A stretch of DNA of 64,000 bases from Halococcus qingdaonensis (lineage in GTDB: Archaea > Halobacteriota > Halobacteria > Halobacteriales > Halococcaceae), in NCBI RefSeq assembly GCF_024508235.1, contig NZ_CP101943.1, positions 2,019,112-2,083,111 on the forward strand, given 5' to 3'. Positions 1 to 64,000 of this stretch are shown here, one piece after another. The translations under genes and the position numbers were made by a program. Numbering within the stretch: position 1 is the first letter of the stretch; every line of letters starts with the position of its first letter. The notes beneath the pieces were generated by a model that saw nothing but the letters and a program-made list of their open reading frames with translations, ran no database searches and was not told the DNA's origin.

Positions 1-23
1 CTCGTGTCTGGACTGGAGCTCAT

Positions 24-949
24 CTATAGCGACCTCGCTGTGATCAGCACTTCTTCGAAATCCATCCGCGCACCGAGCTTCTCGTACTCATCGACCAGCA
101 CGTATCGGCCGAGTTCTGGCCCGCTGACCCGGTAATACTGCCCGAGCACGTCCTCACTGATATCGTCGGCCACGACTGTCGTATCCAGCGCGTCCATCGC
201 CCGCTCTTTGGCTTCATCGAGCGTGATGTCCGCAAACTCCTCGGTCATCTCCCGATTGAAAATCACCTCGTGAACCTCGCTCCCGCTATCGAGAACGCCT
301 TTGATCCGAAGGTCGAACTCTCCCTCGACCTCGCCGTGTTCGGAACAACGCCCGTTCTGGAGTACGCGCGTACAGTCCTCCATGGGACAGCGCTTGATCA
401 GCCCACTCCCGCTTTGGATATCGATCAGCGCACCCTCAATCTCGGTGGTGTTGTCGCCGACCTCGATCTCTTCGTCCACTTCCTCGATGTGGTGGTCCGG
501 TTGAGTTTCACCGAGAACTGACCCTGACACTCGTCGGTGACGACGTTGCCCAGTTGGTACACCGACCCTTCTTCGATCGTGGGCAAGTCGGATTTCGCCC
601 ACGAGGTGAATTTGATCCGCCCGGTTTCGTCGCCCACGAGGCCGACCTGTGCGATCGCATCGCTGCGTGGCTCCCACAGTTCGACGACCTTTGCGGTGAT
701 ATCGACCCATTCTTCCGCCGCGTTGATACTGCCGATCTCGCGCTGTTCGTTCGCGTCACTCAGCGAGTCCTGATCGACGTCGGCCTCGTCGTAGTAGCTG
801 CTGGTGACGCTGCGGCGCGCTTCCTCGATGGGCACTTGATACTCGTTGACCAGCGTTTCGAGGCGTTCTTCGACCTCCTCGACAGTAATCTCCAGCTGAT
901 CGGCGAACTGGTCGTGGATCTCTTCGGCGTGTGAATGCACTTCGGTCAT
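24..949 (-). pseudogene. Replication protein A (RPA, single-strand DNA binding), frameshifted
   Basis: Two overlapping reading frames together make one haloarchaeal RPA of about 310 residues. The N-terminal frame starts at the ATG ending at 949 and holds a helical leader and an OB fold. The C-terminal frame continues with a zinc-finger motif (CPMEDC...C...H) and a second conserved part ending at 24. The frames meet near 488-497, in a tandem ACC stretch, where one base appears to be missing: N-terminal residues SVKLN are followed in the other frame by IEEVDE. RPA coats single-stranded DNA during replication and repair. A sequencing error is possible, but damage in a mobile-element-rich region is equally plausible. 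Family assignment is firm; which RPA paralogue this is remains an inference (it most resembles the roughly 310-residue RPA3-type proteins). Confidence 0.8.
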
Positions 950-1261
950 GGGTTATCTGCCTCCGCGTGTGTTCGATGGGAGACGCTCATCGTTAACGTC
1001 TCCCGAGTAAAAAACCGCGGAAAGGACAGTGAAAGTGGATCGGGCCGAGACCCCCGGTAGTATGATTCTGGATCGGGAATTGGACGACACTCATCGCTCG
1101 GACACTGAGTACACGGACAAGCAATGTGTCACGGCATGATCGACACGCTCACAGGCGAGTTGCGATTCGTGAGATTGAGTTCACCCCGAGATACAACGGT
1201 ATCTGGGATGAGTACTCCCCCCATTCAAGAACTGAAATCGATGCTCGACTCCGTTTTGAGG
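950..1261. other. Intergenic stretch without a convincing gene
   Basis: Apart from the inverted repeat at 978-1004 and the AT-rich promoter element next to it, nothing codable was recognised. The one short open frame on the plus strand has no haloarchaeal codon bias and overlaps the small zinc-finger gene on the other strand. Confidence 0.4.
978..1004. promoter_or_regulatory. Inverted repeat in the RPA promoter
   Basis: Perfect 8-bp arms, GGGAGACG and CGTCTCCC, are separated by 11 bases about 30 bp upstream of the RPA start. A T-rich run at about 1008-1014, read on the minus strand, would serve as the TATA box, so the repeat would overlap the transcription start. It is a candidate operator. 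No regulator can be named. Confidence 0.4.
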
Positions 1262-1405
1262 CTATGAGAGCGTCTCCTCAGTCATCGGTTCGATATGCGA
1301 GGCGTGGCCGGTGTCATGCGTGTGCGTTTCAGCCTGTGTTTCTGCGCCGACCCGTGAAGGGTGAAAGCCGTACTCTCCACACGACTCGCAGATGATCTTG
1401 TACAT
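1262..1405 (-). CDS. Small CxxC protein, 47 residues, unknown function
   Basis: This 47-residue protein starts at the ATG ending at 1405 with MYKIICESCGEYGF and contains one CxxC pair followed by several histidines (ETHTHDTGH). That is compatible with a single zinc-binding knuckle. Small proteins of this kind (YKIICExCGxYGFHPSRVGAE) recur in haloarchaea, often beside replication or plasmid genes. A longer in-frame start upstream exists but would add an uncharacteristic leader. No function can be assigned. Confidence 0.55.
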   Translation of the reverse strand: MYKIICESCGEYGFHPSRVGAETQAETHTHDTGHASHIEPMTEETLS

Positions 1406-1470
1406 GGGTTGATTGCTCCGCGACCCACTATTATCATATACAATCATTAATGTTTTGGCCGTATTCACTG

Positions 1471-2481
1471 TCACTCATCGAACGAACTCGCCGGCGAGAA
1501 CTCGGTCAACTCCTCGATTTCCTGTTCTAAGCGGTCGACTTCCTGGCGCAGGACATCCGCTTCGGGATCGTCGCTGACTGCCAAGCGGTCCTTGAGCCCC
1601 TGCAAGCGCGTCTCCTTGCGTTCGTCGTCCACCTCGGCTTTCCGCACGTACTCGCTCTCGGAGACATTGTAGACGGCCGATTCGGGCACTGAAACGACAT
1701 CCAGCGCTTCCTCTACCTTGTTTCGATCGACGCCGAGCAGTCGCTCGCGATCGATGCCCGTCTCTGTGAACGCCTCGAGCACTTCTTCGTCACCTTTCAG
1801 CGAGCGGTTCCTCCGCGTTGTTCGCTGGACCGACCCGTACTGGCCGTGCACCGGCCGGTCGTGTCCGACCCGCTCCAAGAGCACGTCGGTCACATCCTTG
1901 CGCAGGTCGTTAGCGTTGCGCTGGACGTCCGACAATAACGTGTAGAAATTCACCAATACGGGCGTCTCGACGCTATCGAGAGCGCTCATGTCCTCGCGTT
2001 CGAGCGCGTCGATCAACAGCAGCATATCCGAGTAGACGTCGATCTCGGGTTCTTCGCGCTGGCTGTCCTGCTCGTCGTCCGTGCCCGCGCTCATCGACAA
2101 GTGGGGAGCCTCGTCCAGTACGGCACTCTCGTCGGCTTCGTCGAGTTCGGTTAGCGTGTTCTCGCGCTCGTCGAGTACGTAGCGCGGGTGCAGTGCGAGC
2201 ACTGCCGCGTACGGTTCGGCTTGCGTCGGCAGTCGAGAGAGCTCGTACCCATCGGTTGCCTCGCGTGTGTGCTCGGCGAGCGCTGCGAACTGCTCACGCT
2301 GTAACGGTTGGGTATCGCCCGAATCGACGTCTTCGATGATGATTCGCTGATCCTGAACGTCGGTAATCCGGAATCGCTTTGACGCCAGCGGCGTGATCAG
2401 CGTCGCCTCCTCGGGCAGTTTCTCGCACCGCTCGATCAGCGTTCCCCACGTCGCTCCGAACGGAATCGCCATAGACGCCAC
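1471..2481 (-). CDS. Conserved haloarchaeal hypothetical protein, 336 residues
   Basis: A GTG start at 2481 or an ATG three codons later gives a strongly acidic protein of about 335 residues. The N-terminal 80 residues look like a compact beta-rich domain, the middle is acidic and low in complexity, and the C-terminal 60 residues are predicted coiled coil (EADVLRQEVDRLEQEIEEL). No enzyme motif is visible. It shares the minus strand with the RPA and zinc-knuckle genes, so it may belong to an old plasmid or virus module. I do not recognise the family. Confidence 0.6.
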   Translation of the reverse strand: MASMAIPFGATWGTLIERCEKLPEEATLITPLASKRFRITDVQDQRIIIEDVDSGDTQPLQREQFAALAEHTREATDGYELSRLPTQAEPYAAVLALHPRYVLDERENTLTELDEADESAVLDEAPHLSMSAGTDDEQDSQREEPEIDVYSDMLLLIDALEREDMSALDSVETPVLVNFYTLLSDVQRNANDLRKDVTDVLLERVGHDRPVHGQYGSVQRTTRRNRSLKGDEEVLEAFTETGIDRERLLGVDRNKVEEALDVVSVPESAVYNVSESEYVRKAEVDDERKETRLQGLKDRLAVSDDPEADVLRQEVDRLEQEIEELTEFSPASSFDE

Positions 2482-2569
2482 TTAGACCGCCACTGTCTAA
2501 AGAACCAGTGACAACACGCCGGATTACGAATGGAATTCACCTGTCAGGCTGTCAACCACAGACCGCGAT

Positions 2570-2821
2570 TCATTCGCCACTACTGTTCACTCGTCGGGCG
2601 GTCGGTGTGACGCGAATAGCCTCGCCAACCGTGTAGATATACCCACGGTTGTCAAGAATTTCCAGCGCTTCTTCAGCGTCGACTTTGTCGAAGCGCTCGT
2701 CGTCAGCAATCACGTCGATAGCTTCGTCCCTGAGAAGATCTTTGCCACTTCCACCAGCCGCGTCGGCCACCAGCGCGAGTGTGTCTTCGGCGAACGGCGG
2801 CAATCGCCGCTCTTCATCCAT
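2570..2821 (-). CDS. Small winged-helix-like hypothetical protein, 83 residues
   Basis: An 83-residue acidic protein on the minus strand. The central part (DKVDAEEALEILDNRGYIYTVGEAIRVTP) has the spacing of a helix followed by a beta wing, as in small winged-helix DNA-binding proteins, and ends with a T-P turn. This is an inference from pattern only. It is separated by about 90 bp from the 336-residue gene and by about 60 bp from the zinc-ribbon gene upstream. Confidence 0.5.
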   Translation of the reverse strand: MDEERRLPPFAEDTLALVADAAGGSGKDLLRDEAIDVIADDERFDKVDAEEALEILDNRGYIYTVGEAIRVTPTARRVNSSGE

Positions 2822-2884
2822 AGCCGCTGTTTTAGCTACCTGTATATGAATCTGTAGACACGGGGGGAACCCGATTAGATCCGG

Positions 2885-3115
2885 TCACCCATCAGTCATC
2901 TCCCGATCGATCTCCGTCCGAACGAACTGTTCAGAGATGACTGCATAGCGTATCGTTCCATCCTCTGTCTCGCGAACGCAGGCCGTACAGTATGTCATTC
3001 GGCGTTTGGTCCCATCCTCGAGAACGTACTCGTCGCTCCCGCGCTCGCTTGGATCTCTCGAACCACAGTTCGGACAGGGTGGAGGCTCGGTCACCTCGTC
3101 GCTCTCAGGACACAT
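2885..3115 (-). CDS. Small zinc-ribbon protein, 76 residues
   Basis: Two CxxC pairs (CPNC near residue 14 and CTAC near residue 43) form a clear zinc-ribbon pattern in a 76-residue protein. No other domain is present. Its partner and role are unknown. It lies just downstream of the PadR-like gene on the same strand. Confidence 0.55.
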   Translation of the reverse strand: MCPESDEVTEPPPCPNCGSRDPSERGSDEYVLEDGTKRRMTYCTACVRETEDGTIRYAVISEQFVRTEIDREMTDG

Positions 3116-3148
3116 TGGGAGTGTAGGTGCGGGACAAATCGAAAACAG

Positions 3149-3430
3149 TCAGGCCTCAGCAGCCACGTATTGGTCTTCCCACTCGCGGCGGGCCTCGATC
3201 TCGCGATGTCCACGCTTGGTCACCTGGTAGTAGTTCGTTCGCTTGTCGAGTTCGCCCTTTTCGAGCAGTCCTTTGTCGACGAGCGTATCGAGATTCGGGT
3301 AGAGCCGCCCGTGGTGAATTTGACTCTCGTAGTACTCTTCGAGTTCGTCTTTGAGTGCCAGACCGTGCGGTTTGTCTTTGCCAGCTGCCACGTACAGTAG
3401 ATCACGCTGGAAGCCAGTCAGATCATACAT
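3149..3430 (-). CDS. PadR-family transcriptional regulator
   Basis: A 93-residue single-domain winged-helix protein. The pattern LTGFQRDLLYVAAG, LKDELEEYY, GRLYPNLDTLVDKGLLEKG and NYYQVTKRG is the PadR fold: helix-turn-helix, wing, and a short C-terminal dimerisation helix. Length is normal for minimal haloarchaeal PadR proteins. A palindrome over its own TATA element (3453-3467) suggests autoregulation. The target genes are not evident from the neighbourhood. Confidence 0.8.
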   Translation of the reverse strand: MYDLTGFQRDLLYVAAGKDKPHGLALKDELEEYYESQIHHGRLYPNLDTLVDKGLLEKGELDKRTNYYQVTKRGHREIEARREWEDQYVAAEA

Positions 3431-3452
3431 GTCCCAGAGGTGGTTTGTCTGT

Positions 3453-3467
3453 CAGTAAAATATACTG
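3453..3467. promoter_or_regulatory. Candidate operator over the padR promoter
   Basis: CAGTA and TACTG arms flank the A/T core AAATA about 25 bp upstream of the PadR start. The core read on the minus strand (ATATTTTA) is a good archaeal TATA box, so a dimer bound to the palindrome would block TBP. Confidence 0.4.
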
Positions 3468-3561
3468 GTTTCAGATACCGAATGAACCCCGATTCGATTC
3501 AGACTTCGAATGGGCGCTGTGGCGTGCGACGGTGTAAATAGCGTGCAGCCGAGGGAACCGT

Positions 3562-4788
3562 ATGCAAGATCCACACGAAAAGACGCTCAATCCTCTGGTT
3601 CCGTCGCTCTTCATCAAAGCCGTCCAAGATCGCCTCCGCAGTTACAGCGGGACGCGGCTCTCGCAGCCGCGTCCCTGCCCCGATTGCGGCGATCAGAACT
3701 ACCGCAAACACAACATCGAAGAACAGGTCTTCGCCGTCCTCATCACTGAGGACGGCTTCGAGGAAATCACGGTCGAATACCGCCGCTACTGGTGCAAGAA
3801 CTGCGGAAAGCCGACGCTTCCAGATATGACGCCGCTATTTTACGAAGGCTGCCACTACGGCAAACCGATCGTAGAACTGTGCTTGTTCCATGCGGCGGAG
3901 AATCCGTTTCACGCCAGTGAACGGATTCTCCAAAATCAGTACGGGATTCAGGTCGATCGAGACACGATTCAACGCTACGCCGAGCGGTTCGGCGACAAAG
4001 TCGCCGACCGCCACGGCGTCAAGATCGCCGACTCGACGGTTTCGATGAACTTCCTCTCGCTACTGTTCGGCGTCAGCACCGTTGACGAACTCAAAACCGA
4101 GTACGCCGACGAACTCGACGATGAGGAAATCAACGGTCTCGTCGGTGTCGCCGACGAGACCTATCCAGCGAGGAAAGGCGCGAAAAAAGACCTCTACGAG
4201 GAGAACATGCGTCGCAAGCAGAACGGAAAACAGCCCAAGAAGTGGCCGGAAGGATTCACCGTTGGAAGCTCGTATCTGCCGCAACTGGACTGTTTCGCTG
4301 GACTCCAGTGTCGGAACACGGCCTTCGCGCGAGCGCTGGCGCTCGCGCTCATCTTCCCACTCCGAGGTGTGGATTATTGGCTCACCGACGATCACGACTC
4401 CTACAACGACATCTTGCCGAATCGGGTGAAGTGTCTGGTCCACAAGCTCAGGACACGCGCTCGCGGCGACGAGCGCGTGTCCGAGTTGCACAAAGCGGGT
4501 GAGTTAGACGAACTCCGCGAATATCTCGAAGAGGAGTACGAAATCGCCTACGAGAAGCTAGTGGCAACACTCAGAGAAGAACAGCCAGCGTTCTGGGACG
4601 AAACGGAAGAAGAATTCACCGGGCCAGTGAGTACGAATGCGATAGAGGGCGGAAACTGGCGGCTCAAGTATGGTCTCGGCGTTCCGTACGCGCGGTGCCA
4701 GTCGGCACGCGCGCGTACAGCATTATTGGTCGCGTCGCAGAATCCTTTAGAATCGGGACGATATCCGTCAGCAAGAAGCCGTAGCTGA
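3562..4788 (+). pseudogene. Transposase with N-terminal zinc ribbon, truncated by an ISH6-type insertion
   Basis: The frame begins MQDPHEKTLNP, carries a zinc ribbon (CPDC, then CKNC) in the first 105 residues and then a DDE-type catalytic core: VADETYPA near 210, TDDHDSYND near 285 and STNAIEGGNWRLKY near 360. The last native residues are about AARTALL, after which the frame crosses into the left inverted repeat of the downstream element at 4728 and ends in unrelated sequence. The C-terminus is therefore lost. The insertion-sequence family was not identified with confidence (haloarchaeal ISNCY-like is the nearest guess). Confidence 0.75.
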
Positions 4789-6194
4789 TACCTGAAAGGA
4801 AGGGGACTACTCTGATGTTGAGATGAGAGAGTCCCCGATTCAAATCACACTCACCGTTCACTTGGTACTGTCCATTGATCTGACCGAACAGTATCCACTC
4901 GCTGCTGTTGCCGAGGTACTCACCCAGCAGAGTATCGAATCCGCCCTCCTTGAGACACTCATCCAAAGCCTCAACGAGCACCTCGTTGAGGCGTACTGCG
5001 GCGATAAACACGCACACGGCAACGGTACCAACCGATTCCAACGCTCCGCTACCTCCACTCGCTCGGCGGTTACCACCGCCGGCGAGCACCAATTCACTCT
5101 CGACTACGTCGAAGACACCGCTACTGACGACGAGAACCCCTCTCACTTCCGCCCTATCGAAGACCTCGTCGATTTCGATGGAAAGAAACGCTATCAACAG
5201 GATATCTCCGCTCACAGCGTCGATCTCGCCACCACGCTCTCCTACCGCGACGCTGCTTCTCACGGCGACGGCTTCGACAAGATGCCGTCGCCGGACACCA
5301 TCCAGCGCCGTGTCGAAGAATACGGCGACGAACTCACCGAGTTCGTTGCCGACCGTCTTCCCGGCACAGCAGCCGACACTGTCGTCCCTGACGGCACGAA
5401 ATGCTACAGTCAGGACGACGACCGCGACTACCACGACGTCCAAGTTACCCTCGCAGAAGACACCGCCGAGAACTCGCGGTCGTTGCTGGATGTCTCGGTT
5501 AACGCTGACTGGGATGAGACAGCATCCTCACTGGAGGCAATAGACGCGATCACTGACGACGCGAGGGTCGTCAGTGACGCTGAAAATCGTCTCGTCACAG
5601 CCTTTACCGACGGAACACGCAAACACCAACTCGATCTGTCCCACGTTCCACGAACACTCAGCTACATGCTCTGGGACGACGGCGCACTCTCATTAGATGA
5701 CCGCAGGGAGGTCACTTCGGAAGTTGCAGGTGAGCTGTTCCATCTCAAGAACTCCGTCGAGAAGCATCGTCCAGAGGAGGAACGTTCGGCGATCCGCGAG
5801 CGGATCGACCGAACGGAAGAGAGGATAGAAAAGACGGCATGGCAGTTAGAGCAGCTATCCTCGCCGAAAGCAGCAGAGTATCTCCGGAGTGGGTTGCCAT
5901 CGATAGTAACGTTCGCCGAGGATGCACTCGACGGGTTCGAGGTACCGTGGACCTCGAACCCAGTCGAACGGGCAATGGGTGAAGTCGCCAAACGGTGCAA
6001 ACGTGATTGGATGCGGTGGACGGAAGACGGGTTAGAGGCGCTGCTTCAGCTGCGACTCGTGAAGTACGCGAATCCAGATTACTACCGCCAGTTCTTCGAT
6101 AATTTCCTCCAGCGGTCAACCCACAACAAGATACGCTGCACTGTTTCGGTCACAGTCACTGGAGGTGAAGTCTAAACGGTCTTGCGACGCGACC
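4728..6194 (+). mobile_element. ISH6-family insertion sequence
   Basis: Imperfect terminal inverted repeats of about 24 bp are visible: the left end starts GGTCGCGTCGCA at 4728, and the complement of the right end, finishing at 6194, begins with the same 12 bases. Both continue with a closely similar tail ending TTTAGA. The length of 1,467 bp and the single transposase fit ISH6. The 8 bases outside each end (4720-4727 and 6195-6202) are not identical, so no clean target duplication remains. That points to a later deletion or recombination beside the element. Confidence 0.85.
4823..6175 (+). CDS. ISH6-family transposase
   Basis: A full-length 450-residue transposase with the recognisable ISH6 sequence blocks: KHAHGNGTNRFQR, TTAGEHQFTLDYVEDTA, YQQDISAHSVDLATTLSYRD, VPDGTKCYSQDDD and the C-terminal TSNPVERAMGEVAKRCKRDW. 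It should catalyse DNA cleavage and strand transfer of its own element through a DDE active site. The frame is intact and sits between the two inverted repeats, so the element may still be active. Confidence 0.9.
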   Translation: MRESPIQITLTVHLVLSIDLTEQYPLAAVAEVLTQQSIESALLETLIQSLNEHLVEAYCGDKHAHGNGTNRFQRSATSTRSAVTTAGEHQFTLDYVEDTATDDENPSHFRPIEDLVDFDGKKRYQQDISAHSVDLATTLSYRDAASHGDGFDKMPSPDTIQRRVEEYGDELTEFVADRLPGTAADTVVPDGTKCYSQDDDRDYHDVQVTLAEDTAENSRSLLDVSVNADWDETASSLEAIDAITDDARVVSDAENRLVTAFTDGTRKHQLDLSHVPRTLSYMLWDDGALSLDDRREVTSEVAGELFHLKNSVEKHRPEEERSAIRERIDRTEERIEKTAWQLEQLSSPKAAEYLRSGLPSIVTFAEDALDGFEVPWTSNPVERAMGEVAKRCKRDWMRWTEDGLEALLQLRLVKYANPDYYRQFFDNFLQRSTHNKIRCTVSVTVTGGEV

Positions 6195-6655
6195 CATATT
6201 TCTGATTATTGACGAACCATCGAAAGCATTCCGACCGCCTGCCGCTACGCCTGTCAGTGATACTTTCACCCTCTGTACGTGCTGTTTGTCTAATGACCAG
6301 GAAAAGACATGATAACTGGTCTACAATACGATCTACGCAGAGGTCAGCTAGGTCGATTCATCAGGCACAGTCTCTTCCGCAATTCAGATCGGGATTGTTC
6401 CACTGTTGCTCGTGCATGAGCAAACTACCTGCCTGACTTCAGATATTTGAATACAGATTGTCTCTAACAGGCGTGCTGAATATGCGCTCTGTATCTCGCA
6501 CGGTGGATCTCTCAACTGTGAGGAAATATTCGTGCAAAATCATAGATGCTCCGATAATCACTATAGCTCTCACTGACGTTTCTCAAAGCATCACTTTCAC
6601 TCGGGATCGTGCTTCCGATAGCCGTCAGACGGCGCTGGCGACCACTCTGGGGCCA
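6195..6655. other. Gene-free stretch containing the MITE
   Basis: Between the ISH6-type element and the next gene there is only the 105-bp MITE and about 350 bp of moderately AT-rich sequence with short broken frames. A 25-bp patch at 6474-6499 resembles 60769-60795 in the core region, but the match is too short to call a repeat. I see no gene. Confidence 0.5.
6338..6442 (-). mobile_element. MITE, copy A (105 bp)
   Basis: Read on the minus strand, this segment begins CTGAAGTCAGGCAGG and ends with the complement of CAGAGGTCAGCTAGG, giving imperfect terminal inverted repeats of about 15 bp. It has no coding capacity. It matches 15546-15651 along its whole length in opposite orientation at roughly 88-90 percent by eye. 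No target duplication is visible around this copy. The parent insertion sequence is not in the window. Confidence 0.7.
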
Positions 6656-6874
6656 TCAATCGTAGCAGTCGTAAGCAGTTTCGCGGTAAGCTTGCTCACT
6701 GTCATCGTGCTGGGCACGCTCGACAGCTGCCCGTGCCTCGTCAAGCAGCGCGTGGGCGCGCGAGAGGTCGCTACCATGGAGAGCGTCGATCGCGTACTCG
6801 CAGGCTTCGACCGCTTGCTGGTGGGCGTCCGAACGGTCTTCTGTGTCGTCGGGGTGATGAACGTCGTCGCTCAT
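6656..6874 (-). CDS. Small acidic hypothetical protein, 72 residues
   Basis: A 72-residue, probably all-helical acidic protein (DAHQQAVEACEYAIDALHGSDLSRAHALLDEARAA) with the periodicity of a tetratricopeptide-like helical hairpin. It lies 14 bp downstream of the winged-helix gene on the same strand and is probably co-transcribed with it. Its function is unknown. Confidence 0.5.
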   Translation of the reverse strand: MSDDVHHPDDTEDRSDAHQQAVEACEYAIDALHGSDLSRAHALLDEARAAVERAQHDDSEQAYRETAYDCYD

Positions 6875-6888
6875 TTGTCTCTTCTTCT

Positions 6889-7299
6889 CTATTGCGGCCG
6901 CGGCGCACGCTCGAAGCGTTTGATTTGCTCGTTTTTCTCGATGCGCTCGTACACTGCGCGTAACGTCTCCTCGGCGCGCAACAGGCCATGGCGATCGAGA
7001 AACGCCTGTCCCTCATCGCTCAGTCCATAGAACTTGTACGGAAGGTCGCGTTTGCGTCGGTCAGATGGGAGCATGTAAGTCTCGACGATACCCGCCTCAA
7101 CCAGCCGTTCGAGATGCTGGTAAATCGTTCCCTCACTCTTGCTCGGATTGACGTAGGCGAGTTCCTTCATCGAGGGGAGCTGTGACGGGTGGCCGAGAAT
7201 GTTCTGAAGGAGGACGAACCGCGTGTCCTGCGTTACGACGTGCAACCGCTCGCGCTCTTGCTCGCCTTCGAAGCCGTCCGTCGATGCTGTCTCGCTCAT
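6889..7299 (-). CDS. Winged-helix transcriptional regulator (PadR/ArsR-like)
   Basis: A 136-residue protein. Residues 25-110 show a winged-helix pattern: RFVLLQNILGHPSQLPS, a recognition-helix region EGTIYQHLERLVEAGIVE, and a wing with a basic loop (PSDRRKRDLPYKFYGLS) followed by a dimer helix. Such regulators are common in haloarchaea, where they usually control the adjacent divergent gene. Here that is the unknown protein starting at 7412; the two share a 112-bp intergenic region holding a short palindrome. Confidence 0.75.
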   Translation of the reverse strand: MSETASTDGFEGEQERERLHVVTQDTRFVLLQNILGHPSQLPSMKELAYVNPSKSEGTIYQHLERLVEAGIVETYMLPSDRRKRDLPYKFYGLSDEGQAFLDRHGLLRAEETLRAVYERIEKNEQIKRFERAPRPQ

Positions 7300-7339
7300 G
7301 AGTAGTTGTTCGTCCTGCCGGTACTAATAGTTTGTCTCG

Positions 7340-7350
7340 ACCAATTTGGT
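7340..7350. promoter_or_regulatory. Palindrome in the divergent promoter region
   Basis: ACCAA-T-TTGGT is a perfect 5-bp-arm palindrome between the winged-helix gene (start 7299) and the divergent gene (start 7412). Related GGTTTGG-type half sites lie at 7366-7374. A TATA-like GATATAAT follows at 7380-7387. The arrangement is compatible with shared control by the winged-helix protein. Confidence 0.35.
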
Positions 7351-7411
7351 TGCTAAACTGGCGGCTGGTTTGGTGAGCAAGATATAATGCTGGTTGCTTC
7401 GTACCCAGCGT

Positions 7412-7984
7412 ATGGACGACCATTCGGAGCCGGGTGTTGATGATATCGCCGACCGCGCTGCCGAGTACGCCCACCTCGATACGCTCTCGCCACGCGAATA
7501 CGAACAAGCGCTCGACGCGGTTGCCGAACTGACGCCGCTGTTCGAGTACGAGACCTCGTATTTCGTGCTCGGAAGCTACGGCACGCCGGAAATCCATCGG
7601 CTCCAGCTCGTCAAAGACCGATTGAACCGTCGCTCCGACGTGTATGCGTTCCTGATGGTGGACATTCGCGGTGAGTGGTCGAACACGCTGGTGAAGTTTC
7701 GCATTCTCGCTGACTACGCGACGTGTCTCGTTGGCGTTGCCGAACACGACCGCAGTGGATTCCTTGTCGAGCAAGGGATGTTCTTTCTCCATCAGCCCTA
7801 CTTCGAACGAGCGCACGTCCTCAAGCGCGAGTATGCCCAATCGACGCTTGATGAAGAGTTCGACGGGAACGAGCCGTACAGTGCGCTCCAACTCGATGGG
7901 TTTGACCTCCTCGACCGAGAGGGGCGACTGTTCGTCTGGACAGGTGAAGACGAGTTGATGGCTGCTGTCGAAAAACTTCCATGA
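7412..7984 (+). CDS. Conserved haloarchaeal protein of unknown function, possible Rossmann-like fold
   Basis: A 190-residue protein starting at the ATG at 7412, about 25 bp after a TATA-like element. The sequence order FVLGSYGTPEIHRLQLVKDRL, YAFLMVDIRGEW, VKFRILADYA, CLVGVAEHDRSGFLVEQG has the strand-helix rhythm and glycine-glutamate signature of nucleoside-deoxyribosyltransferase or TIR-like folds. This is a visual resemblance only, and no catalytic residue is proven. It is divergent from a winged-helix regulator. Confidence 0.6.
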   Translation: MDDHSEPGVDDIADRAAEYAHLDTLSPREYEQALDAVAELTPLFEYETSYFVLGSYGTPEIHRLQLVKDRLNRRSDVYAFLMVDIRGEWSNTLVKFRILADYATCLVGVAEHDRSGFLVEQGMFFLHQPYFERAHVLKREYAQSTLDEEFDGNEPYSALQLDGFDLLDREGRLFVWTGEDELMAAVEKLP

Positions 7985-8025
7985 ATTGTAGACGGCTTTA
8001 TCGAAGGTAGTGTCTTACCAACCAA

Positions 8026-8115
8026 AGATTCGGAGGATGAGTTTCTACAAACTACCACGCAGCTGATGATTTGCTGTTCAGGAAGAACGGTCTATCATGC
8101 TTATCCTGCCTGCGC
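8026..8115 (+). mobile_element. 90-bp non-autonomous derivative of the recombinase element
   Basis: The left 33 bp (8026-8058) match the complement of 12567-12599 at 29 of 33 positions. The right 21 bp (8095-8115) match the complement of 11532-11552 at 20 of 21. The two blocks occur in the same order and orientation as at the ends of the 1,068-bp element carrying the AbrB-like gene and serine recombinase. Only about 36 bp lie between them here. This is therefore best read as an internally deleted copy of that element. Confidence 0.65.
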
Positions 8116-8199
8116 TGCACCCCCATCAGGCTATGAGGTTTCAGTAGGAATCTGAGAACCTGCTTTCCTGCTTAGTCGCCTATTCTACTGGATATGTAC

Positions 8200-8217
8200 T
8201 AATTAGAGGTCTAATTA
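8200..8217. promoter_or_regulatory. Perfect 18-bp palindrome in the P450 promoter
   Basis: TAATTAGA-GG-TCTAATTA has perfect 8-bp arms. It overlaps the probable TATA element (AATTAATAAA, 8212-8221), 43 bp upstream of the P450 start. It is a strong candidate operator for a dimeric regulator. The regulator is not identified. Confidence 0.5.
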
Positions 8218-8259
8218 ATAAAGCAATAACATTATTCAATCGCCTCACGAATATGGGGT

Positions 8260-9474
8260 ATGGCAACTTCAGGACAAGCGGGGCCAGTCGCTCAACCGGA
8301 CGCACTCTCAACACGTGAAGCACGCCTCGATCCGTTCTCGTGGTATCGAGAGATGCGCGAGGAATCACCGATTCGCTACGACGAGGACCGCGGGTGTTGG
8401 GACGTGTTTCGCTACGACGACGTTCAAGACGTTCTCCACAACGCGGAGGAGTTTTCCTCGGAGCGACCGCTGACGGCACAGGGTGAGAATGAAACCGACG
8501 GCATGGCTCTCGAAACCATGCTCAATACCGACCCACCACGCCACGACGAGCTCCGAAAAGTCGTCGACGACCCGTTCAAGCCCGGTGCGGTGAAACACCT
8601 CGCCCCGCACATCCGTGACATCACCAACGAGTACATCGATGCCGTCGTTGATGACGGTGAAATGGATATCGTCGCGGACCTCGCCACGCCGCTGCCAGTC
8701 ACCGTGATCGCCGAACTCATCGGCGTGCCAGCGGACGACCGCGAGCAGTTCAAACAATGGTCCGATACCATCGTCGAAGGTCCCGAAGCAGCCACGGTGA
8801 GCGCTGAAACAGTCAGAGAGGAACAACTACAGACCCAAGCCGAGATGGCGACGTACTTCACGGACCTGATCGAACAGCGTCAGGAAGACCCACGCGATGA
8901 CCTCATCAGTCAGGTCATTCACGCCGAAATCGAAGGCGCTACCCTTTCAAAGGGTGAAACGCTCGGCTTTCTCGCATTGTTGTTGATCGCCGGAAATATC
9001 ACGACCACGAATCTGATCACGAATGCGGTCCGGTGTTTCGCAACGCTTCCAGATGGGATCGAATCGGTCCGTGATGCCGCCTCGCTCGAACTTGCTATCG
9101 AAGAAGTGCTCCGGTACCAATCACCGATTCAAGCAGTCTCACGAATAGCAACAGACGACACACAACTCGGGGGTCACGATGTCGAAGCTGGTGATAGAGT
9201 CGTCGTGTGGAACGGCTCAGCAAACCATGATGGCGACCAGTTCGACGATCCCGACACGTTCGTTCCGGACAGATCGCCGAATCAGCATCTCGCCTTCGGG
9301 AATGGCATCCACTTCTGTCTCGGAGCACACCTGGCACGTCTCGAAGCGAGAACCGCTCTCTCGACGATGTTTGACCGCTTCGAGACGATGCAGGTCCCCG
9401 AAACGGAACTCCAACCAGTCGGGAGCACGTTCCTCTATGGAGTTCAGGAACTCCCAGTTCAATTTACCATATGA
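8260..9474 (+). CDS. Cytochrome P450
   Basis: A 404-residue soluble P450, the normal length for class I archaeal and bacterial enzymes. The heme-thiolate loop FGNGIHFCLGAH places the axial cysteine at 353. The ExxR motif of helix K is E282-R285 in EEVLRYQ. Helix I reads AGNITTTN (A244-G-N-I-T248), so the usual acidic residue before the conserved threonine is isoleucine. The protein should mono-oxygenate an organic substrate with electrons from a ferredoxin system, but no redox partner is encoded nearby. It is convergent with an alcohol dehydrogenase. The substrate is unknown. Confidence 0.93.
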   Translation: MATSGQAGPVAQPDALSTREARLDPFSWYREMREESPIRYDEDRGCWDVFRYDDVQDVLHNAEEFSSERPLTAQGENETDGMALETMLNTDPPRHDELRKVVDDPFKPGAVKHLAPHIRDITNEYIDAVVDDGEMDIVADLATPLPVTVIAELIGVPADDREQFKQWSDTIVEGPEAATVSAETVREEQLQTQAEMATYFTDLIEQRQEDPRDDLISQVIHAEIEGATLSKGETLGFLALLLIAGNITTTNLITNAVRCFATLPDGIESVRDAASLELAIEEVLRYQSPIQAVSRIATDDTQLGGHDVEAGDRVVVWNGSANHDGDQFDDPDTFVPDRSPNQHLAFGNGIHFCLGAHLARLEARTALSTMFDRFETMQVPETELQPVGSTFLYGVQELPVQFTI

Positions 9475-9646
9475 AACAATACTCTAATACCGAGATGTGA
9501 ATATCGGAGTTAACGGATCGCTCTTGTGTCGACTGGCGGAATAGCGTGTTACCAATAACTAATCAAACCTGAGAAACCGCCACTACGTCATGGACACAGG
9601 CCGTTTACGAATTGGATCGCCTGCCATCTCGTGATTCCGCTGTACT

Positions 9647-9670
9647 ACACAAGAGCGGGCGATCTTGTGT
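9647..9670. terminator. Inverted repeat between convergent genes
   Basis: ACACAAGA and TCTTGTGT are perfect 8-bp arms around an 8-base loop, located between the convergent P450 and alcohol dehydrogenase genes. Its position suggests an RNA hairpin at transcript ends. Archaeal termination needs only T-runs, so the role is uncertain. Confidence 0.35.
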
Positions 9671-9740
9671 GCAAAATCGGGATCGGCGTTCTCCCGGCGC
9701 GCAACCGCACGGGGTTATAGCAAAAATTGTCCGAGAGTGC

Positions 9741-10808
9741 TCAGCTACTGAAATCGTTACAGACTGGGATTCCCAGCGTGTTGAATTCGGTCATGGAAGC
9801 GAGTTCATCTGGGACTTCGTGAATGTCGACAGTCTCGCTGACGAGCGCTGCCGGATCGAGTTTGCTCGATTCGATCATGTCTAGCATCTCGCTGTAGCGC
9901 GAGGGCTGGAGACCGAGTGAGCCGTGGAAATCGATCTCCTTGGAAACGAAGTCATCGACCGGCAGTGGAACCATTCCTTCTTCTTCCGAGGTGGTCAACC
10001 CGATCTGAACGTGCGTTCCGCCTTTGCGGAGGCTGTTGACCGCGTTCTGGCAAGTGGTTTTGATACCGAGTCCGTCGGCTGAGACGTCCGCTCCTCCGTC
10101 AGTGATGTCGTGAACTTCGGCGGCGGGATCGTCGACCTCACTAGCGTTGACGGTGGCGACCGCACCGAGTTCTTCAGCTTTGTCGAGATTCTCATCCTTC
10201 AGGTCCACCGCGATCACGTTGCCACCGAGAGCGTTGGCAATGTGGACGGCTGAAAGACCGATACCACCGCAGCCGTGGATCACCACATCATCGCCACCGC
10301 TTACGGGTGCCCGATGGGCCATCGCGTGAAACGAAGTCATAAATCGGCAGCCACACCCAGCGGCGGTTTCAGCGTCGATACTGTCCGGCAGCGGCACAGC
10401 GTTGACATCGGCGTGTGGAATGTGAACCTCCTCGGCGAACGCTCCGGGAGCTTGATTCATGAATCCCAACCCGATGTGGTTCTCACAGATGTTCTCGCGG
10501 CCGTTCCGACACAGATCACAGGTCCCGCATGCGAGGCAGAACGGGATTGCGATTTCCTGCCCCTCTTCGACGGTTTCGACATCCTCACCGACGGATACGA
10601 TACGAGCAGTGGGTTCGTGACCGAGAACGTGTGGCGGGTCGGGCCGGTAACCGAACCAGTCCCAGTCGCCCTGCCAGCAGTGCCAATCCGAGCGGCAGAC
10701 TCCACACCCGATGAGTTTGGCGACGGCTCCATCGGGTTCTGGTTCAGGACGTTCGACATCCTGGACGGTCAACGGCTCCTGAAACTCCTCCAGTACAACT
10801 GCCTGCAT
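9741..10808 (-). CDS. Zinc-dependent alcohol dehydrogenase (MDR family)
   Basis: A 355-residue medium-chain dehydrogenase starting MQAVVLEEF at the ATG ending at 10808. An upstream in-frame start would add only a short leader. Catalytic zinc ligands are in GVCRSDWH and GHEP. The structural-zinc lobe has four cysteines in CLACGTCDLCRNGRENIC. The Rossmann motif is GCGGIGLSAVH near residue 175. It should oxidise an alcohol, or reduce an aldehyde, with NAD(P). It is convergent with the P450, so a shared substrate pathway is possible but unproven. Confidence 0.9.
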   Translation of the reverse strand: MQAVVLEEFQEPLTVQDVERPEPEPDGAVAKLIGCGVCRSDWHCWQGDWDWFGYRPDPPHVLGHEPTARIVSVGEDVETVEEGQEIAIPFCLACGTCDLCRNGRENICENHIGLGFMNQAPGAFAEEVHIPHADVNAVPLPDSIDAETAAGCGCRFMTSFHAMAHRAPVSGGDDVVIHGCGGIGLSAVHIANALGGNVIAVDLKDENLDKAEELGAVATVNASEVDDPAAEVHDITDGGADVSADGLGIKTTCQNAVNSLRKGGTHVQIGLTTSEEEGMVPLPVDDFVSKEIDFHGSLGLQPSRYSEMLDMIESSKLDPAALVSETVDIHEVPDELASMTEFNTLGIPVCNDFSS

Positions 10809-11229
10809 GACATTCCCACACACGAAGAGGCAGCTAATAACCATTATGGATGATGGTTTTCATTTAATCAGTGTTTTCATCACTCCCTCTCATCGGTCTA
10901 GTGAATAATGACAGAGTATGCACTCATGAGTCCTGTACGAATCACGAGTAAATCCATTTCGAGCGCGAATCAGCGACGAAAAACCACCGGACAGCAGTAG
11001 TTCATTATTCCAATGAGTTACAACTGACATCGTGACTTGGCGGTTTCGGGGTAATTCTATCACAATACAGAGTAATATCGGTGTACGTCGAGGAGGTTTG
11101 GCTCGTCAGATTTACACTCCGGACGCGGGGTGTCGTCGCGCCGATCACGTCGGAGCGCTACCCTGCAACGAAGGGAGTGCCTACTGACTGGGTGAGAAAA
11201 CATATATCGACGGGTGATGGAAATGGTGT
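10809..11229. other. 420-bp intergenic stretch
   Basis: No coding frame of any quality was seen. The part next to the dehydrogenase is AT-rich (around 10840-10880) and should contain its promoter. The part next to 11230 holds an AT element (AACATATATC, about 11199-11208) that can serve as the TATA box of the small membrane protein. Confidence 0.4.
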
Positions 11230-11448
11230 ATGGTCAACACTCTCTTGAGTCAGTATAGAAGGGTGGACCAGTGGCTTAGAGATCTGCCGCGAGCTTGGTA
11301 TGTTCTTTTGGTTGGTATCGGGTTTTTCGCTACTTGGATTGGTCTATCACTTATTCTGGGAGGAGAACCGCTCTATCGGTCGATACTTCTGGGTGGGGTT
11401 GGGGCTTTCACTTTTGCTAGCGTCTATTACTTTCTGGGTTCCCGCTAA
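11230..11448 (+). CDS. Small two-helix membrane protein, 72 residues
   Basis: Two hydrophobic segments are visible, about residues 24-43 (YVLLVGIGFFATWIGLSLIL) and 50-68 (SILLGGVGAFTFASVYYFL), with a basic N-terminus. It starts at the ATG at 11230, about 22 bp after a TATA-like element, and ends at 11448 before the recombinase element. Base composition is more AT-rich than the core genes. The function is unknown. Confidence 0.5.
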   Translation: MVNTLLSQYRRVDQWLRDLPRAWYVLLVGIGFFATWIGLSLILGGEPLYRSILLGGVGAFTFASVYYFLGSR

Positions 11449-11574
11449 TCGTGCTTTTTACACTGAGGCGTTCGATGTGCAGACAACTTCTGTAGATAGG
11501 ACCACTTTTACGGCCCTCGGAGGGGCCGTCGGCGCTGGCAGGATAAGCATGACCCAAAGCCATCCGACCAATTC

Positions 11575-12315
11575 CTACCGTGACGAGTTGATCGTCCGTC
11601 TTGGCTGTGAAGTCGAGCTACGCTCGTTTCCGTTCACATCCGCGGGAAGATACCGCTCGCAGCGGGAGTAGATCCGGCGCGCGGTGTCTTTGTTCACGCT
11701 GGTCTCGCGTTCGATCTCTCGCCAGGAGCGACCATCGTTGCGGAGTCTGATACACGCAAGCGCCGCTTGGTACTCGTCAGTGTCATGGGCAGGAACCCAG
11801 TAGCGTCCGTCCTCGTCGTAGGTCAGCCCGAACGGTAGACGACCGTGATCGTAGCCATTCTCGATGCGTTCCTGTGTTGCGCGTTTCGAGCGCGCGATCT
11901 CTTTGCGTTTCTCGACGTCGTCGGTAGTCGCCCGAATTGACTGGTGGACGAGTGCCCAATCGTCATCGAGATCGACCGCACGACCGAGCTCAACCGAATG
12001 AACCGCGACGTCAGCTGTATCGACGTCAAGCAAGAGTCGGAGACGTTCCTTGCGATCACGGGAGAGTCGCGAGAGGTTCGGGACGATAACCGTATCCACA
12101 CCGCCGTCAGCAACGTGCTCACGGAGCGCGGTGTACTCCGGGCGGTCGGTATCGAACCCGGAACTTCGTTTGCCCTCGTCGTAGACTGTGATCAGCTCGA
12201 CCCCGCGCCCAGTTGCGTAGTCCTTGACGTCCCGGCGCTGTCGATTGAGTGATTTCCCGTCTTGAGAGAGTCGAATGTAGCCGACAGCAGTGTCGGATTC
12301 GGTTTCAGTCGTCAT
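11575..12315 (-). CDS. Serine site-specific recombinase (resolvase/invertase family)
   Basis: A 246-residue protein starting MTTETESDTAVGYIRLSQDG; the catalytic serine is S17 in YIRLS. The conserved arginine region VPNLSRLSRDR follows near residue 80. A helical E-helix region (ARSKRATQERIENG) and a C-terminal helix-turn-helix (SWREIERETSVNKDTARRIY) come next. It should cut and rejoin DNA through a phosphoserine intermediate. Its start overlaps the stop of the AbrB-like gene (ATGA-type overlap), so the two are translationally coupled and probably work together. Confidence 0.88.
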   Translation of the reverse strand: MTTETESDTAVGYIRLSQDGKSLNRQRRDVKDYATGRGVELITVYDEGKRSSGFDTDRPEYTALREHVADGGVDTVIVPNLSRLSRDRKERLRLLLDVDTADVAVHSVELGRAVDLDDDWALVHQSIRATTDDVEKRKEIARSKRATQERIENGYDHGRLPFGLTYDEDGRYWVPAHDTDEYQAALACIRLRNDGRSWREIERETSVNKDTARRIYSRCERYLPADVNGNERSSTSQPRRTINSSR

Positions 12316-12463
12316 CGTCGACCACACGGAGTTCGAAGGTGTTGCCGGACTTGACCGACCACTCGAATCGTTTGCCGTCGAGATCGAACCCCTCGACGAA
12401 CCCGAGAGGGACGGTGGTCTTGTAGTGGCGATCACCGGCTTTGTTGATGGCTGTTGTCGGCAT
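12305..12463 (-). CDS. AbrB-like small DNA-binding protein, 52 residues
   Basis: A 52-residue protein that starts MPTTAINKAGDRHYKTTVP. The HYKTTVPLGFVEGF and KRFEWSVKSGNTFELRVV blocks follow the swapped-hairpin AbrB pattern (basic strand, P-x-F turn, then two beta strands). It precedes the serine recombinase and overlaps its start by a few bases. Two related palindromes lie 8-40 bp upstream of its start, which suggests autoregulation of the pair. It may act as repressor or as accessory factor for recombination. Confidence 0.7.
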   Translation of the reverse strand: MPTTAINKAGDRHYKTTVPLGFVEGFDLDGKRFEWSVKSGNTFELRVVDDDD

Positions 12464-12470
12464 TGGTGAT

Positions 12471-12503
12471 CCGTACTATGGTTAGTACGGTATTTAGTAC
12501 TAA
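12471..12503. promoter_or_regulatory. Two palindromes upstream of the AbrB-like gene
   Basis: CCGTACTA-TGGT-TAGTACGG (12471-12490) is a perfect inverted repeat, and TTAGTACTAA (12494-12503) is a 10-bp palindrome with the same TAGTAC core. They lie 8 and 31 bp before the start codon and overlap the likely TATA region (ACTAAATAC on the minus strand). Repeated use of one core is what an autoregulating DNA-binding protein would need. Confidence 0.5.
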
Positions 12504-12657
12504 TGGAGGTGTATCAGAAAGGTGGGTTTCTGAGACGCTACTGCACTTTCCAAAACAGTTAGAAGACTGGTGGTTTGTAGAAATCCATCCTCCGAATCTC
12601 TGGATCTCCAAGGCTGACTGATGTCACGAACGACAGAATCTATGCACGAGAATCGGG

Positions 12658-14451
12658 ATGAGGATGAGTCGGACGGCTAACCGGTCGGGGAGGAACACAG
12701 TCCCGAGTGGTCACAAACGACACAGAACGGGTCGGGGCTGCGGAACGCAGCCTCGACCCGATGACCGACTGAAGAACACTGATTCCCTTTCTGGCGGACG
12801 GTTGCTGTTGACAAAACAGGCCGAAGACATCCTCGACGAGACATCTGACGCGGTCGAGGTGGTCAGCCACCTCGATCTCGCTTCGTACGCCCAAAACGAT
12901 CCATTCCCGGACTGGCACGACTCGAAGCCGTTCGAACCGATGGTTCGGGCGCTCTTTCTCGGCGAACTCGAAGATGCGTCCGATGCCGCCGTGCATCGGA
13001 CGCTCGAAGAGGACCCCGACGTGGCAGCCGATCTTGGATTCGATCCTGACGACGTACCTAATCAGAGTACGCTCTCGCGTGCGCGTCGCAACCGATTCGA
13101 AGAGTTTCAATCGAGAATCGAAGAGAGCGCGCGGCAGATTCGGATGCTTGCCGCCAGACGTGGGAGTCCAATCGGGACGCCCTACGCTGACAGCGCTTCG
13201 GAGGAGCCGACAGGCTCCTCGAAGCGCACCGTCAACCGACTCATTCGCGGGAAAACCCGCGAAGTGGTCGAAGAGCTCACCTCTGTCGTGTTCCCGGCGA
13301 TCGATTTCGACCGACCCGATGGGTCGATCTACGACGACGAAGAGCTTCTGCTGCTGGAGACGTTGCTCGGGGTCACAGGCACCGCCGCCAACGGCGGTGC
13401 CGAGATCTACGGCGATTACGTCAATCCTGAGCCGGATCTCGATGATCCATTCTACGAGGACGGTCCGTCTGGAGAGACGCTGTTAACGGCGGTCAAAGAC
13501 CTCGACCTCGACGAAATCACGGAGATGGTCAACCGTGGCGCGGCCCGCGTCTTGACGCGGGCCAAGCCGTACGTGGAGTTCGACCGGCCGGTCATGATCG
13601 CGATCGACATGACCTACATCGCCTACTACGGTGAACGTGACGAGATAGTTCGCGTTCAGGGAGCTCCTAAGGACAAATCCTACGACTGGTGCTACAAGTT
13701 CGCGACTGCGAGCGTTGTTGGCGATAACATCCAGTTCACCGCGGCAATGCTTCCGATCGGTGACGCTGATGATCATGATCCGAACGAGTACGTTGGCGAA
13801 GACAAATCCTATCGAGCCGGCGGCGTGGTCCGCCGGCTCGTGGATATTGTCGAGGAGCGCGTCAGATTGAGCGTCCGCCGCGTCTACGCTGACAGAGAGT
13901 TCCACGCTGCGGACGTGATCGAAGCACTCGAACAGCGTGATCTGTTCTACGTGATCCCGGCCACGCGCGATGCCCGCGTGAAGCGGTTCATCGCGCGCAT
14001 GGACGATCAGGTCACGGTCAAGGATACATGGGCGATGCACGGTCCCGTGAAGGGAAAACCAAACAATGCCAGGGTTGAGACGACGTTAGTTGGACTCCCT
14101 CCTGACGAGGATCGCGACGAAATCCAAACGTTCCTGACCAATCTCGCCGTCGACGACGAGATTGGTCTGGATCGGCGGCAGACACGACGTCGGATTAAGC
14201 GATACACCCGACGAGGCGGTATCGAGAACGCCTACGGCAGCATCAAGGAATTCGCCCCGTGGACGACATCGAAAGACTACGCCGTGCGGTTGTTCCACTT
14301 CGGATTCGCGATGCTGCTGTACGATATGTGGCTGTTGGTTGACCTCTTGGTCCAACTCTCGCTTGGTGTCGTGGAATTCCGCACGAAACCGCGGGTCATC
14401 GCCCCGCGGTTTCGTGGCTTCCTCCAGAGGAGGTTGGTAACACTCCTGTAG
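12658..14451 (+). CDS. DDE transposase
   Basis: The open frame of 597 codons begins just inside the left inverted repeat. The true start is probably later, for example the TTG at 12808 in front of TKQAEDILDETSD, because the first 50 residues look non-native. Catalytic blocks are AIDMTYIAYYG near 318, YADREFHAADVIE near 414 and GGIENAYGSIKEF near 530, which supply the D, D and E of an RNase-H-fold transposase related to the IS4/IS5 group. The frame is intact. Confidence 0.8.
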   Translation: MRMSRTANRSGRNTVPSGHKRHRTGRGCGTQPRPDDRLKNTDSLSGGRLLLTKQAEDILDETSDAVEVVSHLDLASYAQNDPFPDWHDSKPFEPMVRALFLGELEDASDAAVHRTLEEDPDVAADLGFDPDDVPNQSTLSRARRNRFEEFQSRIEESARQIRMLAARRGSPIGTPYADSASEEPTGSSKRTVNRLIRGKTREVVEELTSVVFPAIDFDRPDGSIYDDEELLLLETLLGVTGTAANGGAEIYGDYVNPEPDLDDPFYEDGPSGETLLTAVKDLDLDEITEMVNRGAARVLTRAKPYVEFDRPVMIAIDMTYIAYYGERDEIVRVQGAPKDKSYDWCYKFATASVVGDNIQFTAAMLPIGDADDHDPNEYVGEDKSYRAGGVVRRLVDIVEERVRLSVRRVYADREFHAADVIEALEQRDLFYVIPATRDARVKRFIARMDDQVTVKDTWAMHGPVKGKPNNARVETTLVGLPPDEDRDEIQTFLTNLAVDDEIGLDRRQTRRRIKRYTRRGGIENAYGSIKEFAPWTTSKDYAVRLFHFGFAMLLYDMWLLVDLLVQLSLGVVEFRTKPRVIAPRFRGFLQRRLVTLL

Positions 14452-14524
14452 AACCCGCGCCGGGTTCGCCCCTCAGTAGAGGCGTCACTGTCCAGTTCCC
14501 CTGATTTCACTCTGAGGCCCTTGT

Positions 14525-14558
14525 GCAACTGCCACTCAGTGGAGTGAGTGGCAGTTGC
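14525..14558. terminator. Perfect 13-bp hairpin downstream of the transposase
   Basis: GCAACTGCCACTC and GAGTGGCAGTTGC flank an 8-base loop, 74 bp after the transposase stop and inside the element. It may end the transposase transcript or block read-through from outside. Confidence 0.4.
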
Positions 14559-14853
14559 GGATGCTCGATTCGGGTCAGATCATATCGGAATTTTCGATTT
14601 AGCGGCTCTCCCGTGCATAGATTTTGGGGTATTCGCAGCAGCAGGGCTGAATTTCGATAAACCACTATAAAGTGTATAAACTCTAATATTGAGTCTAAGC
14701 CACCTGTTACGGTTGAAATCGGAGGAATTGGCGGTTTTTCGGTTTACTCGTGCTTAGTTGAATAAGGGCACGTAGATTTATCCACCTCCCCGCCCTCTCC
14801 CACAGCGTACCAGATGCCACGACCCAGAACCACGGTTACTCATCGCGAGAGCA

Positions 14854-15549
14854 GTGCTCGAGCCAGCGAACGCAGTGGAGGCGCGTAGCGTGGTGTCGAT
14901 TGATGCAGTTATCGAGGACTTCCTGACGGACAAGGGCAAAGGTCAGGGTGGCGAGAGCGGCAACTATCGCCAGGACGCGGGCCGAGAGCTCGATCGGCTC
15001 GTCGATTTTCTTACTGGCCACGAAGACAGTCCGACGACGTTCGACGAGTTGGACTCGGGCCACCTGCGCGAGTACGCGCGTCACCTCACTCGGCAAGGTT
15101 GGACAGCGGGCACTGTGCGCACCTACTACGCGTACGTCTCCGCGTTCTGTGGCTGGGCCGTCCGTGAGGGGCACCTCGCCGAGAACGTCGCTCAGCGGCG
15201 CAACGCGACCGAGCCAATTCCCGACGACGGTGGTCACAAGAGCGGCGAGCAGCAAGCGTGGTCGGCCGAAGATCGCCAGCAGCTCACCGGCTTCGTCGAC
15301 GAGCAAGCCAGCACGGCGATCGACAACGTCGGCGAAGACAGAGAGGCAGCGATCAAAGCCTGCCGTGATCGTGCACTCGTCTATCTCCTCTCGTACTCCG
15401 GCGTGCGAGGCGCGGAAATTCTTCGAGATCGGAGCGATGAGCGTCGGCAGGGGCTTCGGTGGGAAGACGTTCACCTCGAAGATCGCTATGCGACGGTCTT
15501 CGCGAAAAAGCAGCGCCTCGACGATCGAGGTCTTCCCAACCCAGTCTGA
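14854..15549 (+). pseudogene. Tyrosine recombinase (XerC/D-like integrase), truncated
   Basis: A SAM-like core-binding domain (about residues 14-110: DAVIEDFLTDKG, FDELDSGHLREYARHLTRQGW) is followed by the start of the catalytic domain, with the first catalytic arginine at about 185 in SGVRGAEI. The frame then stops at 15549, within the first bases of the 106-bp MITE, after LPNPV. The H-x-x-R and catalytic tyrosine are missing, so the protein cannot recombine DNA. The start is uncertain: GTG at 14854 or the GTG pair about 12 codons later. Confidence 0.85.
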
Positions 15550-15651
15550 AGTCAGGCAGGCAGTTTGTTCATGCACGACCAACAATGGAACAATCTCGAT
15601 CTAAATTGCGTAGGGAGACTGTGCATGATGAATCGACCTAGCTGACTTCTG
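15546..15651 (+). mobile_element. MITE, copy B (106 bp), at a gene-breaking junction
   Basis: It begins CTGAAGTCAGGCAGG and ends in the complement of CAGAAGTCAGCTAGG, giving terminal inverted repeats with about 12 of 15 matches. It is the inverted counterpart of 6338-6442. The integrase reading frame stops in its first four bases, and the dppB frame enters from the other side and ends inside it at 15601. Two unrelated truncated genes thus meet at one element. The flanks show no target duplication, as expected for recombination between copies rather than simple insertion. Confidence 0.7.
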
Positions 15652-16548
15652 CTGGATGGCGACGAGGCTCAACCCGCCGAGACCTTGAATCCCGAAGACG
15701 TACTCGATAACGAAGACGTTCAGGACGACGATCCCGAGCATGTCTGCGAAAAACAGCGACAGCAATGGGACGGCCGCGTTGCGTAGCAGATGCCGAGCGA
15801 CTCGTCGGCTTCCTGCGCCTTTGGCCCGAACGAGTTTGATGAATTCCGCATCGGTGTATTCGAGCGACTGGGCACGTGCGTACCGGAGCTGTCCGGCAAG
15901 CAGGCTCGTCCCCAACACTGCGGCCGGAAACACGACCGTGTAGAGAAGCCCGCTCGTCCGTCCCGGCGCACCTGACAGCATCCCGCCCACACCGAGACCG
16001 GAGAGCACTACGATCTCTGCGAGCCAGAAGTTCGGTAGGCTGAAGCCGAGATGGGCGACGCTCGTCCCGAGTCGATCGACGAACGTGTGCTGGCGCGTCG
16101 CCGTGTAGACGCCGATGCTGATGCCGCCGACGACCGAGAACACGATGGCCGGAACGAGATACGACAGCGTGCGCGACACCGCGCTCGCTACCAGTGATGT
16201 CACTGGGGTGTCCTCGGGGTAGGACTGGCCGAACATCACTCCCGTCCTCGTCGTCCCGAACGCCGTCCCGAGGTCAAGCGTCGCAACGTCGCCCAACCAG
16301 TCGACGTAGCGCTCGCCGACCGGTTCGTCGAGGTTGCGCTGCTGCCTATATTCGACCAATCGCTCCCATGCATCCGTCTGTTTCACCGGAGTGTCTTCCT
16401 CCGCGGATTCCTCGGCGGCCGACCGTGCGAGCTGTCCAGTGTAGGGGTCCGACGTGACTGCGACGAACGCGAAGACCAGCGAGACGACGAGAAACGTGGC
16501 GAGTACGGCGAACGTCGCCCGGCGGACGATTTGCCAGCGACGGTTCAC
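15601..16548 (-). pseudogene. dppB: Peptide ABC transporter permease (DppB-type), C-terminally truncated
   Basis: A GTG start at 16548 gives a protein with an N-terminal membrane helix, a large extracytoplasmic loop and the binding-protein-dependent permease domain, including the EAA-like loop (EFIKLVRAKGAGSRRVARHLLRNA). After GLGGLSLVAIQQ at about 15652 the native sequence is replaced by residues encoded in the MITE, so the last membrane helix and tail (roughly 40 residues) are lost. The gene is divergent from dppC, which is unusual because dppB and dppC normally follow each other on one strand. It is probably non-functional. Confidence 0.8.
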
Positions 16549-16754
16549 ACTGTCTCACCACCGCTCGTCGTCGGATGCGGGACAGGTCGCTGCCGGCACT
16601 GCAGGCCGAGTGGATACCACCATCGGCTCGATCGGAAACCGTGCGTGGGGAGTGCTGGACGGTACATCCTTCGATGCTGCTGCCGACCATGCTCCGGCGT
16701 GCCATAAGTTTTCAGGCCTCATCCGGTCGTATCAGATTCTGTATGCCATCCTGA

Positions 16755-16767
16755 AAGCTTATACTAC
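16755..16767 (+). promoter_or_regulatory. Probable dppCDF promoter (TATA element)
   Basis: AAGCTTATACTA lies about 32 bp before the dppC ATG at 16797, the distance expected for a leaderless haloarchaeal transcript. The rest of the 248-bp gap to the divergent dppB shows no gene. Confidence 0.4.
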
Positions 16768-16796
16768 CGTGGAAGCGAACATCGGAAACAAGTAGC

Positions 16797-17975
16797 ATGG
16801 CGGTCGATTCCGATGCGAGCATCGACGCTCAGTTCGATGCCATCGATTGGGAGGAGTTAGACGAGGAACGGCCGGTGGTCGGACGGCGGACCGGCGGCTT
16901 TCTCCTCGCGCTCGGGCTGCTCGCGGCACTGTTCCTCTACGATCGGTTCACCGGCTACGATCTCTCGATCGGTGCGTGGTACGCCCCCTCGCGGCTCGAC
17001 TGGCTGTTCGTCCTCTCGCTGGTCGTCTTCGCCTTCGCCGTCGTCGTTCCGGCCGTCCGCAACCGCGACCGGACGATGCAGTACTGGCGACGGTTTCGCC
17101 GGAACAGACTCGCAGTCGCCTGTGCGGCCTATCTGGCCGTCTTCTTCGTTCTCGGGACGGCCAGCCTGCTCGTGCTCGATCGCCCGTCGACGAACATCCA
17201 GTACGCCAAACAGCCGGCGCTGTTTGCCACCGTCGAGGCGGGGACGGTCGCCATCAACTGCGCCGGCGACGTGACCGGGACGGCGGTCCAGCAGTACTGT
17301 CACGGCAGTCTCCGCTTCCCGTTCGGCACCAATGCGGTCGGCCAGAGCGTGCTGGAGCTGGTCGTGGCCGGGATGGGCGTGAGCCTGCTCGTCGCGCTCG
17401 TCACGTCGATGCTCATGGTGCCGATCGCGACGGCCGTCGGTACCGTCGCCGGCTACGTCGGCGGCTGGGTCGACGACGTGTTGATGCGCTACGTCGATAT
17501 CCAGCAGACGGTGCCGGCGTTTCTCGTCTATATCGTCCTCGGATTCGTCTTCGGTCAGAGCCTGTTTCTCATCGTTCTCGTGTTCGGACTGTTCAGTTGG
17601 GGTGGTGTCGCCCGCTTGGTCCGCAGCGAGGTCATCCAACGTCGCGGCGAGCTGTACGTCACCGCCGCCGAGAGCGCGGGCGCGAGCCGATTGCAGATCA
17701 TCCGGAGACACATCCTGCCGAACGTCTCGAATACTGTTCTCACGGCCACGACGCGCCAGATTCCCCTCCTGATTCTCACGGAGGCGGCTATCTCGTTCAT
17801 CGTCGTGCTAGGCGACGAGAACGTCCCGTCGTGGGGCCAGATGCTCACCGATCTGAACATGGAACTGTGGTGGGTGTGGGCGTTCCCGCTGGTGTTTTTG
17901 ATTCTCACGGTGTTCTCGTTCAGCGTCATCGGCGATGCACTCCGAGACACGCTCGACCCACGGGGGAACGCATGA
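16797..17975 (+). CDS. dppC: Peptide ABC transporter permease (DppC-type)
   Basis: A 392-residue inner-membrane permease. The N-terminal cytoplasmic tail is followed by helices at about 33-50, 60-85 and 107-127, an external loop of about 55 residues, and the six-helix permease core with the EAA loop (ELYVTAAESAGASRLQIIRRHILPN) near 290. Its stop overlaps the start of dppD by four bases. It should form the translocation pore with DppB, which is truncated here, unless another permease substitutes. Confidence 0.88.
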   Translation: MAVDSDASIDAQFDAIDWEELDEERPVVGRRTGGFLLALGLLAALFLYDRFTGYDLSIGAWYAPSRLDWLFVLSLVVFAFAVVVPAVRNRDRTMQYWRRFRRNRLAVACAAYLAVFFVLGTASLLVLDRPSTNIQYAKQPALFATVEAGTVAINCAGDVTGTAVQQYCHGSLRFPFGTNAVGQSVLELVVAGMGVSLLVALVTSMLMVPIATAVGTVAGYVGGWVDDVLMRYVDIQQTVPAFLVYIVLGFVFGQSLFLIVLVFGLFSWGGVARLVRSEVIQRRGELYVTAAESAGASRLQIIRRHILPNVSNTVLTATTRQIPLLILTEAAISFIVVLGDENVPSWGQMLTDLNMELWWVWAFPLVFLILTVFSFSVIGDALRDTLDPRGNA

Positions 17976-19054
17976 GCGAACCGCTCCTCTCGGTGAATGA
18001 CCTCCGAACCCACTTCGAGACGAGCGACGGCACGGTGCTGGCGGTCGATGGGGTGAGTTTCGCGGTCGAGCAGGGTGAGACCGTTTGTCTGGTCGGCGAG
18101 AGCGGCTCCGGCAAGACCGTCGCCTGTGAATCGATCACGAAATTGCTTCCGATGCCACCCGGCGAACTCGTCGGCGGCCGGGTCGACTTCGACGGGCGCG
18201 ACCTCACAGAGCGCTCGCCGGAACAGCTCTCGAACGTGCGCGGCGAGCGGATCGCGCACGTCTTCCAGAACCCACAGGGCGCACTCGATCCCGTCTACTC
18301 CGTCGGTGCACAGCTCGTCGAAGCCATCCGCCTCCATCGGGACGTCTCGAAGCGTGCTGCACGCGAGCGCGGGATCGAACTGCTCGATCGGGTCGGTATT
18401 CCTGAGGCAGCGACGCGCTTCGACGAGTATCCCCACGAGTTCTCCGGCGGGATGAAACAGCGCGTCGTCATCGCGATGGCGCTCGCCGCCGAACCCGACC
18501 TGTTGATCGCCGACGAGCCGACGACAGCGCTCGACGTGACGACCCAGGCGGGGATTCTCGATCTCCTGAACGAAATCAAGACCGAACGCGACATGGCGAT
18601 CCTGTTCGTCACCCACGACCTCGGCGTCGTCGCCGAGATGGCCGACCGCGTGGTCGTCATGTACGCGGGGAAGGTGATGGAACGGGGCGACGTTTACGAC
18701 GTGTTCGAGACGCCGGCTCATCCTTACACCCAAGCGCTGCTGCGCTGTCTGCCGGGACGTGGCGAACGTCGGGAGACCATCGGCGGGGAGTTCCCGGACC
18801 CGACCGACCCGCCGACCGGCTGTCGGTTCCACCCGCGCTGTCCGCATGCCATCGAAGACTGCAGCGGCGGCGAGCAACCATCGCTCGAACCCGTCAACAA
18901 CAACGAAACGCATCGTGCTGCCTGCGTCTTCTACGACGACGACCACGACACGGCGGTGGTGCAGGAGGACGCAACCGACCGCGCAGCGCAAGCGACCGGA
19001 CGGTCGAAACGACAGACCGATGGCGGGCACGCGACCGAGGGAGGAGAACAGTGA
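17972..19054 (+). CDS. dppD: Peptide ABC transporter ATPase (DppD-type)
   Basis: A 360-residue ATPase starting MSEPLLSVNDL at the ATG overlapping the dppC stop. Walker A is GESGSGKT near 37-44, the signature is EFSGGMKQR, Walker B is LLIADEPTTALD, and the H-loop is THDLG. The C-terminal oligopeptide-transporter domain has the CRFHPRCP, C and C cysteines that may hold a metal cluster, then an acidic tail. It energises peptide or nickel-type substrate uptake together with DppF. Confidence 0.9.
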   Translation: MSEPLLSVNDLRTHFETSDGTVLAVDGVSFAVEQGETVCLVGESGSGKTVACESITKLLPMPPGELVGGRVDFDGRDLTERSPEQLSNVRGERIAHVFQNPQGALDPVYSVGAQLVEAIRLHRDVSKRAARERGIELLDRVGIPEAATRFDEYPHEFSGGMKQRVVIAMALAAEPDLLIADEPTTALDVTTQAGILDLLNEIKTERDMAILFVTHDLGVVAEMADRVVVMYAGKVMERGDVYDVFETPAHPYTQALLRCLPGRGERRETIGGEFPDPTDPPTGCRFHPRCPHAIEDCSGGEQPSLEPVNNNETHRAACVFYDDDHDTAVVQEDATDRAAQATGRSKRQTDGGHATEGGEQ

Positions 19055-20376
19055 CCGACGATGCCGTCCTGTCGGTACGTAACCTCACCAAGCACTACCC
19101 GGTTACTGAAGGGTTGTTGAACCGCGAGGTCGGCCACATACGCGCGGTTGACGGGATCAGTTTCGATATACACCGCGGCGAGACGCTCGGTCTCGTCGGC
19201 GAATCCGGCTGTGGAAAGTCGACCGCCGCGCGGAGCCTGCTGCGGCTCGAAACGCCCACCGATGGCGAGATCCGGTTCGACGGCGAAACCGTCGGCGACC
19301 ACACGGACGACGAGCGCAAGCGCTTCCGCCGGCGGACGGGGATGATATTCCAGGACCCGACGTCGAGCTTCGACCCGCGGCTGTCGATCGGCGAATCCGT
19401 GGCCGAGCCGCTGGCACTCCACGGGTTGCGCGACCGAGATCGTCGACGGAATGTCGTCGAGACGATGCTCGCGGAGGTCGGTCTCTCAGCCGACGACTAC
19501 GATCGGTATCCACACGAACTCTCCGGTGGGCAGAAACAGCGGGTCGCGCTCGCACGGGCGCTGGTGACGAACCCGGAGCTGTTGGTCGCCGACGAGCCGG
19601 TGTCGGCGCTCGACGTCTCGGTCGAAGCCGAGATCCTCGCGCTCATCGAACGCCTTCAGACGACGTTCGGGCTCTCGATCCTGCTGATCAGCCACGACAT
19701 GAGCGTGGTGCGCGACGTCTGCGACCGCGTCGCGGTGATGTATCTCGGCGAGATCGTCGAACGGGGACCGACCGAGGCGGTCTTCGCCGATCCGCAACAT
19801 CCCTACACCCGTGCGTTGCTCGCGTCGATGCCGACGCCGGACCCCACCAGGCGTGGCGAGCGTGCGGAACTTTCAGGCACGGTGCCCGATCCGGCGGATC
19901 CGCCGCCGGGCTGTCGGTTCCACACTCGGTGTCCCGCAGTGATTCAGCCGCCGAACTACGACTTCGACCAGCAGGTGTGGCGCGGCATACTGGATCTCCG
20001 GATTGCGCTCCGAGACCGGACGCTCGATACCGAGCGGCTCCGCACGCGACTCGTCGCCGAAGGGGATGTCGAACGCGCCGACGAAATATCGGCGTCGGAG
20101 CTGCGAACGGCGATCCGCGCGGACTACGACATCCCAGACGAACTGCACGACGCGAACGCCGAGCAGGTGCTGTCGGCCGCGCTCGCGGACATCGCTGCCG
20201 GCGAGCTGGAGACTGCCGAAGAGCGCCTCGGCGAATCGTTCGCGACGGTCTGTTGTCGAGAACAGCCCGCGCTCGAAGAAACCGACACCGGACATCGAGC
20301 GGCGTGTCATCTCCATGATGTGGGTGGCGAATCGTCCACGGTCGAGTCGGCGCTCTCCGGGCAGTTGAACGAGTGA
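19051..20376 (+). CDS. dppF: Peptide ABC transporter ATPase (DppF-type)
   Basis: A 441-residue ATPase starting with GTG at 19051, overlapping the dppD stop. Walker A is GESGCGKST, the signature is ELSGGQKQR, Walker B is LLVADEPVSALD. The C-terminal four-cysteine domain is split: CRFHTRCP is separated from the later CCREQPAL and RAAC cysteines by a helical insertion of about 110 residues. Similar insertions occur in other haloarchaeal DppF proteins, so this is probably lineage-specific rather than a defect. No substrate-binding protein gene is adjacent. Confidence 0.9.
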   Translation: MTDDAVLSVRNLTKHYPVTEGLLNREVGHIRAVDGISFDIHRGETLGLVGESGCGKSTAARSLLRLETPTDGEIRFDGETVGDHTDDERKRFRRRTGMIFQDPTSSFDPRLSIGESVAEPLALHGLRDRDRRRNVVETMLAEVGLSADDYDRYPHELSGGQKQRVALARALVTNPELLVADEPVSALDVSVEAEILALIERLQTTFGLSILLISHDMSVVRDVCDRVAVMYLGEIVERGPTEAVFADPQHPYTRALLASMPTPDPTRRGERAELSGTVPDPADPPPGCRFHTRCPAVIQPPNYDFDQQVWRGILDLRIALRDRTLDTERLRTRLVAEGDVERADEISASELRTAIRADYDIPDELHDANAEQVLSAALADIAAGELETAEERLGESFATVCCREQPALEETDTGHRAACHLHDVGGESSTVESALSGQLNE

Positions 20377-20394
20377 TGATCGTCCTCGCCTGCC

Positions 20395-21801
20395 TCAACG
20401 ATTACCGTCGAGCACCTTCGCAGCCGTTAGCACGGGGTCCCATGTCGTGTTGAACGGCGGCGCGTACGCGAGATCGTAGTTCGAGAGTTCGCCGAGACCG
20501 ATGCCCTCGGTGACGGCACCGACGAGCGCATGGCTCCGATGGACTGCACCCTCGCCGTATTCGGCGACGAGGCTGCCACCGAGCACACGCCCGGAGTCGC
20601 GGTCGGCGGTGAGTGTCACCCCGACCGTGCTCCCACCGGGATAGTAGCCGGCGCGCGATTTCGCGTCGATAATCTCGGTGATGGGATCGAACCCGACGCG
20701 ACGAGCCTTTTGATGATCAAGAACACCTGTCCGGGCGGCTTCCCGATCAAAGGCCTTGACGGCTGCCGTCCCCGCGATACCGCCGCCGTCGGTCGGTGTG
20801 CCCGCGATCGTTCGACCGACCGCTCGGCCGTGTCGGTTGGCCGTCAACGCGAGCGGAACGTACGCCGGTTCACCGGTGACGACGTGTTCGGCCTCCGCAC
20901 AGTCGCCCGCCGCGTAAATGTCGGGGCGGCTCGTCTCCCGGTAGGCATCAGCTGCGATAGCGCCCGTCGCGCCCAGTTCGATGCCGGCGTCCTCGGCGAG
21001 ATCGGTGCGTGGGCTGACACCGGTCCCAACAAGCACCATCTCGACGGGCGTTCGTCCGTCGACGGTCACGACCGCTTCGACCCCATCACCACCAGCGAGT
21101 GCTTCGACTTCGGCGTTCAGGTTCACCGCGACGTCCTGCTCGCCGAGATGATCGAGGATCGCGTCGCTCGTCGCCTCGCCGAACGGTTTCAGGATGCGAT
21201 CGCCGCGCTGGAACAGCTGTACCTCGAAGCCGTTGCCGGCCAGCGCCTCGGCCATCTCGATACCGATATAACCGCCGCCGACGATGCCGACGGGACCGTT
21301 ACAGTCGTCGAGAAATCGACAGGCTGGCCCGCTGTCTGGCTGGTTGAGGGTTCCATCGGTTCGTGCCCGACCGACGTACTCTCGGAGCTCCTTGCCGTCG
21401 GACATCGAGCCGAGCGTGTAGACGCCGTCCCTGTCGATACCGTCGATCGGAGGTTCGACGGCCGCGGCACCGGTCGAAACAAGCAGGTGGTCATACTCAA
21501 CGACGACTTCGCTCTCTCCACGAGCAGTCACAGTCCGATCGTTCGGGTCGATGGCGACGACCTCGTGGCCCATCCGGAGGTCGATATCGCGCTGTTCACG
21601 GAACTCCTCGGGCGTGATCGAGACGAGGTCCTCCAAGGACTGTATCTCGCCCTTGACGTAGTAGGGAAGGCCACAGGCACCATAGGAGACCCACTCACCG
21701 GCCTCGAAAACGATTACATCGAGATCAGGATCGTCCCGTTTGGCCTTGCTTGCCGCGGACATGCCGGCCGCATCGCCACCGATGATGACGAACGTGCTCA
21801 C
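20395..21801 (-). CDS. CoA-disulfide reductase / NADH oxidase-like flavoprotein
   Basis: The GTG start at 21801 gives a 468-residue protein with the FAD-binding motif IIGGDAAGMSAAS at residues 6-18 and a second dinucleotide motif GIVGGGYIGIEMAE near 165. The single redox cysteine is C43 in SYGACGLPYY, the position and context of the CoA-disulfide reductase/NOX family. The C-terminal dimerisation domain is present (AVKAFDREAARTG). It should reduce CoA disulfide or oxygen with NAD(P)H in the cytoplasm. It is convergent with dppF, 18 bp away. Confidence 0.85.
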   Translation of the reverse strand: MSTFVIIGGDAAGMSAASKAKRDDPDLDVIVFEAGEWVSYGACGLPYYVKGEIQSLEDLVSITPEEFREQRDIDLRMGHEVVAIDPNDRTVTARGESEVVVEYDHLLVSTGAAAVEPPIDGIDRDGVYTLGSMSDGKELREYVGRARTDGTLNQPDSGPACRFLDDCNGPVGIVGGGYIGIEMAEALAGNGFEVQLFQRGDRILKPFGEATSDAILDHLGEQDVAVNLNAEVEALAGGDGVEAVVTVDGRTPVEMVLVGTGVSPRTDLAEDAGIELGATGAIAADAYRETSRPDIYAAGDCAEAEHVVTGEPAYVPLALTANRHGRAVGRTIAGTPTDGGGIAGTAAVKAFDREAARTGVLDHQKARRVGFDPITEIIDAKSRAGYYPGGSTVGVTLTADRDSGRVLGGSLVAEYGEGAVHRSHALVGAVTEGIGLGELSNYDLAYAPPFNTTWDPVLTAAKVLDGNR

Positions 21802-22016
21802 AGGAGAGATTCGGCGACGGGCAGTATATACTGTCGGGCAGAGATATCTAACGATCCAAGTACAGAAGCCCACTGCAATGAGTGTATCTCCATAGTGCTA
21901 CTTTCCAATTGTTTCCATCCGACAGTGTGCTGCTGGTCAGACAAGAGGAGTGAAACCACCGCTACGGCCGGTGGAGACCGTGGATTTCGGTCAATCGGCC
22001 CAGCCGGCCGGCGTGA

Positions 22017-22745
22017 TCAGTCGTGGTGGCCGTCGACGTCGCTCCAGACGTCGACGTCGGTGAGTCGGAGTTCGCCGTTGGCCTGCCACGTACGCGGCCG
22101 GCATGCGATCAACGTCGCGCCGACGAAGACGACGGCGACAACGGCGCTCACAACGGCTCCAGGGACGACGCCGATCGAGGCGCTGGCGGGCCACGGCGTC
22201 CCGTGCATGAACGCGGTGATGCGGACCAGCCAGGCGACGAGCAGGACGATCAGCAAAGGGAGGTAGATGCGGCGGAGCCGGTGGGCGAGCGCTTCCTCGA
22301 AGGAGATCTTGATGCGCGGCGTGCGGTAGTCCTCGCTGAGTTCGCGCCGCCAGTGGGGGTCGTCGATCTCCTGCGAGGGATCGAGCGCGTTCGCGAAGAC
22401 GTTCTCCTGTAACAAGCGCACGCGCGAGCGCCAGAGATCGTAGCCGCGATAGCGGCGGGCCTCGATCACGAGAAAGACCGTGAGCATCACCATGCCCACG
22501 AGAAGGATGTAGTGGGGGTTGTCGCTCGTGAACGTCCAGGTCAGGATCGCCGCCATGATCGTGACCGCCCAGTTGGTGGTGCGATCGAGGCGCTCGCGCC
22601 AGAACTTCATGCGATGAACTTCCCCACGGTAGAGATGGGCCATCGACGATCCAGGGCCCATCCCCTCCTCGAACATCCCGCGGCCGATGTGGCGCTCGCT
22701 CTCGCCGGTCGGATCGAACGGCTCGTTCCCGCTCACGGATCCCAC
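22017..22745 (-). CDS. DUF2270 membrane protein
   Basis: A 242-residue protein whose core (MAHLYRGEVHRMKFWRERLDRTTNW, then two hydrophobic helices around 62-95, and a loop RYRGYDLWRSRVRLLQENVFANAL) is the DUF2270 pattern. Two more helices follow at about 168-188 and 200-222. It probably has four membrane spans with both termini cytoplasmic. The biochemical role of the family is unknown. It stands alone on the minus strand. Confidence 0.8.
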   Translation of the reverse strand: MGSVSGNEPFDPTGESERHIGRGMFEEGMGPGSSMAHLYRGEVHRMKFWRERLDRTTNWAVTIMAAILTWTFTSDNPHYILLVGMVMLTVFLVIEARRYRGYDLWRSRVRLLQENVFANALDPSQEIDDPHWRRELSEDYRTPRIKISFEEALAHRLRRIYLPLLIVLLVAWLVRITAFMHGTPWPASASIGVVPGAVVSAVVAVVFVGATLIACRPRTWQANGELRLTDVDVWSDVDGHHD

Positions 22746-23090
22746 CCCGTCGACGATCGGTCGCGATCGATCAGTGTCCCGTCACGCCATCGGTTCGCGT
22801 GTCGCTCGTGGTTCGTTGTCATCGGTCGAGTACGTGGTCGGTGTCGAACATCGCGTCGCCGGTAATTCGGTTCGATCAGTGTGTCGCCCTACCGAACTGT
22901 TTCGGATAAGACTTGCCATACGATGGAGTGAGAGTGACGATATCGGGGCGACAATGATGATATTATCCAACTATTCGTGTTTGAGTGGAGCAGAGGTGCA
23001 TGGTTGCAAGTGACGCACGGGTTCGTCGGCTGGTCGACGATGAACAGCAGGCGGCGGTGAACGGCAGGCGTCCGGCCGACCGATCGGCGG
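22746..23090. other. 345-bp intergenic stretch
   Basis: Nothing codable is recognised. The middle (about 22915-22985) is AT-rich and could hold the promoter of the DUF2270 gene or the end of the ccdA transcript. A short hairpin CCGAA-CTGT-TTCGG lies near 22899-22912. Confidence 0.35.
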
Positions 23091-24047
23091 CTAGCCGAGA
23101 AGTGCACCATCCGGGAGGTAGCCGAGCGAGCGGAGCGTGTACCACGTCACGTACAGTCCGATGAGCACGAACGCAGCACTGCCGACCGACCGGACCGGGG
23201 CGGCGTAGCGCCCGAGCGAGAGCGACCCCTCGGTGAGACTGGCGACGACACTCAGCCCGATCATCAGCGTGCCCATCCCGGCGGCGAAGGCGGCGAAGAC
23301 CGCCAGTCCCGAGAGGAAACTCCCCGTGAAAAACGACGAGAGCACGACGCCGAGGAACACCGGGAGGTTGCAGGCGAGGCTCCCGACGCCGTAGAGCAGG
23401 CCGAACGTGAAGAACTCCGAGTCGGACACCTCACCGCGCTCGGGGAGTTCGATGGCGCGGAGCGGCGAGATACCGTAGTAGTAGGCGGCCCCGAGCGCCA
23501 CCAGCAACGGGCCGACGAGCAGTTGGAGCGACGCGAGATACGGGCGTACCCACTGGCCGACGACGAGCACGACCCCGCCGACGAGCAGGTACAGCAGGAC
23601 GATGCCGAGGGTGGCGATCCCGCCGATGCGGAGCCCACGAACCGCGCCGCGGCGACCGGTCGCGACGACTGACAGTCCCGTGCCGAGGAACACCGCCGCC
23701 ACCGGCGGGAGATAGCTGCCGGTGCCGAGTTTCGCCAGCGGGACGACGATCTCGTAACCGGGCAATAGCAGACGGATCCCCGCCGTCGCCATGTAGAACA
23801 GGGGGATCGCCCCGGCGAGGAAGAGCAGGACGCCATTAGCGAGCAGCAGCTGTCGCGCGAAGCTTCCCGAACCGCTGCTCGCGGTGCGGTCTGCGGGAGC
23901 GATGGCACCCCCATCGATTTCGGCATCGTGGGTGAAGTAGTAGGTCAGATACGCGGGCAGGAGGCCGACGCTACACGGCGCGAAGAACATCAGCACGCCC
24001 GCGGCGTAAGCGGCGACCAGTAGCGACGGCTGATCGATCGTCACCAC
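23091..24047 (-). CDS. ccdA: CcdA-type cytochrome c biogenesis / thiol transporter
   Basis: A 318-residue membrane protein with six or more hydrophobic segments. The first contains FFAPCSVGLLPAYLTYYF, which carries the conserved P-C of the CcdA/DsbD transmembrane domain. The matching cysteine in the fourth helix region is in SLACNLPVFLG. The family passes reducing equivalents across the membrane by thiol exchange for cytochrome c maturation or disulfide control. Consecutive GTG codons at 24047 and 24044 make the start ambiguous. No thioredoxin-like partner is adjacent. Confidence 0.82.
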   Translation of the reverse strand: MVTIDQPSLLVAAYAAGVLMFFAPCSVGLLPAYLTYYFTHDAEIDGGAIAPADRTASSGSGSFARQLLLANGVLLFLAGAIPLFYMATAGIRLLLPGYEIVVPLAKLGTGSYLPPVAAVFLGTGLSVVATGRRGAVRGLRIGGIATLGIVLLYLLVGGVVLVVGQWVRPYLASLQLLVGPLLVALGAAYYYGISPLRAIELPERGEVSDSEFFTFGLLYGVGSLACNLPVFLGVVLSSFFTGSFLSGLAVFAAFAAGMGTLMIGLSVVASLTEGSLSLGRYAAPVRSVGSAAFVLIGLYVTWYTLRSLGYLPDGALLG

Positions 24048-24306
24048 GTCAGTTCACCCGGACGAACGGGTCGTCGATGGTCGGTCCACTGCTCGCGAGG
24101 GGTCGCGCCCGCCGGTCAGGGCAACCGATCGGCAAGTCGGGTGCACCGTCGCTCACGGTCACACGTACGCGACGACCGCGTAAATACGGGTCACTTCGGT
24201 CCGGCGACGGGCCCGGAACCGTCCGCGAGGCCGGACGATCGGCGACGACGGGATGGGAGACCGGCGCATCGAAACCGGGATACCCGACGGGAGTCGACTA
24301 CCGATC

Positions 24307-24894
24307 GTGACGCAGTGGGTCGAGAACCCGACCGGCGGGCGCGACAGGGGCCCGATAGCGCTCGCGCGGGCGTGGCTCGAGGTGCTGGTACGCCCGCGCC
24401 GGTTTTTCGCCGCCGGGGTCGCACCGGGCGATCAGGCGCCCGGGCTCGCGTTCGTCATGGTCGTGGTCGCCATCGAGGAGGCGACCCGCTTCGCGCTCGT
24501 TCCGGGTTCCTATCCGGTGCTCGCCGACCAGCAGCTCGCGTCGGCGCTGCTCGTGCTCCTCATCGCCGTCGGCTTCGTCGCGCCGCTCGCCCTCCATCTC
24601 GCGGCAGCCACCGAGACGCTCGCGCTCGTCGCTGTGGCCGATGACCGCGCCGGCGTCAGCGAAACCGTGCAGGTCATCGCCTACGCGAGCGCCCCCTGCG
24701 TGCTCGCCGGCGTTCCAATCCCAGGACTCAGGATCGCCTGCGCGCTATACGGAGCAGCACTGCTCGTCGTCGGTACAAGCGAGGTCCACGAGATCGGTCT
24801 CGGGCGCGCAGCCCTCGCTGCGGCCGTGCCCGCGGTCTTCGTCTTCGGCTATGCCTTCCGGGCGATTGCGGCCGGAACAGCACTATTGCCGTAG
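24307..24894 (+). CDS. YIP1-like multi-span membrane protein
   Basis: The GTG start at 24307 (TQWVENPTGGRDRG) gives 195 residues. The motif RAWLEVLVRPRRFFAAGVAPGDQAPGLAF is typical of haloarchaeal YIP1-family proteins, followed by about five hydrophobic helices. An upstream in-frame ATG exists but would add a poorly conserved leader. Family members are poorly understood and sometimes lie beside secretion or surface genes. Confidence 0.7.
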   Translation: MTQWVENPTGGRDRGPIALARAWLEVLVRPRRFFAAGVAPGDQAPGLAFVMVVVAIEEATRFALVPGSYPVLADQQLASALLVLLIAVGFVAPLALHLAAATETLALVAVADDRAGVSETVQVIAYASAPCVLAGVPIPGLRIACALYGAALLVVGTSEVHEIGLGRAALAAAVPAVFVFGYAFRAIAAGTALLP

Positions 24895-25308
24895 TCGATC
24901 GACGCAGTACGATTGTTAATATATTCGACACAAAAAGAGAGTTCGGACCGACAGGATGACCGTTCGGCGCATCCGGGCGAGATAAGTTTTCGATTTCGTC
25001 ACAAGCGAGTGGATCGACCAACCCCATTAATAAATAGTTCGATAGTAATGGCATATAGACAACCACAATAATCTCGATCGCCTCAATTCATCCGTCTACA
25101 GTCGTTTCGCGCTGACGATTCTCGCTGAAAGTGGTTGCCGCAGCCACGTTTTTATGTCAAAACTGGGTTCTGTCCGCTATCAAGCTCTGCTTGATAGATG
25201 GTAGGCCGAGCTTGATGGAGTATCAAGCGGCCCAATACTACGTGGATAGCGCTGGAGGTGGTGGCTGTACCCCGCGGCCGTCCAGCGGCCGTGGGACAGG
25301 ACACAACA
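24895..25308. promoter_or_regulatory. Promoter and structured leader of the surface/toxin locus
   Basis: The 414-bp gap is AT-rich up to about 25060. A TATA-like TTTTTATG at 25149-25156 would place the transcription start near 25178. From there a leader of about 130 nt contains three hairpins: CTATCAAG/CTTGATAG (25177-25197), GCTTGAT/ATCAAGC (25210-25228) and a GC-rich one, CCGCGGCCG/CGGCCGTGG (about 25272-25294). The first two share the same CTTGAT core, as expected for a repeated protein-binding site or a regulatory RNA. Confidence 0.45.
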
Positions 25309-25869
25309 ATGCGTTTGCCACAAGGAAAACTGCTCGCGCTGATCGTGCTGGTGGTCGCCGCCTCGATGGTGATGGCCACCGGCGCGTTCAGCAGCGTCAC
25401 GGCCGACAGGAGCACCGATGTCGAAGTCGTCGGCGACCAAGAGGCGTTCCTCGCGCTCGAACAGGGATCGGGGCCGAACGGCCAGAAATACGCCACGACC
25501 AACAACGGCCGGCTGGCGGTGAACCTCGACGGCGATGCGAAGGTCAAAGGACAAGGCGTCAACCCGAGTGCAAAGACCTCCTTCGACAACGTGTTCACGA
25601 TCACCAACAAGGGCGGTCAGTCGGTCGATATCCGGATCGAGGACAGTTCCGACGCCGTGACCTTCTACAAAAACGGCGATCCGACCAGCTCCATCGAATC
25701 GGCGGGCAGCTCCCTCGGCGTCGGCAGTTCGGTGAAGGTCGGCATCATGGTCGACACCACTTCCGGCGTCTCTCAAGGGAACCTCATCGAGGCCATCACC
25801 GTCCACGCCAAAGCTCCCAATTCCGGACAGGCCCCCGGCGCTGACGGCAAACCACAGGATCCGAGCTAA
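25309..25869 (+). CDS. Secreted DUF1102-like surface protein
   Basis: Starting at MRLPQGKLLALIVLVVAAS (ATG 25309), the 186-residue protein has a signal or anchor segment at residues 8-27 followed by ATGAFSSVTADRSTDVEVVGD, the hallmark of archaeal DUF1102 and camelysin/TasA-like surface proteins, then a beta-rich domain to about 165 and a short polar tail. It is paralogous over its whole folded part to the first 165 residues of the next gene. It probably sits on the cell surface. It may form or join filaments, as known for TasA-like proteins; that is inference. Confidence 0.72.
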   Translation: MRLPQGKLLALIVLVVAASMVMATGAFSSVTADRSTDVEVVGDQEAFLALEQGSGPNGQKYATTNNGRLAVNLDGDAKVKGQGVNPSAKTSFDNVFTITNKGGQSVDIRIEDSSDAVTFYKNGDPTSSIESAGSSLGVGSSVKVGIMVDTTSGVSQGNLIEAITVHAKAPNSGQAPGADGKPQDPS

Positions 25870-25963
25870 TTCGGCGATCGATCGTCAGCTCGATGTCGAG
25901 AACGTCCCCGTCCACGACCGAACGCCCGCGGATCGAGCCACTGCTCCGTGCTGGAGGTCGAGC

Positions 25964-27562
25964 GTGAGAGCTGCTCGCAAGCTTGGCACTGTAGTGCTGG
26001 CACTGGCGGTGGTGCTCGCCGCCGTCTACGCGACGGGCGCGTTCACCTCCACGTCCGCCGAGCGATCGGCGGACGTGACCGTCGCTGGCGACGCCTCCGC
26101 GTTCCTCGCATTCGAAACGTCCGAGGGACCCAACGGGCAGTTCGCCTCCTACGGATCCGACGGTGCGCTGCAGGTTCGAATGGGCGAAGGCAGCCGCGGC
26201 GTCAATCCCGGCAGTCGAACCGCCTTCCAGAACGTCTTCACGACCTTGAACAAAGGGGCACAGCCCGTGAGCGTCTGGTTCGACGGTGGCAGCAAGGCCG
26301 TGACCTTCGTCGGACCCGATGGCAATCCCATCGAAAGCGAGAGTCGGGCGGTCACGCTTCGGCCTGGCGGGCAGTCACTGCACGTCGGACTGGTCATCGA
26401 CTCCCGCGGTGTCGAGCCCGGCAAGAACCTGCTTCAGTCGGTCGAAGTTCGCACTGCTACCGGCGAGAAGTCGCAAGCCAACTCCATCGAGAACGTGAAC
26501 AGCGATACCGGCAATGGTGGAGTCAGGAGCGACAACGGCAGCAACGACCGGATTGAAAACGCCGGTAACGGGTGGTCCGGTGACGAGGAGACAGTTACCA
26601 GTAACAACGATAGAAGTGACACTAGTGAGAACGGAAACAGCGGCGATGCGAGGACGGATTCCAACAACGATGGCTCGTCGGGGGAGCAACCTCACACGGT
26701 GGAGATCGCGGGCCACACGTTCGAGATTCCCGAGTTCTTGGCCGATCTTTCCCTAGAAGACGCAAAGACAGCGATAAAGGGGGCATTCTTCGGCCAAACG
26801 GGGATGCGGGACGGGATGCATCCAGTGGATTCGGCGAACTCCGTGTTCTACATCCTCGGCCAGATTGCCGGATCGTTCGTTCCGACGTTGGGCAGCGTCG
26901 CGGATGCGCGTGACGCCGTCCAAGACGCCGCGAACGGCAAACTGGGTACTGCAGCGCTCAGCGCAGCCGGAGCTATTCCCGGTCTCGCAAAACTGACCGA
27001 GGGACAACTGGCGATACGACACCTCAAGGACTGGAAGAAGAGCTTTGGTGGGGAAATGGCCGGAGATCTCAAAACACTCGGACAGTTGATCGTCAACCAC
27101 GTCGGGCCGTACATGCCGAACTCGATCGTGAAGAAGGCACTCGACGTTACCACCGACGGGGCGGCGAGCACGCTGAAAAAGGACGGCTTCACCGTGGAGC
27201 AAATCACGGAGTTCTCCAAAGACGGAAATCTCGAGATGATGGCAGAAGCTTCCGAGAGCGGGTTGAAACTCAGTCCCGAGAGTACCAACTTCAAGCGAGT
27301 CAGTCGGCTCAGGAACATGGACGTACCTGCCGAGGATGTCGTGTGGTACGTTGAGAATGGCTACAGCCTCAAATGGGTCGAAAATCTTCGAAAATCTGGT
27401 AGATCTCCCGAGTTCATCAAGGACGTATATAAGTGGGGATCGCGAGGACAAGAAAGCACAGACTGGTACAGTATGGCAAACGACTACTGCAGCGTACAAG
27501 CATCACTCGAAGACAGAAAGGAAGAAAATAAACAAGCATGTAATAATCTCCCAACCCAGTGA
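25964..27562 (+). CDS. Putative polymorphic toxin with DUF1102-like export domain
   Basis: A GTG start at 25964 gives 532 residues. Residues 1-165 repeat the exported DUF1102-like domain of the preceding gene (signal segment 7-26, then ATGAFTSTSAERSADVTVAGD). Residues 168-243 are an Asn/Ser/Asp/Gly-rich linker. Residues 286-345 (HPVDSANSVFYILGQIAGS, VADARDAVQDAANGKLGTAA, LSAAGAIPGLAKL) resemble the pre-toxin segments of bacterial polymorphic toxins. Residues 346-532 are a unique C-terminal domain ending in WGSRG, DWYSMANDYC and a second cysteine (C509, C526). The last 65 residues recur as an orphan fragment at 28453-28656. No known toxin active site is recognised. Two small membrane proteins follow as likely immunity genes. 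Confidence 0.65.
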   Translation: MRAARKLGTVVLALAVVLAAVYATGAFTSTSAERSADVTVAGDASAFLAFETSEGPNGQFASYGSDGALQVRMGEGSRGVNPGSRTAFQNVFTTLNKGAQPVSVWFDGGSKAVTFVGPDGNPIESESRAVTLRPGGQSLHVGLVIDSRGVEPGKNLLQSVEVRTATGEKSQANSIENVNSDTGNGGVRSDNGSNDRIENAGNGWSGDEETVTSNNDRSDTSENGNSGDARTDSNNDGSSGEQPHTVEIAGHTFEIPEFLADLSLEDAKTAIKGAFFGQTGMRDGMHPVDSANSVFYILGQIAGSFVPTLGSVADARDAVQDAANGKLGTAALSAAGAIPGLAKLTEGQLAIRHLKDWKKSFGGEMAGDLKTLGQLIVNHVGPYMPNSIVKKALDVTTDGAASTLKKDGFTVEQITEFSKDGNLEMMAEASESGLKLSPESTNFKRVSRLRNMDVPAEDVVWYVENGYSLKWVENLRKSGRSPEFIKDVYKWGSRGQESTDWYSMANDYCSVQASLEDRKEENKQACNNLPTQ

Positions 27563-27615
27563 AGGACGATACGGTCGAATTGTCAAGATTAAAGGGACCA
27601 TCATAGACAAAGAAA

Positions 27616-27963
27616 ATGAAGCTCAAAGGATATATCGAAGGAATCGTACTCGTTGTAGTGATGTGGTTCGTATTCCAGTGGGGTGTCCAGCCAATACTCA
27701 TTAGTATCGATCCGATGTTCGCCGACCAGCCCGTTAACCGCATCCGGCGCGGTCCACAGACTCCTGCGCAGGTGGCCGGGATTGTCACATTTGTTGTAGG
27801 AATATTTATTTATTATTCTACTAGACTCATATACTCCCATGGGATTAATGAATACATAGGTGGACTCCATGTATTATTATTCATCCCGATCTCCGCTCTG
27901 ATTCCAAACAGATATATCCCTGGATGGTTTGTCCCGGGTGATCTCGATCTTGATGAATGGTGA
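27616..27963 (+). CDS. Putative immunity protein 1, three-helix membrane protein
   Basis: A 115-residue protein with hydrophobic segments at about 8-24, 52-68 and 82-97 and a conserved polar block between the first two (PILISIDPMFADQPV, RRGPQTPAQVAG). It begins 53 bp after the toxin stop on the same strand. It is a close paralogue of the gene at 28076, with nearly the same sequence through residue 76 and divergent C-termini. The gene is visibly AT-rich. Its position and duplication suggest immunity to the upstream toxin, probably acting in the membrane. Confidence 0.6.
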   Translation: MKLKGYIEGIVLVVVMWFVFQWGVQPILISIDPMFADQPVNRIRRGPQTPAQVAGIVTFVVGIFIYYSTRLIYSHGINEYIGGLHVLLFIPISALIPNRYIPGWFVPGDLDLDEW

Positions 27964-28075
27964 TTGAAATTGTGTTTGTCAATTAATTTCCGTGAAGATA
28001 TCCTTATAAGTAATCAACAAGGACGAATTTATTAATTCTGTGTGAAAATCGACAGCAAGAAAAGAAATCGTTACA

Positions 28076-28432
28076 ATGGAACTTAGAGGATACATTGAAG
28101 TAGCGATACTCGTCGTAGTGATGTGGTTCATCTTTCAGGATATCGTTCAACCGATACTCATCGGTATCGACCCGATGTTCGCCGATCAGCCAGTTGACCG
28201 CGTTCGGCGCGGTCCGCAGACCCCCGCACAGGTGGCCGGAATCGTCACATATGCTGTGGGTGCATTCATCTACTATTCAGGGAAACTCATGTATTCTCAT
28301 GGTATTTTAGTATATTTTTTGGGTTTTCAACGAGTGATTTTGATGATTATCCCCAATACAATTCTGACAGAAAAATACCATCCGAGAAAAATGGAGACTG
28401 TTGAAGAACTCGCAGAACAATATAAGGACTAA
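28076..28432 (+). CDS. Putative immunity protein 2, paralogue of the preceding gene
   Basis: A 118-residue protein with the same layout: helix 8-22, block PILIGIDPMFADQPV and RRGPQTPAQVAG, helix 52-68, then a divergent third helix (RVILMIIPNTIL) and a charged tail ending EELAEQYKD. It follows the first copy after 112 bp of very AT-rich sequence and directly precedes the orphan toxin tail. The natural reading is that it protected against the toxin variant whose tail remains at 28453. Confidence 0.6.
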   Translation: MELRGYIEVAILVVVMWFIFQDIVQPILIGIDPMFADQPVDRVRRGPQTPAQVAGIVTYAVGAFIYYSGKLMYSHGILVYFLGFQRVILMIIPNTILTEKYHPRKMETVEELAEQYKD

Positions 28433-28452
28433 TATACAAACGATGCAACTGC

Positions 28453-28656
28453 AGTCTAACGAAGGTCAAGACCCGCCGAAACACGTTTTCGCCCGAAACC
28501 ATCAACGCCGTGTGGAAGTGGGGCTCACGGACAAGTACAGTCATCGATTGGTACAGCATGGCTGATAACTACTGCAAAGTCCAGCAGTCACGCAAACCAG
28601 CAAACGGAAACCATGCATCGATATGTGAGCGACTGTCAACCCAACCAGACAGTTGA
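28453..28656 (+). pseudogene. Orphan toxin C-terminal fragment
   Basis: An open frame without a start codon, overlooked by length filters, encodes about 67 residues homologous to residues 468-532 of the toxin. Shared positions include SL near the beginning, FSPETINAVWKWGSR against RSPEFIKDVYKWGSR, DWYSMADNYCKVQ against DWYSMANDYCSVQ, and a later cysteine and TQ near the end. It stops at 28654-28656. This is a displaced toxin-tail cassette or remnant of a second toxin copy. Bacterial polymorphic toxin loci commonly keep such orphan tails as recombination donors. Confidence 0.75.
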
Positions 28657-28717
28657 TCGTTCCATAGCTCAGGTTGCCGAGAACAATGGTTAACTGCTGG
28701 CTCCGCCACACACCAGT

Positions 28718-28984
28718 ATGCTCAACCTCGATATCGCGTCGTTCATGGTCGAACTGAAAGACGGCGCGTTAAAGAACGTCGGTCCATCGAACAAGTCCGC
28801 CACCGCGAAACTGTTCGACGTGACGAGTGCCGAGGCACGCGAGTTCGGCGACAAACGCGTGAAGTTCGTCTTCGAGGACGACGAAGGCAACGAGGTCCAG
28901 GTGGCGCTCTTTCCCAAGGAGGCCAAACGGATCGCGGACGATATCGAAGCCCTCGAAGCGGACAGTCGGGTCTTCGAGGACTGA
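28718..28984 (+). CDS. Conserved small haloarchaeal protein, 88 residues
   Basis: An 88-residue acidic protein (MLNLDIASFMVELKDGALKNVGPSNKSATAKLFDV, then VKFVFEDDEGNEVQVALFP and a C-terminal helix). A beta-sandwich followed by a helix is likely, and no motif is recognised. Codon use is again GC-rich, so the gene marks the right border of the toxin locus and the return to core sequence. Confidence 0.6.
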   Translation: MLNLDIASFMVELKDGALKNVGPSNKSATAKLFDVTSAEAREFGDKRVKFVFEDDEGNEVQVALFPKEAKRIADDIEALEADSRVFED

Positions 28985-29135
28985 CGTTCCGTTACCGCTC
29001 CGCACAGCCCACACACCTCCCGCGTGCGCCGACCGGGCCGATCTGTCGATGCTGTCTCGCCGAAGCGTTGATCCCGACGGTGCGTGCGCGCCGCGTTTCG
29101 ACAACCGTTTTAGTGCCCGGCCGTACGTTGAGCCA

Positions 29136-31214
29136 ATGGGTAGCTGTATCATCTGCGGCACCTCCACGGATGGCTACATCTGCGAGAGTCACGAGGAGGA
29201 CGTCGTTTTCGAATTCGAGGGATCGCACGCGAACCAACTCACGCCCGGGCGTTTCTACCGTGGCTCGGTGGACGGCTTCGCCGAGTTTGGCGTGTTCATC
29301 GACATCGGCGACAGCGTCACCGGTCTGCTCCACCGCAGCGAGCTCGACAGCCGTCTGGAGAGCCTCGACTGGGACTCGGGCGACACGGTCTACGTCCAGG
29401 TCACGGACGTCCATGACAACGGCAACGTCGATCTCACGTGGTCGATCCGTCAGGCCGACCGCGAGTTCCGCGGCAGCCTCGTCGACACGCCCGAGGGTGA
29501 CGAACTCCCGGACGACGCGGAGGCCCCAGACCCAAATGAGCGCGCGGTCGCCGGACGTCCGGCGACCGACGCCGACGAGAGCGCAGTGACGACCGACGAG
29601 CCACAGACGGACGAGAGCTCGGCGACGGTCGACATCGACGGTGCGAGCGAGTCGGAAACCGACACGAGCACCGAGAGAGCAACCGGGACGAGCGCCGCAT
29701 CGACGGCCGACGACGGTGGCGCGACGCTCGCCGAACCCGACGAGGAGCGCGAGCGCGTCGCCATCGACGAACTGGAATCGCGCGTCGGCGACGAGGTGCG
29801 CGTCGAGGGTACGGTCGCCTCGGTGCGCCAGACCGGCGGCCCGACCGTCTTCACGCTTCACGACGAGAGCGGCACGGTCGACTGCGCGGCCTTCGAGGAG
29901 GCCGGCGTCCGCGCGTACCCCGACGTCGAACAGGGTGCGGTCGTCGCCATCGAAGGGCGCGTCGAGCGCCATCGCGAGGAGATCCAGGTCGAGGCGTCCG
30001 GGCTCGCCGTGCTGGACGACGAGGAGCGCGAGGCCGTCGAGGACCGGATGGAGGAGGCACTCGCCGAGCAGGCCCAGCCCGAGGCGGTCGCACCGCTCGC
30101 TGAGGATGAAGCGGTCGACGATCGCCTCGACGAGATCCGCGATCTCGCGGGGCTGATCCGGCGCGCCGTGCTGGATTCACGACCCGTCATCGTCCGTCAC
30201 GACGCCAGTGCCGACGGCTACGTCGCCGCCAGCGCCATCGAGCGGGCGACGCTGCCCCTCGTGCGCGACGAGCACGCCCAGCGCGACGCCGAGTACCACT
30301 ACTTCGACCGCCGACCGCTCGGCGAGGGCGTCTACGACATGAACTCGGCGACCCGCGACGTGACGAAGATGCTCGACGCCAACGAGCGCCACGACGAGAA
30401 GTTCCCGCTGTTCGTCTTCTGTGGCGTCGGCGGGACCGGGGCCTCGAAGGACGGGCTGGAACTGCTCTCGGTGTACGACGCCGATCGAGCCGTCGTTTCC
30501 GACGGGGCCACCAACGGCGAGACGGCCGAGGCGTTCGTCGACACTGCGGGGACGACCGCGACCGCGATCGCGGCGACAGTCGCCGTCCACGTCGATCCCG
30601 ACGTGCGCGACGATCTCGAACACCTACCGGCGGTGAGTTTCTGGGAGGAGACGCCCGCGGCGTACGCCGATCTCGCCAGCGAGATGGAGTACGACGCCGA
30701 CCGGACACGCGATCTCCGGCAGTCGGTCGCGCTCGTCGCGAACTACCAGGCCTACGAGGACAAGCGCGAACTCGTCGCCGACCTGCTGTTCGACGGGCGT
30801 GAGTCGCTCGCGACGCGGCTGGCGACCCAGTTCCGCGAGAAGCTCGACACGGCGCTCGATACCGCACGGGCGCATCTCGAACAGCACGAGGTCGACGGAA
30901 CAGTTGTAAGCGTGCTCGATACGGACGCGTTCACCCACCGCTACGACTTCCCGCCGACGGGACTGCTCTGTGACGAACTCCACCGCCGAACCCGCGACGA
31001 CGCACCGGTGCTGCTGGGGATCGGCGAGGACGAACTGCTCGTCCGGCACGTCGACGCCCTCGATCTCGACGCCGTCGCCACGGACGTCGCCGACGGCGCG
31101 CCCGACGCGGACGTGTCGGTCGGCGCGGCCGGCGACGACAGGCTGACCTTCCTGGTCGGCGAGCGCGAGGCCGTCCGCGAGGCGGCGATCGAAGCGGTCG
31201 CCGAACGGTCGTAG
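29136..31214 (+). CDS. RecJ-like DHH phosphoesterase with zinc finger, S1 and OB domains
   Basis: The ATG at 29136 gives 692 residues. The N-terminus has a zinc finger (CIICGTSTDGYICESH). Then come an S1-like RNA-binding domain at about 33-110 (RGSVDGFAEFGVFIDIGDSV), an acidic linker, an OB-fold at about 205-290 (VRVEGTVASVRQTGG, VEAYPDVEQGA region), and a DHH domain from about 345 with DASADGYVAASAI and a DHHA1-like C-terminus. This is the layout of the archaea-specific RecJ-like exonucleases (COG1107). It should act on single-stranded DNA or RNA. Confidence 0.85.
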   Translation: MGSCIICGTSTDGYICESHEEDVVFEFEGSHANQLTPGRFYRGSVDGFAEFGVFIDIGDSVTGLLHRSELDSRLESLDWDSGDTVYVQVTDVHDNGNVDLTWSIRQADREFRGSLVDTPEGDELPDDAEAPDPNERAVAGRPATDADESAVTTDEPQTDESSATVDIDGASESETDTSTERATGTSAASTADDGGATLAEPDEERERVAIDELESRVGDEVRVEGTVASVRQTGGPTVFTLHDESGTVDCAAFEEAGVRAYPDVEQGAVVAIEGRVERHREEIQVEASGLAVLDDEEREAVEDRMEEALAEQAQPEAVAPLAEDEAVDDRLDEIRDLAGLIRRAVLDSRPVIVRHDASADGYVAASAIERATLPLVRDEHAQRDAEYHYFDRRPLGEGVYDMNSATRDVTKMLDANERHDEKFPLFVFCGVGGTGASKDGLELLSVYDADRAVVSDGATNGETAEAFVDTAGTTATAIAATVAVHVDPDVRDDLEHLPAVSFWEETPAAYADLASEMEYDADRTRDLRQSVALVANYQAYEDKRELVADLLFDGRESLATRLATQFREKLDTALDTARAHLEQHEVDGTVVSVLDTDAFTHRYDFPPTGLLCDELHRRTRDDAPVLLGIGEDELLVRHVDALDLDAVATDVADGAPDADVSVGAAGDDRLTFLVGEREAVREAAIEAVAERS

Positions 31215-31265
31215 GTCGGCAACAACAGCCTTATTCACGCGACGCGACTGGTTTTCACGAGTGCG

Positions 31266-32915
31266 ATGAGTACCGAGATTCCGCCGACCGAGACGGAGGC
31301 ATTCGAGCGGACCTGCGAGACGCTTATCGAGCGGATTCTCGACGGCGAGATCGAACGCGGCAAAGTCGAGGCGGCGAAACTCGAGGCCTGTTCGACCCAT
31401 TCCGCGCCGAAAGTCCCGAAGAACTCCGAGATCATGGATCACGCGCCGGAGGGCCGCCGCGAGGAGCTGGAGAAAGTGCTGCAGCGAAAGCCCGTCAGAA
31501 CGGCCTCGGGCGTCTCGCCGGTGGCGATCATGACCAGCCCGCACATGTGCCCGCACGGGAAGTGTCTCTACTGTCCGGGCGGTCCCGGCTCCGAGTTTTC
31601 GAGTTCGCAGAGCTACACGGGCCACGAGCCGGCCGCCGCGCGCGGCGTCCAGAACGACTACGATCCCTACGGCCAAGTCACGCTTCGACTCAATCAACTG
31701 CGCGAGATCGGGCACCCAGTGGACAAGGTCGAGCTAATCGTGATGGGCGGGACGATGACCGCCCGGAGCCACGACTACCAAGAGTGGTTCGTCAAGCGGG
31801 CGCTCCAGGCGCTCAACGAGTTCGATCCCGACGCCGAGCCGACTCCCTCCGAGAGCGAGAGCTTCGCACAGGAGCCCGACGAGTACGACTTTCGCTATCT
31901 GGAAGACGTGATCGCCGACAACGAGACGGCGCGGGTTCGCAACATCGGGACGACCTTCGAGACGAAACCCGACTGGTGTGACCCCGAGCAGATCGACCGC
32001 ATGCTCGATCTCGGCGGGACGAAAGTCGAGGTCGGCGTGCAGACCACGTATGATGAAATCAATCGCGCGATGCATCGCGGGCACGGCACACAGGCCTCCG
32101 TGAACGCGAACCGCCGGCTGCGGGACGCAGGGTTCAAGGTGGGCTTTCACATGATGCCCGGCCAGCCCGGGATGACGCGGGAGATGTGTATCGAGGACTT
32201 CCGCCGGCTGTTCGAGGAGAGCGAGTGGCGGCCGGACTATCTCAAGATCTACCCAATGCTGGTCGTGCGCGGGACGGCGACCTACGACATGTGGCGAAAC
32301 GAGGAGTTCGAGCCGCTCGACAACGAGACGGCCGCCGAACTGGTCGCCGAGATCAAGTCGATGATACCCAAGTACGTCCGTCTCCAACGCGTCCAGCGCG
32401 ACATCCCGGCGGACTTCATCGATGCGGGCGTCTGGAAGTCGAACCTCCGCCAGCTCGCGCGCCAGCGCATGGACGAACACGGCTGGGACTGTGACTGCAT
32501 CCGCTGCCGCGAGGTCGGAATGAACGAGGAACCGCCCGAGAACGTCGAGCGCGACGTGCTGACCTACGAATCGGGCGGCGGCACCGAGCAGTTCATCAGC
32601 TACGAGGACCCCGACCGCGACCTGCTGGTGGGATTCTGTCGGCTGCGCTTCCTGAACGACCCCGTGCGCCGCGAGCTCGAAAACGCGGCCATCGTCCGCG
32701 AACTCCACGTCTACGGCCCGATGGTCCAGGTCGGCGACGAGAGCGCCGACTGGCAACACAGGGGCTACGGCGGGAAACTGCTTGACCACGCCGAGCGGAT
32801 GGCCGCCGACGCCGGCTTCGACAAACTGAGCGTCATCAGCGGGATCGGCGCACGCGAGTACTACCGCAATCGGGGCTATCACCAGGACGGCCCGTACGTC
32901 TCGAAGCGATTGTAA
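31266..32915 (+). CDS. elp3: Elp3, tRNA uridine-34 carboxymethylation enzyme
   Basis: A 549-residue protein of normal Elp3 length. The radical-SAM cluster is C95-PHGK-C100-LY-C103, an N-terminal tRNA-binding segment precedes it, and the SAM domain runs to about 400 with MGGTMTARS and MMPGQPGM. A zinc-binding CDCIRCREVG follows, and the C-terminal acetyltransferase domain has the acetyl-CoA loop HRGYGGKLLDHAE near 500. It modifies wobble uridine of tRNA using acetyl-CoA and SAM. It starts 51 bp after the DHH gene. Confidence 0.95.
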   Translation: MSTEIPPTETEAFERTCETLIERILDGEIERGKVEAAKLEACSTHSAPKVPKNSEIMDHAPEGRREELEKVLQRKPVRTASGVSPVAIMTSPHMCPHGKCLYCPGGPGSEFSSSQSYTGHEPAAARGVQNDYDPYGQVTLRLNQLREIGHPVDKVELIVMGGTMTARSHDYQEWFVKRALQALNEFDPDAEPTPSESESFAQEPDEYDFRYLEDVIADNETARVRNIGTTFETKPDWCDPEQIDRMLDLGGTKVEVGVQTTYDEINRAMHRGHGTQASVNANRRLRDAGFKVGFHMMPGQPGMTREMCIEDFRRLFEESEWRPDYLKIYPMLVVRGTATYDMWRNEEFEPLDNETAAELVAEIKSMIPKYVRLQRVQRDIPADFIDAGVWKSNLRQLARQRMDEHGWDCDCIRCREVGMNEEPPENVERDVLTYESGGGTEQFISYEDPDRDLLVGFCRLRFLNDPVRRELENAAIVRELHVYGPMVQVGDESADWQHRGYGGKLLDHAERMAADAGFDKLSVISGIGAREYYRNRGYHQDGPYVSKRL

Positions 32916-33194
32916 ACCGCTATCAGATTCATTCGAGTTGCCGAAAACGGGGGTTTGGATCGCTGAAACCCCCGAACCGGCCAGTTGATTTATGTAGGAG
33001 GGGTGTGCGAGTGGGGACGGGGACGCCGCAGGTGATGCCACGGACGGACCCACTCGTGGGGTGCGGAGCCGGTTCGGGGGTTCATGGCCCCATCCGGTCG
33101 ACGTTCTGAAACCATTGTGACCCGATCTCGTTTAGCGTCCGGAGTCCGTAGCGCAGTCGATGACTCAGAACTGCTCGCGACGGGAGGGGCCGCG

Positions 33195-34211
33195 ATGAAC
33201 GTCGCCATCGTCGGTGCCGGCGTCGCCGGCGCGGGAGCGGCGTACGCGCTCAACGACACGGCGGACGTGACGGTTTTCGAGAAGGCGTCGTCGATCGGCG
33301 GCCGGACCGCGACCCGGCGACGGCACGGCTGTCGGTACGATTACGGCGCGAACTACTGCAAGGACGAAGGAAGCGCCGACGATCTCCTTCCGGAACTCGA
33401 CGCGTCGGGATTGGTCGATATCGACACGCCGGTCTGGACGTTCGACGGCGCGAACGAGATCAGTGAGGGCCACGACAGCGACGAGCGAAAGTGGACCTAC
33501 CGCGACGGCATCGAGCAGCTGCCCCACCGGCTGTTCGAGCGCACCGACGCGACGATCGAGACGGACACCCGCATCGGCGGGATCGAACGGACGAACGGCT
33601 GGCGGCTCGAAAACGTGGCCGGTGACGACTGTGGCGAGTTCGACGCACTGGTGTGTACGCCGCCCGCCCCGCAGACGGCGGAGCTGCTGGCGAGTGCGGG
33701 ATGGGAGGACGAGCTCCGTGAGCAACTCGTCGGAACGATGAATGCGGTGCCGTACCGGACGACCGTCACCGCCGTGTTGCACTACCCGTTCGCGCTCGAT
33801 CGGCCGTACTACGCGCTCGTGAACACCGACGGTGAGCACGAGATCGGCTGGCTCTCGCGCGAGGAGTGCAAGCCGGGCCACGTGCCAGAGGGTGAGTCGC
33901 TTCTGATCGTCCAGCTGGCACCCGGCTGGTCGGCCGAGCGTTACAGCGAACCCACCGACGAGATCGCGGCCACAGCGGCCGACTCGGTCGCGGAACTGTT
34001 CGACGACGAGCGCCTCGCCGCCCCGGACTGGGTCGACAGCAAGGGCTGGCGGCTCGCTCAGCCCGACGACGGCGTCGATACGGAGCTGCTCGCCCGCGCC
34101 GAGGCGGACGGGCTCTTCTTCGCCGGCGATTGGGTCGCGGGCGAGGGGCGGATCCATCTCGCGCTCGACAGCGGCCTCGATGCCGGCGATCGCATCCGAG
34201 AGCGCGCGTAA
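33195..34211 (+). CDS. FAD-dependent oxidoreductase (renalase/amine-oxidase-like)
   Basis: The ATG at 33195 starts directly with the dinucleotide fold MNVAIVGAGVAGAGAAYAL, so this is preferred over the longer upstream frame. Residues 30-42 (VFEKASSIGGRTATRR) carry the acidic ribose-binding end and the GG-R motif of the NAD(P)-binding amine-oxidase group. The C-terminal FAD loop is LFFAGDWVAGEGRIHLALDSG. The length of 338 matches small renalase-like proteins. The substrate is unknown. Confidence 0.85.
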   Translation: MNVAIVGAGVAGAGAAYALNDTADVTVFEKASSIGGRTATRRRHGCRYDYGANYCKDEGSADDLLPELDASGLVDIDTPVWTFDGANEISEGHDSDERKWTYRDGIEQLPHRLFERTDATIETDTRIGGIERTNGWRLENVAGDDCGEFDALVCTPPAPQTAELLASAGWEDELREQLVGTMNAVPYRTTVTAVLHYPFALDRPYYALVNTDGEHEIGWLSREECKPGHVPEGESLLIVQLAPGWSAERYSEPTDEIAATAADSVAELFDDERLAAPDWVDSKGWRLAQPDDGVDTELLARAEADGLFFAGDWVAGEGRIHLALDSGLDAGDRIRERA

Positions 34212-34247
34212 CGACACCTCTTTTCGGCACCCGTACACAGAACGGGT

Positions 34248-36335
34248 ATGGATCCGAAGCGCGAGCTCACCAGCGTCGACCTCGCGGCCCTCGTCACCGA
34301 GCTCGGGACGTACGCCGGCGCGAAGCTCGACAAGGCCTATCTCTACGGCGACGATCTGCTGCGCCTCAAGCTCAGGGACTTCGATCGTGGCCGGGTCGAA
34401 CTGCTGATCGAGGTCGGCGAGACCAAGCGCGCACACGTCGTCTCGCCCGAGCACGTCCCCGACGCGCCGGGTCGTCCGCCCGGGTTCGCGAAGATGCTCA
34501 GAAACCGGCTCTCGGGCGCGGATTTCGCCGGCGTCTCGCAGTTCGGCTTCGATCGTGTGCTCACCTTCGAGTTCGAGCGTGGGGATCGAAACACGAAGGT
34601 CGTCGCCGAGCTGTTCGGCGAGGGAAACGTCGCCGTTCTCGACGCGACCGGCGAGGTGGTCGACTGTCTCAACACCGTCCGCCTCCAGTCCCGGACCGTG
34701 GCCCCAGGCGCACAGTACGAGTTCCCCTCGGCACGTTTCGACCCGCTCGCGGTCGACTACGACGGCTTTGCCGCCCGAATGGATGAGTCGAACACCGATC
34801 TCGTGCGCACGCTCGCTACCCAGCTCAACTTCGGCGGGCTCTACGGCGAGGAGCTCTGTACCCGCGCGGACGTCGAGAAGGAGCTGGCCATCGAAGAGGC
34901 CGATGAAACCGATTTCGAGGCGCTCTACGACGCACTCACTGGACTGTCGGAACAGCTGTCGAGCGGTGATTTCGCTCCCCGTATCTACCGCGACGACGGC
35001 GAACCGGTCGACGTCACGCCCTTTCCGCTCGACGAGCGCGCCGAGTTGGATAGCGAGGAGTTCGACTCGTTCACGGCGGCGCTCGACGCGTACTTCGTCG
35101 AGCTCGACACCACGGAGGACGAGGAGAGCGGCGGGCGCGAGCGCCCCGATTTCGAGGAGCAGATCGAGCGCCAGCAGCGCATCATCGACCAGCAGGAGGG
35201 TGCCATCGAGGAGTTCGAGGAGCAGGCCGACCGCGAGCGCGAAACGGCCGAATCGCTCTACGCGAACTACGAGCTCGTCGACGAGATCCTCATCACGGTC
35301 AGGAACGCGCGCGAGGAAGGCATCGGCTGGGAGGCCATCGAGGAGCGGTTCGCCGAGGGCGAGGAGCGCGGGATCGCGGCCGCCGAGGCCGTGACGGGCA
35401 TCGAGCCGAGCGAGGGCACCGTCACCGTCGAAATCGACGACCGTGACGTGGAGCTCGACCCAGAGGAGGGCGTCGAACAGAACGCCGATCGGCTCTACCG
35501 CGAGGCAAAGCGCGTCGTCGAGAAGAAGGAGGGTGCCGAGGAGGCTGTCGCCGAGACGCGCGAAGAGCTCGAAGCGATCGAGCGCCAGCGTGACGAGTGG
35601 GAGGCCGGCGACGTCGATAACGAGCCCGACGAGGAGAGCGAAGACATCGACTGGCTCTCTCGAAGATCGATTCCCGTCCGCACGGACGAGCAGTGGTACG
35701 AACGGTTCCGCTGGTTCCACACGAGCGACGGCTATCTGGTGATCGGCGGGCGCAACGCCGATCAGAACGAGGATCTGGTGAAGAAATACCTCGATCGCGG
35801 CGATCGCTTCTTCCACACGCAGGTCCAAGGCGGGCCGGTGACGATCCTGAAGGCCACCGGTCCGAGCGAGCCGACCCGCGAGATCGACCTGCCCGACCGA
35901 AGCCTGGAGGAGGCCGCCCGGTTCGCCGTTTCGTACTCGACGGTCTGGAAGAACGGGCGCTTCGCCGGCGACGCCTACATGGCCGAGCCGGACCAGGTCT
36001 CGAAGACGCCCGAGAGCGGCGAGTATCTCGAAAAGGGTGGGTTCGCCATCCGCGGCGACCGTACCTACTTCCGGGACACCGCCGTCGGCGTCGCGGTCGG
36101 CATCACCTGCGAGCCCGAGACGCGCGTGATCGGCGGACCGCCATCGGCCATCGCCGATCGGACGGAGACCGCGATCGAAGTCGAGCCGGGCCAGTACGCA
36201 CAGAACGACGCCGCGAAACGACTGTACCGGGAGTTCCGCGAGCGATTCGAGGACACCTCGTTCGTTCGCAAGGTCGCCAGCCCGGACCTGATCGCGGAGT
36301 TCCTGCCACCGGGCGGGAGCCGGATCGTCGACTGA
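34248..36335 (+). CDS. rqcH: RqcH (NFACT) ribosome quality-control protein
   Basis: A 695-residue protein with the NFACT-N domain ([42 protein letters not shown]) up to about 200, coiled-coil segments at about 300-340 and 430-490, and the NFACT-R domain from about 500 ([44 protein letters not shown]). RqcH binds obstructed large ribosomal subunits with peptidyl-tRNA and adds C-terminal tails that mark the nascent chain for degradation. It is followed 44 bp later by pelota, so the two rescue factors are probably co-transcribed. Confidence 0.93.
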
Positions 36336-36379
36336 GCCACAACGACAGCGCACTTACTGCTCGCCCACCCAGTCGTGAT

Positions 36380-37450
36380 ATGCAGATCAACGGCCGCACG
36401 CGACTCGAGGGCGAGCGCGAGCGCTGGACGCTCGTTCCCGAGAGTCTCGACGATCTCTGGCATCTCTCCTACGTGCTCGAACCCGGCGATCTCGTCTCGG
36501 GCGAGACCACCCGGCGCATCCAGCGCGACGACGATCGGATGCGCGACACCGGCGGCGAACGCGAGCCGATGTCGGTCACGATCAGCGTGGAGGACAGCGA
36601 GTTCCACAAGTTCGCCAACCGACTCCGCGTATCGGGCACGATCGAGTCGGCCTCGCGCGAGGACCAGATCGGCCATCACCACACGCTCAACGTCGAGGAG
36701 CGCGCGGAGGTCGAGATCGAGAAGATATGGCAGCCCGACCAGCGCGAGCGCATCGAAGAGGCCGTCGAGGCGACCGAGAACGCCGACGTGGCGATCGCCA
36801 CCGTCGAGGAGGGTGCGGCCTCGATCCACACCGTCGCCCAGTACGGGGCCGAGGAGTACGCTTCTTTCACTGGCCCCACCGGAAAGGGCGAGTACGCCCG
36901 CGAGCGCTCCGAACTGTTCGCCGAGCTCGCGAGCGCGCTCTCACACCTCGACGTCGATGCGGTCTTGCTCGCCGGACCGGGATTCACCAAGGAGGACGCC
37001 AAGAAGTATATCGAGCGGAACGCACCCGAGCTGCTGGACAAACTCGGAGCGACCGTCGACACGAGCGCCATCGGCGATCGCGGCGTTCACGAGGTGCTCA
37101 AGCGCGGTGCGGTCGAGGAGGTCCAGGCCGAGACTCGCATCGCCGAGGAGGCCGGGAAGATCGACGAACTCACCGCCCGCATCGGGCAGGATGCGGAGGC
37201 CACCTACGGCATCGAGAAGGTCGCCGAGGCCACCGAGTTCGGGGCCGTGGAGGAGCTGCTCGTGCTCGACGAGCGCCTGCGCGAAGAACGCACCGACGAT
37301 GGCGAGTGGGATGTCGACGTGAACGAGATCATCGAACGGGTCGAACAGCAGGGCGGTTCCGTCACCGTCTTTTCGAGCGAATTCGCGCCCGGCGATCAAT
37401 TGGGCTCACTCGGCGGGATCGCGGCGCTGTTGCGTTATCGCCTGGAGTGA
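36380..37450 (+). CDS. pelA: Pelota, mRNA surveillance / ribosome rescue factor
   Basis: A 356-residue protein of normal archaeal length, starting [29 protein letters not shown]. It has the three eRF1-like domains: the Sm-like N-terminal domain to about 125, the central domain with [15 protein letters not shown], and the C-terminal L30e-like domain with [15 protein letters not shown]. It lacks a GGQ peptide-release motif, as expected for Pelota. It recognises empty A sites on stalled ribosomes together with aEF1A and ABCE1. Confidence 0.95.
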
Positions 37451-37459
37451 TTCGATGAA

Positions 37460-38212
37460 TTACTCGATCTCGACCGTCAGTCCATCACGAGCGAACCTGA
37501 CGTCGCCGTCGTAGCGCTCGCCGATCGATTCGAGCATCTCCTCGTGGCGACCCTCGGTGTGGGGGTAGAGATGGGTGAGATAGAGCCGTCCGACGTCGGT
37601 TCCCGAATCGGCGAGCGTTTCGCCAAGCTGGCTCGGCGTCGGGTGGCTCGAGACGTCGACCTCGTCGGGAAACGAGCAGTCGTGGGCCAGTACGGCCGAT
37701 CCGTCGGCGAAATTCGCAAGACCCTCGAACGCCTCGCTGTCGGCGCTGAAGGTGAACGTCGGTCCTTCCCCATGCGTGAACCGATAGGCGAGACAGTCCA
37801 TCGAGTGGCGGGTCTCCTTGGCGTCGATGTCGAACCCGGCGACCGAGAACGATTCCGCGCCGATCTCGCGCACTCGGAGATCGATGCGCCCGTCCATGTA
37901 CTCGTGGACGTCAAGCAGGCCGTCGAGCAGGGCCTTGGTGCCCTGCGGGCCGACGACTTCCAGATGCTCTGCGCCGGCGAGCCAGCGGGCTTTCATCAGG
38001 GGAAGGAGGTCGGCCACGTGGTCGAGATGGTGGTGGCTCAGGAGAACCGTCGAAACGCCCTCGTAGCCCGCGTCGGTCCGTGCGAGCGCGTTGAGGACGC
38101 CGCTGCCGCAGTCGACGAGTAGGGAATCACCGTCGGCGTCGAGCAGCAGTCCGGTCTGCGCACGCCGGCCGCTCGGCATCGCCGCGCCGGTTCCGAGGAA
38201 AGTCACTCGCAT
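37460..38212 (-). CDS. MBL-fold metallohydrolase (RNase Z-like)
   Basis: A 250-residue protein starting MRVTFLGTGAAMPSGRRAQTG at the ATG ending at 38212. The metal-binding motif is SHHHLDHVADLLPL near 60, with further ligands in DCSFPDE and a late histidine in LTHLYPH. The short length and lack of the exosite place it with the small RNase Z/ElaC-like or phosphodiesterase MBL proteins. The substrate is undetermined. It is convergent with pelA, with 9 bp between the stops. Confidence 0.83.
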   Translation of the reverse strand: MRVTFLGTGAAMPSGRRAQTGLLLDADGDSLLVDCGSGVLNALARTDAGYEGVSTVLLSHHHLDHVADLLPLMKARWLAGAEHLEVVGPQGTKALLDGLLDVHEYMDGRIDLRVREIGAESFSVAGFDIDAKETRHSMDCLAYRFTHGEGPTFTFSADSEAFEGLANFADGSAVLAHDCSFPDEVDVSSHPTPSQLGETLADSGTDVGRLYLTHLYPHTEGRHEEMLESIGERYDGDVRFARDGLTVEIE

Positions 38213-38373
38213 GGTGGATGGGCGGCGGCAGCGCGGAAAAGACGCTCGCTGGCGCGTCGGTTCGTGCCGTCGATCGGAGAACCGCGCATCGCGAGGATCG
38301 AATCGACCGTCGGGCCTCGATCGCGATAGAATGGTTCTGAGACATCCGATCGACAGTATCAAGCCGAAGGCTC

Positions 38374-39786
38374 ATGAGCGCTACCGCCCCACGCTCGGCG
38401 ATGGCAGACTCCTCGGCCGGCGGGAGCGGCTTCTTCGCGTACTACCGCCAGTACGCCCGCTCGGGCGTCCACGCCGCGAGCGCGGCCGCGCTCACCGCCA
38501 TCGGACTCTGGGCCAGTTTCACCGGCAATCGGTCGTTCATCCTCCTGGCGATCGCCGTCTACGTCCTCCCGCCGCTGTTTCTCTATCTCACGAACGAAGG
38601 CGAGAGGGTCCCGTCGGTGGTCGACGAGGATGTACCAACGGACCACGGTGCGGACCGAAGCGAGGCGAGCACCGGCGAAACACGCGACAGTAGCGACAGC
38701 GACGACGATCACGACCCCAGGGATGGACGAGTCGATCGTTCCCAGGCCGATGCGACGGCCGAGCGTCGAACGACCGACGATTCGTCCGCTCTCGATACCT
38801 CGGGTGCGGCGTCCGCAACCGACGAACACGATGGCGAGGAGCGCATCGACGACGGGGCCGACGAATCCGCATCCGGGAGCGACGACAGTGAGCGCGACGG
38901 CAACGATCGCGACGGTGACGAATCGGCCGAACCGGACTGGACAGAGAGTGACACGCCGACCGACCGATCGCTGCTCGACGTCGTTGCGACTCACGAGAGC
39001 GCGTACGCGGTCGGCGAGGGCGGAATCGTGCTCGCCCGCGACGAGGACGAGTGGACGGTGGCGCTCGACGACGGCCCGACGGCGAACGGGAACGTGCTGC
39101 GCGGCGTGGACGCGACCGACGACGGTGAAGCCATCTGGTTCGCCGGCGACAGCGGCGTGCTCGGGCGCTACGCTGACGGAACGCTGACCGACCACTCCGC
39201 ACCGAAGGATCAGACCAGCACCTGGGAGGACGTCGCCGTGACGGGCGAATTGGGCGGCGAGCGGCTCTACCTGGTCAACGGCTCGGGCGAACTCCTCCGC
39301 GGCAGCTACGAAGGCGGTACGGTCTCGTGGGAGGACATCGAAAAACCAGGGAGCGGGTCGAGCATCTCGTCGATCGCGTTCGTCGACGGCGACCGTGGCC
39401 ATCTCTGTGACACCAACCAGTCGGTCTACGAGACGACCGACGGCGGCGAATCGTTCGAGCGGATCGGTATCGAGGACGCGAACGCCGCCTTCATCGATAT
39501 CGCCGCCAACGCCGCCGAAACGCTCGTCACGGCCGACGACGGCTCGCTGTTCCGCCACGACGGCGCGGTCTGGACCCGACGTCGGCCGGGCGAGGCGGCG
39601 CTCTCGGCGATCGCCATCGACGACGAAGCGGGGTTCGCGGCCGGCGACGGCGGTGCGATGTACGAACGCGCAAACGGGGACTGGGAATCGGTCGAGACAC
39701 CGGTTGCTGCGGATTTACGGGGGATCGCGGTCGGAGATCAACGAGCCGTCGCGGTCGGTGCCGAGGGAACGATCGTCGAGCGATAG
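38374..39786 (+). CDS. Membrane-anchored beta-propeller-like protein
   Basis: A 470-residue protein starting at 38374 or at the in-frame ATG at 38401. Two hydrophobic helices lie at about 34-50 and 54-72. An Asp/Ser/Glu-rich linker of about 120 residues follows, then from about 190 to the end repeated blades such as AYAVGEGGIVLARDEDEWTVAL, IWFAGDSGVLGRYADG and GFAAGDGGAMYERANGDW, a BNR/YCF48-like propeller. The propeller may sense or assemble a partner at the membrane. The role is unknown. It is convergent with the helicase gene. Confidence 0.7.
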   Translation: MSATAPRSAMADSSAGGSGFFAYYRQYARSGVHAASAAALTAIGLWASFTGNRSFILLAIAVYVLPPLFLYLTNEGERVPSVVDEDVPTDHGADRSEASTGETRDSSDSDDDHDPRDGRVDRSQADATAERRTTDDSSALDTSGAASATDEHDGEERIDDGADESASGSDDSERDGNDRDGDESAEPDWTESDTPTDRSLLDVVATHESAYAVGEGGIVLARDEDEWTVALDDGPTANGNVLRGVDATDDGEAIWFAGDSGVLGRYADGTLTDHSAPKDQTSTWEDVAVTGELGGERLYLVNGSGELLRGSYEGGTVSWEDIEKPGSGSSISSIAFVDGDRGHLCDTNQSVYETTDGGESFERIGIEDANAAFIDIAANAAETLVTADDGSLFRHDGAVWTRRRPGEAALSAIAIDDEAGFAAGDGGAMYERANGDWESVETPVAADLRGIAVGDQRAVAVGAEGTIVER

Positions 39787-39788
39787 CC

Positions 39789-42557
39789 CTATTTCGCCCA
39801 GTCGACCATCCGCGCGTAGCGTTCGTCCGAGGAAAGTGCGTTCTCGTCGCCGACGAGCACGAGCGCCTTCTTCGCGCGCGTGAGTGCGACGTTCACCCGT
39901 CGGTGATCCTCGAAGATCGGTGAATCGAGGTCGCCAGTCGCGACGAACGAGACGATGATAACCTCCTTCGCCGAGCCCTGGAACCGATCGACGGTGTCGA
40001 CGGCGACGTCGGGTACTTCTCGGCGGATGGCTGCCGCCTGCGCGCGAAACGGCGCGATGACGCCGATCTCCTCGCGCGGGACGTCCGCTTCGACGGCTCG
40101 CTCGACGAGCTCCGCGACCGCCGTCACCTCCGCGGGGTTCGTGTTCCCCTGCGCCGTGCCGTCGGGATCGACGAACGCGACCCGTTTCCGGAGGAGGTCG
40201 GGGAGCGCGTCGGCATCCACAGTTGGAAGGTCGGTGACGTGCTGGGCGGCGACCGCCCCGCTCGCCGGCCGGAGCGCGCCGTCGTAGAATTCCTGAGAGG
40301 AGTAGGCCTGGATCCGCTGGGCCATCCGGTACTGGGTGTCGAGCAGCACCGACGCGTCCGGATGCTCGGCGGCCAGTCGCTCGAACAGCGATCGCGAGAG
40401 GTCGGCCGCCCGCCCGCCACCGCCGCTCGGCGACGGCTCGATCGATTGCTGGACGTCAGCGTGCCCGCCGTCCGATCGTGCAGCGGTCGGGGTCGTCGGT
40501 TCGGATTCGGTTGCCTGCTCGGTGTCGGCCGACTGCACCACCGGCGGGAGCTGCTGGTGATCACCGACGAGGACGAACCGGTCGGCGAGCGCGAGCGCGG
40601 CGAGCGTCGCCGGCTCGGTGAGCTGGCCAGCTTCGTCGACGAGCGCCACGTCGAATTCCGTCTCGCGCAATACGCGCGAACCACAACTCGCGGTCGTCGC
40701 TGCCACGACCGGGGCCTCGCTGAGCTCGCGCGCCCGCGCTTCGGGGTCGCCGCGCGATTCGAGCCGATGGTCCTGCATGTCCTCGCGCACGCCGCTCTCG
40801 GTTCCCACGCGGACGAACTCGGTGAACCCCTGTTCCTCGAGCGCTTCGAGCGCGTTGTCGACCGCACGGTTGGTGAAGGCCGACAGGAGCACGCGCTCGC
40901 CACGATCGACCAGCGCTCGGATCGCCCGGGCGATCGTGTAGGTCTTGCCGGTGCCGGGCGGCCCGTGGATCAGCGCGCAGTCGTCGGCCCCGACCGCCAT
41001 GCGTACGGCCCGATCCTGAGCGGGGTTGTTGTCGATGAACGTCTCGTCGATTTCCCGAAATGTCGGCTCGCGCCGGTCGAAGAGCACGTCCTTCTGGGTG
41101 AGATCGCCGGCGAGCACCGCGTCGTGCAGCGCCGTGAGCATTCCATCCACACCCATCTCGGAGGGATAGACGTCGAGCCGGCGGAGCTCGACGGGTTCGT
41201 CAGTTTCGACGACGACCTCCTCGCCCAGTTCGATCACGCGAGCCATCTCGGCGGTCCCTCGTACGGGGTGGCCGTCGCTCGCGAGAACGACGTCGCCCTC
41301 GCGGATCTTCGACACCGGGTCGTCACAGCGCGCGCGGAGTTCCCACCGACCGTCGACTTCCGTCTCCCCTATCGGTTCGAGGTCGACGAGCGCCCGGTCG
41401 GCGGCGGCGCGCTCTTCGGCGCTCTGGGTCCAGAGCTTCGCGTACTCCCGGTGGACCGCTCGGCGCTCGTCCTCGATGGCCCGGTAGAACCGTTCGAAAT
41501 AGGCCCGCTCTTCCGCGGGGAGCGGCTCGCCGATCCCTCCGGCCTTCGACTCCTGGTCGAGCCGACCGGAGATCACCATGCAGGTGTCCTGCTCGAAGCA
41601 GTAGTTGCAGGTCGCGTTGGCCTCGTAGCCCGTCGGCACGGTTTTGTCGACGCCCATCGCGGCGAGTTCGTTGCGCTGTCTGAGGACGTACTCCAACAGC
41701 CCGTCGGACAGCGAGAAATCCTTCGCCGGCGAGAGATCACCATCCGTTTCGCTCCTGTCGAGGGCGGCGTTTTTCGTGTAGATCAGCGTCCCGGTGTCGG
41801 GTGGTTCACCCATCTCATCGAGGAGAAGTGCGTAACAGGCGACCTGCACCTTGTCCTGAAAGCGTGGTTCGCTATTCGTGTTCTTTCCCGTCTTAAGCTC
41901 GACCGGCGCGCCGCGGCGCACGGCGTCGGCTCGCCCCTTCAGGCCGTACCGTTCCGAGATCAGCGTCCGTTCGGATCGCCACTCGTCTCCACCATCGAGG
42001 GTGCCCTGTCGGAGCCAGCCGTCGATGGCGCGAGCGTGGTCGGCCACGTCCGCCCTGACTTCGTCGGCGTCGCGGTCGAGCAGTCCGAGATCGAGACCCG
42101 CCTCGGCGACACGCTCGTCGATCGCCGTCTCGACGTCGCCGCCGCGGAGCAGATCAGAGAAGACCTCGTGGACGATCGTCCCCTTGATCACCGGGTAGTT
42201 GAGCGGCACACCGGAGAGTTTGTTGAGGTAGTGCATCCGGGGACACTGGACCCAGGATCGCACGTCGGTCACGTTCACGAGGTAGTCGGGTTCGACGACG
42301 ATTCTGGAATCGCCGGTCGTCGAATACTGGATCTCGCCCCGATATTCGTCCTCCTCGACGTCGACAGCGAGCAGCTCCATGCCTTCTTCGGCGTAGTCGA
42401 CGGTTTCGGTCCACTTGCCCCACAGCGTGAGCGTCACGGGGGCGGCCCGTCCGTCGTCGGGCCTGAGCGTGAGCTCCGCGCAATCGCGCTCGCCGTAGTC
42501 GGTGCTCACCGACGTCACCTCGCCCACCTCGACGAGCGATCCCCGCAGTTCGGTCAC
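39789..42557 (-). CDS. Dna2-like nuclease-helicase
   Basis: A 922-residue protein. An N-terminal OB-like region (about 1-95) is followed by a RecB/Cas4-type nuclease domain whose iron-sulfur ligands are C104 in VQCPRMHYLNK and a cluster in CNYCFEQDTC near 315-325, with ELKTGK as the catalytic D/ExK block. The SF1B helicase begins near 510: Walker A GPPGTGKT about 535, VDEAGQ about 640, DTQYRM near 755 and a C-terminal VNVALTRAKKALVLVG. Dna2 trims flaps and resects ends during replication and repair. The length and domain order are normal for haloarchaea. Confidence 0.9.
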   Translation of the reverse strand: MTELRGSLVEVGEVTSVSTDYGERDCAELTLRPDDGRAAPVTLTLWGKWTETVDYAEEGMELLAVDVEEDEYRGEIQYSTTGDSRIVVEPDYLVNVTDVRSWVQCPRMHYLNKLSGVPLNYPVIKGTIVHEVFSDLLRGGDVETAIDERVAEAGLDLGLLDRDADEVRADVADHARAIDGWLRQGTLDGGDEWRSERTLISERYGLKGRADAVRRGAPVELKTGKNTNSEPRFQDKVQVACYALLLDEMGEPPDTGTLIYTKNAALDRSETDGDLSPAKDFSLSDGLLEYVLRQRNELAAMGVDKTVPTGYEANATCNYCFEQDTCMVISGRLDQESKAGGIGEPLPAEERAYFERFYRAIEDERRAVHREYAKLWTQSAEERAAADRALVDLEPIGETEVDGRWELRARCDDPVSKIREGDVVLASDGHPVRGTAEMARVIELGEEVVVETDEPVELRRLDVYPSEMGVDGMLTALHDAVLAGDLTQKDVLFDRREPTFREIDETFIDNNPAQDRAVRMAVGADDCALIHGPPGTGKTYTIARAIRALVDRGERVLLSAFTNRAVDNALEALEEQGFTEFVRVGTESGVREDMQDHRLESRGDPEARARELSEAPVVAATTASCGSRVLRETEFDVALVDEAGQLTEPATLAALALADRFVLVGDHQQLPPVVQSADTEQATESEPTTPTAARSDGGHADVQQSIEPSPSGGGGRAADLSRSLFERLAAEHPDASVLLDTQYRMAQRIQAYSSQEFYDGALRPASGAVAAQHVTDLPTVDADALPDLLRKRVAFVDPDGTAQGNTNPAEVTAVAELVERAVEADVPREEIGVIAPFRAQAAAIRREVPDVAVDTVDRFQGSAKEVIIVSFVATGDLDSPIFEDHRRVNVALTRAKKALVLVGDENALSSDERYARMVDWAK

Positions 42558-42907
42558 ACGCTAAAACAGGGTCGGCTGGTGAAAAACGCTATCGGTCATC
42601 GAAATCGTCAGTGGATGCTGTTCCCTGGGTGCTACTGTGGGGTACCACGGTACTCGTCGTCGCCGAACCCGAGCAGTGGCCAGAAGATGAAGTTCAGAAA
42701 CCACAGTCCGAGAGCGAACCCGACCCCGTGGCCGAACGCTCGCGAGACACCGGCGAACATCTTGTACATGCCGTAGAGGTTCACGATCGGAACGAAGAGG
42801 ATTATCAGCAGCCACCACCACGCGTTGCCGCCGATCTTGAGCATGACGTACAGGTTGTATATCGGAATGATTGCAGCCCACCCCGGCTGACCGGCCCGCT
42901 GGAAGGG

Positions 42908-43846
42908 CCGTGTTTAATCGCTAGACAACGTCGGATCAGGTCGCCAGAGTGACGGAGTTGAAGCGGAAGACGGCGAAGTATGTCAACGCAAATCTTCCGC
43001 TTCACCGAACGTGTTGTCTTCGCCGTCAAAAGGGTTGCCGATGATTGGGACGAACCCGCCGCCCCGGAAGGTGGCGGCGGGTTCACCGATGCAGCGATGA
43101 TATCCATCCACTGTCTCCGGATTTATCTCGATACAACCTACCGGATGACGATCGATGTGTTGACGGAAATGCCACGAATATCGCGGGAGATCGGCCTTGA
43201 GCCGGCCGATCTCCCGCATCCATCGACGTTATGTCTCGCTTTCGATAGAATTGAGATGGCGGTCTGTCGAACACTTCTCCAGCAGTCTGCGCAGTTTCAT
43301 AACACTGGGCCGATCGGAGCGATCGACGCTACGTTCTTCGAGCGCTCGCCTGCGAGCCGCTCGTACTGCAACAAGACGAAATACGAGGTACAGGGCCTCA
43401 AAGCCACGAAACTTGTCGATGCAGAAACAAACGTCATCCTCGATTTGCACTGTACGACCACCAGAGAAGGAAGTGACGCCGACATCTGCATGCAACTCGC
43501 CCGCCGGCAGGCGGACGAGTTGCAGATCCTCACTGCTGACAAAGGCTACGACTGCACGTGGCTGCGTGAGTACCTCCGTGAGGATCTTGACCTCCGACCG
43601 TTGATCAAGCACTGCATCAACAAGCCCTACGATCACGCCCACAACGCCCGAATTGACGACGATCTCTACCACCAGCGCTCCATGTCAGAAACCGTCTTCT
43701 CCTCGGTCAAGCGCTCGCTGGGCGTCGCCCTGCGAGCGCGGACATGGTATCGAGAATTTCGTGAGATCGCGTTGATGTGTGCGGTGTACAACATCAAGCA
43801 GGCCGCAAAACAGGAAATTCCACTTCCGTCATGCGATTAAACACGG
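42908..43846 (+). mobile_element. IS5-family insertion sequence with target duplication
   Basis: Terminal inverted repeats CCGTGTTTAATCGC (42908-42921) and GCGATTAAACACGG (43833-43846) are perfect over 14 bp. The flanks carry an 11-bp direct repeat CCGCTGGAAGG at 42896-42906 and 43847-43857, with one extra G at 42907 between the left copy and the element. The intact transposase and clean ends indicate a recent insertion. Confidence 0.88.
42980..43840 (+). CDS. IS5-family transposase (ISH1-like group)
   Basis: A 286-residue transposase. The catalytic blocks are GAIDATFFER near 115, LTADKGYD near 185 and MSETVFSSVKRSLG near 240, giving the D, D and E-(6)-K/R pattern of IS5 DDE enzymes. The N-terminus has a helical DNA-binding region. 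The frame is intact from 42980 to 43840 and ends just inside the right inverted repeat. Confidence 0.87.
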   Translation: MSTQIFRFTERVVFAVKRVADDWDEPAAPEGGGGFTDAAMISIHCLRIYLDTTYRMTIDVLTEMPRISREIGLEPADLPHPSTLCLAFDRIEMAVCRTLLQQSAQFHNTGPIGAIDATFFERSPASRSYCNKTKYEVQGLKATKLVDAETNVILDLHCTTTREGSDADICMQLARRQADELQILTADKGYDCTWLREYLREDLDLRPLIKHCINKPYDHAHNARIDDDLYHQRSMSETVFSSVKRSLGVALRARTWYREFREIALMCAVYNIKQAAKQEIPLPSCD

Positions 43847-44204
43847 CCGCTGGAAGGCCTTCCACATACCGGCAAGGGTAACGAGCGCTACCACCACGGC
43901 GATCAGTGTGGATACAGCTCCAAACACACCACCGCCATCACTCTGTAGCGGAACGAGCAGGAACTCCGAAATTGCTGACATCGATTGATCGCAACAGATC
44001 GCTGTGTATTAAATATTTCTATTCTGTAGTAGATTAATATAGGTATTTATAGAGAAAACTGAATAGTTGGTACATCGAATCGGGGAATAACAGAGTGTGT
44101 CTCCGTATGAAAGCATCCGTCCGAAAACACAGTGATCCAACAGCGTACCACTGCCAGCAACGACGAACGGTAGGCCTATTTCACGCCGGCGAGTCGGCCC
44201 TCAC

Positions 44205-45386
44205 ATGCAGACAGTGCTCCTCGCGGCCGGCGAAGGCACGCGGATGCGCCCGCTGACCGCCCACACGCCGAAACCGATGCTCCCGGTCGCCGACCGCCCG
44301 CTCTGTGCGCACACCGCCGACGCGGCTATCGCGGCCGGCACGGACGAACTCATTCTGGTCGTCGGCTACGAGGCCGACGCCGTCCGGGACTACTTCGGCG
44401 AGGAGTATCGCGGGATCCCGGTGAAATACGCCACGCAGGACCAACAGTTGGGAACGGCTCACGCCGTCCGCGCCGCGCGCGAACACCTCGACGGCGACTT
44501 CGCCGTCCTCTACGGCGACGACCTCTACGATCCAGGAAGTATTCAGGAACTGTTCGAGAACGCACCGGGCATCACCGCCTACCGCGCCGAAAACCCCTCC
44601 AACTACGGAGTGCTCGACACCGATGGCGAGCGAGTGGTGGGCGTCACCGAGAAGCCAGAGGAGCCCGAGACCGACCTCGTGAGCGCCGGAGCCTGTGTTT
44701 TGCCGAGCGAAGCTCGCGAGTGGCTCGACGTCGAACAGAGCGAGCGCGGCGAGTACGAACTCACGGACGTGCTCGATCGGGTGTTCGCCGAGTACGACGT
44801 CTCCTACACCGAACTCGACCGCTGGATGGGCGTCGGCCGACCCTGGGAACTCCTCGAAGCCAACGAATGGAAACTCGCCGCCCTCGACGGGCGCGTGGAC
44901 GGCGACGTCAGCGACCGCGCCGAACTCCGTGGGCCCGTCGTGGTGGAAGAGGGCGCACACGTCGAGCCGGGTGTGGTCGTCGAGGGTCCGGCCCTGATCC
45001 GGTCCGGTGCACACGTCGGTCCGAACGCCTACGTCCGCGGCGCGACGCTGCTCGGCGAGGAAGTGAGGGTCGGCAACGGCGTCGAGATCAAAAACAGCGT
45101 CGTGATGGCCGGGACGCACGTCCCCCACCTCTCGTACGTCGGCGACAGCGTTCTGGGGAAGGACGTGAATTTCGGAGCCAACACGACGGTCGCCAACCTC
45201 CGCCACGACGACGAGCCGGTGAAGCAAACTGTCAAGAGCGAGCGCGTCTCGACCGGCCGACGGAAGTACGGCGTCGTCGTCGGCGACGGGACGAAAACCG
45301 GGGTCCACACCACGCTCTATCCGGGCGTCGTGCTCGATGCGGGCACGCGGACGGAGCCGGACGAGACGGTCGCTCGCGACAGGTAG
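44205..45386 (+). CDS. glmU: Sugar-1-phosphate nucleotidylyltransferase / N-acetyltransferase (GlmU-like)
   Basis: A 393-residue bifunctional enzyme. Residues 1-220 form the nucleotidyltransferase fold with LAAGEGTRMRPLTAHTPKPMLPV at the start and YGDDLY as the metal-binding loop. The C-terminal left-handed beta-helix from about 235 has hexapeptide repeats (VVVEEGAHVEPGVVVEGPALIRSGAHVGPNAYVRG). It should make UDP-GlcNAc or dTDP-glucose-type precursors from sugar phosphates. Which sugar it prefers cannot be read from the sequence. Confidence 0.9.
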   Translation: MQTVLLAAGEGTRMRPLTAHTPKPMLPVADRPLCAHTADAAIAAGTDELILVVGYEADAVRDYFGEEYRGIPVKYATQDQQLGTAHAVRAAREHLDGDFAVLYGDDLYDPGSIQELFENAPGITAYRAENPSNYGVLDTDGERVVGVTEKPEEPETDLVSAGACVLPSEAREWLDVEQSERGEYELTDVLDRVFAEYDVSYTELDRWMGVGRPWELLEANEWKLAALDGRVDGDVSDRAELRGPVVVEEGAHVEPGVVVEGPALIRSGAHVGPNAYVRGATLLGEEVRVGNGVEIKNSVVMAGTHVPHLSYVGDSVLGKDVNFGANTTVANLRHDDEPVKQTVKSERVSTGRRKYGVVVGDGTKTGVHTTLYPGVVLDAGTRTEPDETVARDR

Positions 45387-45421
45387 TCGGATATTTATAT
45401 CGTGAGATGTGAACACGGGCC

Positions 45422-45601
45422 ATGAACGATCCGACGTCCGCGGTCGGCGAGGCTACCGAAGGAAGCGCGCCGACGTGTGCGAGCTGCGACGAGAAGATCG
45501 TCGACGAGCCGACCCATCGCGTGCTGACGGGCATCGAAAACGGACAGGTGAGCACCGAGCATTTCTGTGACGAGGATTGCCGCGCGGCGTTCGTGGGCTG
45601 A
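45422..45601 (+). CDS. Small zinc-finger protein, 59 residues
   Basis: The ATG at 45422 encodes 59 residues with CASC near 20 and C-x4-C (HFCDEDCRAAF) near 52, a treble-clef-like CxxC...CxxxC pattern common in short haloarchaeal proteins (DUF7576-type by recollection). It begins about 35 bp after glmU and about 20 bp after an AT-rich TATA-like element (GATATTTATA). Its function is unknown. Confidence 0.65.
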   Translation: MNDPTSAVGEATEGSAPTCASCDEKIVDEPTHRVLTGIENGQVSTEHFCDEDCRAAFVG

Positions 45602-45604
45602 GGG

Positions 45605-46027
45605 TCAGAACTCGACGTTCGAGGTCGAGGTGAGATCCACATCGTCGTCCTCTTTCGGCCCGGTGGCGACGAACTCGTAGCGTTCGTCGGCGAGTCGCAC
45701 GGCACCGTTCTCGACTGCGATGGCGATGTCGGCGAGGCGTGCGCCCTCGCAGGGGCCGAACGTGCAGTAGCCGGTGTCGGCCTCGAACATCGCGCCGTGG
45801 TTCGTACAGACGATCTCGCCGTTCCGGCACTCCGCGCCCGACCCCTTGTCAAGGCCGATATGGGTGAAATGCATACAGTGGTTCAGCCACGCTTCGATGC
45901 CGTCGTCGGTGTCGACGAGAACGGCCTCGTGGGTTTCTCCATTATCGCGTTCACGGATCCTGAACAGCGCCGTCGTGTCGGCAGGAACGTCGTCGACCGG
46001 CATGATCGTGCCGTCAGCGGATGCCAT
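45605..46027 (-). CDS. Rieske [2Fe-2S] domain protein
   Basis: Starting MASADGTIMPVDDVP at the ATG ending at 46027, the 140-residue protein has the Rieske cluster motif: C-M-H in LNHCMHFTH and C-T-N-H in VCTNHGAMF, 16 residues apart. A further cysteine pair in CTFGPCEG follows. It is a soluble ferredoxin-like Rieske protein, not a bc1 subunit, because it has no membrane anchor. Its partner may be an oxygenase or reductase elsewhere. It is 50 bp downstream of the MDR reductase on the same strand. Confidence 0.85.
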   Translation of the reverse strand: MASADGTIMPVDDVPADTTALFRIRERDNGETHEAVLVDTDDGIEAWLNHCMHFTHIGLDKGSGAECRNGEIVCTNHGAMFEADTGYCTFGPCEGARLADIAIAVENGAVRLADERYEFVATGPKEDDDVDLTSTSNVEF

Positions 46028-46077
46028 CACCCGGAGTTGGCGACCGACCGGGGTAGGCCCGTCGTTTGCGAATAGGA

Positions 46078-47100
46078 CTACTCGCTCGGCTCGGCGACCT
46101 TCACGACCTGTTTGCCGATGTTGTCGCCCTCGAACAGTCCGAGGAAGGCGTCGGGTGCGTTCTCGAAGCCATCGACGATCGACTCGCGATGGACGAGGTC
46201 GCCGTCTTCCACCCATTCCTGGAGGCGCGCGTTGGCCTGCTCGAAACGGGCCACGTAGTCGCCCACGAGCAGTCCCTGGACGCGGGCGCGCGAGGGGATG
46301 AGCAGCGGGAGCTTCCGAGGACCGGTCGCGACGCCCTCGTCGTTGTACGTGGCGATCTGCCCACAGACCGCGACGCGCGCGTCGACGTTGAGCTGCGTGA
46401 AGACGGCGTCCGAGATCGGCCCGCCGACGTTGTCGAAGTAGCCGTCGACGCCCTCGGGAGCCGCCTCGTCAAGCGCCGCGCGGTAGTCGTCGGTCTCTTT
46501 GTAGTTGATGCCGGCGTCGAAGCCGAGATCGTCTTCGAGATAGTCGACTTTCTCGTCGCTGCCCGCGAAGCCGACGACGCGCGCACCGGCGAAGGACGCC
46601 AGTTGGCCGACCGTCGAGCCGACCGCACCGGCCGCGCCCGAGACGGCCACCGTATCGCCCGGGGTCGGTTCGACCACCTCGCGCGTGCCGAAGTAGGCAG
46701 TTCGACCGGGCATGCCCAGCACGCCGAGATACGATTCGGGCGGGGCGTTCGCGCTCGGTTCGACGGGTGCGAGATCGTCGCCGTCGAGGGTCGCGTACTC
46801 GCTCCAGGAGCCGTTGCCGAAGACGAACTCGCCAGCCTTCCAGTCGTCGTGTTCGGAGTCGACGATCTCGCCGACGACGTGGCCGGCCATCGGTTCGCCC
46901 ACGTCCCACGGGTCGGCGTACGATTCGCGGTCGCGCATCCGTCCGCGCATGTACGGATCTACGGACAGGAAGAGCGTGCGGACGAGCACCTCGCTGTGTT
47001 TCGGCTCCGGAATCTCGGTCTCTTCGAGTTCGAAGGTGTCGCGGTCGGGCTTGCCCTCTGGCCGTTTGCCGAGAACGAACTGTCGATTGGTCTGGCTCAC
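46078..47100 (-). CDS. NADP-dependent MDR oxidoreductase (prostaglandin reductase/CurA-like)
   Basis: The GTG at 47100 starts SQTNRQFVLGKRPEGKP, the usual beginning of this family; an ATG 20 codons upstream would add a non-conserved leader. The protein of about 340 residues has no zinc ligands. The Rossmann motif is SGAAGAVGSTVGQLA near 150, and YFDNVGGPISDAV and the C-terminal AFLGLFEGDNIGKQVVKV block are typical. It should reduce the double bond of alpha,beta-unsaturated carbonyls with NADPH. It is divergent from the formaldehyde-dehydrogenase-like gene. Confidence 0.88.
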   Translation of the reverse strand: MSQTNRQFVLGKRPEGKPDRDTFELEETEIPEPKHSEVLVRTLFLSVDPYMRGRMRDRESYADPWDVGEPMAGHVVGEIVDSEHDDWKAGEFVFGNGSWSEYATLDGDDLAPVEPSANAPPESYLGVLGMPGRTAYFGTREVVEPTPGDTVAVSGAAGAVGSTVGQLASFAGARVVGFAGSDEKVDYLEDDLGFDAGINYKETDDYRAALDEAAPEGVDGYFDNVGGPISDAVFTQLNVDARVAVCGQIATYNDEGVATGPRKLPLLIPSRARVQGLLVGDYVARFEQANARLQEWVEDGDLVHRESIVDGFENAPDAFLGLFEGDNIGKQVVKVAEPSE

Positions 47101-47214
47101 GGGGCCGGTATGGTCGACCGGCGGAGGAGCGTTCCGGTTCGCACAGCCACCGATATGCATTAATGATTACAAAAGATTGAAGCACACCTCGCCTGCATGT
47201 GTTTTTGGAACACA

Positions 47215-48378
47215 ATGTCAATGGAAGCAGTCGTCTATCAGGGCGAACACGAAGTGGCCGTCGAGGAGGTCGACGAACCCGAGATCGAACATCCCAACGA
47301 CGTGGTGATCGACATCACGACGTCGTGCATCTGTGGCTCGGACCTCCACATGTACGAGGGGCGGACCGCGGCCGACGAGGGGATGGTCTTCGGCCACGAG
47401 AACATGGGGATCGTCGAGGAAGTCGGCGACGGCGTCAGCACGCTCGAAGAGGGCGATCGGATCGTCCTCCCGTTCAACGTGGCCTGTGGGTTCTGTGAGA
47501 ACTGTGAGAACGGCAAGACCGGCTTCTGTACCAACGTCAACCCCGGCTTCGCCGGCGGTGCCTACGGCTACGTCGCGATGGGACCATACAAAGGTGGGCA
47601 AGCCGAGAAGCTCCGCGTACCGTACGCGGACTTCAACGCGCTCAAACTCCCCGAAGGGGATGAGAACGAGGACTCGTTCGCGCTGCTGGCCGACATCTTC
47701 CCGACCGGCTGGCACGGCACGCGACTGGCCGACCTCCAGCCCGGCGAATCAGTCGCGATATACGGCGCTGGCCCCGTCGGACTGATGGCGGCCTACAGCG
47801 CGAAGATCCAGGGTGCATCCGAGATCTACTCCGTCGATCGCGTGCCGAGCCGGCTCGATCTCGCCGAAGAACACTGCGCGGCGACGCCGATCAACTTCGA
47901 GGAGGGCGACCCCGTCGAACAGATCAAGGAAATCCATGGCAGCGGCGTCGACAAGGGCGTGGACGCGGTCGGCTACCAGGCGATCGACCCGGACAAGGAG
48001 GCCGACGACGCCTACGACCCGGCACGGGAAAACCCCGCGAACGTGCTCAACAACCTCATCAGAACCGTGCGCCCGACCGGCCAGCTCGGCATCGTCGGGC
48101 TGTACGTCCCCGACGACCCTGGCGCACCCGACGAGATGGCCGCCGAAGGGCGACTGGGCATCGACTTCGGACTGCTGTTCGAGAAGGGCCAGAAACTGGG
48201 CACCGGCCAGTGCGACGTCAAATCCTACAACCGCCAGCTCCGCGACCTCATCATCGAAGATCGTGCCGACCCGAGCTTCCTCGTCTCACATCGTGTGGGT
48301 CTCGACGAGGCCCCCGAGATGTACGAGCGCTTCGACAACCGCGAGGAAGGCGTCACGAAGGTCCTGCTCGAACCCTAA
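47215..48378 (+). CDS. Zinc-dependent dehydrogenase (glutathione-independent formaldehyde dehydrogenase-like)
   Basis: The ATG at 47215 gives 387 residues. Zinc ligands lie in CICGSDLHMYEG and FGHENMG. The structural-zinc loop is CGFCENCENGKTGFC. The Rossmann motif is GAGPVGLMAAYSAK near 185. The insertion DPDKEADDAYDPARENPANVLNNLIRTVRPTG and the residues DIFPTGWHG are typical of the formaldehyde dismutase/FdhA group. It should oxidise an aldehyde or alcohol with NAD. The upstream 115 bp is shared with the divergent MDR reductase. Confidence 0.88.
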   Translation: MSMEAVVYQGEHEVAVEEVDEPEIEHPNDVVIDITTSCICGSDLHMYEGRTAADEGMVFGHENMGIVEEVGDGVSTLEEGDRIVLPFNVACGFCENCENGKTGFCTNVNPGFAGGAYGYVAMGPYKGGQAEKLRVPYADFNALKLPEGDENEDSFALLADIFPTGWHGTRLADLQPGESVAIYGAGPVGLMAAYSAKIQGASEIYSVDRVPSRLDLAEEHCAATPINFEEGDPVEQIKEIHGSGVDKGVDAVGYQAIDPDKEADDAYDPARENPANVLNNLIRTVRPTGQLGIVGLYVPDDPGAPDEMAAEGRLGIDFGLLFEKGQKLGTGQCDVKSYNRQLRDLIIEDRADPSFLVSHRVGLDEAPEMYERFDNREEGVTKVLLEP

Positions 48379-48505
48379 CTCCCCCGATCACCGGTTTTTG
48401 CGCGCCTCGCGACACCCGTAGCGGACAGTGACCACGGGGAGGGGGCCGAGTCGCGCCCGCACAAACGTTATGTCCCACGACCGGGTAGCCACGGTATCGA
48501 TACCC

Positions 48506-48661
48506 ATGTGCATCTACTGTAGCTACGACATGGAGGGTTGGGGCAAACTGCTTGACTACGACGATACCTACCAGGAGGTCGTCCGCGGGGACGAGACGAC
48601 GGACTCGAACTACGGCTTCCACGAGTCGTGGGACGAACTCCGCGAGCAGGTCTCGCCGTAA
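48506..48661 (+). CDS. Short CxxC peptide, 51 residues, unknown
   Basis: The peptide MCIYCSYDMEGWGKLLDYDDTY has one CxxC pair right at the N-terminus and an acidic C-terminus. An in-frame ATG at 48470 would add 12 residues. It lies between fdhA and cobW and its stop is 2 bp from the convergent cobW stop. The function is unknown; a metal- or thiol-binding role is only a guess. Confidence 0.5.
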   Translation: MCIYCSYDMEGWGKLLDYDDTYQEVVRGDETTDSNYGFHESWDELREQVSP

Positions 48662-48662
48662 C

Positions 48663-49772
48663 TCAGTTCGTCGGGAACGGATCGTCGAACGCGCGATTTT
48701 CCGATTCGTCGTCGCCGAGCAGACAATCGTCTAGAGCGGTGACGATCCCCTCCTCATCCATCCCGCTGCCGATGAACACGAGTCGGGTGCGCCGATCGTC
48801 ATCGTCGCCCCATTTCCCGATCGGGCCGGCCTGGACCGACGGTCCGGCACGATTGAGTCCCATCACGTCGTCGCGCCCGGCGAGTCGGAAGACGCCTTTC
48901 GCCCGAACGACACTCTCCGTCCACGAGTCGAGCCACTCGTCGAGTCGCCCGGGGTGGAACGGCCGTTCCGCGGTGTAGATAAACGACGAGACGCCGTGGG
49001 CTGCGGCCGCCGGCTGGTCGTGATCGTGACCATCGCCAGCCAGTGCCTGCTTCCAGCCGGCCGAACGCGTGACGGCCGCGAAGTCGAACCGGTCGGTGTC
49101 GAGTACGAGTTCCGGATCGACGTCAGAGCGTATCGTCCGGACGATCTCGGCGCGGGACTGGAGCGTTCCGAGTGTGGCCTCGATCTCGTCGAGTCGCTCG
49201 TCGGGCACCATATCACATTTGTTGAGAAGGAGGACATCACAGAACTCGATTCCCTCCATCAGAACGTCCGCGAGCGGGCGGTCCATGTCGGAGTCGGCCC
49301 CCGCGGGCAGCGATGCGCCGGCGTCGAATTCCTTCCAGAAGCCGTAGGCATCGATCACCGACACCATCGTGTCGAGACGATAGTGGTCGGTCGGATCGAT
49401 ATCGCTCTCGTCGGAACCCTCCAGGAACGTCCGCGCGACGGGCACCGGCTCGCTGATGCCGGACGATTCGACCACCAGAACGTCGAAACAACGGGTTTCG
49501 GCGAGGCGCGCGGCTTCGGTGAGCAGATCGTCCTGGAGCCGACAGCAGATACAGCCGTTCGAGAGGTCGACGATGCCCGGATCGTCGGCGTCGTCCGAGC
49601 GCGCGAGCAGTTCGGCGTCGACGTTCATCTCGCCCATATCGTTGACGATGACGGCGATCTCGCGACCGCCGGGGGAGGCCAGCAATCGGTTGAGCAGCGT
49701 CGTCTTCCCCGCGCCGAGCGGGCCGCTCACGACCGTCACGGGGATCGGTTCCGATGCCGTGGTGTGCGTCAT
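48663..49772 (-). CDS. CobW/COG0523 GTPase, putative metal chaperone
   Basis: A 369-residue protein. Walker A is GPLGAGKTTL (17-26), the metal-binding CxCC is GCICC (C74, C76, C77), and the GTP specificity motif is LLNKCD near 180. The C-terminal CobW domain has a histidine-rich loop (GDGHDHDQ) and ends with FIGSGMDEEGIVTALDDCLL. COG0523 proteins deliver zinc, cobalt or nickel to target enzymes. Several zinc-dependent dehydrogenases lie nearby, but no direct link is shown. Confidence 0.88.
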   Translation of the reverse strand: MTHTTASEPIPVTVVSGPLGAGKTTLLNRLLASPGGREIAVIVNDMGEMNVDAELLARSDDADDPGIVDLSNGCICCRLQDDLLTEAARLAETRCFDVLVVESSGISEPVPVARTFLEGSDESDIDPTDHYRLDTMVSVIDAYGFWKEFDAGASLPAGADSDMDRPLADVLMEGIEFCDVLLLNKCDMVPDERLDEIEATLGTLQSRAEIVRTIRSDVDPELVLDTDRFDFAAVTRSAGWKQALAGDGHDHDQPAAAAHGVSSFIYTAERPFHPGRLDEWLDSWTESVVRAKGVFRLAGRDDVMGLNRAGPSVQAGPIGKWGDDDDRRTRLVFIGSGMDEEGIVTALDDCLLGDDESENRAFDDPFPTN

Positions 49773-49836
49773 CGTCCGTCCTACGGAACGGAGCTACTAC
49801 ACTCTTGCAGCTAGCGCGCTGTCACGACTCGGGTTC

Positions 49837-50575
49837 CTACCTCTCCATGCCGCCGTTGACCGCGATGATCTGGCCGGTCATGTACTCGGAGTCGTCGCAG
49901 GCGACGAACCGGACGATGCCGGCGATGTCCTCGACGCTGGCGAAGCGATCGAGCGGGATGCGCTGGCGGATCTTCTCCTTCACGTCGTCCGGAACGTCGT
50001 CGAGCATGTCGGTCTCGACGAACCCCGGCGCGACGCAGTTCGCGGTCGATCCCGAACTGGCGAGTTCGAGCGCGATGGTGCGCGTGAAGCCGAACAGCCC
50101 GCTCTTGGTCGCCGCGTAGTTCGCCTGACCGTAGTTGCCCTGCTGGTCGACGACGCTCGAGACGTTGATCAGCCGCCCGTGCTCGGCGTCGCCGATGTCC
50201 TCGAAGAAGGCGTTCGTACAGTTGAAGACGCCACCCAGGTTCACGTCCACGACGCGCTGCCAGTCCTCGCGGGTCATATTCGCGAACGTCCGATCGACGG
50301 TGATGCCGGCGTTGTTCACGAGCACGCCGATCGGGCCGAACAGTTCGTGGACCCGCTCGCGCAGGGCCTCGACCTCGTCCGGCTCGGCGACATCGGCCTG
50401 GAGCGGAACGGCGGTTCCACCCTCCTCCTTGATGGCCTCTGCCGTCTCGTGGGCGGCGGCCTCCGACGATCGGTAGTTCACGACGACGGTCGCACCGTTG
50501 CGACCGAGCCCTCGGTGATCCCCGTCCGATTCCCCGCGATCCACCCGTCACGACGCACGTTTGCTTCGAGTTCAT
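49837..50575 (-). pseudogene. Acetoacetyl-CoA / 3-oxoacyl-ACP reductase (SDR), frameshifted
   Basis: The start MNSKQTCVVTGGSRGIGRG lies in one frame (ATG ending at 50575) and the rest of a normal SDR (NGATVVVNYRSSEAAAHETA to IIAVNGGMER) in another. Between them, near 50500-50522, two short G-runs each seem to lack one G; restoring both yields GIGRGITEGLGRNGATVVVN. The catalytic YxxxK (YAATK), NNAG and SSVV motifs are intact. PhaB-type enzymes supply 3-hydroxyacyl-CoA for polyhydroxyalkanoate. Because both defects sit in homopolymers, a sequencing error is a real possibility. Confidence 0.78.
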
Positions 50576-50747
50576 TGTGGCGTTGCGAGCGTCGGAGGTC
50601 ACTCGCCGTCCCGACCGTCTCCACACGACGTTACCCCCGCGCCCTCACCGTCGACCATGACACTGGATCGAAAATTCTCACTCCCTGATAGCAACGGGGG
50701 GTTCATACCGTTCGGCCCACGCTACGCTCGATCGGTTCGCGCTACAA

Positions 50748-50821
50748 AGCCAGGGGTGGGATTTGAACCCACGAATTCTCGATTACAAATCGAGTGCTTG
50801 CACCACCCAAGCTCCCCTGGC
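50748..50821 (-). tRNA. tRNA-Thr (anticodon TGT)
   Basis: The minus strand folds as a 74-nt tRNA: acceptor GCCAGGG pairs with CCCTGGC followed by discriminator T. The anticodon stem CTCGA/TCGAG encloses the loop TTTGTAA, so the anticodon is TGT (plus-strand 50785-50787), and the T-arm is GTGGG-TTCAAAT-CCCAC. No intron and no encoded CCA are seen. Confidence 0.95.
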
Positions 50822-50832
50822 GCACTCGTGGG

Positions 50833-51315
50833 TTACCCACGGCCCGATTTGTCGCTGTCGCTTTCGAGCGACTTCTCGAAGTCGATGCGGTGTGGCTCGT
50901 AGCCCGCCCGCGCGTAAAAGCGCCGTGCTGCCTCGTTGTCCGCGAGCGCGGAGAGAACGACGGCGTCGAACCCCGCCGCGGCCAGTTCGTGCTCGGCGGC
51001 CGCGAGCAGCTCCGTGCCGATGCCCTCGTTTCGCCGTTCCGGGCGGACGACGATGTTCCGGACGATACCGCGCGAGACGTCCTGCTCGAACCGCTCGGAT
51101 TCGGGTCCGAACATGACGAACCCCACGATCGCGCCGTCCTCGCGGGCGACCAACAGCCCGCCGGCGACGATATCGCGGACGATCGCCTCGCGGATGGTCG
51201 CCCGATTGGGCTCGGCACGGAAATGCGAGCCGAACGCGCGCTGATCACGGGCGAGTTCGACCCACAGCTCCGCGATCTCGCCCGCGGCCGCGGTGTCGGG
51301 CGGTTCGATGGTCAC
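50833..51315 (-). CDS. GNAT-family N-acetyltransferase
   Basis: A 160-residue single-domain acetyltransferase. The acetyl-CoA loop is RPERRNEGIGTELLAAAEHEL near 92-112, preceded by the beta-bulge strand GIVRNIVV, and followed by LSALADNEAARRFYARAGYEP, the typical end of the fold. The start overlaps the pgk stop (51312-51315), so it is translationally coupled to phosphoglycerate kinase. The substrate is unknown. Confidence 0.85.
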   Translation of the reverse strand: MTIEPPDTAAAGEIAELWVELARDQRAFGSHFRAEPNRATIREAIVRDIVAGGLLVAREDGAIVGFVMFGPESERFEQDVSRGIVRNIVVRPERRNEGIGTELLAAAEHELAAAGFDAVVLSALADNEAARRFYARAGYEPHRIDFEKSLESDSDKSGRG

Positions 51316-52502
51316 TCGTCGAGCGCCTCGACGGCGGGAAGGGAATCGCCAGCGAGCAGCGCGAGCGACGCGCCGCCGCCGGTGCTCACGTGCGAGAACC
51401 CATCGATGCCCAGCCGCCGGATCGCCGCCGCCGTGTCGCCGCCGCCGACGATGCTGTGATCGGCCTCGCTGGCCGTCGAGTAGAGTTCACGCGTCCCGTG
51501 GGCGAACGTCTCCTCCTCGAAGACGCCCGCCGGCCCGTTCAGGATCACCGTGCCGGCGTCATCGAGGATCTCGGAATAGGCGGCGACGGTCTCGCTACCG
51601 ACGTCCATCGCCGGCGTCTCGGTCTCCTGGGGCAGTTCCACGACGGGGATCTCGTGGCGCTCGCCATTTCGTTCGATCGCGACATCCTCCGGAACGCGGA
51701 GCTCGTCGTGGGCATCGAGTAGTTCGCCCGCGCGATCGATCTCGTCCCAGTAGCCCTGATCGTAGACGAACTCGGCGCTCGCGGTTCCCAGTTCCGCGCC
51801 GCTGGCGAGTAGGCAGACGTTGCCGACGAGGCCCGCGGTCAGCACCGTGTCGGCGAGGCCGCGTTCGAGGACGCTCCGGGCCACACCAATGGAATCGCCG
51901 ACCTTCGCGCCGCCGAGCAGATAGACGCGGGGGCGCGGAGTCTCCTCGATGGTCGCGAGCACGTCGAGTTCGCGCTCCATCACCCGGCCGGCGTAGCCCG
52001 GCAGTCGCTGTGGAAAGCCGACGAGCGAGGGCTGTGAGCGGTGGGCGGCGGCGAAGGCGTCGTTGACGTAGACGTCGAGGGCGGGCACGAGCCCCTCGAC
52101 GAGATGGGTGTCGGCCGCGCGCTCGGGATCGAACTCCATGTACTCCTCGGCGTAGAAGCGGGTGTTTTCGAGCAGGACTGCCTCCCCGCCATCGAGCCCC
52201 GCGACGCGCTCCCTGGCAGCGGCCGAAAAGGTGGCGTCGCAGTAGTCGACAGGGAATGAGAGCAGTTCGTCGAGGCGGTCGGCATGGGCGGCGAGCGTCG
52301 AGAAATCGTCGTCGCCAGGGCGACCCTGATGGGCGAGAATCGCCACGCGTGCGCCGCGTTCGAGCAGCTCCGAGAGGGTCTCGACGTGGGCGCGCAGGCG
52401 GGCGTCGTCGGCTAACCCCGTCTCGGAGAGCGGGCTGTTGATGTCGATGCGCACCCCGACGGCGACGCCCTCGCAGTCGAGGTCGTCGAGGGTTCGGATC
52501 AT
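51312..52502 (-). CDS. pgk: Phosphoglycerate kinase
   Basis: The ATG ending at 52502 starts MIRTLDDLDCEGVAVGVRIDINSPL, where RIDINSPL is the substrate-binding signature. Further blocks are LAHQGRPG, YVNDAFAAAHRSQPS, LLGGAKVGDSI, ILNGPAGVFEEE and the C-terminal nucleotide loop GGGDTAAAIRRLG and STGGGASL. The length of 396 is normal. It interconverts 1,3-bisphosphoglycerate and ADP with 3-phosphoglycerate and ATP. The start is 107 bp from the divergent livH. Confidence 0.96.
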   Translation of the reverse strand: MIRTLDDLDCEGVAVGVRIDINSPLSETGLADDARLRAHVETLSELLERGARVAILAHQGRPGDDDFSTLAAHADRLDELLSFPVDYCDATFSAAARERVAGLDGGEAVLLENTRFYAEEYMEFDPERAADTHLVEGLVPALDVYVNDAFAAAHRSQPSLVGFPQRLPGYAGRVMERELDVLATIEETPRPRVYLLGGAKVGDSIGVARSVLERGLADTVLTAGLVGNVCLLASGAELGTASAEFVYDQGYWDEIDRAGELLDAHDELRVPEDVAIERNGERHEIPVVELPQETETPAMDVGSETVAAYSEILDDAGTVILNGPAGVFEEETFAHGTRELYSTASEADHSIVGGGDTAAAIRRLGIDGFSHVSTGGGASLALLAGDSLPAVEALDE

Positions 52503-52609
52503 TGTGCGCCCTCCTTCGGCCGCCGGCAAATCCCTTTCCCTCCCGATCGCCGGACGGAGGGAGCAACACTTATTACGGTCTCCCCCACCGTTTCATGTGG
52601 ACTCGTATC

Positions 52610-53713
52610 ATGGGTATTGCTGAAACCTACTCTCGCGGCCGGAGCGTCGTCGCCGAACAACCCCTCACGCTGCTGGTCGCGGTCGTCTGTGTGCTGCTGG
52701 CGGTCGATCTGGTTTCGAAACTACTGAGCGGCTCGCTGTCGGTGCTCAGCCTCGCCGTCTTCCTCAAGGACGGGCTGATCCTCGGGCTTGTCATCGGGCT
52801 CGCGGGGGTCGGGCTCTCGATGACGTACTCGATCCTCGGCTTTCCCAACTTCGCTCACGGCGATTACATCTCCAGCGGTGCGTTCGCCGGCTGGGCGACC
52901 ACCTACGTGATCGCGGGGCTCGGCACGGTGTCGGTCGGCGACCTGCTCCTGCTCGGCGTCAGCGGCGACGCGACCGCGGGCAGCGTCGGCGTGAGCGTCG
53001 TCTCGACGCCGCTGGCGGTCGTCGCGGGGCTCGTCATGGCGGCCGTGTTCACCATCGCGCTCACCCTGCTTATCGATCGGCTCGTCTACAAGCCGATGCG
53101 CGATCAGGAGGGGATCTCGTTGCTCATCGCGAGCGTCGGCGTCGCGCTCGCGCTGCGCTATCTGATCGCGTTCGTCTTCGGCACCAGTCGGCCGGGAATC
53201 ACCGGCGGGTCGATCCCGGGGATCACCGTTCCGGGCGTCGGCATCCAGATCAACGCCCACGAGGCAACGCTCGCGGTCTGTGCGATCGGGCTGCTGGTCG
53301 GCGTCCACGTCGTGCTCCAGTACACGAAGCTCGGGACGGCGATGCGCGCGATGGCCGACAACCGCGATCTCGCGCGCGTCACCGGAATTCCAACGGAACG
53401 CGTCGTCCGCGCCACGTGGGTCATCGGCGGCGGACTCACCGGTGCGGCGGGCTATCTCATCACGCTCGAGACGGGCACCATCGCCTTCGACTTCGGCTGG
53501 GTGCTGCTCCTCCTCATTTTTGCGGCAGTCATTCTCGGTGGTATCGGCTCGGTCTACGGCGCGATGTTCGGCGGGTTGCTCATCGGACTCGCGAGCACGG
53601 TGTCGCTGGTCTGGATCCCCTCCGATTTTACCACCGTCGCGGCCTTTCTCGTGATGATCTTCATGCTGTTGGTCAGGCCGTCGGGGCTGTTCGGCGGGGT
53701 GACGACCGCATGA
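52610..53713 (+). CDS. livH: Branched-chain amino-acid ABC permease (LivH-type)
   Basis: A 367-residue permease starting at 52610; an in-frame ATG 15 bp earlier is also possible. About eight membrane helices are visible, with the family landmarks GLSMTYSILGFPNFAHGDYI near 68-87 and the EAA-like cytoplasmic loop TAMRAMADNRDLARVTGIPTERV near 245. It begins the livHMGF operon. A TATA-like CTTATTA lies about 40 bp upstream. Confidence 0.9.
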   Translation: MGIAETYSRGRSVVAEQPLTLLVAVVCVLLAVDLVSKLLSGSLSVLSLAVFLKDGLILGLVIGLAGVGLSMTYSILGFPNFAHGDYISSGAFAGWATTYVIAGLGTVSVGDLLLLGVSGDATAGSVGVSVVSTPLAVVAGLVMAAVFTIALTLLIDRLVYKPMRDQEGISLLIASVGVALALRYLIAFVFGTSRPGITGGSIPGITVPGVGIQINAHEATLAVCAIGLLVGVHVVLQYTKLGTAMRAMADNRDLARVTGIPTERVVRATWVIGGGLTGAAGYLITLETGTIAFDFGWVLLLLIFAAVILGGIGSVYGAMFGGLLIGLASTVSLVWIPSDFTTVAAFLVMIFMLLVRPSGLFGGVTTA

Positions 53714-53773
53714 CCGCCCCGCGACTGAATGGATACCGTCACCGACTGCGGCTGCGGCCAGCGAGGTGGACCG

Positions 53774-55105
53774 ATGAGTAGCGCCACCGAGCGGGTCGCG
53801 GCCCGGCTACCGGACAACGACGCCGTATTGATCCTCGGCGTACTGTTCGGGCTGTACGTCGGCTTCACGGTGTTGGGAATGGCACTCGGGCTCGATATCG
53901 CGGGGCTCGCGAGCACCTTACAGCGAATCACCTTCTTCGCGGCCGTCTACGCGCTGCTCGCGCTCGCCTTGAATCTCCAGTGGGGCTACGCCGGACTACT
54001 CAACATCGGCGTCGCGGGGTTCATGGCTGTCGGCGTCTACACGATGGCGATGCTCACCGCGCCCGCGAGCCCCGCGGCGGGCGGCGTGCCCGGCCTCGGC
54101 CTCCCGCTCTGGGTCGGCGTCGTCGGCGGGATGGTCGCGGCGGCGCTCGTCGGCGCGCTCGCGGCGCTGCCCGCACTCAGGCTCAAGGCCGATTATCTCG
54201 CTATCGTCACGCTCGGCCTCTCCGAGATCATCCGACTCACGTACAACTCCACCACCTTCCAGACCTTCTCGATCGCGGGCGCGGATCTCGGCACCGGTGC
54301 CTCTCAGGGCATCCAGACGCCGACCAACCCCGTGATGGCGCTCTACTACACGACGCCGTCGAGCCCCGCCGCCGGTACGACGGGGCTCGGCGAGGCCGTC
54401 TTCGGCTTCTTCGGCACGCTTGGACTCGGCGAGCCGGTCGTCGTCGACTGGACCTACACGATCGTGCTCGTGATCTTCGTCGGCCTGTTCTATCTCCTGC
54501 TCACGCGCGTCGGCAACTCGCCGTTCGGCAGGGTACTGAAGGCCATCCGCGAGGACGAGCTCGTGGCGAGCTCGCTCGGCAAGAACACCGATCGCTTCAA
54601 GATCAAGACGTTCATGCTCGGCTGTGCGCTGATGGGCTTAGGAGGAATTCTCTGGCAGGGCAGTCAGGCGCTCGTCAACCCCGCACTGTTTCTCCCGATC
54701 ATCACCTTCTACGTCTTCATCGCGCTGATCATCGGTGGCTCGGGCTCGAACACCGGCAGCGTCATCGGCGGCGCGCTCTTCGCGGGGCTGCTGTTCGAGG
54801 GGCCGACGTTCGTCCGCCGGCTCGTCCAACAAACTGTTGACCTCGGCGGCGCACCGAACACGTTCACCGACGCGATCGCCGCGCTCGGCTCGCTGGATTT
54901 CGGGCCACTGCTCGCCTACGCACTCGCCGACGTCTCCAGCCTCCGGTTCGTGCTCGTCGGTGTGGTGTTGGTCTATCTCGTGCAGAACCGACCCGATGGA
55001 CTGCTCGGCCACCGTAAGGAGACTGCCGCGGCCGTCTCGCTCGCGCGCGAGCGGACCGCGGCCGGCCAAGCAGACGGCGGCGCGACGGAGGTCGACGATG
55101 AGTGA
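53774..55105 (+). CDS. livM: Branched-chain amino-acid ABC permease (LivM-type)
   Basis: A 443-residue permease starting MSSATERVAARLP at 53774, 60 bp after livH. The conserved LNLQWGYAGLLNIGVAGFMAVGVYT block is near 70-90, LRLKADYLAIVTLGLSEIIRLTYN near 138-160 and the coupling loop FGRVLKAIREDELVASSLGKN near 255. It is longer than bacterial LivM because of extra loops and an acidic tail. It overlaps livG by 8 bp. Confidence 0.9.
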   Translation: MSSATERVAARLPDNDAVLILGVLFGLYVGFTVLGMALGLDIAGLASTLQRITFFAAVYALLALALNLQWGYAGLLNIGVAGFMAVGVYTMAMLTAPASPAAGGVPGLGLPLWVGVVGGMVAAALVGALAALPALRLKADYLAIVTLGLSEIIRLTYNSTTFQTFSIAGADLGTGASQGIQTPTNPVMALYYTTPSSPAAGTTGLGEAVFGFFGTLGLGEPVVVDWTYTIVLVIFVGLFYLLLTRVGNSPFGRVLKAIREDELVASSLGKNTDRFKIKTFMLGCALMGLGGILWQGSQALVNPALFLPIITFYVFIALIIGGSGSNTGSVIGGALFAGLLFEGPTFVRRLVQQTVDLGGAPNTFTDAIAALGSLDFGPLLAYALADVSSLRFVLVGVVLVYLVQNRPDGLLGHRKETAAAVSLARERTAAGQADGGATEVDDE

Positions 55106-55979
55106 AAGCGATACCGGGGTGGCGATCGAGGGTGAGAACCCGGAGGAGATCACGGATATCGACCCCGAAGAGGACTCGGATGTCGAGCGTGCCGCCCGCG
55201 AGATACCACCCGGGCGACCGCTCAGGGTCGACGATCTCCGCATGGAGTTCGGCGGGCTGACGGCGGTCGACGGGGCCGGGTTCGCCATCGAAGAGGGATC
55301 GCTCACGGGGCTGATCGGGCCGAACGGCGCGGGCAAATCGACCACATTCGACTGCATCACCGGCGTCCATCGTCCGACCGGTGGCTCGGTGAAGCTCCAC
55401 AACGAGGAGATCACCGGGCTGCGGCCGTACGAGATCGCCGACCGTGGGCTCGTTCGCACGTTTCAGATCACGCGCGAACTCCAGGAGATGACGGTGCTCG
55501 AAAACATGCTGCTCGCGCCGCGCGGCCAGCAAGGCGAGGCGCTCTGGCGGGCGGTGCTGCCGGGTGTACGCCGCTCGGTACAGGCTCAAGAGCGAGAGCT
55601 GCGCGAGCGGGCGTGGGAGACGCTCGAATTCTTCGAGATCGACCATCTCGCCGAGGAGTACGCGGGCAATCTCTCGGGTGGCCAGCGCAAACTGCTGGAG
55701 ATGGCCCGCGCGCTGCTGACCGATCCGGAGGTCGTCCTGCTCGACGAGCCGCTCGCCGGTGTCAATCCGACGCTCGAACGCAAACTGCTCGAACGGATCG
55801 ACGAACTCCGCGAACAGGGCTACACCTTCCTGCTGGTCGAACACGACATGGACGTGATCATGGAGAACTGCGAGCGCGTCATCGTCATGCATCAGGGGCG
55901 CGTGCTTGCCGACGATGCGCCGGCGGCGATCCGCGAGAACGAGCAGGTGATCGACGCCTATCTGGGAGCGAACGTATGA
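55098..55979 (+). CDS. livG: Branched-chain amino-acid ABC ATPase (LivG-type)
   Basis: A 293-residue ATPase starting MSESDTGVAIEGENPEE at the ATG at 55098, within the end of livM. Walker A is GPNGAGKST, the signature is NLSGGQRKLLEMARAL, Walker B is VVLLDEPLAGVNP and the H-loop EHDMD. An acidic N-terminal extension of about 40 residues precedes the ATPase core. It overlaps the livF start by four bases. Confidence 0.92.
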   Translation: MSESDTGVAIEGENPEEITDIDPEEDSDVERAAREIPPGRPLRVDDLRMEFGGLTAVDGAGFAIEEGSLTGLIGPNGAGKSTTFDCITGVHRPTGGSVKLHNEEITGLRPYEIADRGLVRTFQITRELQEMTVLENMLLAPRGQQGEALWRAVLPGVRRSVQAQERELRERAWETLEFFEIDHLAEEYAGNLSGGQRKLLEMARALLTDPEVVLLDEPLAGVNPTLERKLLERIDELREQGYTFLLVEHDMDVIMENCERVIVMHQGRVLADDAPAAIRENEQVIDAYLGANV

Positions 55980-56740
55980 GCGACGAACGCGCAGTCACGG
56001 ACGACCCGGAGACGGGCGAAAGCGACACGATCGCCGACGACCTGCTCTCGATCACCGATCTCGACGCGGGCTACGGCGATCTGCAGATCCTCTCGGCACT
56101 GGATCTCGCGGTCGATGCCGGGGAGTACGTCAGTATCGTCGGCCCGAACGGCGCGGGCAAATCGACGGTGATGAAGGCGGTCTTCGGGCTGGCGACCCAC
56201 ATGGATGGCTCGATCGCCTTCGACGGTGAGGGGATCGGCGGGCTCGCTCCCGAGGAGGTGATCCGCCGGGGCGTGAGCTACGTCCCACAGAACGAGAACG
56301 TCTTCGGCGGGCTCTCGGTACGCGAGAACCTGGAGATGGGTGCGTACATCCTCGATTCGGTGCCCGAGGAGCGGCTCGCGGACGTCTTCGAGCGGTTCCC
56401 GATCCTCGAAGAGCGTCAGTCCCAGCGCGCGGGCACGCTCTCGGGCGGCCAGCGCCAGATGCTGGCGATGGGACGCGCGCTGATGCTCGATCCCGACCTG
56501 CTGCTGCTCGACGAGCCGTCGGCCGGGCTCGCACCCGATCTCGTCGACGAGATGTTCGATCGGATCGACGAGATCAACGACGCCGGAACGGCCGTCCTGA
56601 TGGTCGAACAGAACGCGATCGAGGCGCTCTCGCGCTGTGATCGCGGCTACGTGCTCGTCCAGGGCCAGAACCGCTTCACCGACACCGGCGCGGCACTGCT
56701 CGGCAACGACGAGGTCCGCCGGGAGTTCCTCGGCGGCTGA
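55976..56740 (+). CDS. livF: Branched-chain amino-acid ABC ATPase (LivF-type)
   Basis: A 254-residue ATPase. Walker A is GPNGAGKST, the signature is TLSGGQRQMLAMGRAL, Walker B LLLLDEPSAGLAP and H-loop replaced by the usual LivF form MVEQNA. The VSYVPQNENVFGGLSVRENLEMGA block is typical. It is the last gene of the operon and is convergent with the binding-protein gene, 9 bp away. Confidence 0.92.
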   Translation: MSDERAVTDDPETGESDTIADDLLSITDLDAGYGDLQILSALDLAVDAGEYVSIVGPNGAGKSTVMKAVFGLATHMDGSIAFDGEGIGGLAPEEVIRRGVSYVPQNENVFGGLSVRENLEMGAYILDSVPEERLADVFERFPILEERQSQRAGTLSGGQRQMLAMGRALMLDPDLLLLDEPSAGLAPDLVDEMFDRIDEINDAGTAVLMVEQNAIEALSRCDRGYVLVQGQNRFTDTGAALLGNDEVRREFLGG

Positions 56741-56749
56741 AACGCGCGT

Positions 56750-58108
56750 TCAGGCGCTCGTCGTGCCCGCACTGCTGTTGTTGCCGCCCCCACTGCCACC
56801 GCCGCCGGCTTCGAACTCGACGGTGTCCTGCTGTTCGATGTCGCCACCCTCGGTGTAGCTGAAGATCTCGTAGCCGACCGACTGCATGTCGCCGTTGTCG
56901 TCGAAGTTGACGCTGCTCGATGCGCCCTGATAGTTGATGTCGTCGCCGTTGGCGGCCATCCCGATCCCCTCGGCGAGGTTCTCCGGCGTGACTTCGGCTC
57001 CGCCGGGGTTCGCGACCGAATCCATGTTCTGCTGGACGGCCGAGCCGGTGTTCTCACCGGCCGCGGCGATGGCGAGCATCTGGACCGCGGTCGCGTCGTA
57101 GGCCTGCGAGGTGAACACGCCGGGTTCGTTGCCGAACTCGTCCTTGAACGATTTCGTGAAGAACTGCTGGGCCGGTCCGGCGGCGATCGGCGCGGTGCCG
57201 ATAACGTTCGTCATCGACTGGCCGACATCGCTCGACAGTTCGGGCGCGCGCAGCCCGTCAGTGACGAGGATGGTCGTATCGCGGCCGTAGTTCGAGTAGA
57301 AATCGCGGAACAGCTGGTTGCCGCTCTCGGGATAGCCGATGACGAGCAGTCCGTCGGGGCTCGGCGACATCGCCTCCTGGAGCTTCGAGGTGTACGACGA
57401 CTGTGCCTTCTCGAAGGAGACCTGCGCCGGGACGTTGCCGTCGAACGCCTGGACGAAACTGTCGGCGAGCGCCTGTCCGTAGGAGTTGTTGACGAACATT
57501 ACCGACACGGCCGAGGCGTTGACACGCTGGCTGGCGACCTGTGCGAGCACCTCACCCTGCAGCGCGTCGCTCGGTGCCGTCCGGTAGACGTAGCCGTTGT
57601 CCTGCAGGCCAGTGATCGCCGGCGAAGTGCTCGCCGGCGGGGTCAGGACGATCTGATTGGGGATCGTGACGTTCTTTGCGACCTGAATCGACGTTTCCGA
57701 AGACGCTGCACCCGTTATCGCCGGGTAGCCCGCATCGACGAGCGCTTGGGCGGCGCTGATACCCGCCTGCGGGTCCGTCTGCGTGTCCTCGATCTGTGTC
57801 TCGATGGAGAACTCCATGTCGGCGTTCTGTAACTGTCGTGCCGGCAGCTGCGCGGCCTTCTGGATCGGTGTGCCGACCGATGCGAGGTCGCCGGTCGTCG
57901 GCTGGAGAATCCCGATCTTGATCGTCTGCCCACCGCCTCCGCCCCCGCCGCCGCTTCCGTTGCCGCCACCGCCACCACCGCTGGTACCTGTTCCGCCACT
58001 ACCGCCGCTTCCGTTGTCGCCGCCACCGCCGATGCAGCCAGCGAAGCCAGCGAGACCCGCAGCTCCGACACCGACGAGGAACGTACGCCGATTGGTAGTT
58101 CGTGCCAT
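56750..58108 (-). CDS. livJ: Branched-chain amino-acid ABC substrate-binding lipoprotein (Tat-exported)
   Basis: A 452-residue protein. The N-terminus has a twin-arginine signal (NRRTFLVGVGAAGLAGFAGC) with the lipobox cysteine at 25, so it is exported folded and lipid-anchored. A glycine-rich linker of about 35 residues follows, then the periplasmic-binding-protein fold (IKIGILQPTTGDLASVGTPIQKAA to YEIFSYTEGGD), and a Gly/Ser tail. It should capture branched-chain amino acids, or a related ligand, for LivHMGF, although it is encoded on the opposite strand. Confidence 0.92.
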   Translation of the reverse strand: MARTTNRRTFLVGVGAAGLAGFAGCIGGGGDNGSGGSGGTGTSGGGGGGNGSGGGGGGGGQTIKIGILQPTTGDLASVGTPIQKAAQLPARQLQNADMEFSIETQIEDTQTDPQAGISAAQALVDAGYPAITGAASSETSIQVAKNVTIPNQIVLTPPASTSPAITGLQDNGYVYRTAPSDALQGEVLAQVASQRVNASAVSVMFVNNSYGQALADSFVQAFDGNVPAQVSFEKAQSSYTSKLQEAMSPSPDGLLVIGYPESGNQLFRDFYSNYGRDTTILVTDGLRAPELSSDVGQSMTNVIGTAPIAAGPAQQFFTKSFKDEFGNEPGVFTSQAYDATAVQMLAIAAAGENTGSAVQQNMDSVANPGGAEVTPENLAEGIGMAANGDDINYQGASSSVNFDDNGDMQSVGYEIFSYTEGGDIEQQDTVEFEAGGGGSGGGNNSSAGTTSA

Positions 58109-58174
58109 GTCACCAGTATGTTTCCTGATGGCAATATAAGTCTTGCCTCTAGGACCGACCGCCGGGAGCGGGTT

Positions 58175-58702
58175 TCAGTTCTCGCGGCAGTTCGCACAGA
58201 TCGACTGGCCGTTCACGGTCACGAGATCGTGCGTGAGCGTCCCACAGTGTTCACAGATCCCCTGTGTGTCGTAAGTCGGGGATGGCTCCGTCGCCGTCGA
58301 GACGGTGCCGTCCCCGACGACGGGCGCGATCGTCGAGGCGGTGGCGATGTCGTACGCCGAGACCACGCCCACCGGTTCGTCCTCGACGACGAGCAGCCAG
58401 TCGGCCTCCTCGCGGGCCATCGCCTCGGCCGCTGCCGTGAGCGAGGCATCGGAGGCGACCTGAACGACTCCGTCGTCCATGACGTCCGTCACCGTCGCCG
58501 CCGCAGGGTCGGTCTCGCCGACGAGCAGCGAAAGCGCATCGCGCTCGTCGAGCGCCCCGACGGGGTCGCGTCCGCGGAGGACGACCGCACAGTCGGCAGC
58601 CTCGTCGAGGAGCAGTTCGACCGTTTCGAGCAGGTCGTCGCTCTCGCTCACCCCGAGGAACTCCCGGGTCATTATCTCCCGCACGGTGATAGCACTGCTC
58701 AT
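58175..58702 (-). CDS. CBS-domain protein with C-terminal zinc ribbon
   Basis: A 175-residue protein with two CBS repeats (TVREIMTREFLGVSESDDLLETVELLLDEAADCAVVLRG and VTDVMDDGVVQVASDASLTAAAEAMAREEADWLLVV) and a C-terminal ribbon CEHCGTLTHDL...SICANC. CBS pairs bind adenosine nucleotides and regulate partner proteins. The zinc ribbon suggests a nucleic-acid or protein contact. It shares the strand with gch3 but is separated from it by 68 bp. Confidence 0.85.
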   Translation of the reverse strand: MSSAITVREIMTREFLGVSESDDLLETVELLLDEAADCAVVLRGRDPVGALDERDALSLLVGETDPAAATVTDVMDDGVVQVASDASLTAAAEAMAREEADWLLVVEDEPVGVVSAYDIATASTIAPVVGDGTVSTATEPSPTYDTQGICEHCGTLTHDLVTVNGQSICANCREN

Positions 58703-58770
58703 ACCGGTCCGTTCCGGCCGTGCCTGCTAAAAAGTATCTCCAGTAGGGTTAAGGGTGCAGCCGTCCTATC

Positions 58771-59535
58771 TCATCGGTCGCCGAACACGACGTCACGGCC
58801 GTCGTACCGACAGGTTTCGAGGGCGTGTTTGGCGGCCATGCCCGCCGACTGGGCATCCGCCGCCCGCCCGACGCCGACCTTGAGCTCGACACCGACCGCC
58901 TCGCTAACGTGATCGATGGCGTCGTGATACTGCTCGGCGTCGAGATCCGGACAGGTGGCGATGATGTTGTCGCCGCCGACGAAAAACGACAGCGAGTCGT
59001 GCGTCTCGCGGAGATAGCGCATCAGCTCGGCGTAGCTCTGTTCGATGTTGATGAACGTATCGAACTCGTTCAGTCTGTCCGTATACTTGCCGGTGGCGTC
59101 GTTCACGTCGAAGTGGGCGATCTGGACGTCCTCGGCGGTGCGCTCCGGGTTGGCGACCGGCTCGCCGCGCAGGATCTCGCGGCGATCACTGGCCTGTGCG
59201 CTGCCGGCAGCCTGAAGCTGTTCGCTCGCGGTCTCGATCGCCGTCGCCGGCGTCTCGCCGGTGCCGATCGAGAGGCTCACCGTCACCGGATAGCGGTTGC
59301 CGATCGATTCCTGGATGAGCGCGTGAGCATCCTCGTCGATCCCGTTCGTGACGGCGACCATGTTGTCGAACCGCGAGAAGAAGACGTAGCCGTCGCGGTT
59401 GCCGAACAGCTGCGAGAGGTCGGCGTACAGCCGCGACTGGAGGGTCTGGAGGTCGACCTCGCGCCGCGGTTCCGGCGTCACCGTCCACGGGCCGTAGTTG
59501 TCGATCTGGATCAGTGTGAGCTGCGTGTTCGTCAC
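58771..59535 (-). CDS. GTP cyclohydrolase III (archaeal, FAPy-forming)
   Basis: A 254-residue protein of normal length starting MTNTQLTLIQIDNYGPWTVTPEPRRE. Blocks GYVFFSRFDNMVAVTNGID, SIGTGETPATAIE, FVGGDNIIATCPD and LKVGVGRAADAQSAGMAAKHALE are characteristic of the archaeal enzyme, which is built of two cyclase-like domains. It converts GTP to 2-amino-5-formylamino-6-ribosylamino-4(3H)-pyrimidinone phosphate, the first step of riboflavin and F420 precursor synthesis. Confidence 0.92.
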   Translation of the reverse strand: MTNTQLTLIQIDNYGPWTVTPEPRREVDLQTLQSRLYADLSQLFGNRDGYVFFSRFDNMVAVTNGIDEDAHALIQESIGNRYPVTVSLSIGTGETPATAIETASEQLQAAGSAQASDRREILRGEPVANPERTAEDVQIAHFDVNDATGKYTDRLNEFDTFINIEQSYAELMRYLRETHDSLSFFVGGDNIIATCPDLDAEQYHDAIDHVSEAVGVELKVGVGRAADAQSAGMAAKHALETCRYDGRDVVFGDR

Positions 59536-60004
59536 GGTTGTGAGCGGTTGGCAGCGGGGCGGTATCGGCGCTTCGGTCGACGACGGCTCAATCAGGCCGA
59601 TCCATATTTTTGTGTGAATCCGTTCCAGTAGTTGGGAGATATAGCGTGCGAGATACAGAGGGTCCGTGCAGCAATCCGTCGGTCCGTGTTTCGTATCGAA
59701 AAGCCGAATGAGCTGAAAAAGCCGTGCGTATCGAAAGCCGTTCGTCGTCGACGCACTCGCAGCGTCGCTGGCGTTTCACGCCGGCTTCCAGCGAGACTCT
59801 TCATCTCGCCCGACCCACACGGTTCCGCGTCGAACCGGCTACCTCGAAGGCCCGTTGCAGCTATGCGAACACTGTCGTCCGGGCGGGCTCGCGACGTGCT
59901 GGACGCGCGACCCCGAGCACCTCGTCGCGATACCGGCGAAGTGACCTTTCCTGCATTTCCTGGCACGATAGCGCCGTCCATAGCAACAAACATGCCAAAC
60001 AACT
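59536..60004. other. 470-bp stretch without a convincing gene
   Basis: Several short frames exist. One start-less plus-strand frame (about 59717-59943) reads CEHCRPGGLATCWTRD near its end, which looks like a zinc knuckle, but no start codon or upstream signal supports it. The AT-rich patch at 59605-59625 probably belongs to the gch3 promoter, and that near 59985-60005 to the toxin-antitoxin operon. Confidence 0.35.
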
Positions 60005-60391
60005 ATGTTCCAACAATCCCAACATCGGTCTATGTCGAGCGGTACTATCGATATCGACGAGTTCGAAAACGCTGACGCCGACGAATTCGAGGAGCGGAAC
60101 GACACCGAGCGAATTGTACTGTTCCTCGACAAGAATGGCGACCGGGCGTGGAAGGCGGCGACGATTGCCGAACGACTCGGACTGAAGACCGACGCCGTCA
60201 GTGCGATCCTCTCACGATTGAAGGAACGTGATCTCGTGCGGCACAAGCGCCCGTACTGGGCGATCACGGACGATGAAGAACGGCTCCAGTCGGCCTATCG
60301 GCTCCACCGGCATCACGAGACGGCAGACGACCAGTACGGTGAAGAGCGTCTCGAAGCCCTCCAAACCGAGGAGATGGAAGAGGTACAGTGA
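60005..60391 (+). CDS. Winged-helix antitoxin-like regulator
   Basis: A 128-residue protein (119 if started at the ATG at 60032, MSSGTIDIDEFENAD). The core ERIVLFLDKNGDRAWKAATIAERLGLKTDAVSAILSRLKERDLVRHKRPYW is a MarR-like winged helix, followed by an acidic C-terminal tail (EERLEALQTEEMEEVQ) suited to wrap a toxin. It overlaps the PemK-like gene by four bases, the usual arrangement of toxin-antitoxin pairs. Confidence 0.75.
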   Translation: MFQQSQHRSMSSGTIDIDEFENADADEFEERNDTERIVLFLDKNGDRAWKAATIAERLGLKTDAVSAILSRLKERDLVRHKRPYWAITDDEERLQSAYRLHRHHETADDQYGEERLEALQTEEMEEVQ

Positions 60392-60729
60392 CTTCGTTCA
60401 AAGAACTGGAACGCGGTGACATCGTCTGGGCGACCGACCCGCTCTCGGAGAAAGGTCGCCCGATACTCGTGCTGGGTACTCCCCGATTCACGAACCACGG
60501 CGTGCAACTCATCACGGTCATGATTTCCACGAAGACCTATCACGAGGCGGCACTCACACTCGGAGACGACGACTACGAAGGCGACGCACTCGGGGAACGA
60601 AGTCACGTTCTCCCGTGGTCGCTTGCGACTCTCAACAGTGCTGCGGACGTTGACCACTACCTGACATCGCTCGTGGACGACCGCACCGAGGATGTGGCGA
60701 GCGAGGTAATCGACTACATCTCCGCATAG
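60388..60729 (+). CDS. PemK/MazF-like toxin
   Basis: A GTG start at 60388 overlaps the antitoxin stop. The 113-residue protein has the PemK/MazF barrel hallmark LERGDIVWATDPLSEKGRPILVLGTPRF, then ITVMISTKTYHEAALTLG, and SHVLPWSLATLNSAADVDHYLTSL. MazF-like toxins cleave mRNA at short sequences. The second-strand arginine (R in KGRPILVLG) and the usual serine/threonine position are present. Its activity is untested. Confidence 0.75.
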   Translation: MTSFKELERGDIVWATDPLSEKGRPILVLGTPRFTNHGVQLITVMISTKTYHEAALTLGDDDYEGDALGERSHVLPWSLATLNSAADVDHYLTSLVDDRTEDVASEVIDYISA

Positions 60730-60863
60730 ACTGTCACGCACAGAGAACGATGGAGCGAAATAGGTCGAACATCCCTGCGATACGCGCCCTGCATCTCGCA
60801 CACCGATTTCAGCAGGTCGGGTATCCGTGATGTGAAAATCGCGAAGATCAGTGTTAATCCTTC

Positions 60864-61958
60864 TCAGATGTGTTTGAACACGCCCTTGACGAGCGTGAGC
60901 GCACCCTGATCCCAGGCGACGCGGTGGTCCAATCCTGTTCCCTCGCTTTCGGGGTCGTCGTAGTTCTCGAGATACCACTCGTAGGTCTCGACGAGCGCCT
61001 CCTTGTTCGAGTATTTCGGCTCCCAGCCGAGCGACTGCAGCTTCTCGACGGAAACGTACGAATCCTCGTGGGCAGTCTCGTAGACCCACGGATACAGCGG
61101 CGAGAGGTTCAGTTTTTCGAGCACGCGCAGGGCGAACACCGTCAGCGACGTCGGCGTTCCGACGGTGCGCTTGCCGGTGCCTGCGTAGTCGATCGGTGCC
61201 TGGAAGTCCTCCTTCATCGTTCCGAACTCCTCGGCTCCGACGTTGAACGTGGTGTTCACGTCCTCCTCGTCCTTCGCGAACATGAACTCCATCGCGCGCA
61301 CGAGATCGTAGACGTGCATCAGCTGGTACTGGTTGTTGCCCCAGCCGACCATCGGGACGTTCGCGCCCGATTCGATCCAGTCGAAGAGAACCTGGAAGAC
61401 GCCGAGGCGTTTCGGCCCGATGAACGTCTTCGGGCGGAGGATAGGGACGCACATGCCCATCCGGCGGAAGTCACGGCAGATCTTCTCGGCCTCGATCTTC
61501 GCCTCGCCGTAGGGCCCCACGCCGTCGAGCGGCGACTCCTCGGTGATCGGATGGGAGTCGTGGGTGCCGTAGACGGCGGTCGAGGAGACGTAGACGACGC
61601 GCTCGACGTCTGCTTCCTTGGCGGCCCAGAGAACGTTGCGAGTCCCGTCGATGGTCGTCTCGCGGATGCGCTGGTCGTCCCAGAGCGGAAGCGCGGCGGC
61701 GGTGTGGACGATCGCGTCGGCGGCCACCTCGTCGATCGCGTCACGTACCGTCTCCTCGTCGCGCACGTCGCCCTCGACGAAATCGACGCCATCGATCTCG
61801 TCTTCGGGTTTAAATGGTTTGAGATCGAACGCCGTCACGTCCCAGCCGCGCTCGGCGAAGTATTCGCAGGTGTGGAGTCCGAGGAACCCCGTACCGCCGG
61901 TGACGAGCAGCGAACCGGGCTCGGCGAGTCGGTCGTCGTCGTGTGCGTGCGCTTGCAT
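60864..61958 (-). CDS. NAD-dependent epimerase/dehydratase (extended SDR)
   Basis: A 364-residue protein. The NAD-binding motif is VTGGTGFLGLHTCEYFAERG near 19-38, the catalytic serine lies in VYVSSTAVYG, and Y-x-x-x-K is PYGEAK near 150. The C-terminal half (ALVETYEWYLENYDD) is the sugar-nucleotide binding lobe. It may act on a nucleotide sugar or a lipid-linked sugar. It is divergent from the UbiA operon, 140 bp away. Confidence 0.87.
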   Translation of the reverse strand: MQAHAHDDDRLAEPGSLLVTGGTGFLGLHTCEYFAERGWDVTAFDLKPFKPEDEIDGVDFVEGDVRDEETVRDAIDEVAADAIVHTAAALPLWDDQRIRETTIDGTRNVLWAAKEADVERVVYVSSTAVYGTHDSHPITEESPLDGVGPYGEAKIEAEKICRDFRRMGMCVPILRPKTFIGPKRLGVFQVLFDWIESGANVPMVGWGNNQYQLMHVYDLVRAMEFMFAKDEEDVNTTFNVGAEEFGTMKEDFQAPIDYAGTGKRTVGTPTSLTVFALRVLEKLNLSPLYPWVYETAHEDSYVSVEKLQSLGWEPKYSNKEALVETYEWYLENYDDPESEGTGLDHRVAWDQGALTLVKGVFKHI

Positions 61959-62098
61959 AGGCTCGCCGTAATGGGGGGCGTTTCAACTATCTACCGATAC
62001 GATACGACTGCACGTGAGTGTCTCTCATGCCTGAAACGGTCCGAAACGGTGCGTATCGATCGGTCAGGTTTATGTCTCGCGACCGTGGATGAGAGCTA

Positions 62099-63016
62099 AT
62101 GGGTGAGGCGCAGACACAGCAGGCCGGGTTCGTGCGCACGGCCGCCGGTCTCGCCTACGAGATCCGTCCGTGGCAGTGGTACAAACAGGGCGTGATCCTC
62201 ATCGCGATCGTCTTCTCGAAGCAGCTGTTCGACCCGATGGCGTGGGGACGGGTCTCGATCGCCGTGGCGGCGTTCTGTGCGGTCGCCGGCGCGACCTACA
62301 TCTTCAACGATATCAGCGACGTCGAGGAGGACCGCAAACATCCCGAAAAGCGCAATCGTCCGATCGCGAGCGGGCAGGTGAGCGTCCAGACGGCGGGTGC
62401 GTTCGCGATCGCCCTGCTCGTCGCGGGCTTCGCGCTCTCGTACACGCTCGGCCCGCTGTTCGTCGCGATCATCGTCGCCTATCTGGTCCAGAACGCGGCG
62501 TACTCGCTGTATCTCAAGGACGTCGTGCTGGTCGACGTGCTGCTCATCGCCATCGGGTTCGTCCTCCGGGCCGTGGCAGGCGTGGTCGCCATCGGCGTCG
62601 CGCTCAGCCCGTGGCTCGTCGTCTGTACGTTCCTCGCGGCACTCCTGCTGGCGCTCGGCAAGCGTCGCCACGAGTTCGCCGCCAGCGAAGTCCCCGGCGA
62701 GACGCGCGCGACGCTCGCCGACTACACCACCGAGACGCTCGATCAGCTGCTGGGGATCGTCATCTCGACGCTGTTGATGTCCTACTCGATCTACACGTTC
62801 ACGGGCGCGAAGCTCGCGATGATGCTCACGCTGCCCTTCGCCTTCTTCGGCGTCTTCCGCTATCACCATCTCGTCTACACCACGAAGGCGGGCGCGTCGC
62901 CGGGCGCGCTGCTCGTCGATCGACAGCTGCTCGTCAACTTCGCCTTCTGGGGGCTGATCGCGGTGGTCGTCCTCTACGGTCGCCCGCGAGCGTGGCTCGT
63001 CGGGGTGTTCGGCTGA
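62099..63016 (+). CDS. UbiA-family prenyltransferase (polyprenyl-phosphate phosphoribosyltransferase-like)
   Basis: A 305-residue membrane protein with about nine helices. The Mg-pyrophosphate motif is NDISDVEEDRKHPEKRNRPI near 76-95, in the form typical of decaprenyl-phosphate phosphoribosyltransferases, and the second motif GKRRHEFAASE is near 190. It should attach ribose-phosphate or another head group to a polyprenyl phosphate. Its stop overlaps the start of the PHP gene (TGATG). Confidence 0.85.
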   Translation: MGEAQTQQAGFVRTAAGLAYEIRPWQWYKQGVILIAIVFSKQLFDPMAWGRVSIAVAAFCAVAGATYIFNDISDVEEDRKHPEKRNRPIASGQVSVQTAGAFAIALLVAGFALSYTLGPLFVAIIVAYLVQNAAYSLYLKDVVLVDVLLIAIGFVLRAVAGVVAIGVALSPWLVVCTFLAALLLALGKRRHEFAASEVPGETRATLADYTTETLDQLLGIVISTLLMSYSIYTFTGAKLAMMLTLPFAFFGVFRYHHLVYTTKAGASPGALLVDRQLLVNFAFWGLIAVVVLYGRPRAWLVGVFG

Positions 63017-63657
63017 TGCGCTACGATCTCCAGGTCCACACCGATGCGTCACCGTGTTCAGCCACACCACCGAAAAAGGTCGCCGCAGCTGCTGCAGATG
63101 CCGGGCTCGACGGCATCGTCGTGACCGATCACGACACGCTCGCGAACGTCGGCCGCGTCCGCGAGCACGCGCCAGCAGGGTTGGACGTCGTCTCGGGCGT
63201 CGAGGTGACGACCACGCAGGGCCACCTGCTCGGCATCGATATCGAGGAAGCCCCGAACAAGACGGACCCGCTGACGGTCATCGACGAGATTCACGAACAG
63301 GACGGGATCGCGGTGCTCTCCCATCCGTTCGACACGATGCGACAGTTCTACGACCGGGATCTCCCGGCGATCGCGGCGGCGGTCGACGGCGTCGAAGCGA
63401 CGAACTCCCGGTGTGTGCGCCCGCTGTTCAACCGGCAGGCGCGCGCGTTCGCTGCCCATCACGGGCTGGCGATCACGGGCGGCAGCGACGCCCACTTCCC
63501 GATGGAGGTCGGGCGCGCGGCGACCGAGTTCGAGGGTTCGCTCCGCGAGGCGATTCGTGAGGGAACGACGACGCCGTGCGGGCACGGGCGCTATCTCTCG
63601 GGTCACGTCGCCACGAAGGTCCAGCAGGCGCGACGAGCGATCGGAGGGCTGCGATGA
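63016..63657 (+). CDS. PHP-domain phosphoesterase
   Basis: A 213-residue protein starting MRYDLQVHTDASPCS, with metal ligands in LQVHTD, VVTDHDTL, LSHPFD and GSDAHFP, the four conserved PHP motifs. It overlaps both neighbours by a few bases, so it belongs to the prenyltransferase operon and may process a phosphorylated intermediate of that pathway. The substrate is unknown. Confidence 0.88.
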   Translation: MRYDLQVHTDASPCSATPPKKVAAAAADAGLDGIVVTDHDTLANVGRVREHAPAGLDVVSGVEVTTTQGHLLGIDIEEAPNKTDPLTVIDEIHEQDGIAVLSHPFDTMRQFYDRDLPAIAAAVDGVEATNSRCVRPLFNRQARAFAAHHGLAITGGSDAHFPMEVGRAATEFEGSLREAIREGTTTPCGHGRYLSGHVATKVQQARRAIGGLR

Positions 63658-64000
63658 GCGACTCCCTGGGGACGGGGAGCGAGGCCGACGAATCGACGGG
63701 TCGCATCCGACAGCTCGTGAGCGACCACGGCGTCTGGGTGACGGCGGTGTTGACCGTGGTGGTGTTCGCGGCGCTGTTCGTCCTCGCCGACGCCGAAAAG
63801 GTGATCGCGGCTTTCTCGGAATTCGAGCTCTGGGCGTTCGGCGCAGTCGTTCTTCTGACGACCGTCGGCTACGGCTTTCGCTTCGCCAAGTGGGAGTTCT
63901 ACCTGCGCGAACTCGACGTCCACGTCCCCCTGAAGACGAGTCTCACCGTCTTCTTCAGCGGGCTGATGATGGTCGTCACGCCAGGAAAGGCCGGCGAGGT
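63654..64000 (+). CDS. Flippase-like membrane protein (UPF0104/LPG synthase TM region), partial
   Basis: The ATG at 63654 starts MSDSLGTGSEADEST and the visible 115 residues contain helices at about 28-46 and 56-75 and the conserved segment FFSGLMMVVTPGKAGEV, characteristic of the lysylphosphatidylglycerol-synthase TM (flippase-like) family. It runs off the window end. With UbiA and PHP it may form a polyprenyl-sugar synthesis and translocation operon. Confidence 0.85.
   Translation, partial: MSDSLGTGSEADESTGRIRQLVSDHGVWVTAVLTVVVFAALFVLADAEKVIAAFSEFELWAFGAVVLLTTVGYGFRFAKWEFYLRELDVHVPLKTSLTVFFSGLMMVVTPGKAGE

Follow-up and report, generated by a model that had tools for sequence, protein, structure and literature searches.

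A compact two-gene unit in the genome of Halococcus qingdaonensis probably functions as a plasmid resolvase module together with its res site, the product of its first gene serving as an autorepressor or accessory factor. Judging from a comparison of related loci, the unit is composed of a control region followed by a gene coding for an AbrB-like protein and an overlapping gene coding for a serine recombinase. It lies in the window, i.e., the 64,000-nucleotide stretch analyzed here, which is part of a 2.70-Mb Halococcus contig. Small serine recombinases as such are a known kind; the archaeal arrangement of recombinase and AbrB-like protein appears to be undescribed. A survey of the open literature on AbrB and serine recombinases in archaea and on haloarchaeal resolvases, with subscription papers mostly outside its scope, yielded no description of the module. 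According to a review, archaeal serine recombinases have been seen in transposons and never fully investigated (PMC8371274). The present analysis delineates a widespread non-transposon family, for which it defines the protein pair and predicts both a 26-bp crossover site and a regulator array.

Genes of the module

The AbrB/MazE-like protein (52 residues) is encoded on the minus strand at 12305 to 12463 and the recombinase (247 residues) on the same strand at 11575 to 12318, its ATG codon being located inside the final codons of the AbrB-like gene. The preliminary description of this locus had reported the two coupled genes, and the comparative data bear this out. A search of 286 haloarchaeal genomes of the order with the AbrB-like protein found 29 places in 23 genomes and 13 genera. 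At 27 of the 28 loci with an AbrB-like ORF, the recombinase gene followed next in the same orientation, and the two genes usually overlapped or abutted; the sole exception was a broken copy in genome G085.

The recombinase matches the Pfam Resolvase family (E = 4.3e-21), with a catalytic domain at residues 11 to 155 and a helix-turn-helix (HTH) at residues 190 to 220 approximately. Searches of the PDB returned the Tn3 and gamma-delta resolvases, Foldseek matches included Sin (2r0q), and profile matches included DNA invertases and, across the catalytic domain, phage serine integrases (phrog_95). The order of a catalytic domain followed by an HTH was seen in the alignment and in a structure model with helices 181 to 218 on the C-terminal side; as that model is of low confidence (pLDDT of 67), only the catalytic-domain match was relied on. 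In family member L117, HTH_23 and HTH_7 matched at residues 183 to 216. The motifs Y-[ILV]-R-L-S-Q and S-R-L-S-R-D-R are invariant among eight aligned recombinases and, by the known residue roles of the family, would provide the serine nucleophile and conserved arginines. Its domain layout, its conserved residues, and the form of its dyad site (see below) identify the protein as a predicted canonical small serine recombinase of the resolvase/invertase group.

The 52-residue protein family is assigned to the AbrB/MazE/SpoVT group by profile matches of its members: MazE_antitoxin (PF04014) matched 15 of 24 of them at an E value of ≤1 (best, 9.6e-6), while the window copy alone gave no PF04014 match. 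Its fold was modeled as beta-beta-helix-beta-beta. The top Foldseek matches were VapB/MazE antitoxins, at nonsignificant levels, and a search of solved structures with the family profile found nothing relevant.

Distribution of the module

The module occurs on many haloarchaeal plasmids, with neighbors that differ from one plasmid to another; the window copy and several others are chromosomal. Seven plasmid records with an AbrB-like match also had a recombinase match, and several module-bearing plasmids have Orc1/Cdc6, ParA, or P4-type primase genes. Beyond the order but within the phylum, most AbrB-like matches were weak and had no recombinase; loci L162 and L163 do have one. A viral origin was rejected, as phage records contained no relative and viral contigs yielded none with the window query.

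In a three-gene variant, an extra gene of approximately 130 codons, the product of which had no Pfam match, separates the AbrB-like and recombinase genes in two loci (L114, 5601 to 5999; L115, 4416 to 4802). The recombinases of L115, L117, L119, and L139 have a C-terminal half similar to that of the window protein and a catalytic half of another clade (RKSQG), which looks like domain shuffling; the sites of these four loci start with GTCT or GTCC.

A candidate crossover site upstream of the operon

Comparison of the loci brought out a 26-bp dyad, GTCTCAGAAACC-CA-CCTTTCTGATAC (12511 to 12536, minus strand), which precedes the AbrB-like start codon by approximately 47 bp. Its two 12-bp half-sites flank an asymmetric central dinucleotide, and this 12-2-12 layout is that of a resolvase/invertase crossover site (site I), where strand exchange is predicted to take place. 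The dyad was assessed on 24 sites chosen, at about this distance from the gene, by two features only, namely, GT...AC ends and a core rich in C or G. Their inner arms were complementary at 139 of 192 positions, compared with 92.6 ± 5.4 for shuffled arms (maximum of 112 in 5000 shufflings). Another 17 loci, some of them duplicates, failed the exact end and core rule; in several of them, the dyad is present with an altered end base, core, or spacer, and in others (e.g., L118 and L145) it is not clear. Outside the order, L162 has, by inspection, a 10/10 dyad at the same spacing, TTTCCAAAAAGGGGTATTTTTGGAAA.

The central dinucleotide was nonpalindromic in all 24 sites (CC, GG, CA, or TG), as required for site polarity. 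That polarity flips between family members, which would be harmless if recombination occurs only between identical copies. Genome G269 has two dyad copies with identical arms and opposite centers, CC and GG, each beside its own operon and on different contigs.

The window dyad is present in a single copy in its genome. No second dyad was detected in three plasmids at up to 5 mismatches over the 20 arm positions (two plasmids complete, the third 85% covered with 9 kb unread), nor in the tested genomes at up to 3 mismatches. A plasmid resolvase is expected to have one res site on each replicon, adjacent to its gene, and this is what was found where tested; this arrangement fits multimer resolution, and neither inversion nor multisite transposition.

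The preliminary description did not list the dyad, which our comparison points to as the functional right boundary of the module. DNA conserved with Halococcus thailandensis (locus L003) extends from 11529 to 12538 at 89% identity, and homology with more distant relatives stops at 12532 to 12541, although the break at the edge of the dyad could merely reflect where conserved regulatory DNA ends. The conserved part is followed in H. thailandensis by approximately 0.93 kb with a vapBC pair (MazE_antitoxin and PIN domain matches) and only thereafter by the att-like core described below as the right block; the same order of vapBC and core, again over approximately 0.93 kb, is found in G085 (L016) beside the broken copy of the gene pair. 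The dyad is adjoined by vapBC in two Halococcus genomes.

A palindrome array that tracks the AbrB-like protein

The 50-bp stretch between the dyad and the start codon contains three palindromes of the TAGNNCTA type at 12-bp spacing (12471 to 12503, minus strand), which we propose to be a binding array for the AbrB-like protein. Accessory recombinase-binding sites (site II/III) were sought near the dyad, and no second dyad was found there; the repeats located between site I and the gene track AbrB rather than the recombinase.

We compared the divergence of both elements with that of both proteins at 28 loci, at some of which the site failed the end rule and was placed by eye, so that the sizes of the correlations are approximate. 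Half-site distance of the dyad correlated with distance of the recombinase, both for the catalytic domain (r = 0.54) and for the HTH (r = 0.44), with partial correlations controlling for AbrB of 0.51 and 0.43 (P = 0.001); the correlation of the dyad with AbrB given the HTH was 0.15 (P = 0.07). Array distance followed that of AbrB (r = 0.66; 0.65 given the HTH, P = 0.001), compared with 0.03 for the HTH given AbrB. From these distance correlations, we infer that the dyad is the binding site of the recombinase and the array that of the AbrB-like protein.

Proposed function and alternative explanations

In the model that we favor, a dimer of the recombinase would bind the 26-bp crossover site that immediately precedes its own operon, and recombination between two copies of this site in direct repeat would resolve plasmid multimers or cointegrates into monomers. 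On the stretch that separates this site from the start codon, the AbrB-like protein would occupy the tandem array and repress the operon, and it may also shape the synaptic complex. The comparison of loci shows that the gene pair is conserved, that the dyad exists and has a 12-2-12 geometry, that it codiverges with the recombinase and the array with AbrB, and that there is one site per replicon where tested. That the proteins bind these sequences and that strand exchange occurs, with resolution and not inversion as its outcome, is our inference, as is the function of the AbrB-like protein. A role of the latter past autoregulation is a proposal. One version of it, possible but rather doubtful, is that the coencoded protein, bound to three palindromes spaced by 12 bp next to site I, serves as the topological filter by which the recombinase is confined to resolving plasmid multimers, in place of accessory recombinase sites or HU/Fis.

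A DNA invertase or phase variation switch would act on two inverted 26-bp sites. The site is of the size of the 26-bp hixL site of Hin (PMC4817059), with 12-bp half-sites and a 2-bp center as in the hix/gix sites of Hin and Gin, the recombinase matches invertase profiles, and the polarity of the center varies between loci; we nevertheless consider inversion unlikely, given the single site per plasmid or genome where tested and the position of the opposite-polarity sites of G269, each beside its own operon on separate contigs. The module differs from Hin and Gin in its single site per replicon and in that no enhancer was identified. The dyad and repeats might instead be mere operators of the operon, with the recombinase acting elsewhere, as they occupy the promoter region, ≤75 bp from the start codon, and the AbrB-like protein has the fold of a regulator or antitoxin. 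This reading is improbable too, as the dyad tracks the recombinase, including its HTH, better than AbrB, and its 2-bp center is always nonpalindromic. Since resolvases autoregulate from their res sites (PMC7157771), a role as operator is compatible with one in crossover. Finally, the gene pair might serve an integrative plasmid for its integration, with the recombinase as integrase; its phrog_95 match and the fact that the window and H. thailandensis copies adjoin an att-like site and a tyrosine integrase would be in keeping with this. The recombinase, however, does not reach the length of a large serine integrase, no attL/attR-like pair of dyads was found, and the role of integrase is already held by the neighboring tyrosine recombinase, which makes this explanation very unlikely.

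Comparison with known systems

Classical resolvases use second recombinase-binding sites (site II/III). Like the Tn3 and gamma-delta resolvases, the archaeal protein has an N-terminal catalytic domain and a small C-terminal HTH, with a crossover dyad just upstream of its gene; unlike them, the module has no transposase and no recognized site II/III, its AbrB-like gene always comes first in the operon, and the presumed sites of the AbrB-like protein fill the accessory position. The presence of vapBC beside the dyad parallels that of toxin-antitoxin genes adjoining res site I in Tn3-family transposons (PMC7157771). The module also resembles the Sin/beta-type resolvases of staphylococcal plasmids (86-bp res) in its compact site, its occurrence on plasmids, and a nonrecombinase protein next to site I, Sin using an architectural protein at its compact res site (PMC2764113). 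Sin relies on host HU and its own site II, whereas the module would use a dedicated, coencoded AbrB-like protein, and no site II was seen.

IS607 elements, known in archaea, share the catalytic domain of serine recombinases and usually carry TnpB. No TnpB is present in the module or, as the preliminary description had noted, between the two DNA blocks discussed below. The DNA-binding domain of IS607 is of the MerR type and N-terminal (PMC4058570), whereas the catalytic domain of the module recombinase begins at residue 11 and its HTH is C-terminal. With a score of 27.8 bits against a cutoff of 110 for the NCBIfam IS607 model, this domain order excludes IS607, in agreement with that description.

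The module opens archaeal resolution and recombination at high salt to testing, the materials being a substrate of 73 bp and two small proteins, and its approximately 28 divergent recombinase-site pairs lend themselves directly to a study of half-site choice by the HTH.

Two repeated blocks flank the module

The preliminary description had proposed a compact mobile element of 1,068 bp (11532 to 12599), a serine recombinase insertion sequence with 33-bp and 21-bp blocks as its ends. This was based on a second copy of both blocks near 8026, and the similarity is real: that copy shares 29 of 32 bases with 12568 to 12599 and 20 of 21 with 11532 to 11552, in the same order and in the opposite orientation. 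This second, inverted pairing (8027 to 8115, minus strand) comprises an att-like core at 8027 to 8051 and a left-block repeat at 8095 to 8115, without recombinase, AbrB-like gene, or dyad, and no significant similarity extends beyond the two blocks, including to the left of the core. An insertion sequence is hardly tenable, however: the whole unit has no second copy in this genome, vapBC intervenes between gene pair and right block in relatives, and other relatives lack both blocks. Across haloarchaeal genomes, each block occurs without the other, the outcome that the preliminary description itself had named as refuting it. The DNA beside the blocks differs between genomes, and identical ends around each copy were not found. 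As an observation apart, the two repeats form, from 8027 to 12599, an inverted pair around a P450-like gene (8260 to 9474) and an alcohol dehydrogenase-like gene (9741 to 10844), both named by reading only.

The right block, GGTGGTTTGTAGAAATCCATCCTCCGAATCTCTG (12569 to 12602, plus strand), has dispersed copies and is outside the module. A search with a 25-base pattern, in which up to 3 mismatches were allowed, found it in 19 of the 286 genomes of the order, compared with no match for a reversed control pattern, and most sites have no recombinase of this kind. At approximately ten distinct sites, a tyrosine integrase gene opens some 120 to 320 bp away on the same side. Unrelated sites share only a core of approximately 33 bp (−5 to +28), and the flank that continues is sometimes the left one (1.5 kb identical in G014), sometimes the right one, on the integrase side. 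Conservation of a core with alternating flanks is what characterizes site-specific attachment, and the right block is thus probably the att core of the neighboring integrase. An alternative origin as the end of an IS200/IS605 or TnpB element was rejected, the ORFs near 13 copies being integrases and unrelated genes, with no TnpB noticed on reading.

In the window, the partner of the core is a truncated XerC-like tyrosine integrase gene (14854 to 15549, plus strand), with 94% identity over 231 residues to the intact integrase of L003. An ISH3-like transposase (12658 to 14451) lies between them. At 12658 to 15604, the ISH3-like insertion and an integrase cut short at 15549 mark the integrative element as decayed. 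The att-like core with this integrase family, with flanks exchanged, was seen in the window and in L003, L029, L031, L048, L049, L052, L058, L063, and L065, and in contig C32 of G061, two cores stand as direct repeats at a distance of 11.2 kb. To the left of the same att-like core, L052 (1610 to 2407, plus strand) and L067 (604 to 1398, minus strand) have a small serine recombinase different from that of the module, with no AbrB-like gene noticed and a repeated TTTTTCGGCCACCC upstream.

The left block, GCCGTCGGCGCAGGCAGGATAAGCATGA (11521 to 11552, plus strand), is a dispersed extragenic repeat of Halococcus, likewise outside the module. Its 10 copies are confined to 4 Halococcus genomes among the 146 searched, and most have no recombinase nearby. 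No Rfam family was found at its coordinates, the one match, to SNORD35, being subthreshold and located elsewhere. The repeat, which could be a structured RNA or a REP-like element, consists of a G+C-rich hairpin followed by GTCGGCGCAGGCAGGATAAGCATGA and is intergenic (window, 11508 to 11552; L069, L070, L083, L085, L088, L089, and L091). It sometimes occurs in divergent pairs, 1 to 2.5 kb apart.

Follow-up and report, generated by a model that had tools for sequence, protein, structure and literature searches.

The integrase-dppB junction in the 64,000-nucleotide stretch of Halococcus qingdaonensis DNA analyzed here (the window) is best explained by a 44-kb transposon inserted into dppB, with a 106-bp MITE supplying its second end, and by membership of that transposon in a family in which MITEs appear to serve as portable second ends. 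We give this reading a probability of about 0.92. The window covers the right-hand part of the element and the chromosomal sequence beyond it, and the features of both, together with related units from other genomes, are listed in Table 1.

A 43,951-bp insertion in dppB

The whole element spans G000:C1:1990812-2034762 and lies between the two halves of dppB. A perfect 8-bp direct repeat, CTGGATGG, stands on both of its sides: from position 1990804 the left junction reads CTGGATGG followed by CTGAAGTCGGCTAG..., and the right junction reads ...CTAGCTGACTTCTG followed by CTGGATGG. The head of dppB encodes 299 amino acids up to the MITE, and its homology to the relative G003 begins exactly at window position 15652 (G000:C1:2034763). 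The tail of the gene is present in the same genome, to the left of 1990812, where it ends at 1990803, about 44 kb upstream of the head. Both parts lie on the same strand and in the ancestral order, colinear with G003; the G003 segment L040:1-8445, which holds the dppB end together with the genes that follow, aligns with the plus strand of G000:C1:1981817-1990803. When the flanks are joined and one repeat is removed, a DppB of 337 residues is restored, of which 315 are identical to those of G003. The colinear tail, the CTGGATGG repeat and the intact joined protein together indicate the insertion of a large transposon, which most likely moved into dppB as one piece.

The site is uninterrupted in G003 and G009, although the remainder of the gene has decayed in G009, and the integrase-dppB junction is absent from both relatives that have the locus. 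A preliminary description, based on the letters alone, had proposed to look for the missing dppB end elsewhere in the genome and to see whether it abuts another MITE copy. The end is there, and it abuts the transposase-bearing end of the element and not a second MITE. The same description took the MITE as the border between a region rich in mobile elements and the ordinary chromosome, and the base composition bears this out, with a GC content of 57.2% inside the island against 66.4% and 64.5% in the flanks.

Inverted terminal repeats, a target-site duplication (TSD) and an empty site thus all accompany the 44-kb unit, as in a transposon insertion. Its right terminus (G000:C1:2034762) is the right terminus of the MITE (window 15651). 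Its left end is an inverted repeat (CTGAAGTCGGCTAG...) related to that of the MITE; inward of it come genes for an ISH7-related DDE transposase and a serine recombinase. Among 15 aligned loci of relatives, 11 have a homologue of this left module that starts at the same base (query 9, equal to 1990812), and in seven of the first eight loci the homology reaches no further than query 3223-3251, shortly before the recombinase. A second end for the module was sought between 1990812 and 2003578 and none was found; on these grounds a short autonomous insertion sequence at the left end was rejected. Nor does the layout correspond to a composite transposon, since a transposase module occupies one end and a MITE the other, instead of two full insertion-sequence copies.

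The left-end transposase has 662 residues, lies just inside the left end and contains the Pfam domains DUF772 and DDE_Tnp_1; it is presumed to be active. Its closest family-named match among the 20 plasmid matches listed is ISH7B of Halobacterium NRC-1 (43.7% identity over residues 86-662, 87% of the query), a relationship drawn from sequence similarity, with no curated ISH7 model among the matches. The protein scores 66.1 bits against the NCBIfam equivalog for ISH3, for which at least 225 bits are required, and its DUF772/DDE_Tnp_1 composition, together with TSDs of 7-9 bp rather than 5 bp, sets the element apart from the Tn3 family. Its YRHRWGIENGFKKQK fits the YREK signature of IS4-like transposases. 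The neighboring recombinase carries a Pfam Resolvase domain and is a predicted resolvase.

Beyond the recombinase, the element carries genes for an AsnC/TrkA-C regulator, universal stress proteins, an amino-acid permease, TrkA and TrkH; two TrkH-like open reading frames (ORFs) occur in the island, the second of which was covered by the domain scan. A lone MITE-type end lies at G000:2003579, inside the island, and rightward of it follow passenger transposases, a helicase, a DUF11 protein, ISH6, a cytochrome P450, an alcohol dehydrogenase, a transposase with a recombinase, and half an integrase. The second DUF772/DDE transposase, in the window, is distantly related to the left-end one (24% identity over 408 columns). 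The beginning of an ORF similar to the alcohol dehydrogenase occurs in the 8.5-kb element G006:C16:19109-27616. As a separate observation, the DUF11 cargo gene, the product of which is very acidic, contains 7.9 perfect copies of a 36-bp repeat (L115:13823-14107, that is, G000:C1:2013823-2014107).

Table 1. Features of the window, given in window positions, and TSD-flanked units in this and other genomes
Feature	Position	Strand	Remarks
44-kb transposon, right-hand 15.7 kb	1..15651		remaining left 28.3 kb upstream of window
ISH6-family transposase	4823..6175	+	passenger IS; 391.8 bits, cut-off 240
Second MITE copy, 105 bp	6338..6442	-	inside transposon; 90% identical to junction MITE
Cytochrome P450	8260..9474	+	cargo gene
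Zinc alcohol dehydrogenase	9741..10844	-	cargo gene
Second serine recombinase	11575..12435	-	passenger
Second DUF772/DDE transposase	12658..14451	+	passenger
Tyrosine integrase, N-terminal part	14854..15545	+	cut by MITE; C-terminal part missing
MITE, 106 bp	15546..15651	+	L-type end at left, R-type at right
Right TSD copy, CTGGATGG	15652..15659		8 bp
dppB head, ABC-transporter permease	15652..16548	-	299 codons; interrupted by transposon
Left TSD copy, CTGGATGG	G000:C1:1990804-1990811		outside window
Unit with exact TSD	G000		43,951 bp
Unit with exact TSD	G005:C27		5,631 bp
Unit with exact TSD	G007:C24		9,234 bp
Unit with exact TSD	G007:C9		5,314 bp
Unit with exact TSD	G006:C8		14,424 bp; ABC-transporter set
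Unit with exact TSD	G003:C85		6,221 bp; cysteine-synthase-like gene
Unit with exact TSD	G006:C16		8,508 bp; heavy-metal ATPase and aldehyde dehydrogenase
Unit with exact TSD	L153, Natrialba taiwanensis		6,327 bp
Unit with exact TSD	L165, Natrialba taiwanensis		5,443 bp
Tenth unit, from 8-bp filter	G006:C12:11228-32806		21,579 bp; TSD ACCTAGAC
20,674-bp unit	L242:2-20675, Halalkalicoccus jeotgali plasmid 1		TSD CTTCTAAT
20,674-bp unit	L241:2-20675, H. jeotgali plasmid 3		TSD CTATACT

Related units in other haloarchaea

An end motif, made by hand from ends already observed, was used to scan regions of G000, stretches of Halococcus contigs and 30 named loci under two filters. The first, restricted to 8-bp repeats, gave 87 ends and 69 pairs; the second, admitting repeats of 7-10 bp, gave 97 ends and 54 outward-facing pairs on the same contig. 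The second set of counts includes duplicates, as contigs of G009 are also among the named loci L146-L175, but the TSD-matched pairs are all distinct. Exact TSDs of 7-9 bp flank 9 of the 54 outward pairs, compared with one match of at least 7 bp among 2,277 cross-contig pairs; the other 45 outward pairs lack one, and most of these need not be partners. With one further unit from the first filter, there are ten TSD-bearing units in all, this island included, ranging from 5.3 to 44 kb, and their duplications measure 7, 8 or 9 bp. The cargo differs among the nine others, as judged by eye from the first residues in the ORF lists. Transposase-like ORFs are absent from the lists of two of these nine, G003:C85 and G006:C16, whose ends are of the same type. 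The recurrence of one transposase-type end, variable cargo, one MITE-type end and a 7-9 bp TSD defines a family of cargo transposons.

The cleanest case comes from complete, named plasmids. An identical unit, with 0 differences over its 20,674 bp, occurs in plasmids 1 and 3 of Halalkalicoccus jeotgali and carries transposase, recombinase and copper-resistance genes. Both plasmid records start one base ahead of the unit, so an assembly artefact is possible, but the two sites carry different duplications, which speaks against one. For transposase-type ends on H. jeotgali plasmid 2 and on the H. dombrowskii, Natrinema and Halocatena plasmids, no TSD partners appeared in the stretches examined. 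Similarly, at G009:C118:7440-31622, an expected unit of 24.2 kb that runs from a transposase-type to an R-type end with related stress-protein and Trk cargo, a matching TSD was sought and not found; there, the transposase gene of another insertion sequence sits between the transposase-type end and its transposase.

Two further observations concern the choice of target. Two integrase copies of one family carry transposon ends (G009:C101:5483 and G009:C118:31622) at almost identical places in their 5' parts, a possible target preference. Moreover, element ends stand head to head, 6-7 bp apart, at G005:C27:53139/53147, 59959/59967 and 65597/65604 and at G007:C24:88791/88799, often with GTACTAT/ATAGTAC as the spacer, which suggests either insertion beside an existing end or a preferred target.

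The MITE as a proposed second end

The junction element is short and non-coding, with imperfect terminal inverted repeats (CTGAAGTCAG / CAGAAGTCAG), its ends in the window reading CTGAAGTCAGGCAGG... and ...CCTAGCTGACTTCTG; copies in relatives measure 105-111 bp. As the preliminary description noted, integrase and dppB are both cut exactly at its ends, homology stopping at 15545 and resuming at 15652, and its view that simple insertion of a MITE cannot explain such a junction is upheld. A check of the flanks revealed no direct repeat of the element's own, and none adjoins the second copy in the window, the R-type side of which borders ISH6-adjacent DNA in a junction shared with the Halococcus genome G004. 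The ISH6-side junction is the same in the two species (window 6194-6442 and G004:C15:3105-3353), and the DNA diverges from the border onward beyond the other end of the MITE. ISH6 was considered as the parent of the MITE, but ends of this kind recur at the left transposase module, in the island as in relatives, and none other than the MITE was found at ISH6 itself, so this candidate was given up.

On the other side of the junction, 9 of the 12 loci compared match the integrase as far as 15545, and the remaining three as far as 15536-15542. Intact genes of relatives read on past the breakpoint (marked here by a slash) as ...CAGT/GATTCA..., ...CAGT/GATTCATCC... or close to these. The truncated protein retains a SAM-like domain at its N terminus and lacks the C-terminal part present in relatives. 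The preliminary description had also proposed to look for the intact integrase end elsewhere in the genome; a search of G000 found no C-terminal half with the matching breakpoint. Nothing matches the tail apart from a paralogue (2663976-2664443) and a fragment of 50 residues (2650579-2650728), which places the donor copy outside this assembly. A search with Pfam PF00589 missed the paralogue and is hence uninformative. The missing half fits a donor copy left behind elsewhere, and the integrase was probably cut by the MITE in the donor, before capture.

These data suggest the following course. A MITE would have inserted earlier into an integrase gene on a donor replicon; the transposase would then have paired its own end with the outer, R-type end of this MITE and moved everything between, so that only the left half of the integrase came along. 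On its insertion into the chromosomal dppB, the 44-kb unit duplicated 8 bp of target. We infer the capture from another replicon, the donor site of the unit not having been found.

MITEs appear to act as portable second ends elsewhere in the family as well. In eight of the ten elements the distal end is double-ended and has the shape of a MITE: a second end, facing inward, lies at a distance of 105-110 bp (p about 0.01 or lower when compared with random windows taken from that element). L153 and G003:C85 lack this shape at their distal ends (p about 0.12). The outer end of a unit can be either an L-type or an R-type MITE end. Three of 13 MITE-sized copies (in G000, G006:C12 and L165) form the far end of a TSD-matched unit, and none of the 13 has a local TSD of 6-9 bp, as a MITE moving alone would. 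The G000 unit skips two ends, at 2003579 and 2025553, that lie nearer and have the correct orientation. A more far-reaching reading, which is possible but which we hold at less than even odds, is one-ended transposition: a haloarchaeal module with a single inverted repeat would take its second end interchangeably from 106-bp MITEs scattered through the DNA, and not always from the nearest.

The explanation that competes most seriously does so solely with the MITE-capture part. The island may be a unit transposon of the ordinary kind, with the double-ended 106 bp as a built-in terminus and not a captured MITE. The 105-110 bp shape of eight distal ends would follow, as would an inner end that is often decayed, as expected of one without a role, and the lack of local TSDs around all 13 MITE-sized copies. 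However, in G000 the inner end cuts the integrase exactly where relatives are intact, MITE-sized copies exist with no transposase-type end on the stretch examined (for instance G005:C86 and G009:C102), and L-type ends, inner here, are the outer ends of other TSD-matched units (for instance G007:C24:98032 and L165:6184). We hold an intrinsic terminus to be less likely than not.

Much less probable is the integration of a plasmid by homologous recombination with a related insertion sequence or MITE that had first entered dppB with its own TSD. It would also leave a target duplication at the outermost ends, and it would suit an island of lower GC with many passenger insertion sequences. Two hybrid copies in direct orientation, with two ends each, would be the product of such a crossover, whereas here the left module has no second end before 2003579 and the right side is a 106-bp MITE with only short end similarity; nor would integration account for the same end layout and TSDs at nine other loci.

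The least tenable proposal is that of the preliminary description, in which two MITE copies underwent homologous recombination, with deletion or rearrangement of the DNA between integrase and dppB: a MITE does sit at the junction, another MITE and an isolated MITE-type end are present within 32 kb, and junction swapping at MITEs does occur, the copy shared by G000 and G004 having one flank in common and the other different, but the dppB half lies 44 kb away on the same strand, in ancestral order and beside a transposase-type end, and recombination would not create an 8-bp direct repeat flanking the whole block, so that the proposal gives way almost entirely to insertion.

Known systems and biological meaning

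Tn3-like unit transposons run from an inverted repeat through transposase, resolvase and cargo to a second inverted repeat. The 44-kb unit matches this layout in its variable cargo and in a transposase that is grouped with a serine recombinase at one end, but differs in its unrelated transposase (DUF772 and DDE_Tnp_1), its longer duplication and its MITE-shaped distal end. ISH7 and ISH7B are labelled ISNCY in the Halobacterium NRC-1 annotation; unlike the left module, ISH7B has no recombinase gene annotated beside it in the pNRC100 stretch, and the end scan gave no matching ends for ISH7 in pNRC100.

The nearest functional parallel concerns the Tn3-derived TIMEs and TIME-COMP of Pseudomonas, miniature elements that mobilize the DNA between them (PMC4133298). 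TIMEs share miniature inverted-repeat ends and target duplications with the 44-kb unit and carry resolvase and plasmid genes, but they are bacterial, belong to the Tn3 family, generate duplications of 5-6 bp and have a miniature element at both ends and no internal transposase (PMC4133298); the unit described here is archaeal, with an ISH7-related DDE transposase at one end, a MITE at the other and duplications of 7-9 bp in its family. Tn6645 (PMC6382973) likewise has 8-bp duplications around a cargo block, but it is bounded by two ISAba3 copies, and MITEAba12 is an internal passenger in place of an end. MITEs of haloarchaea are already known (PMC3119063, PMC10969869). Those of Haloquadratum walsbyi are presented in the part available as short, transposase-free mobile repeats mobilized in trans, and not there as ends of cargo transposons (PMC3119063). 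No description of a haloarchaeal cargo-transposon family was found in the full texts searched, which included few subscription papers and lay outside ISfinder, and an earlier naming is possible.

The odd junction has thus become evidence for a haloarchaeal family of cargo transposons that reaches at least 44 kb, occurs on plasmids and chromosomes and carries metabolic, potassium-transport and metal-resistance genes. A transposase-recombinase module, a distant MITE and matching 7-9 bp repeats provide an annotation signature for such islands, and archaeal MITEs acquire a role in gene capture, as second ends, that can be tested. If one-ended transposition holds, a module could pick up and move any stretch up to a MITE (5-44 kb in the units seen), and MITEs would be portable ends for gene capture, seldom if ever moving alone, rather than failed transposons.
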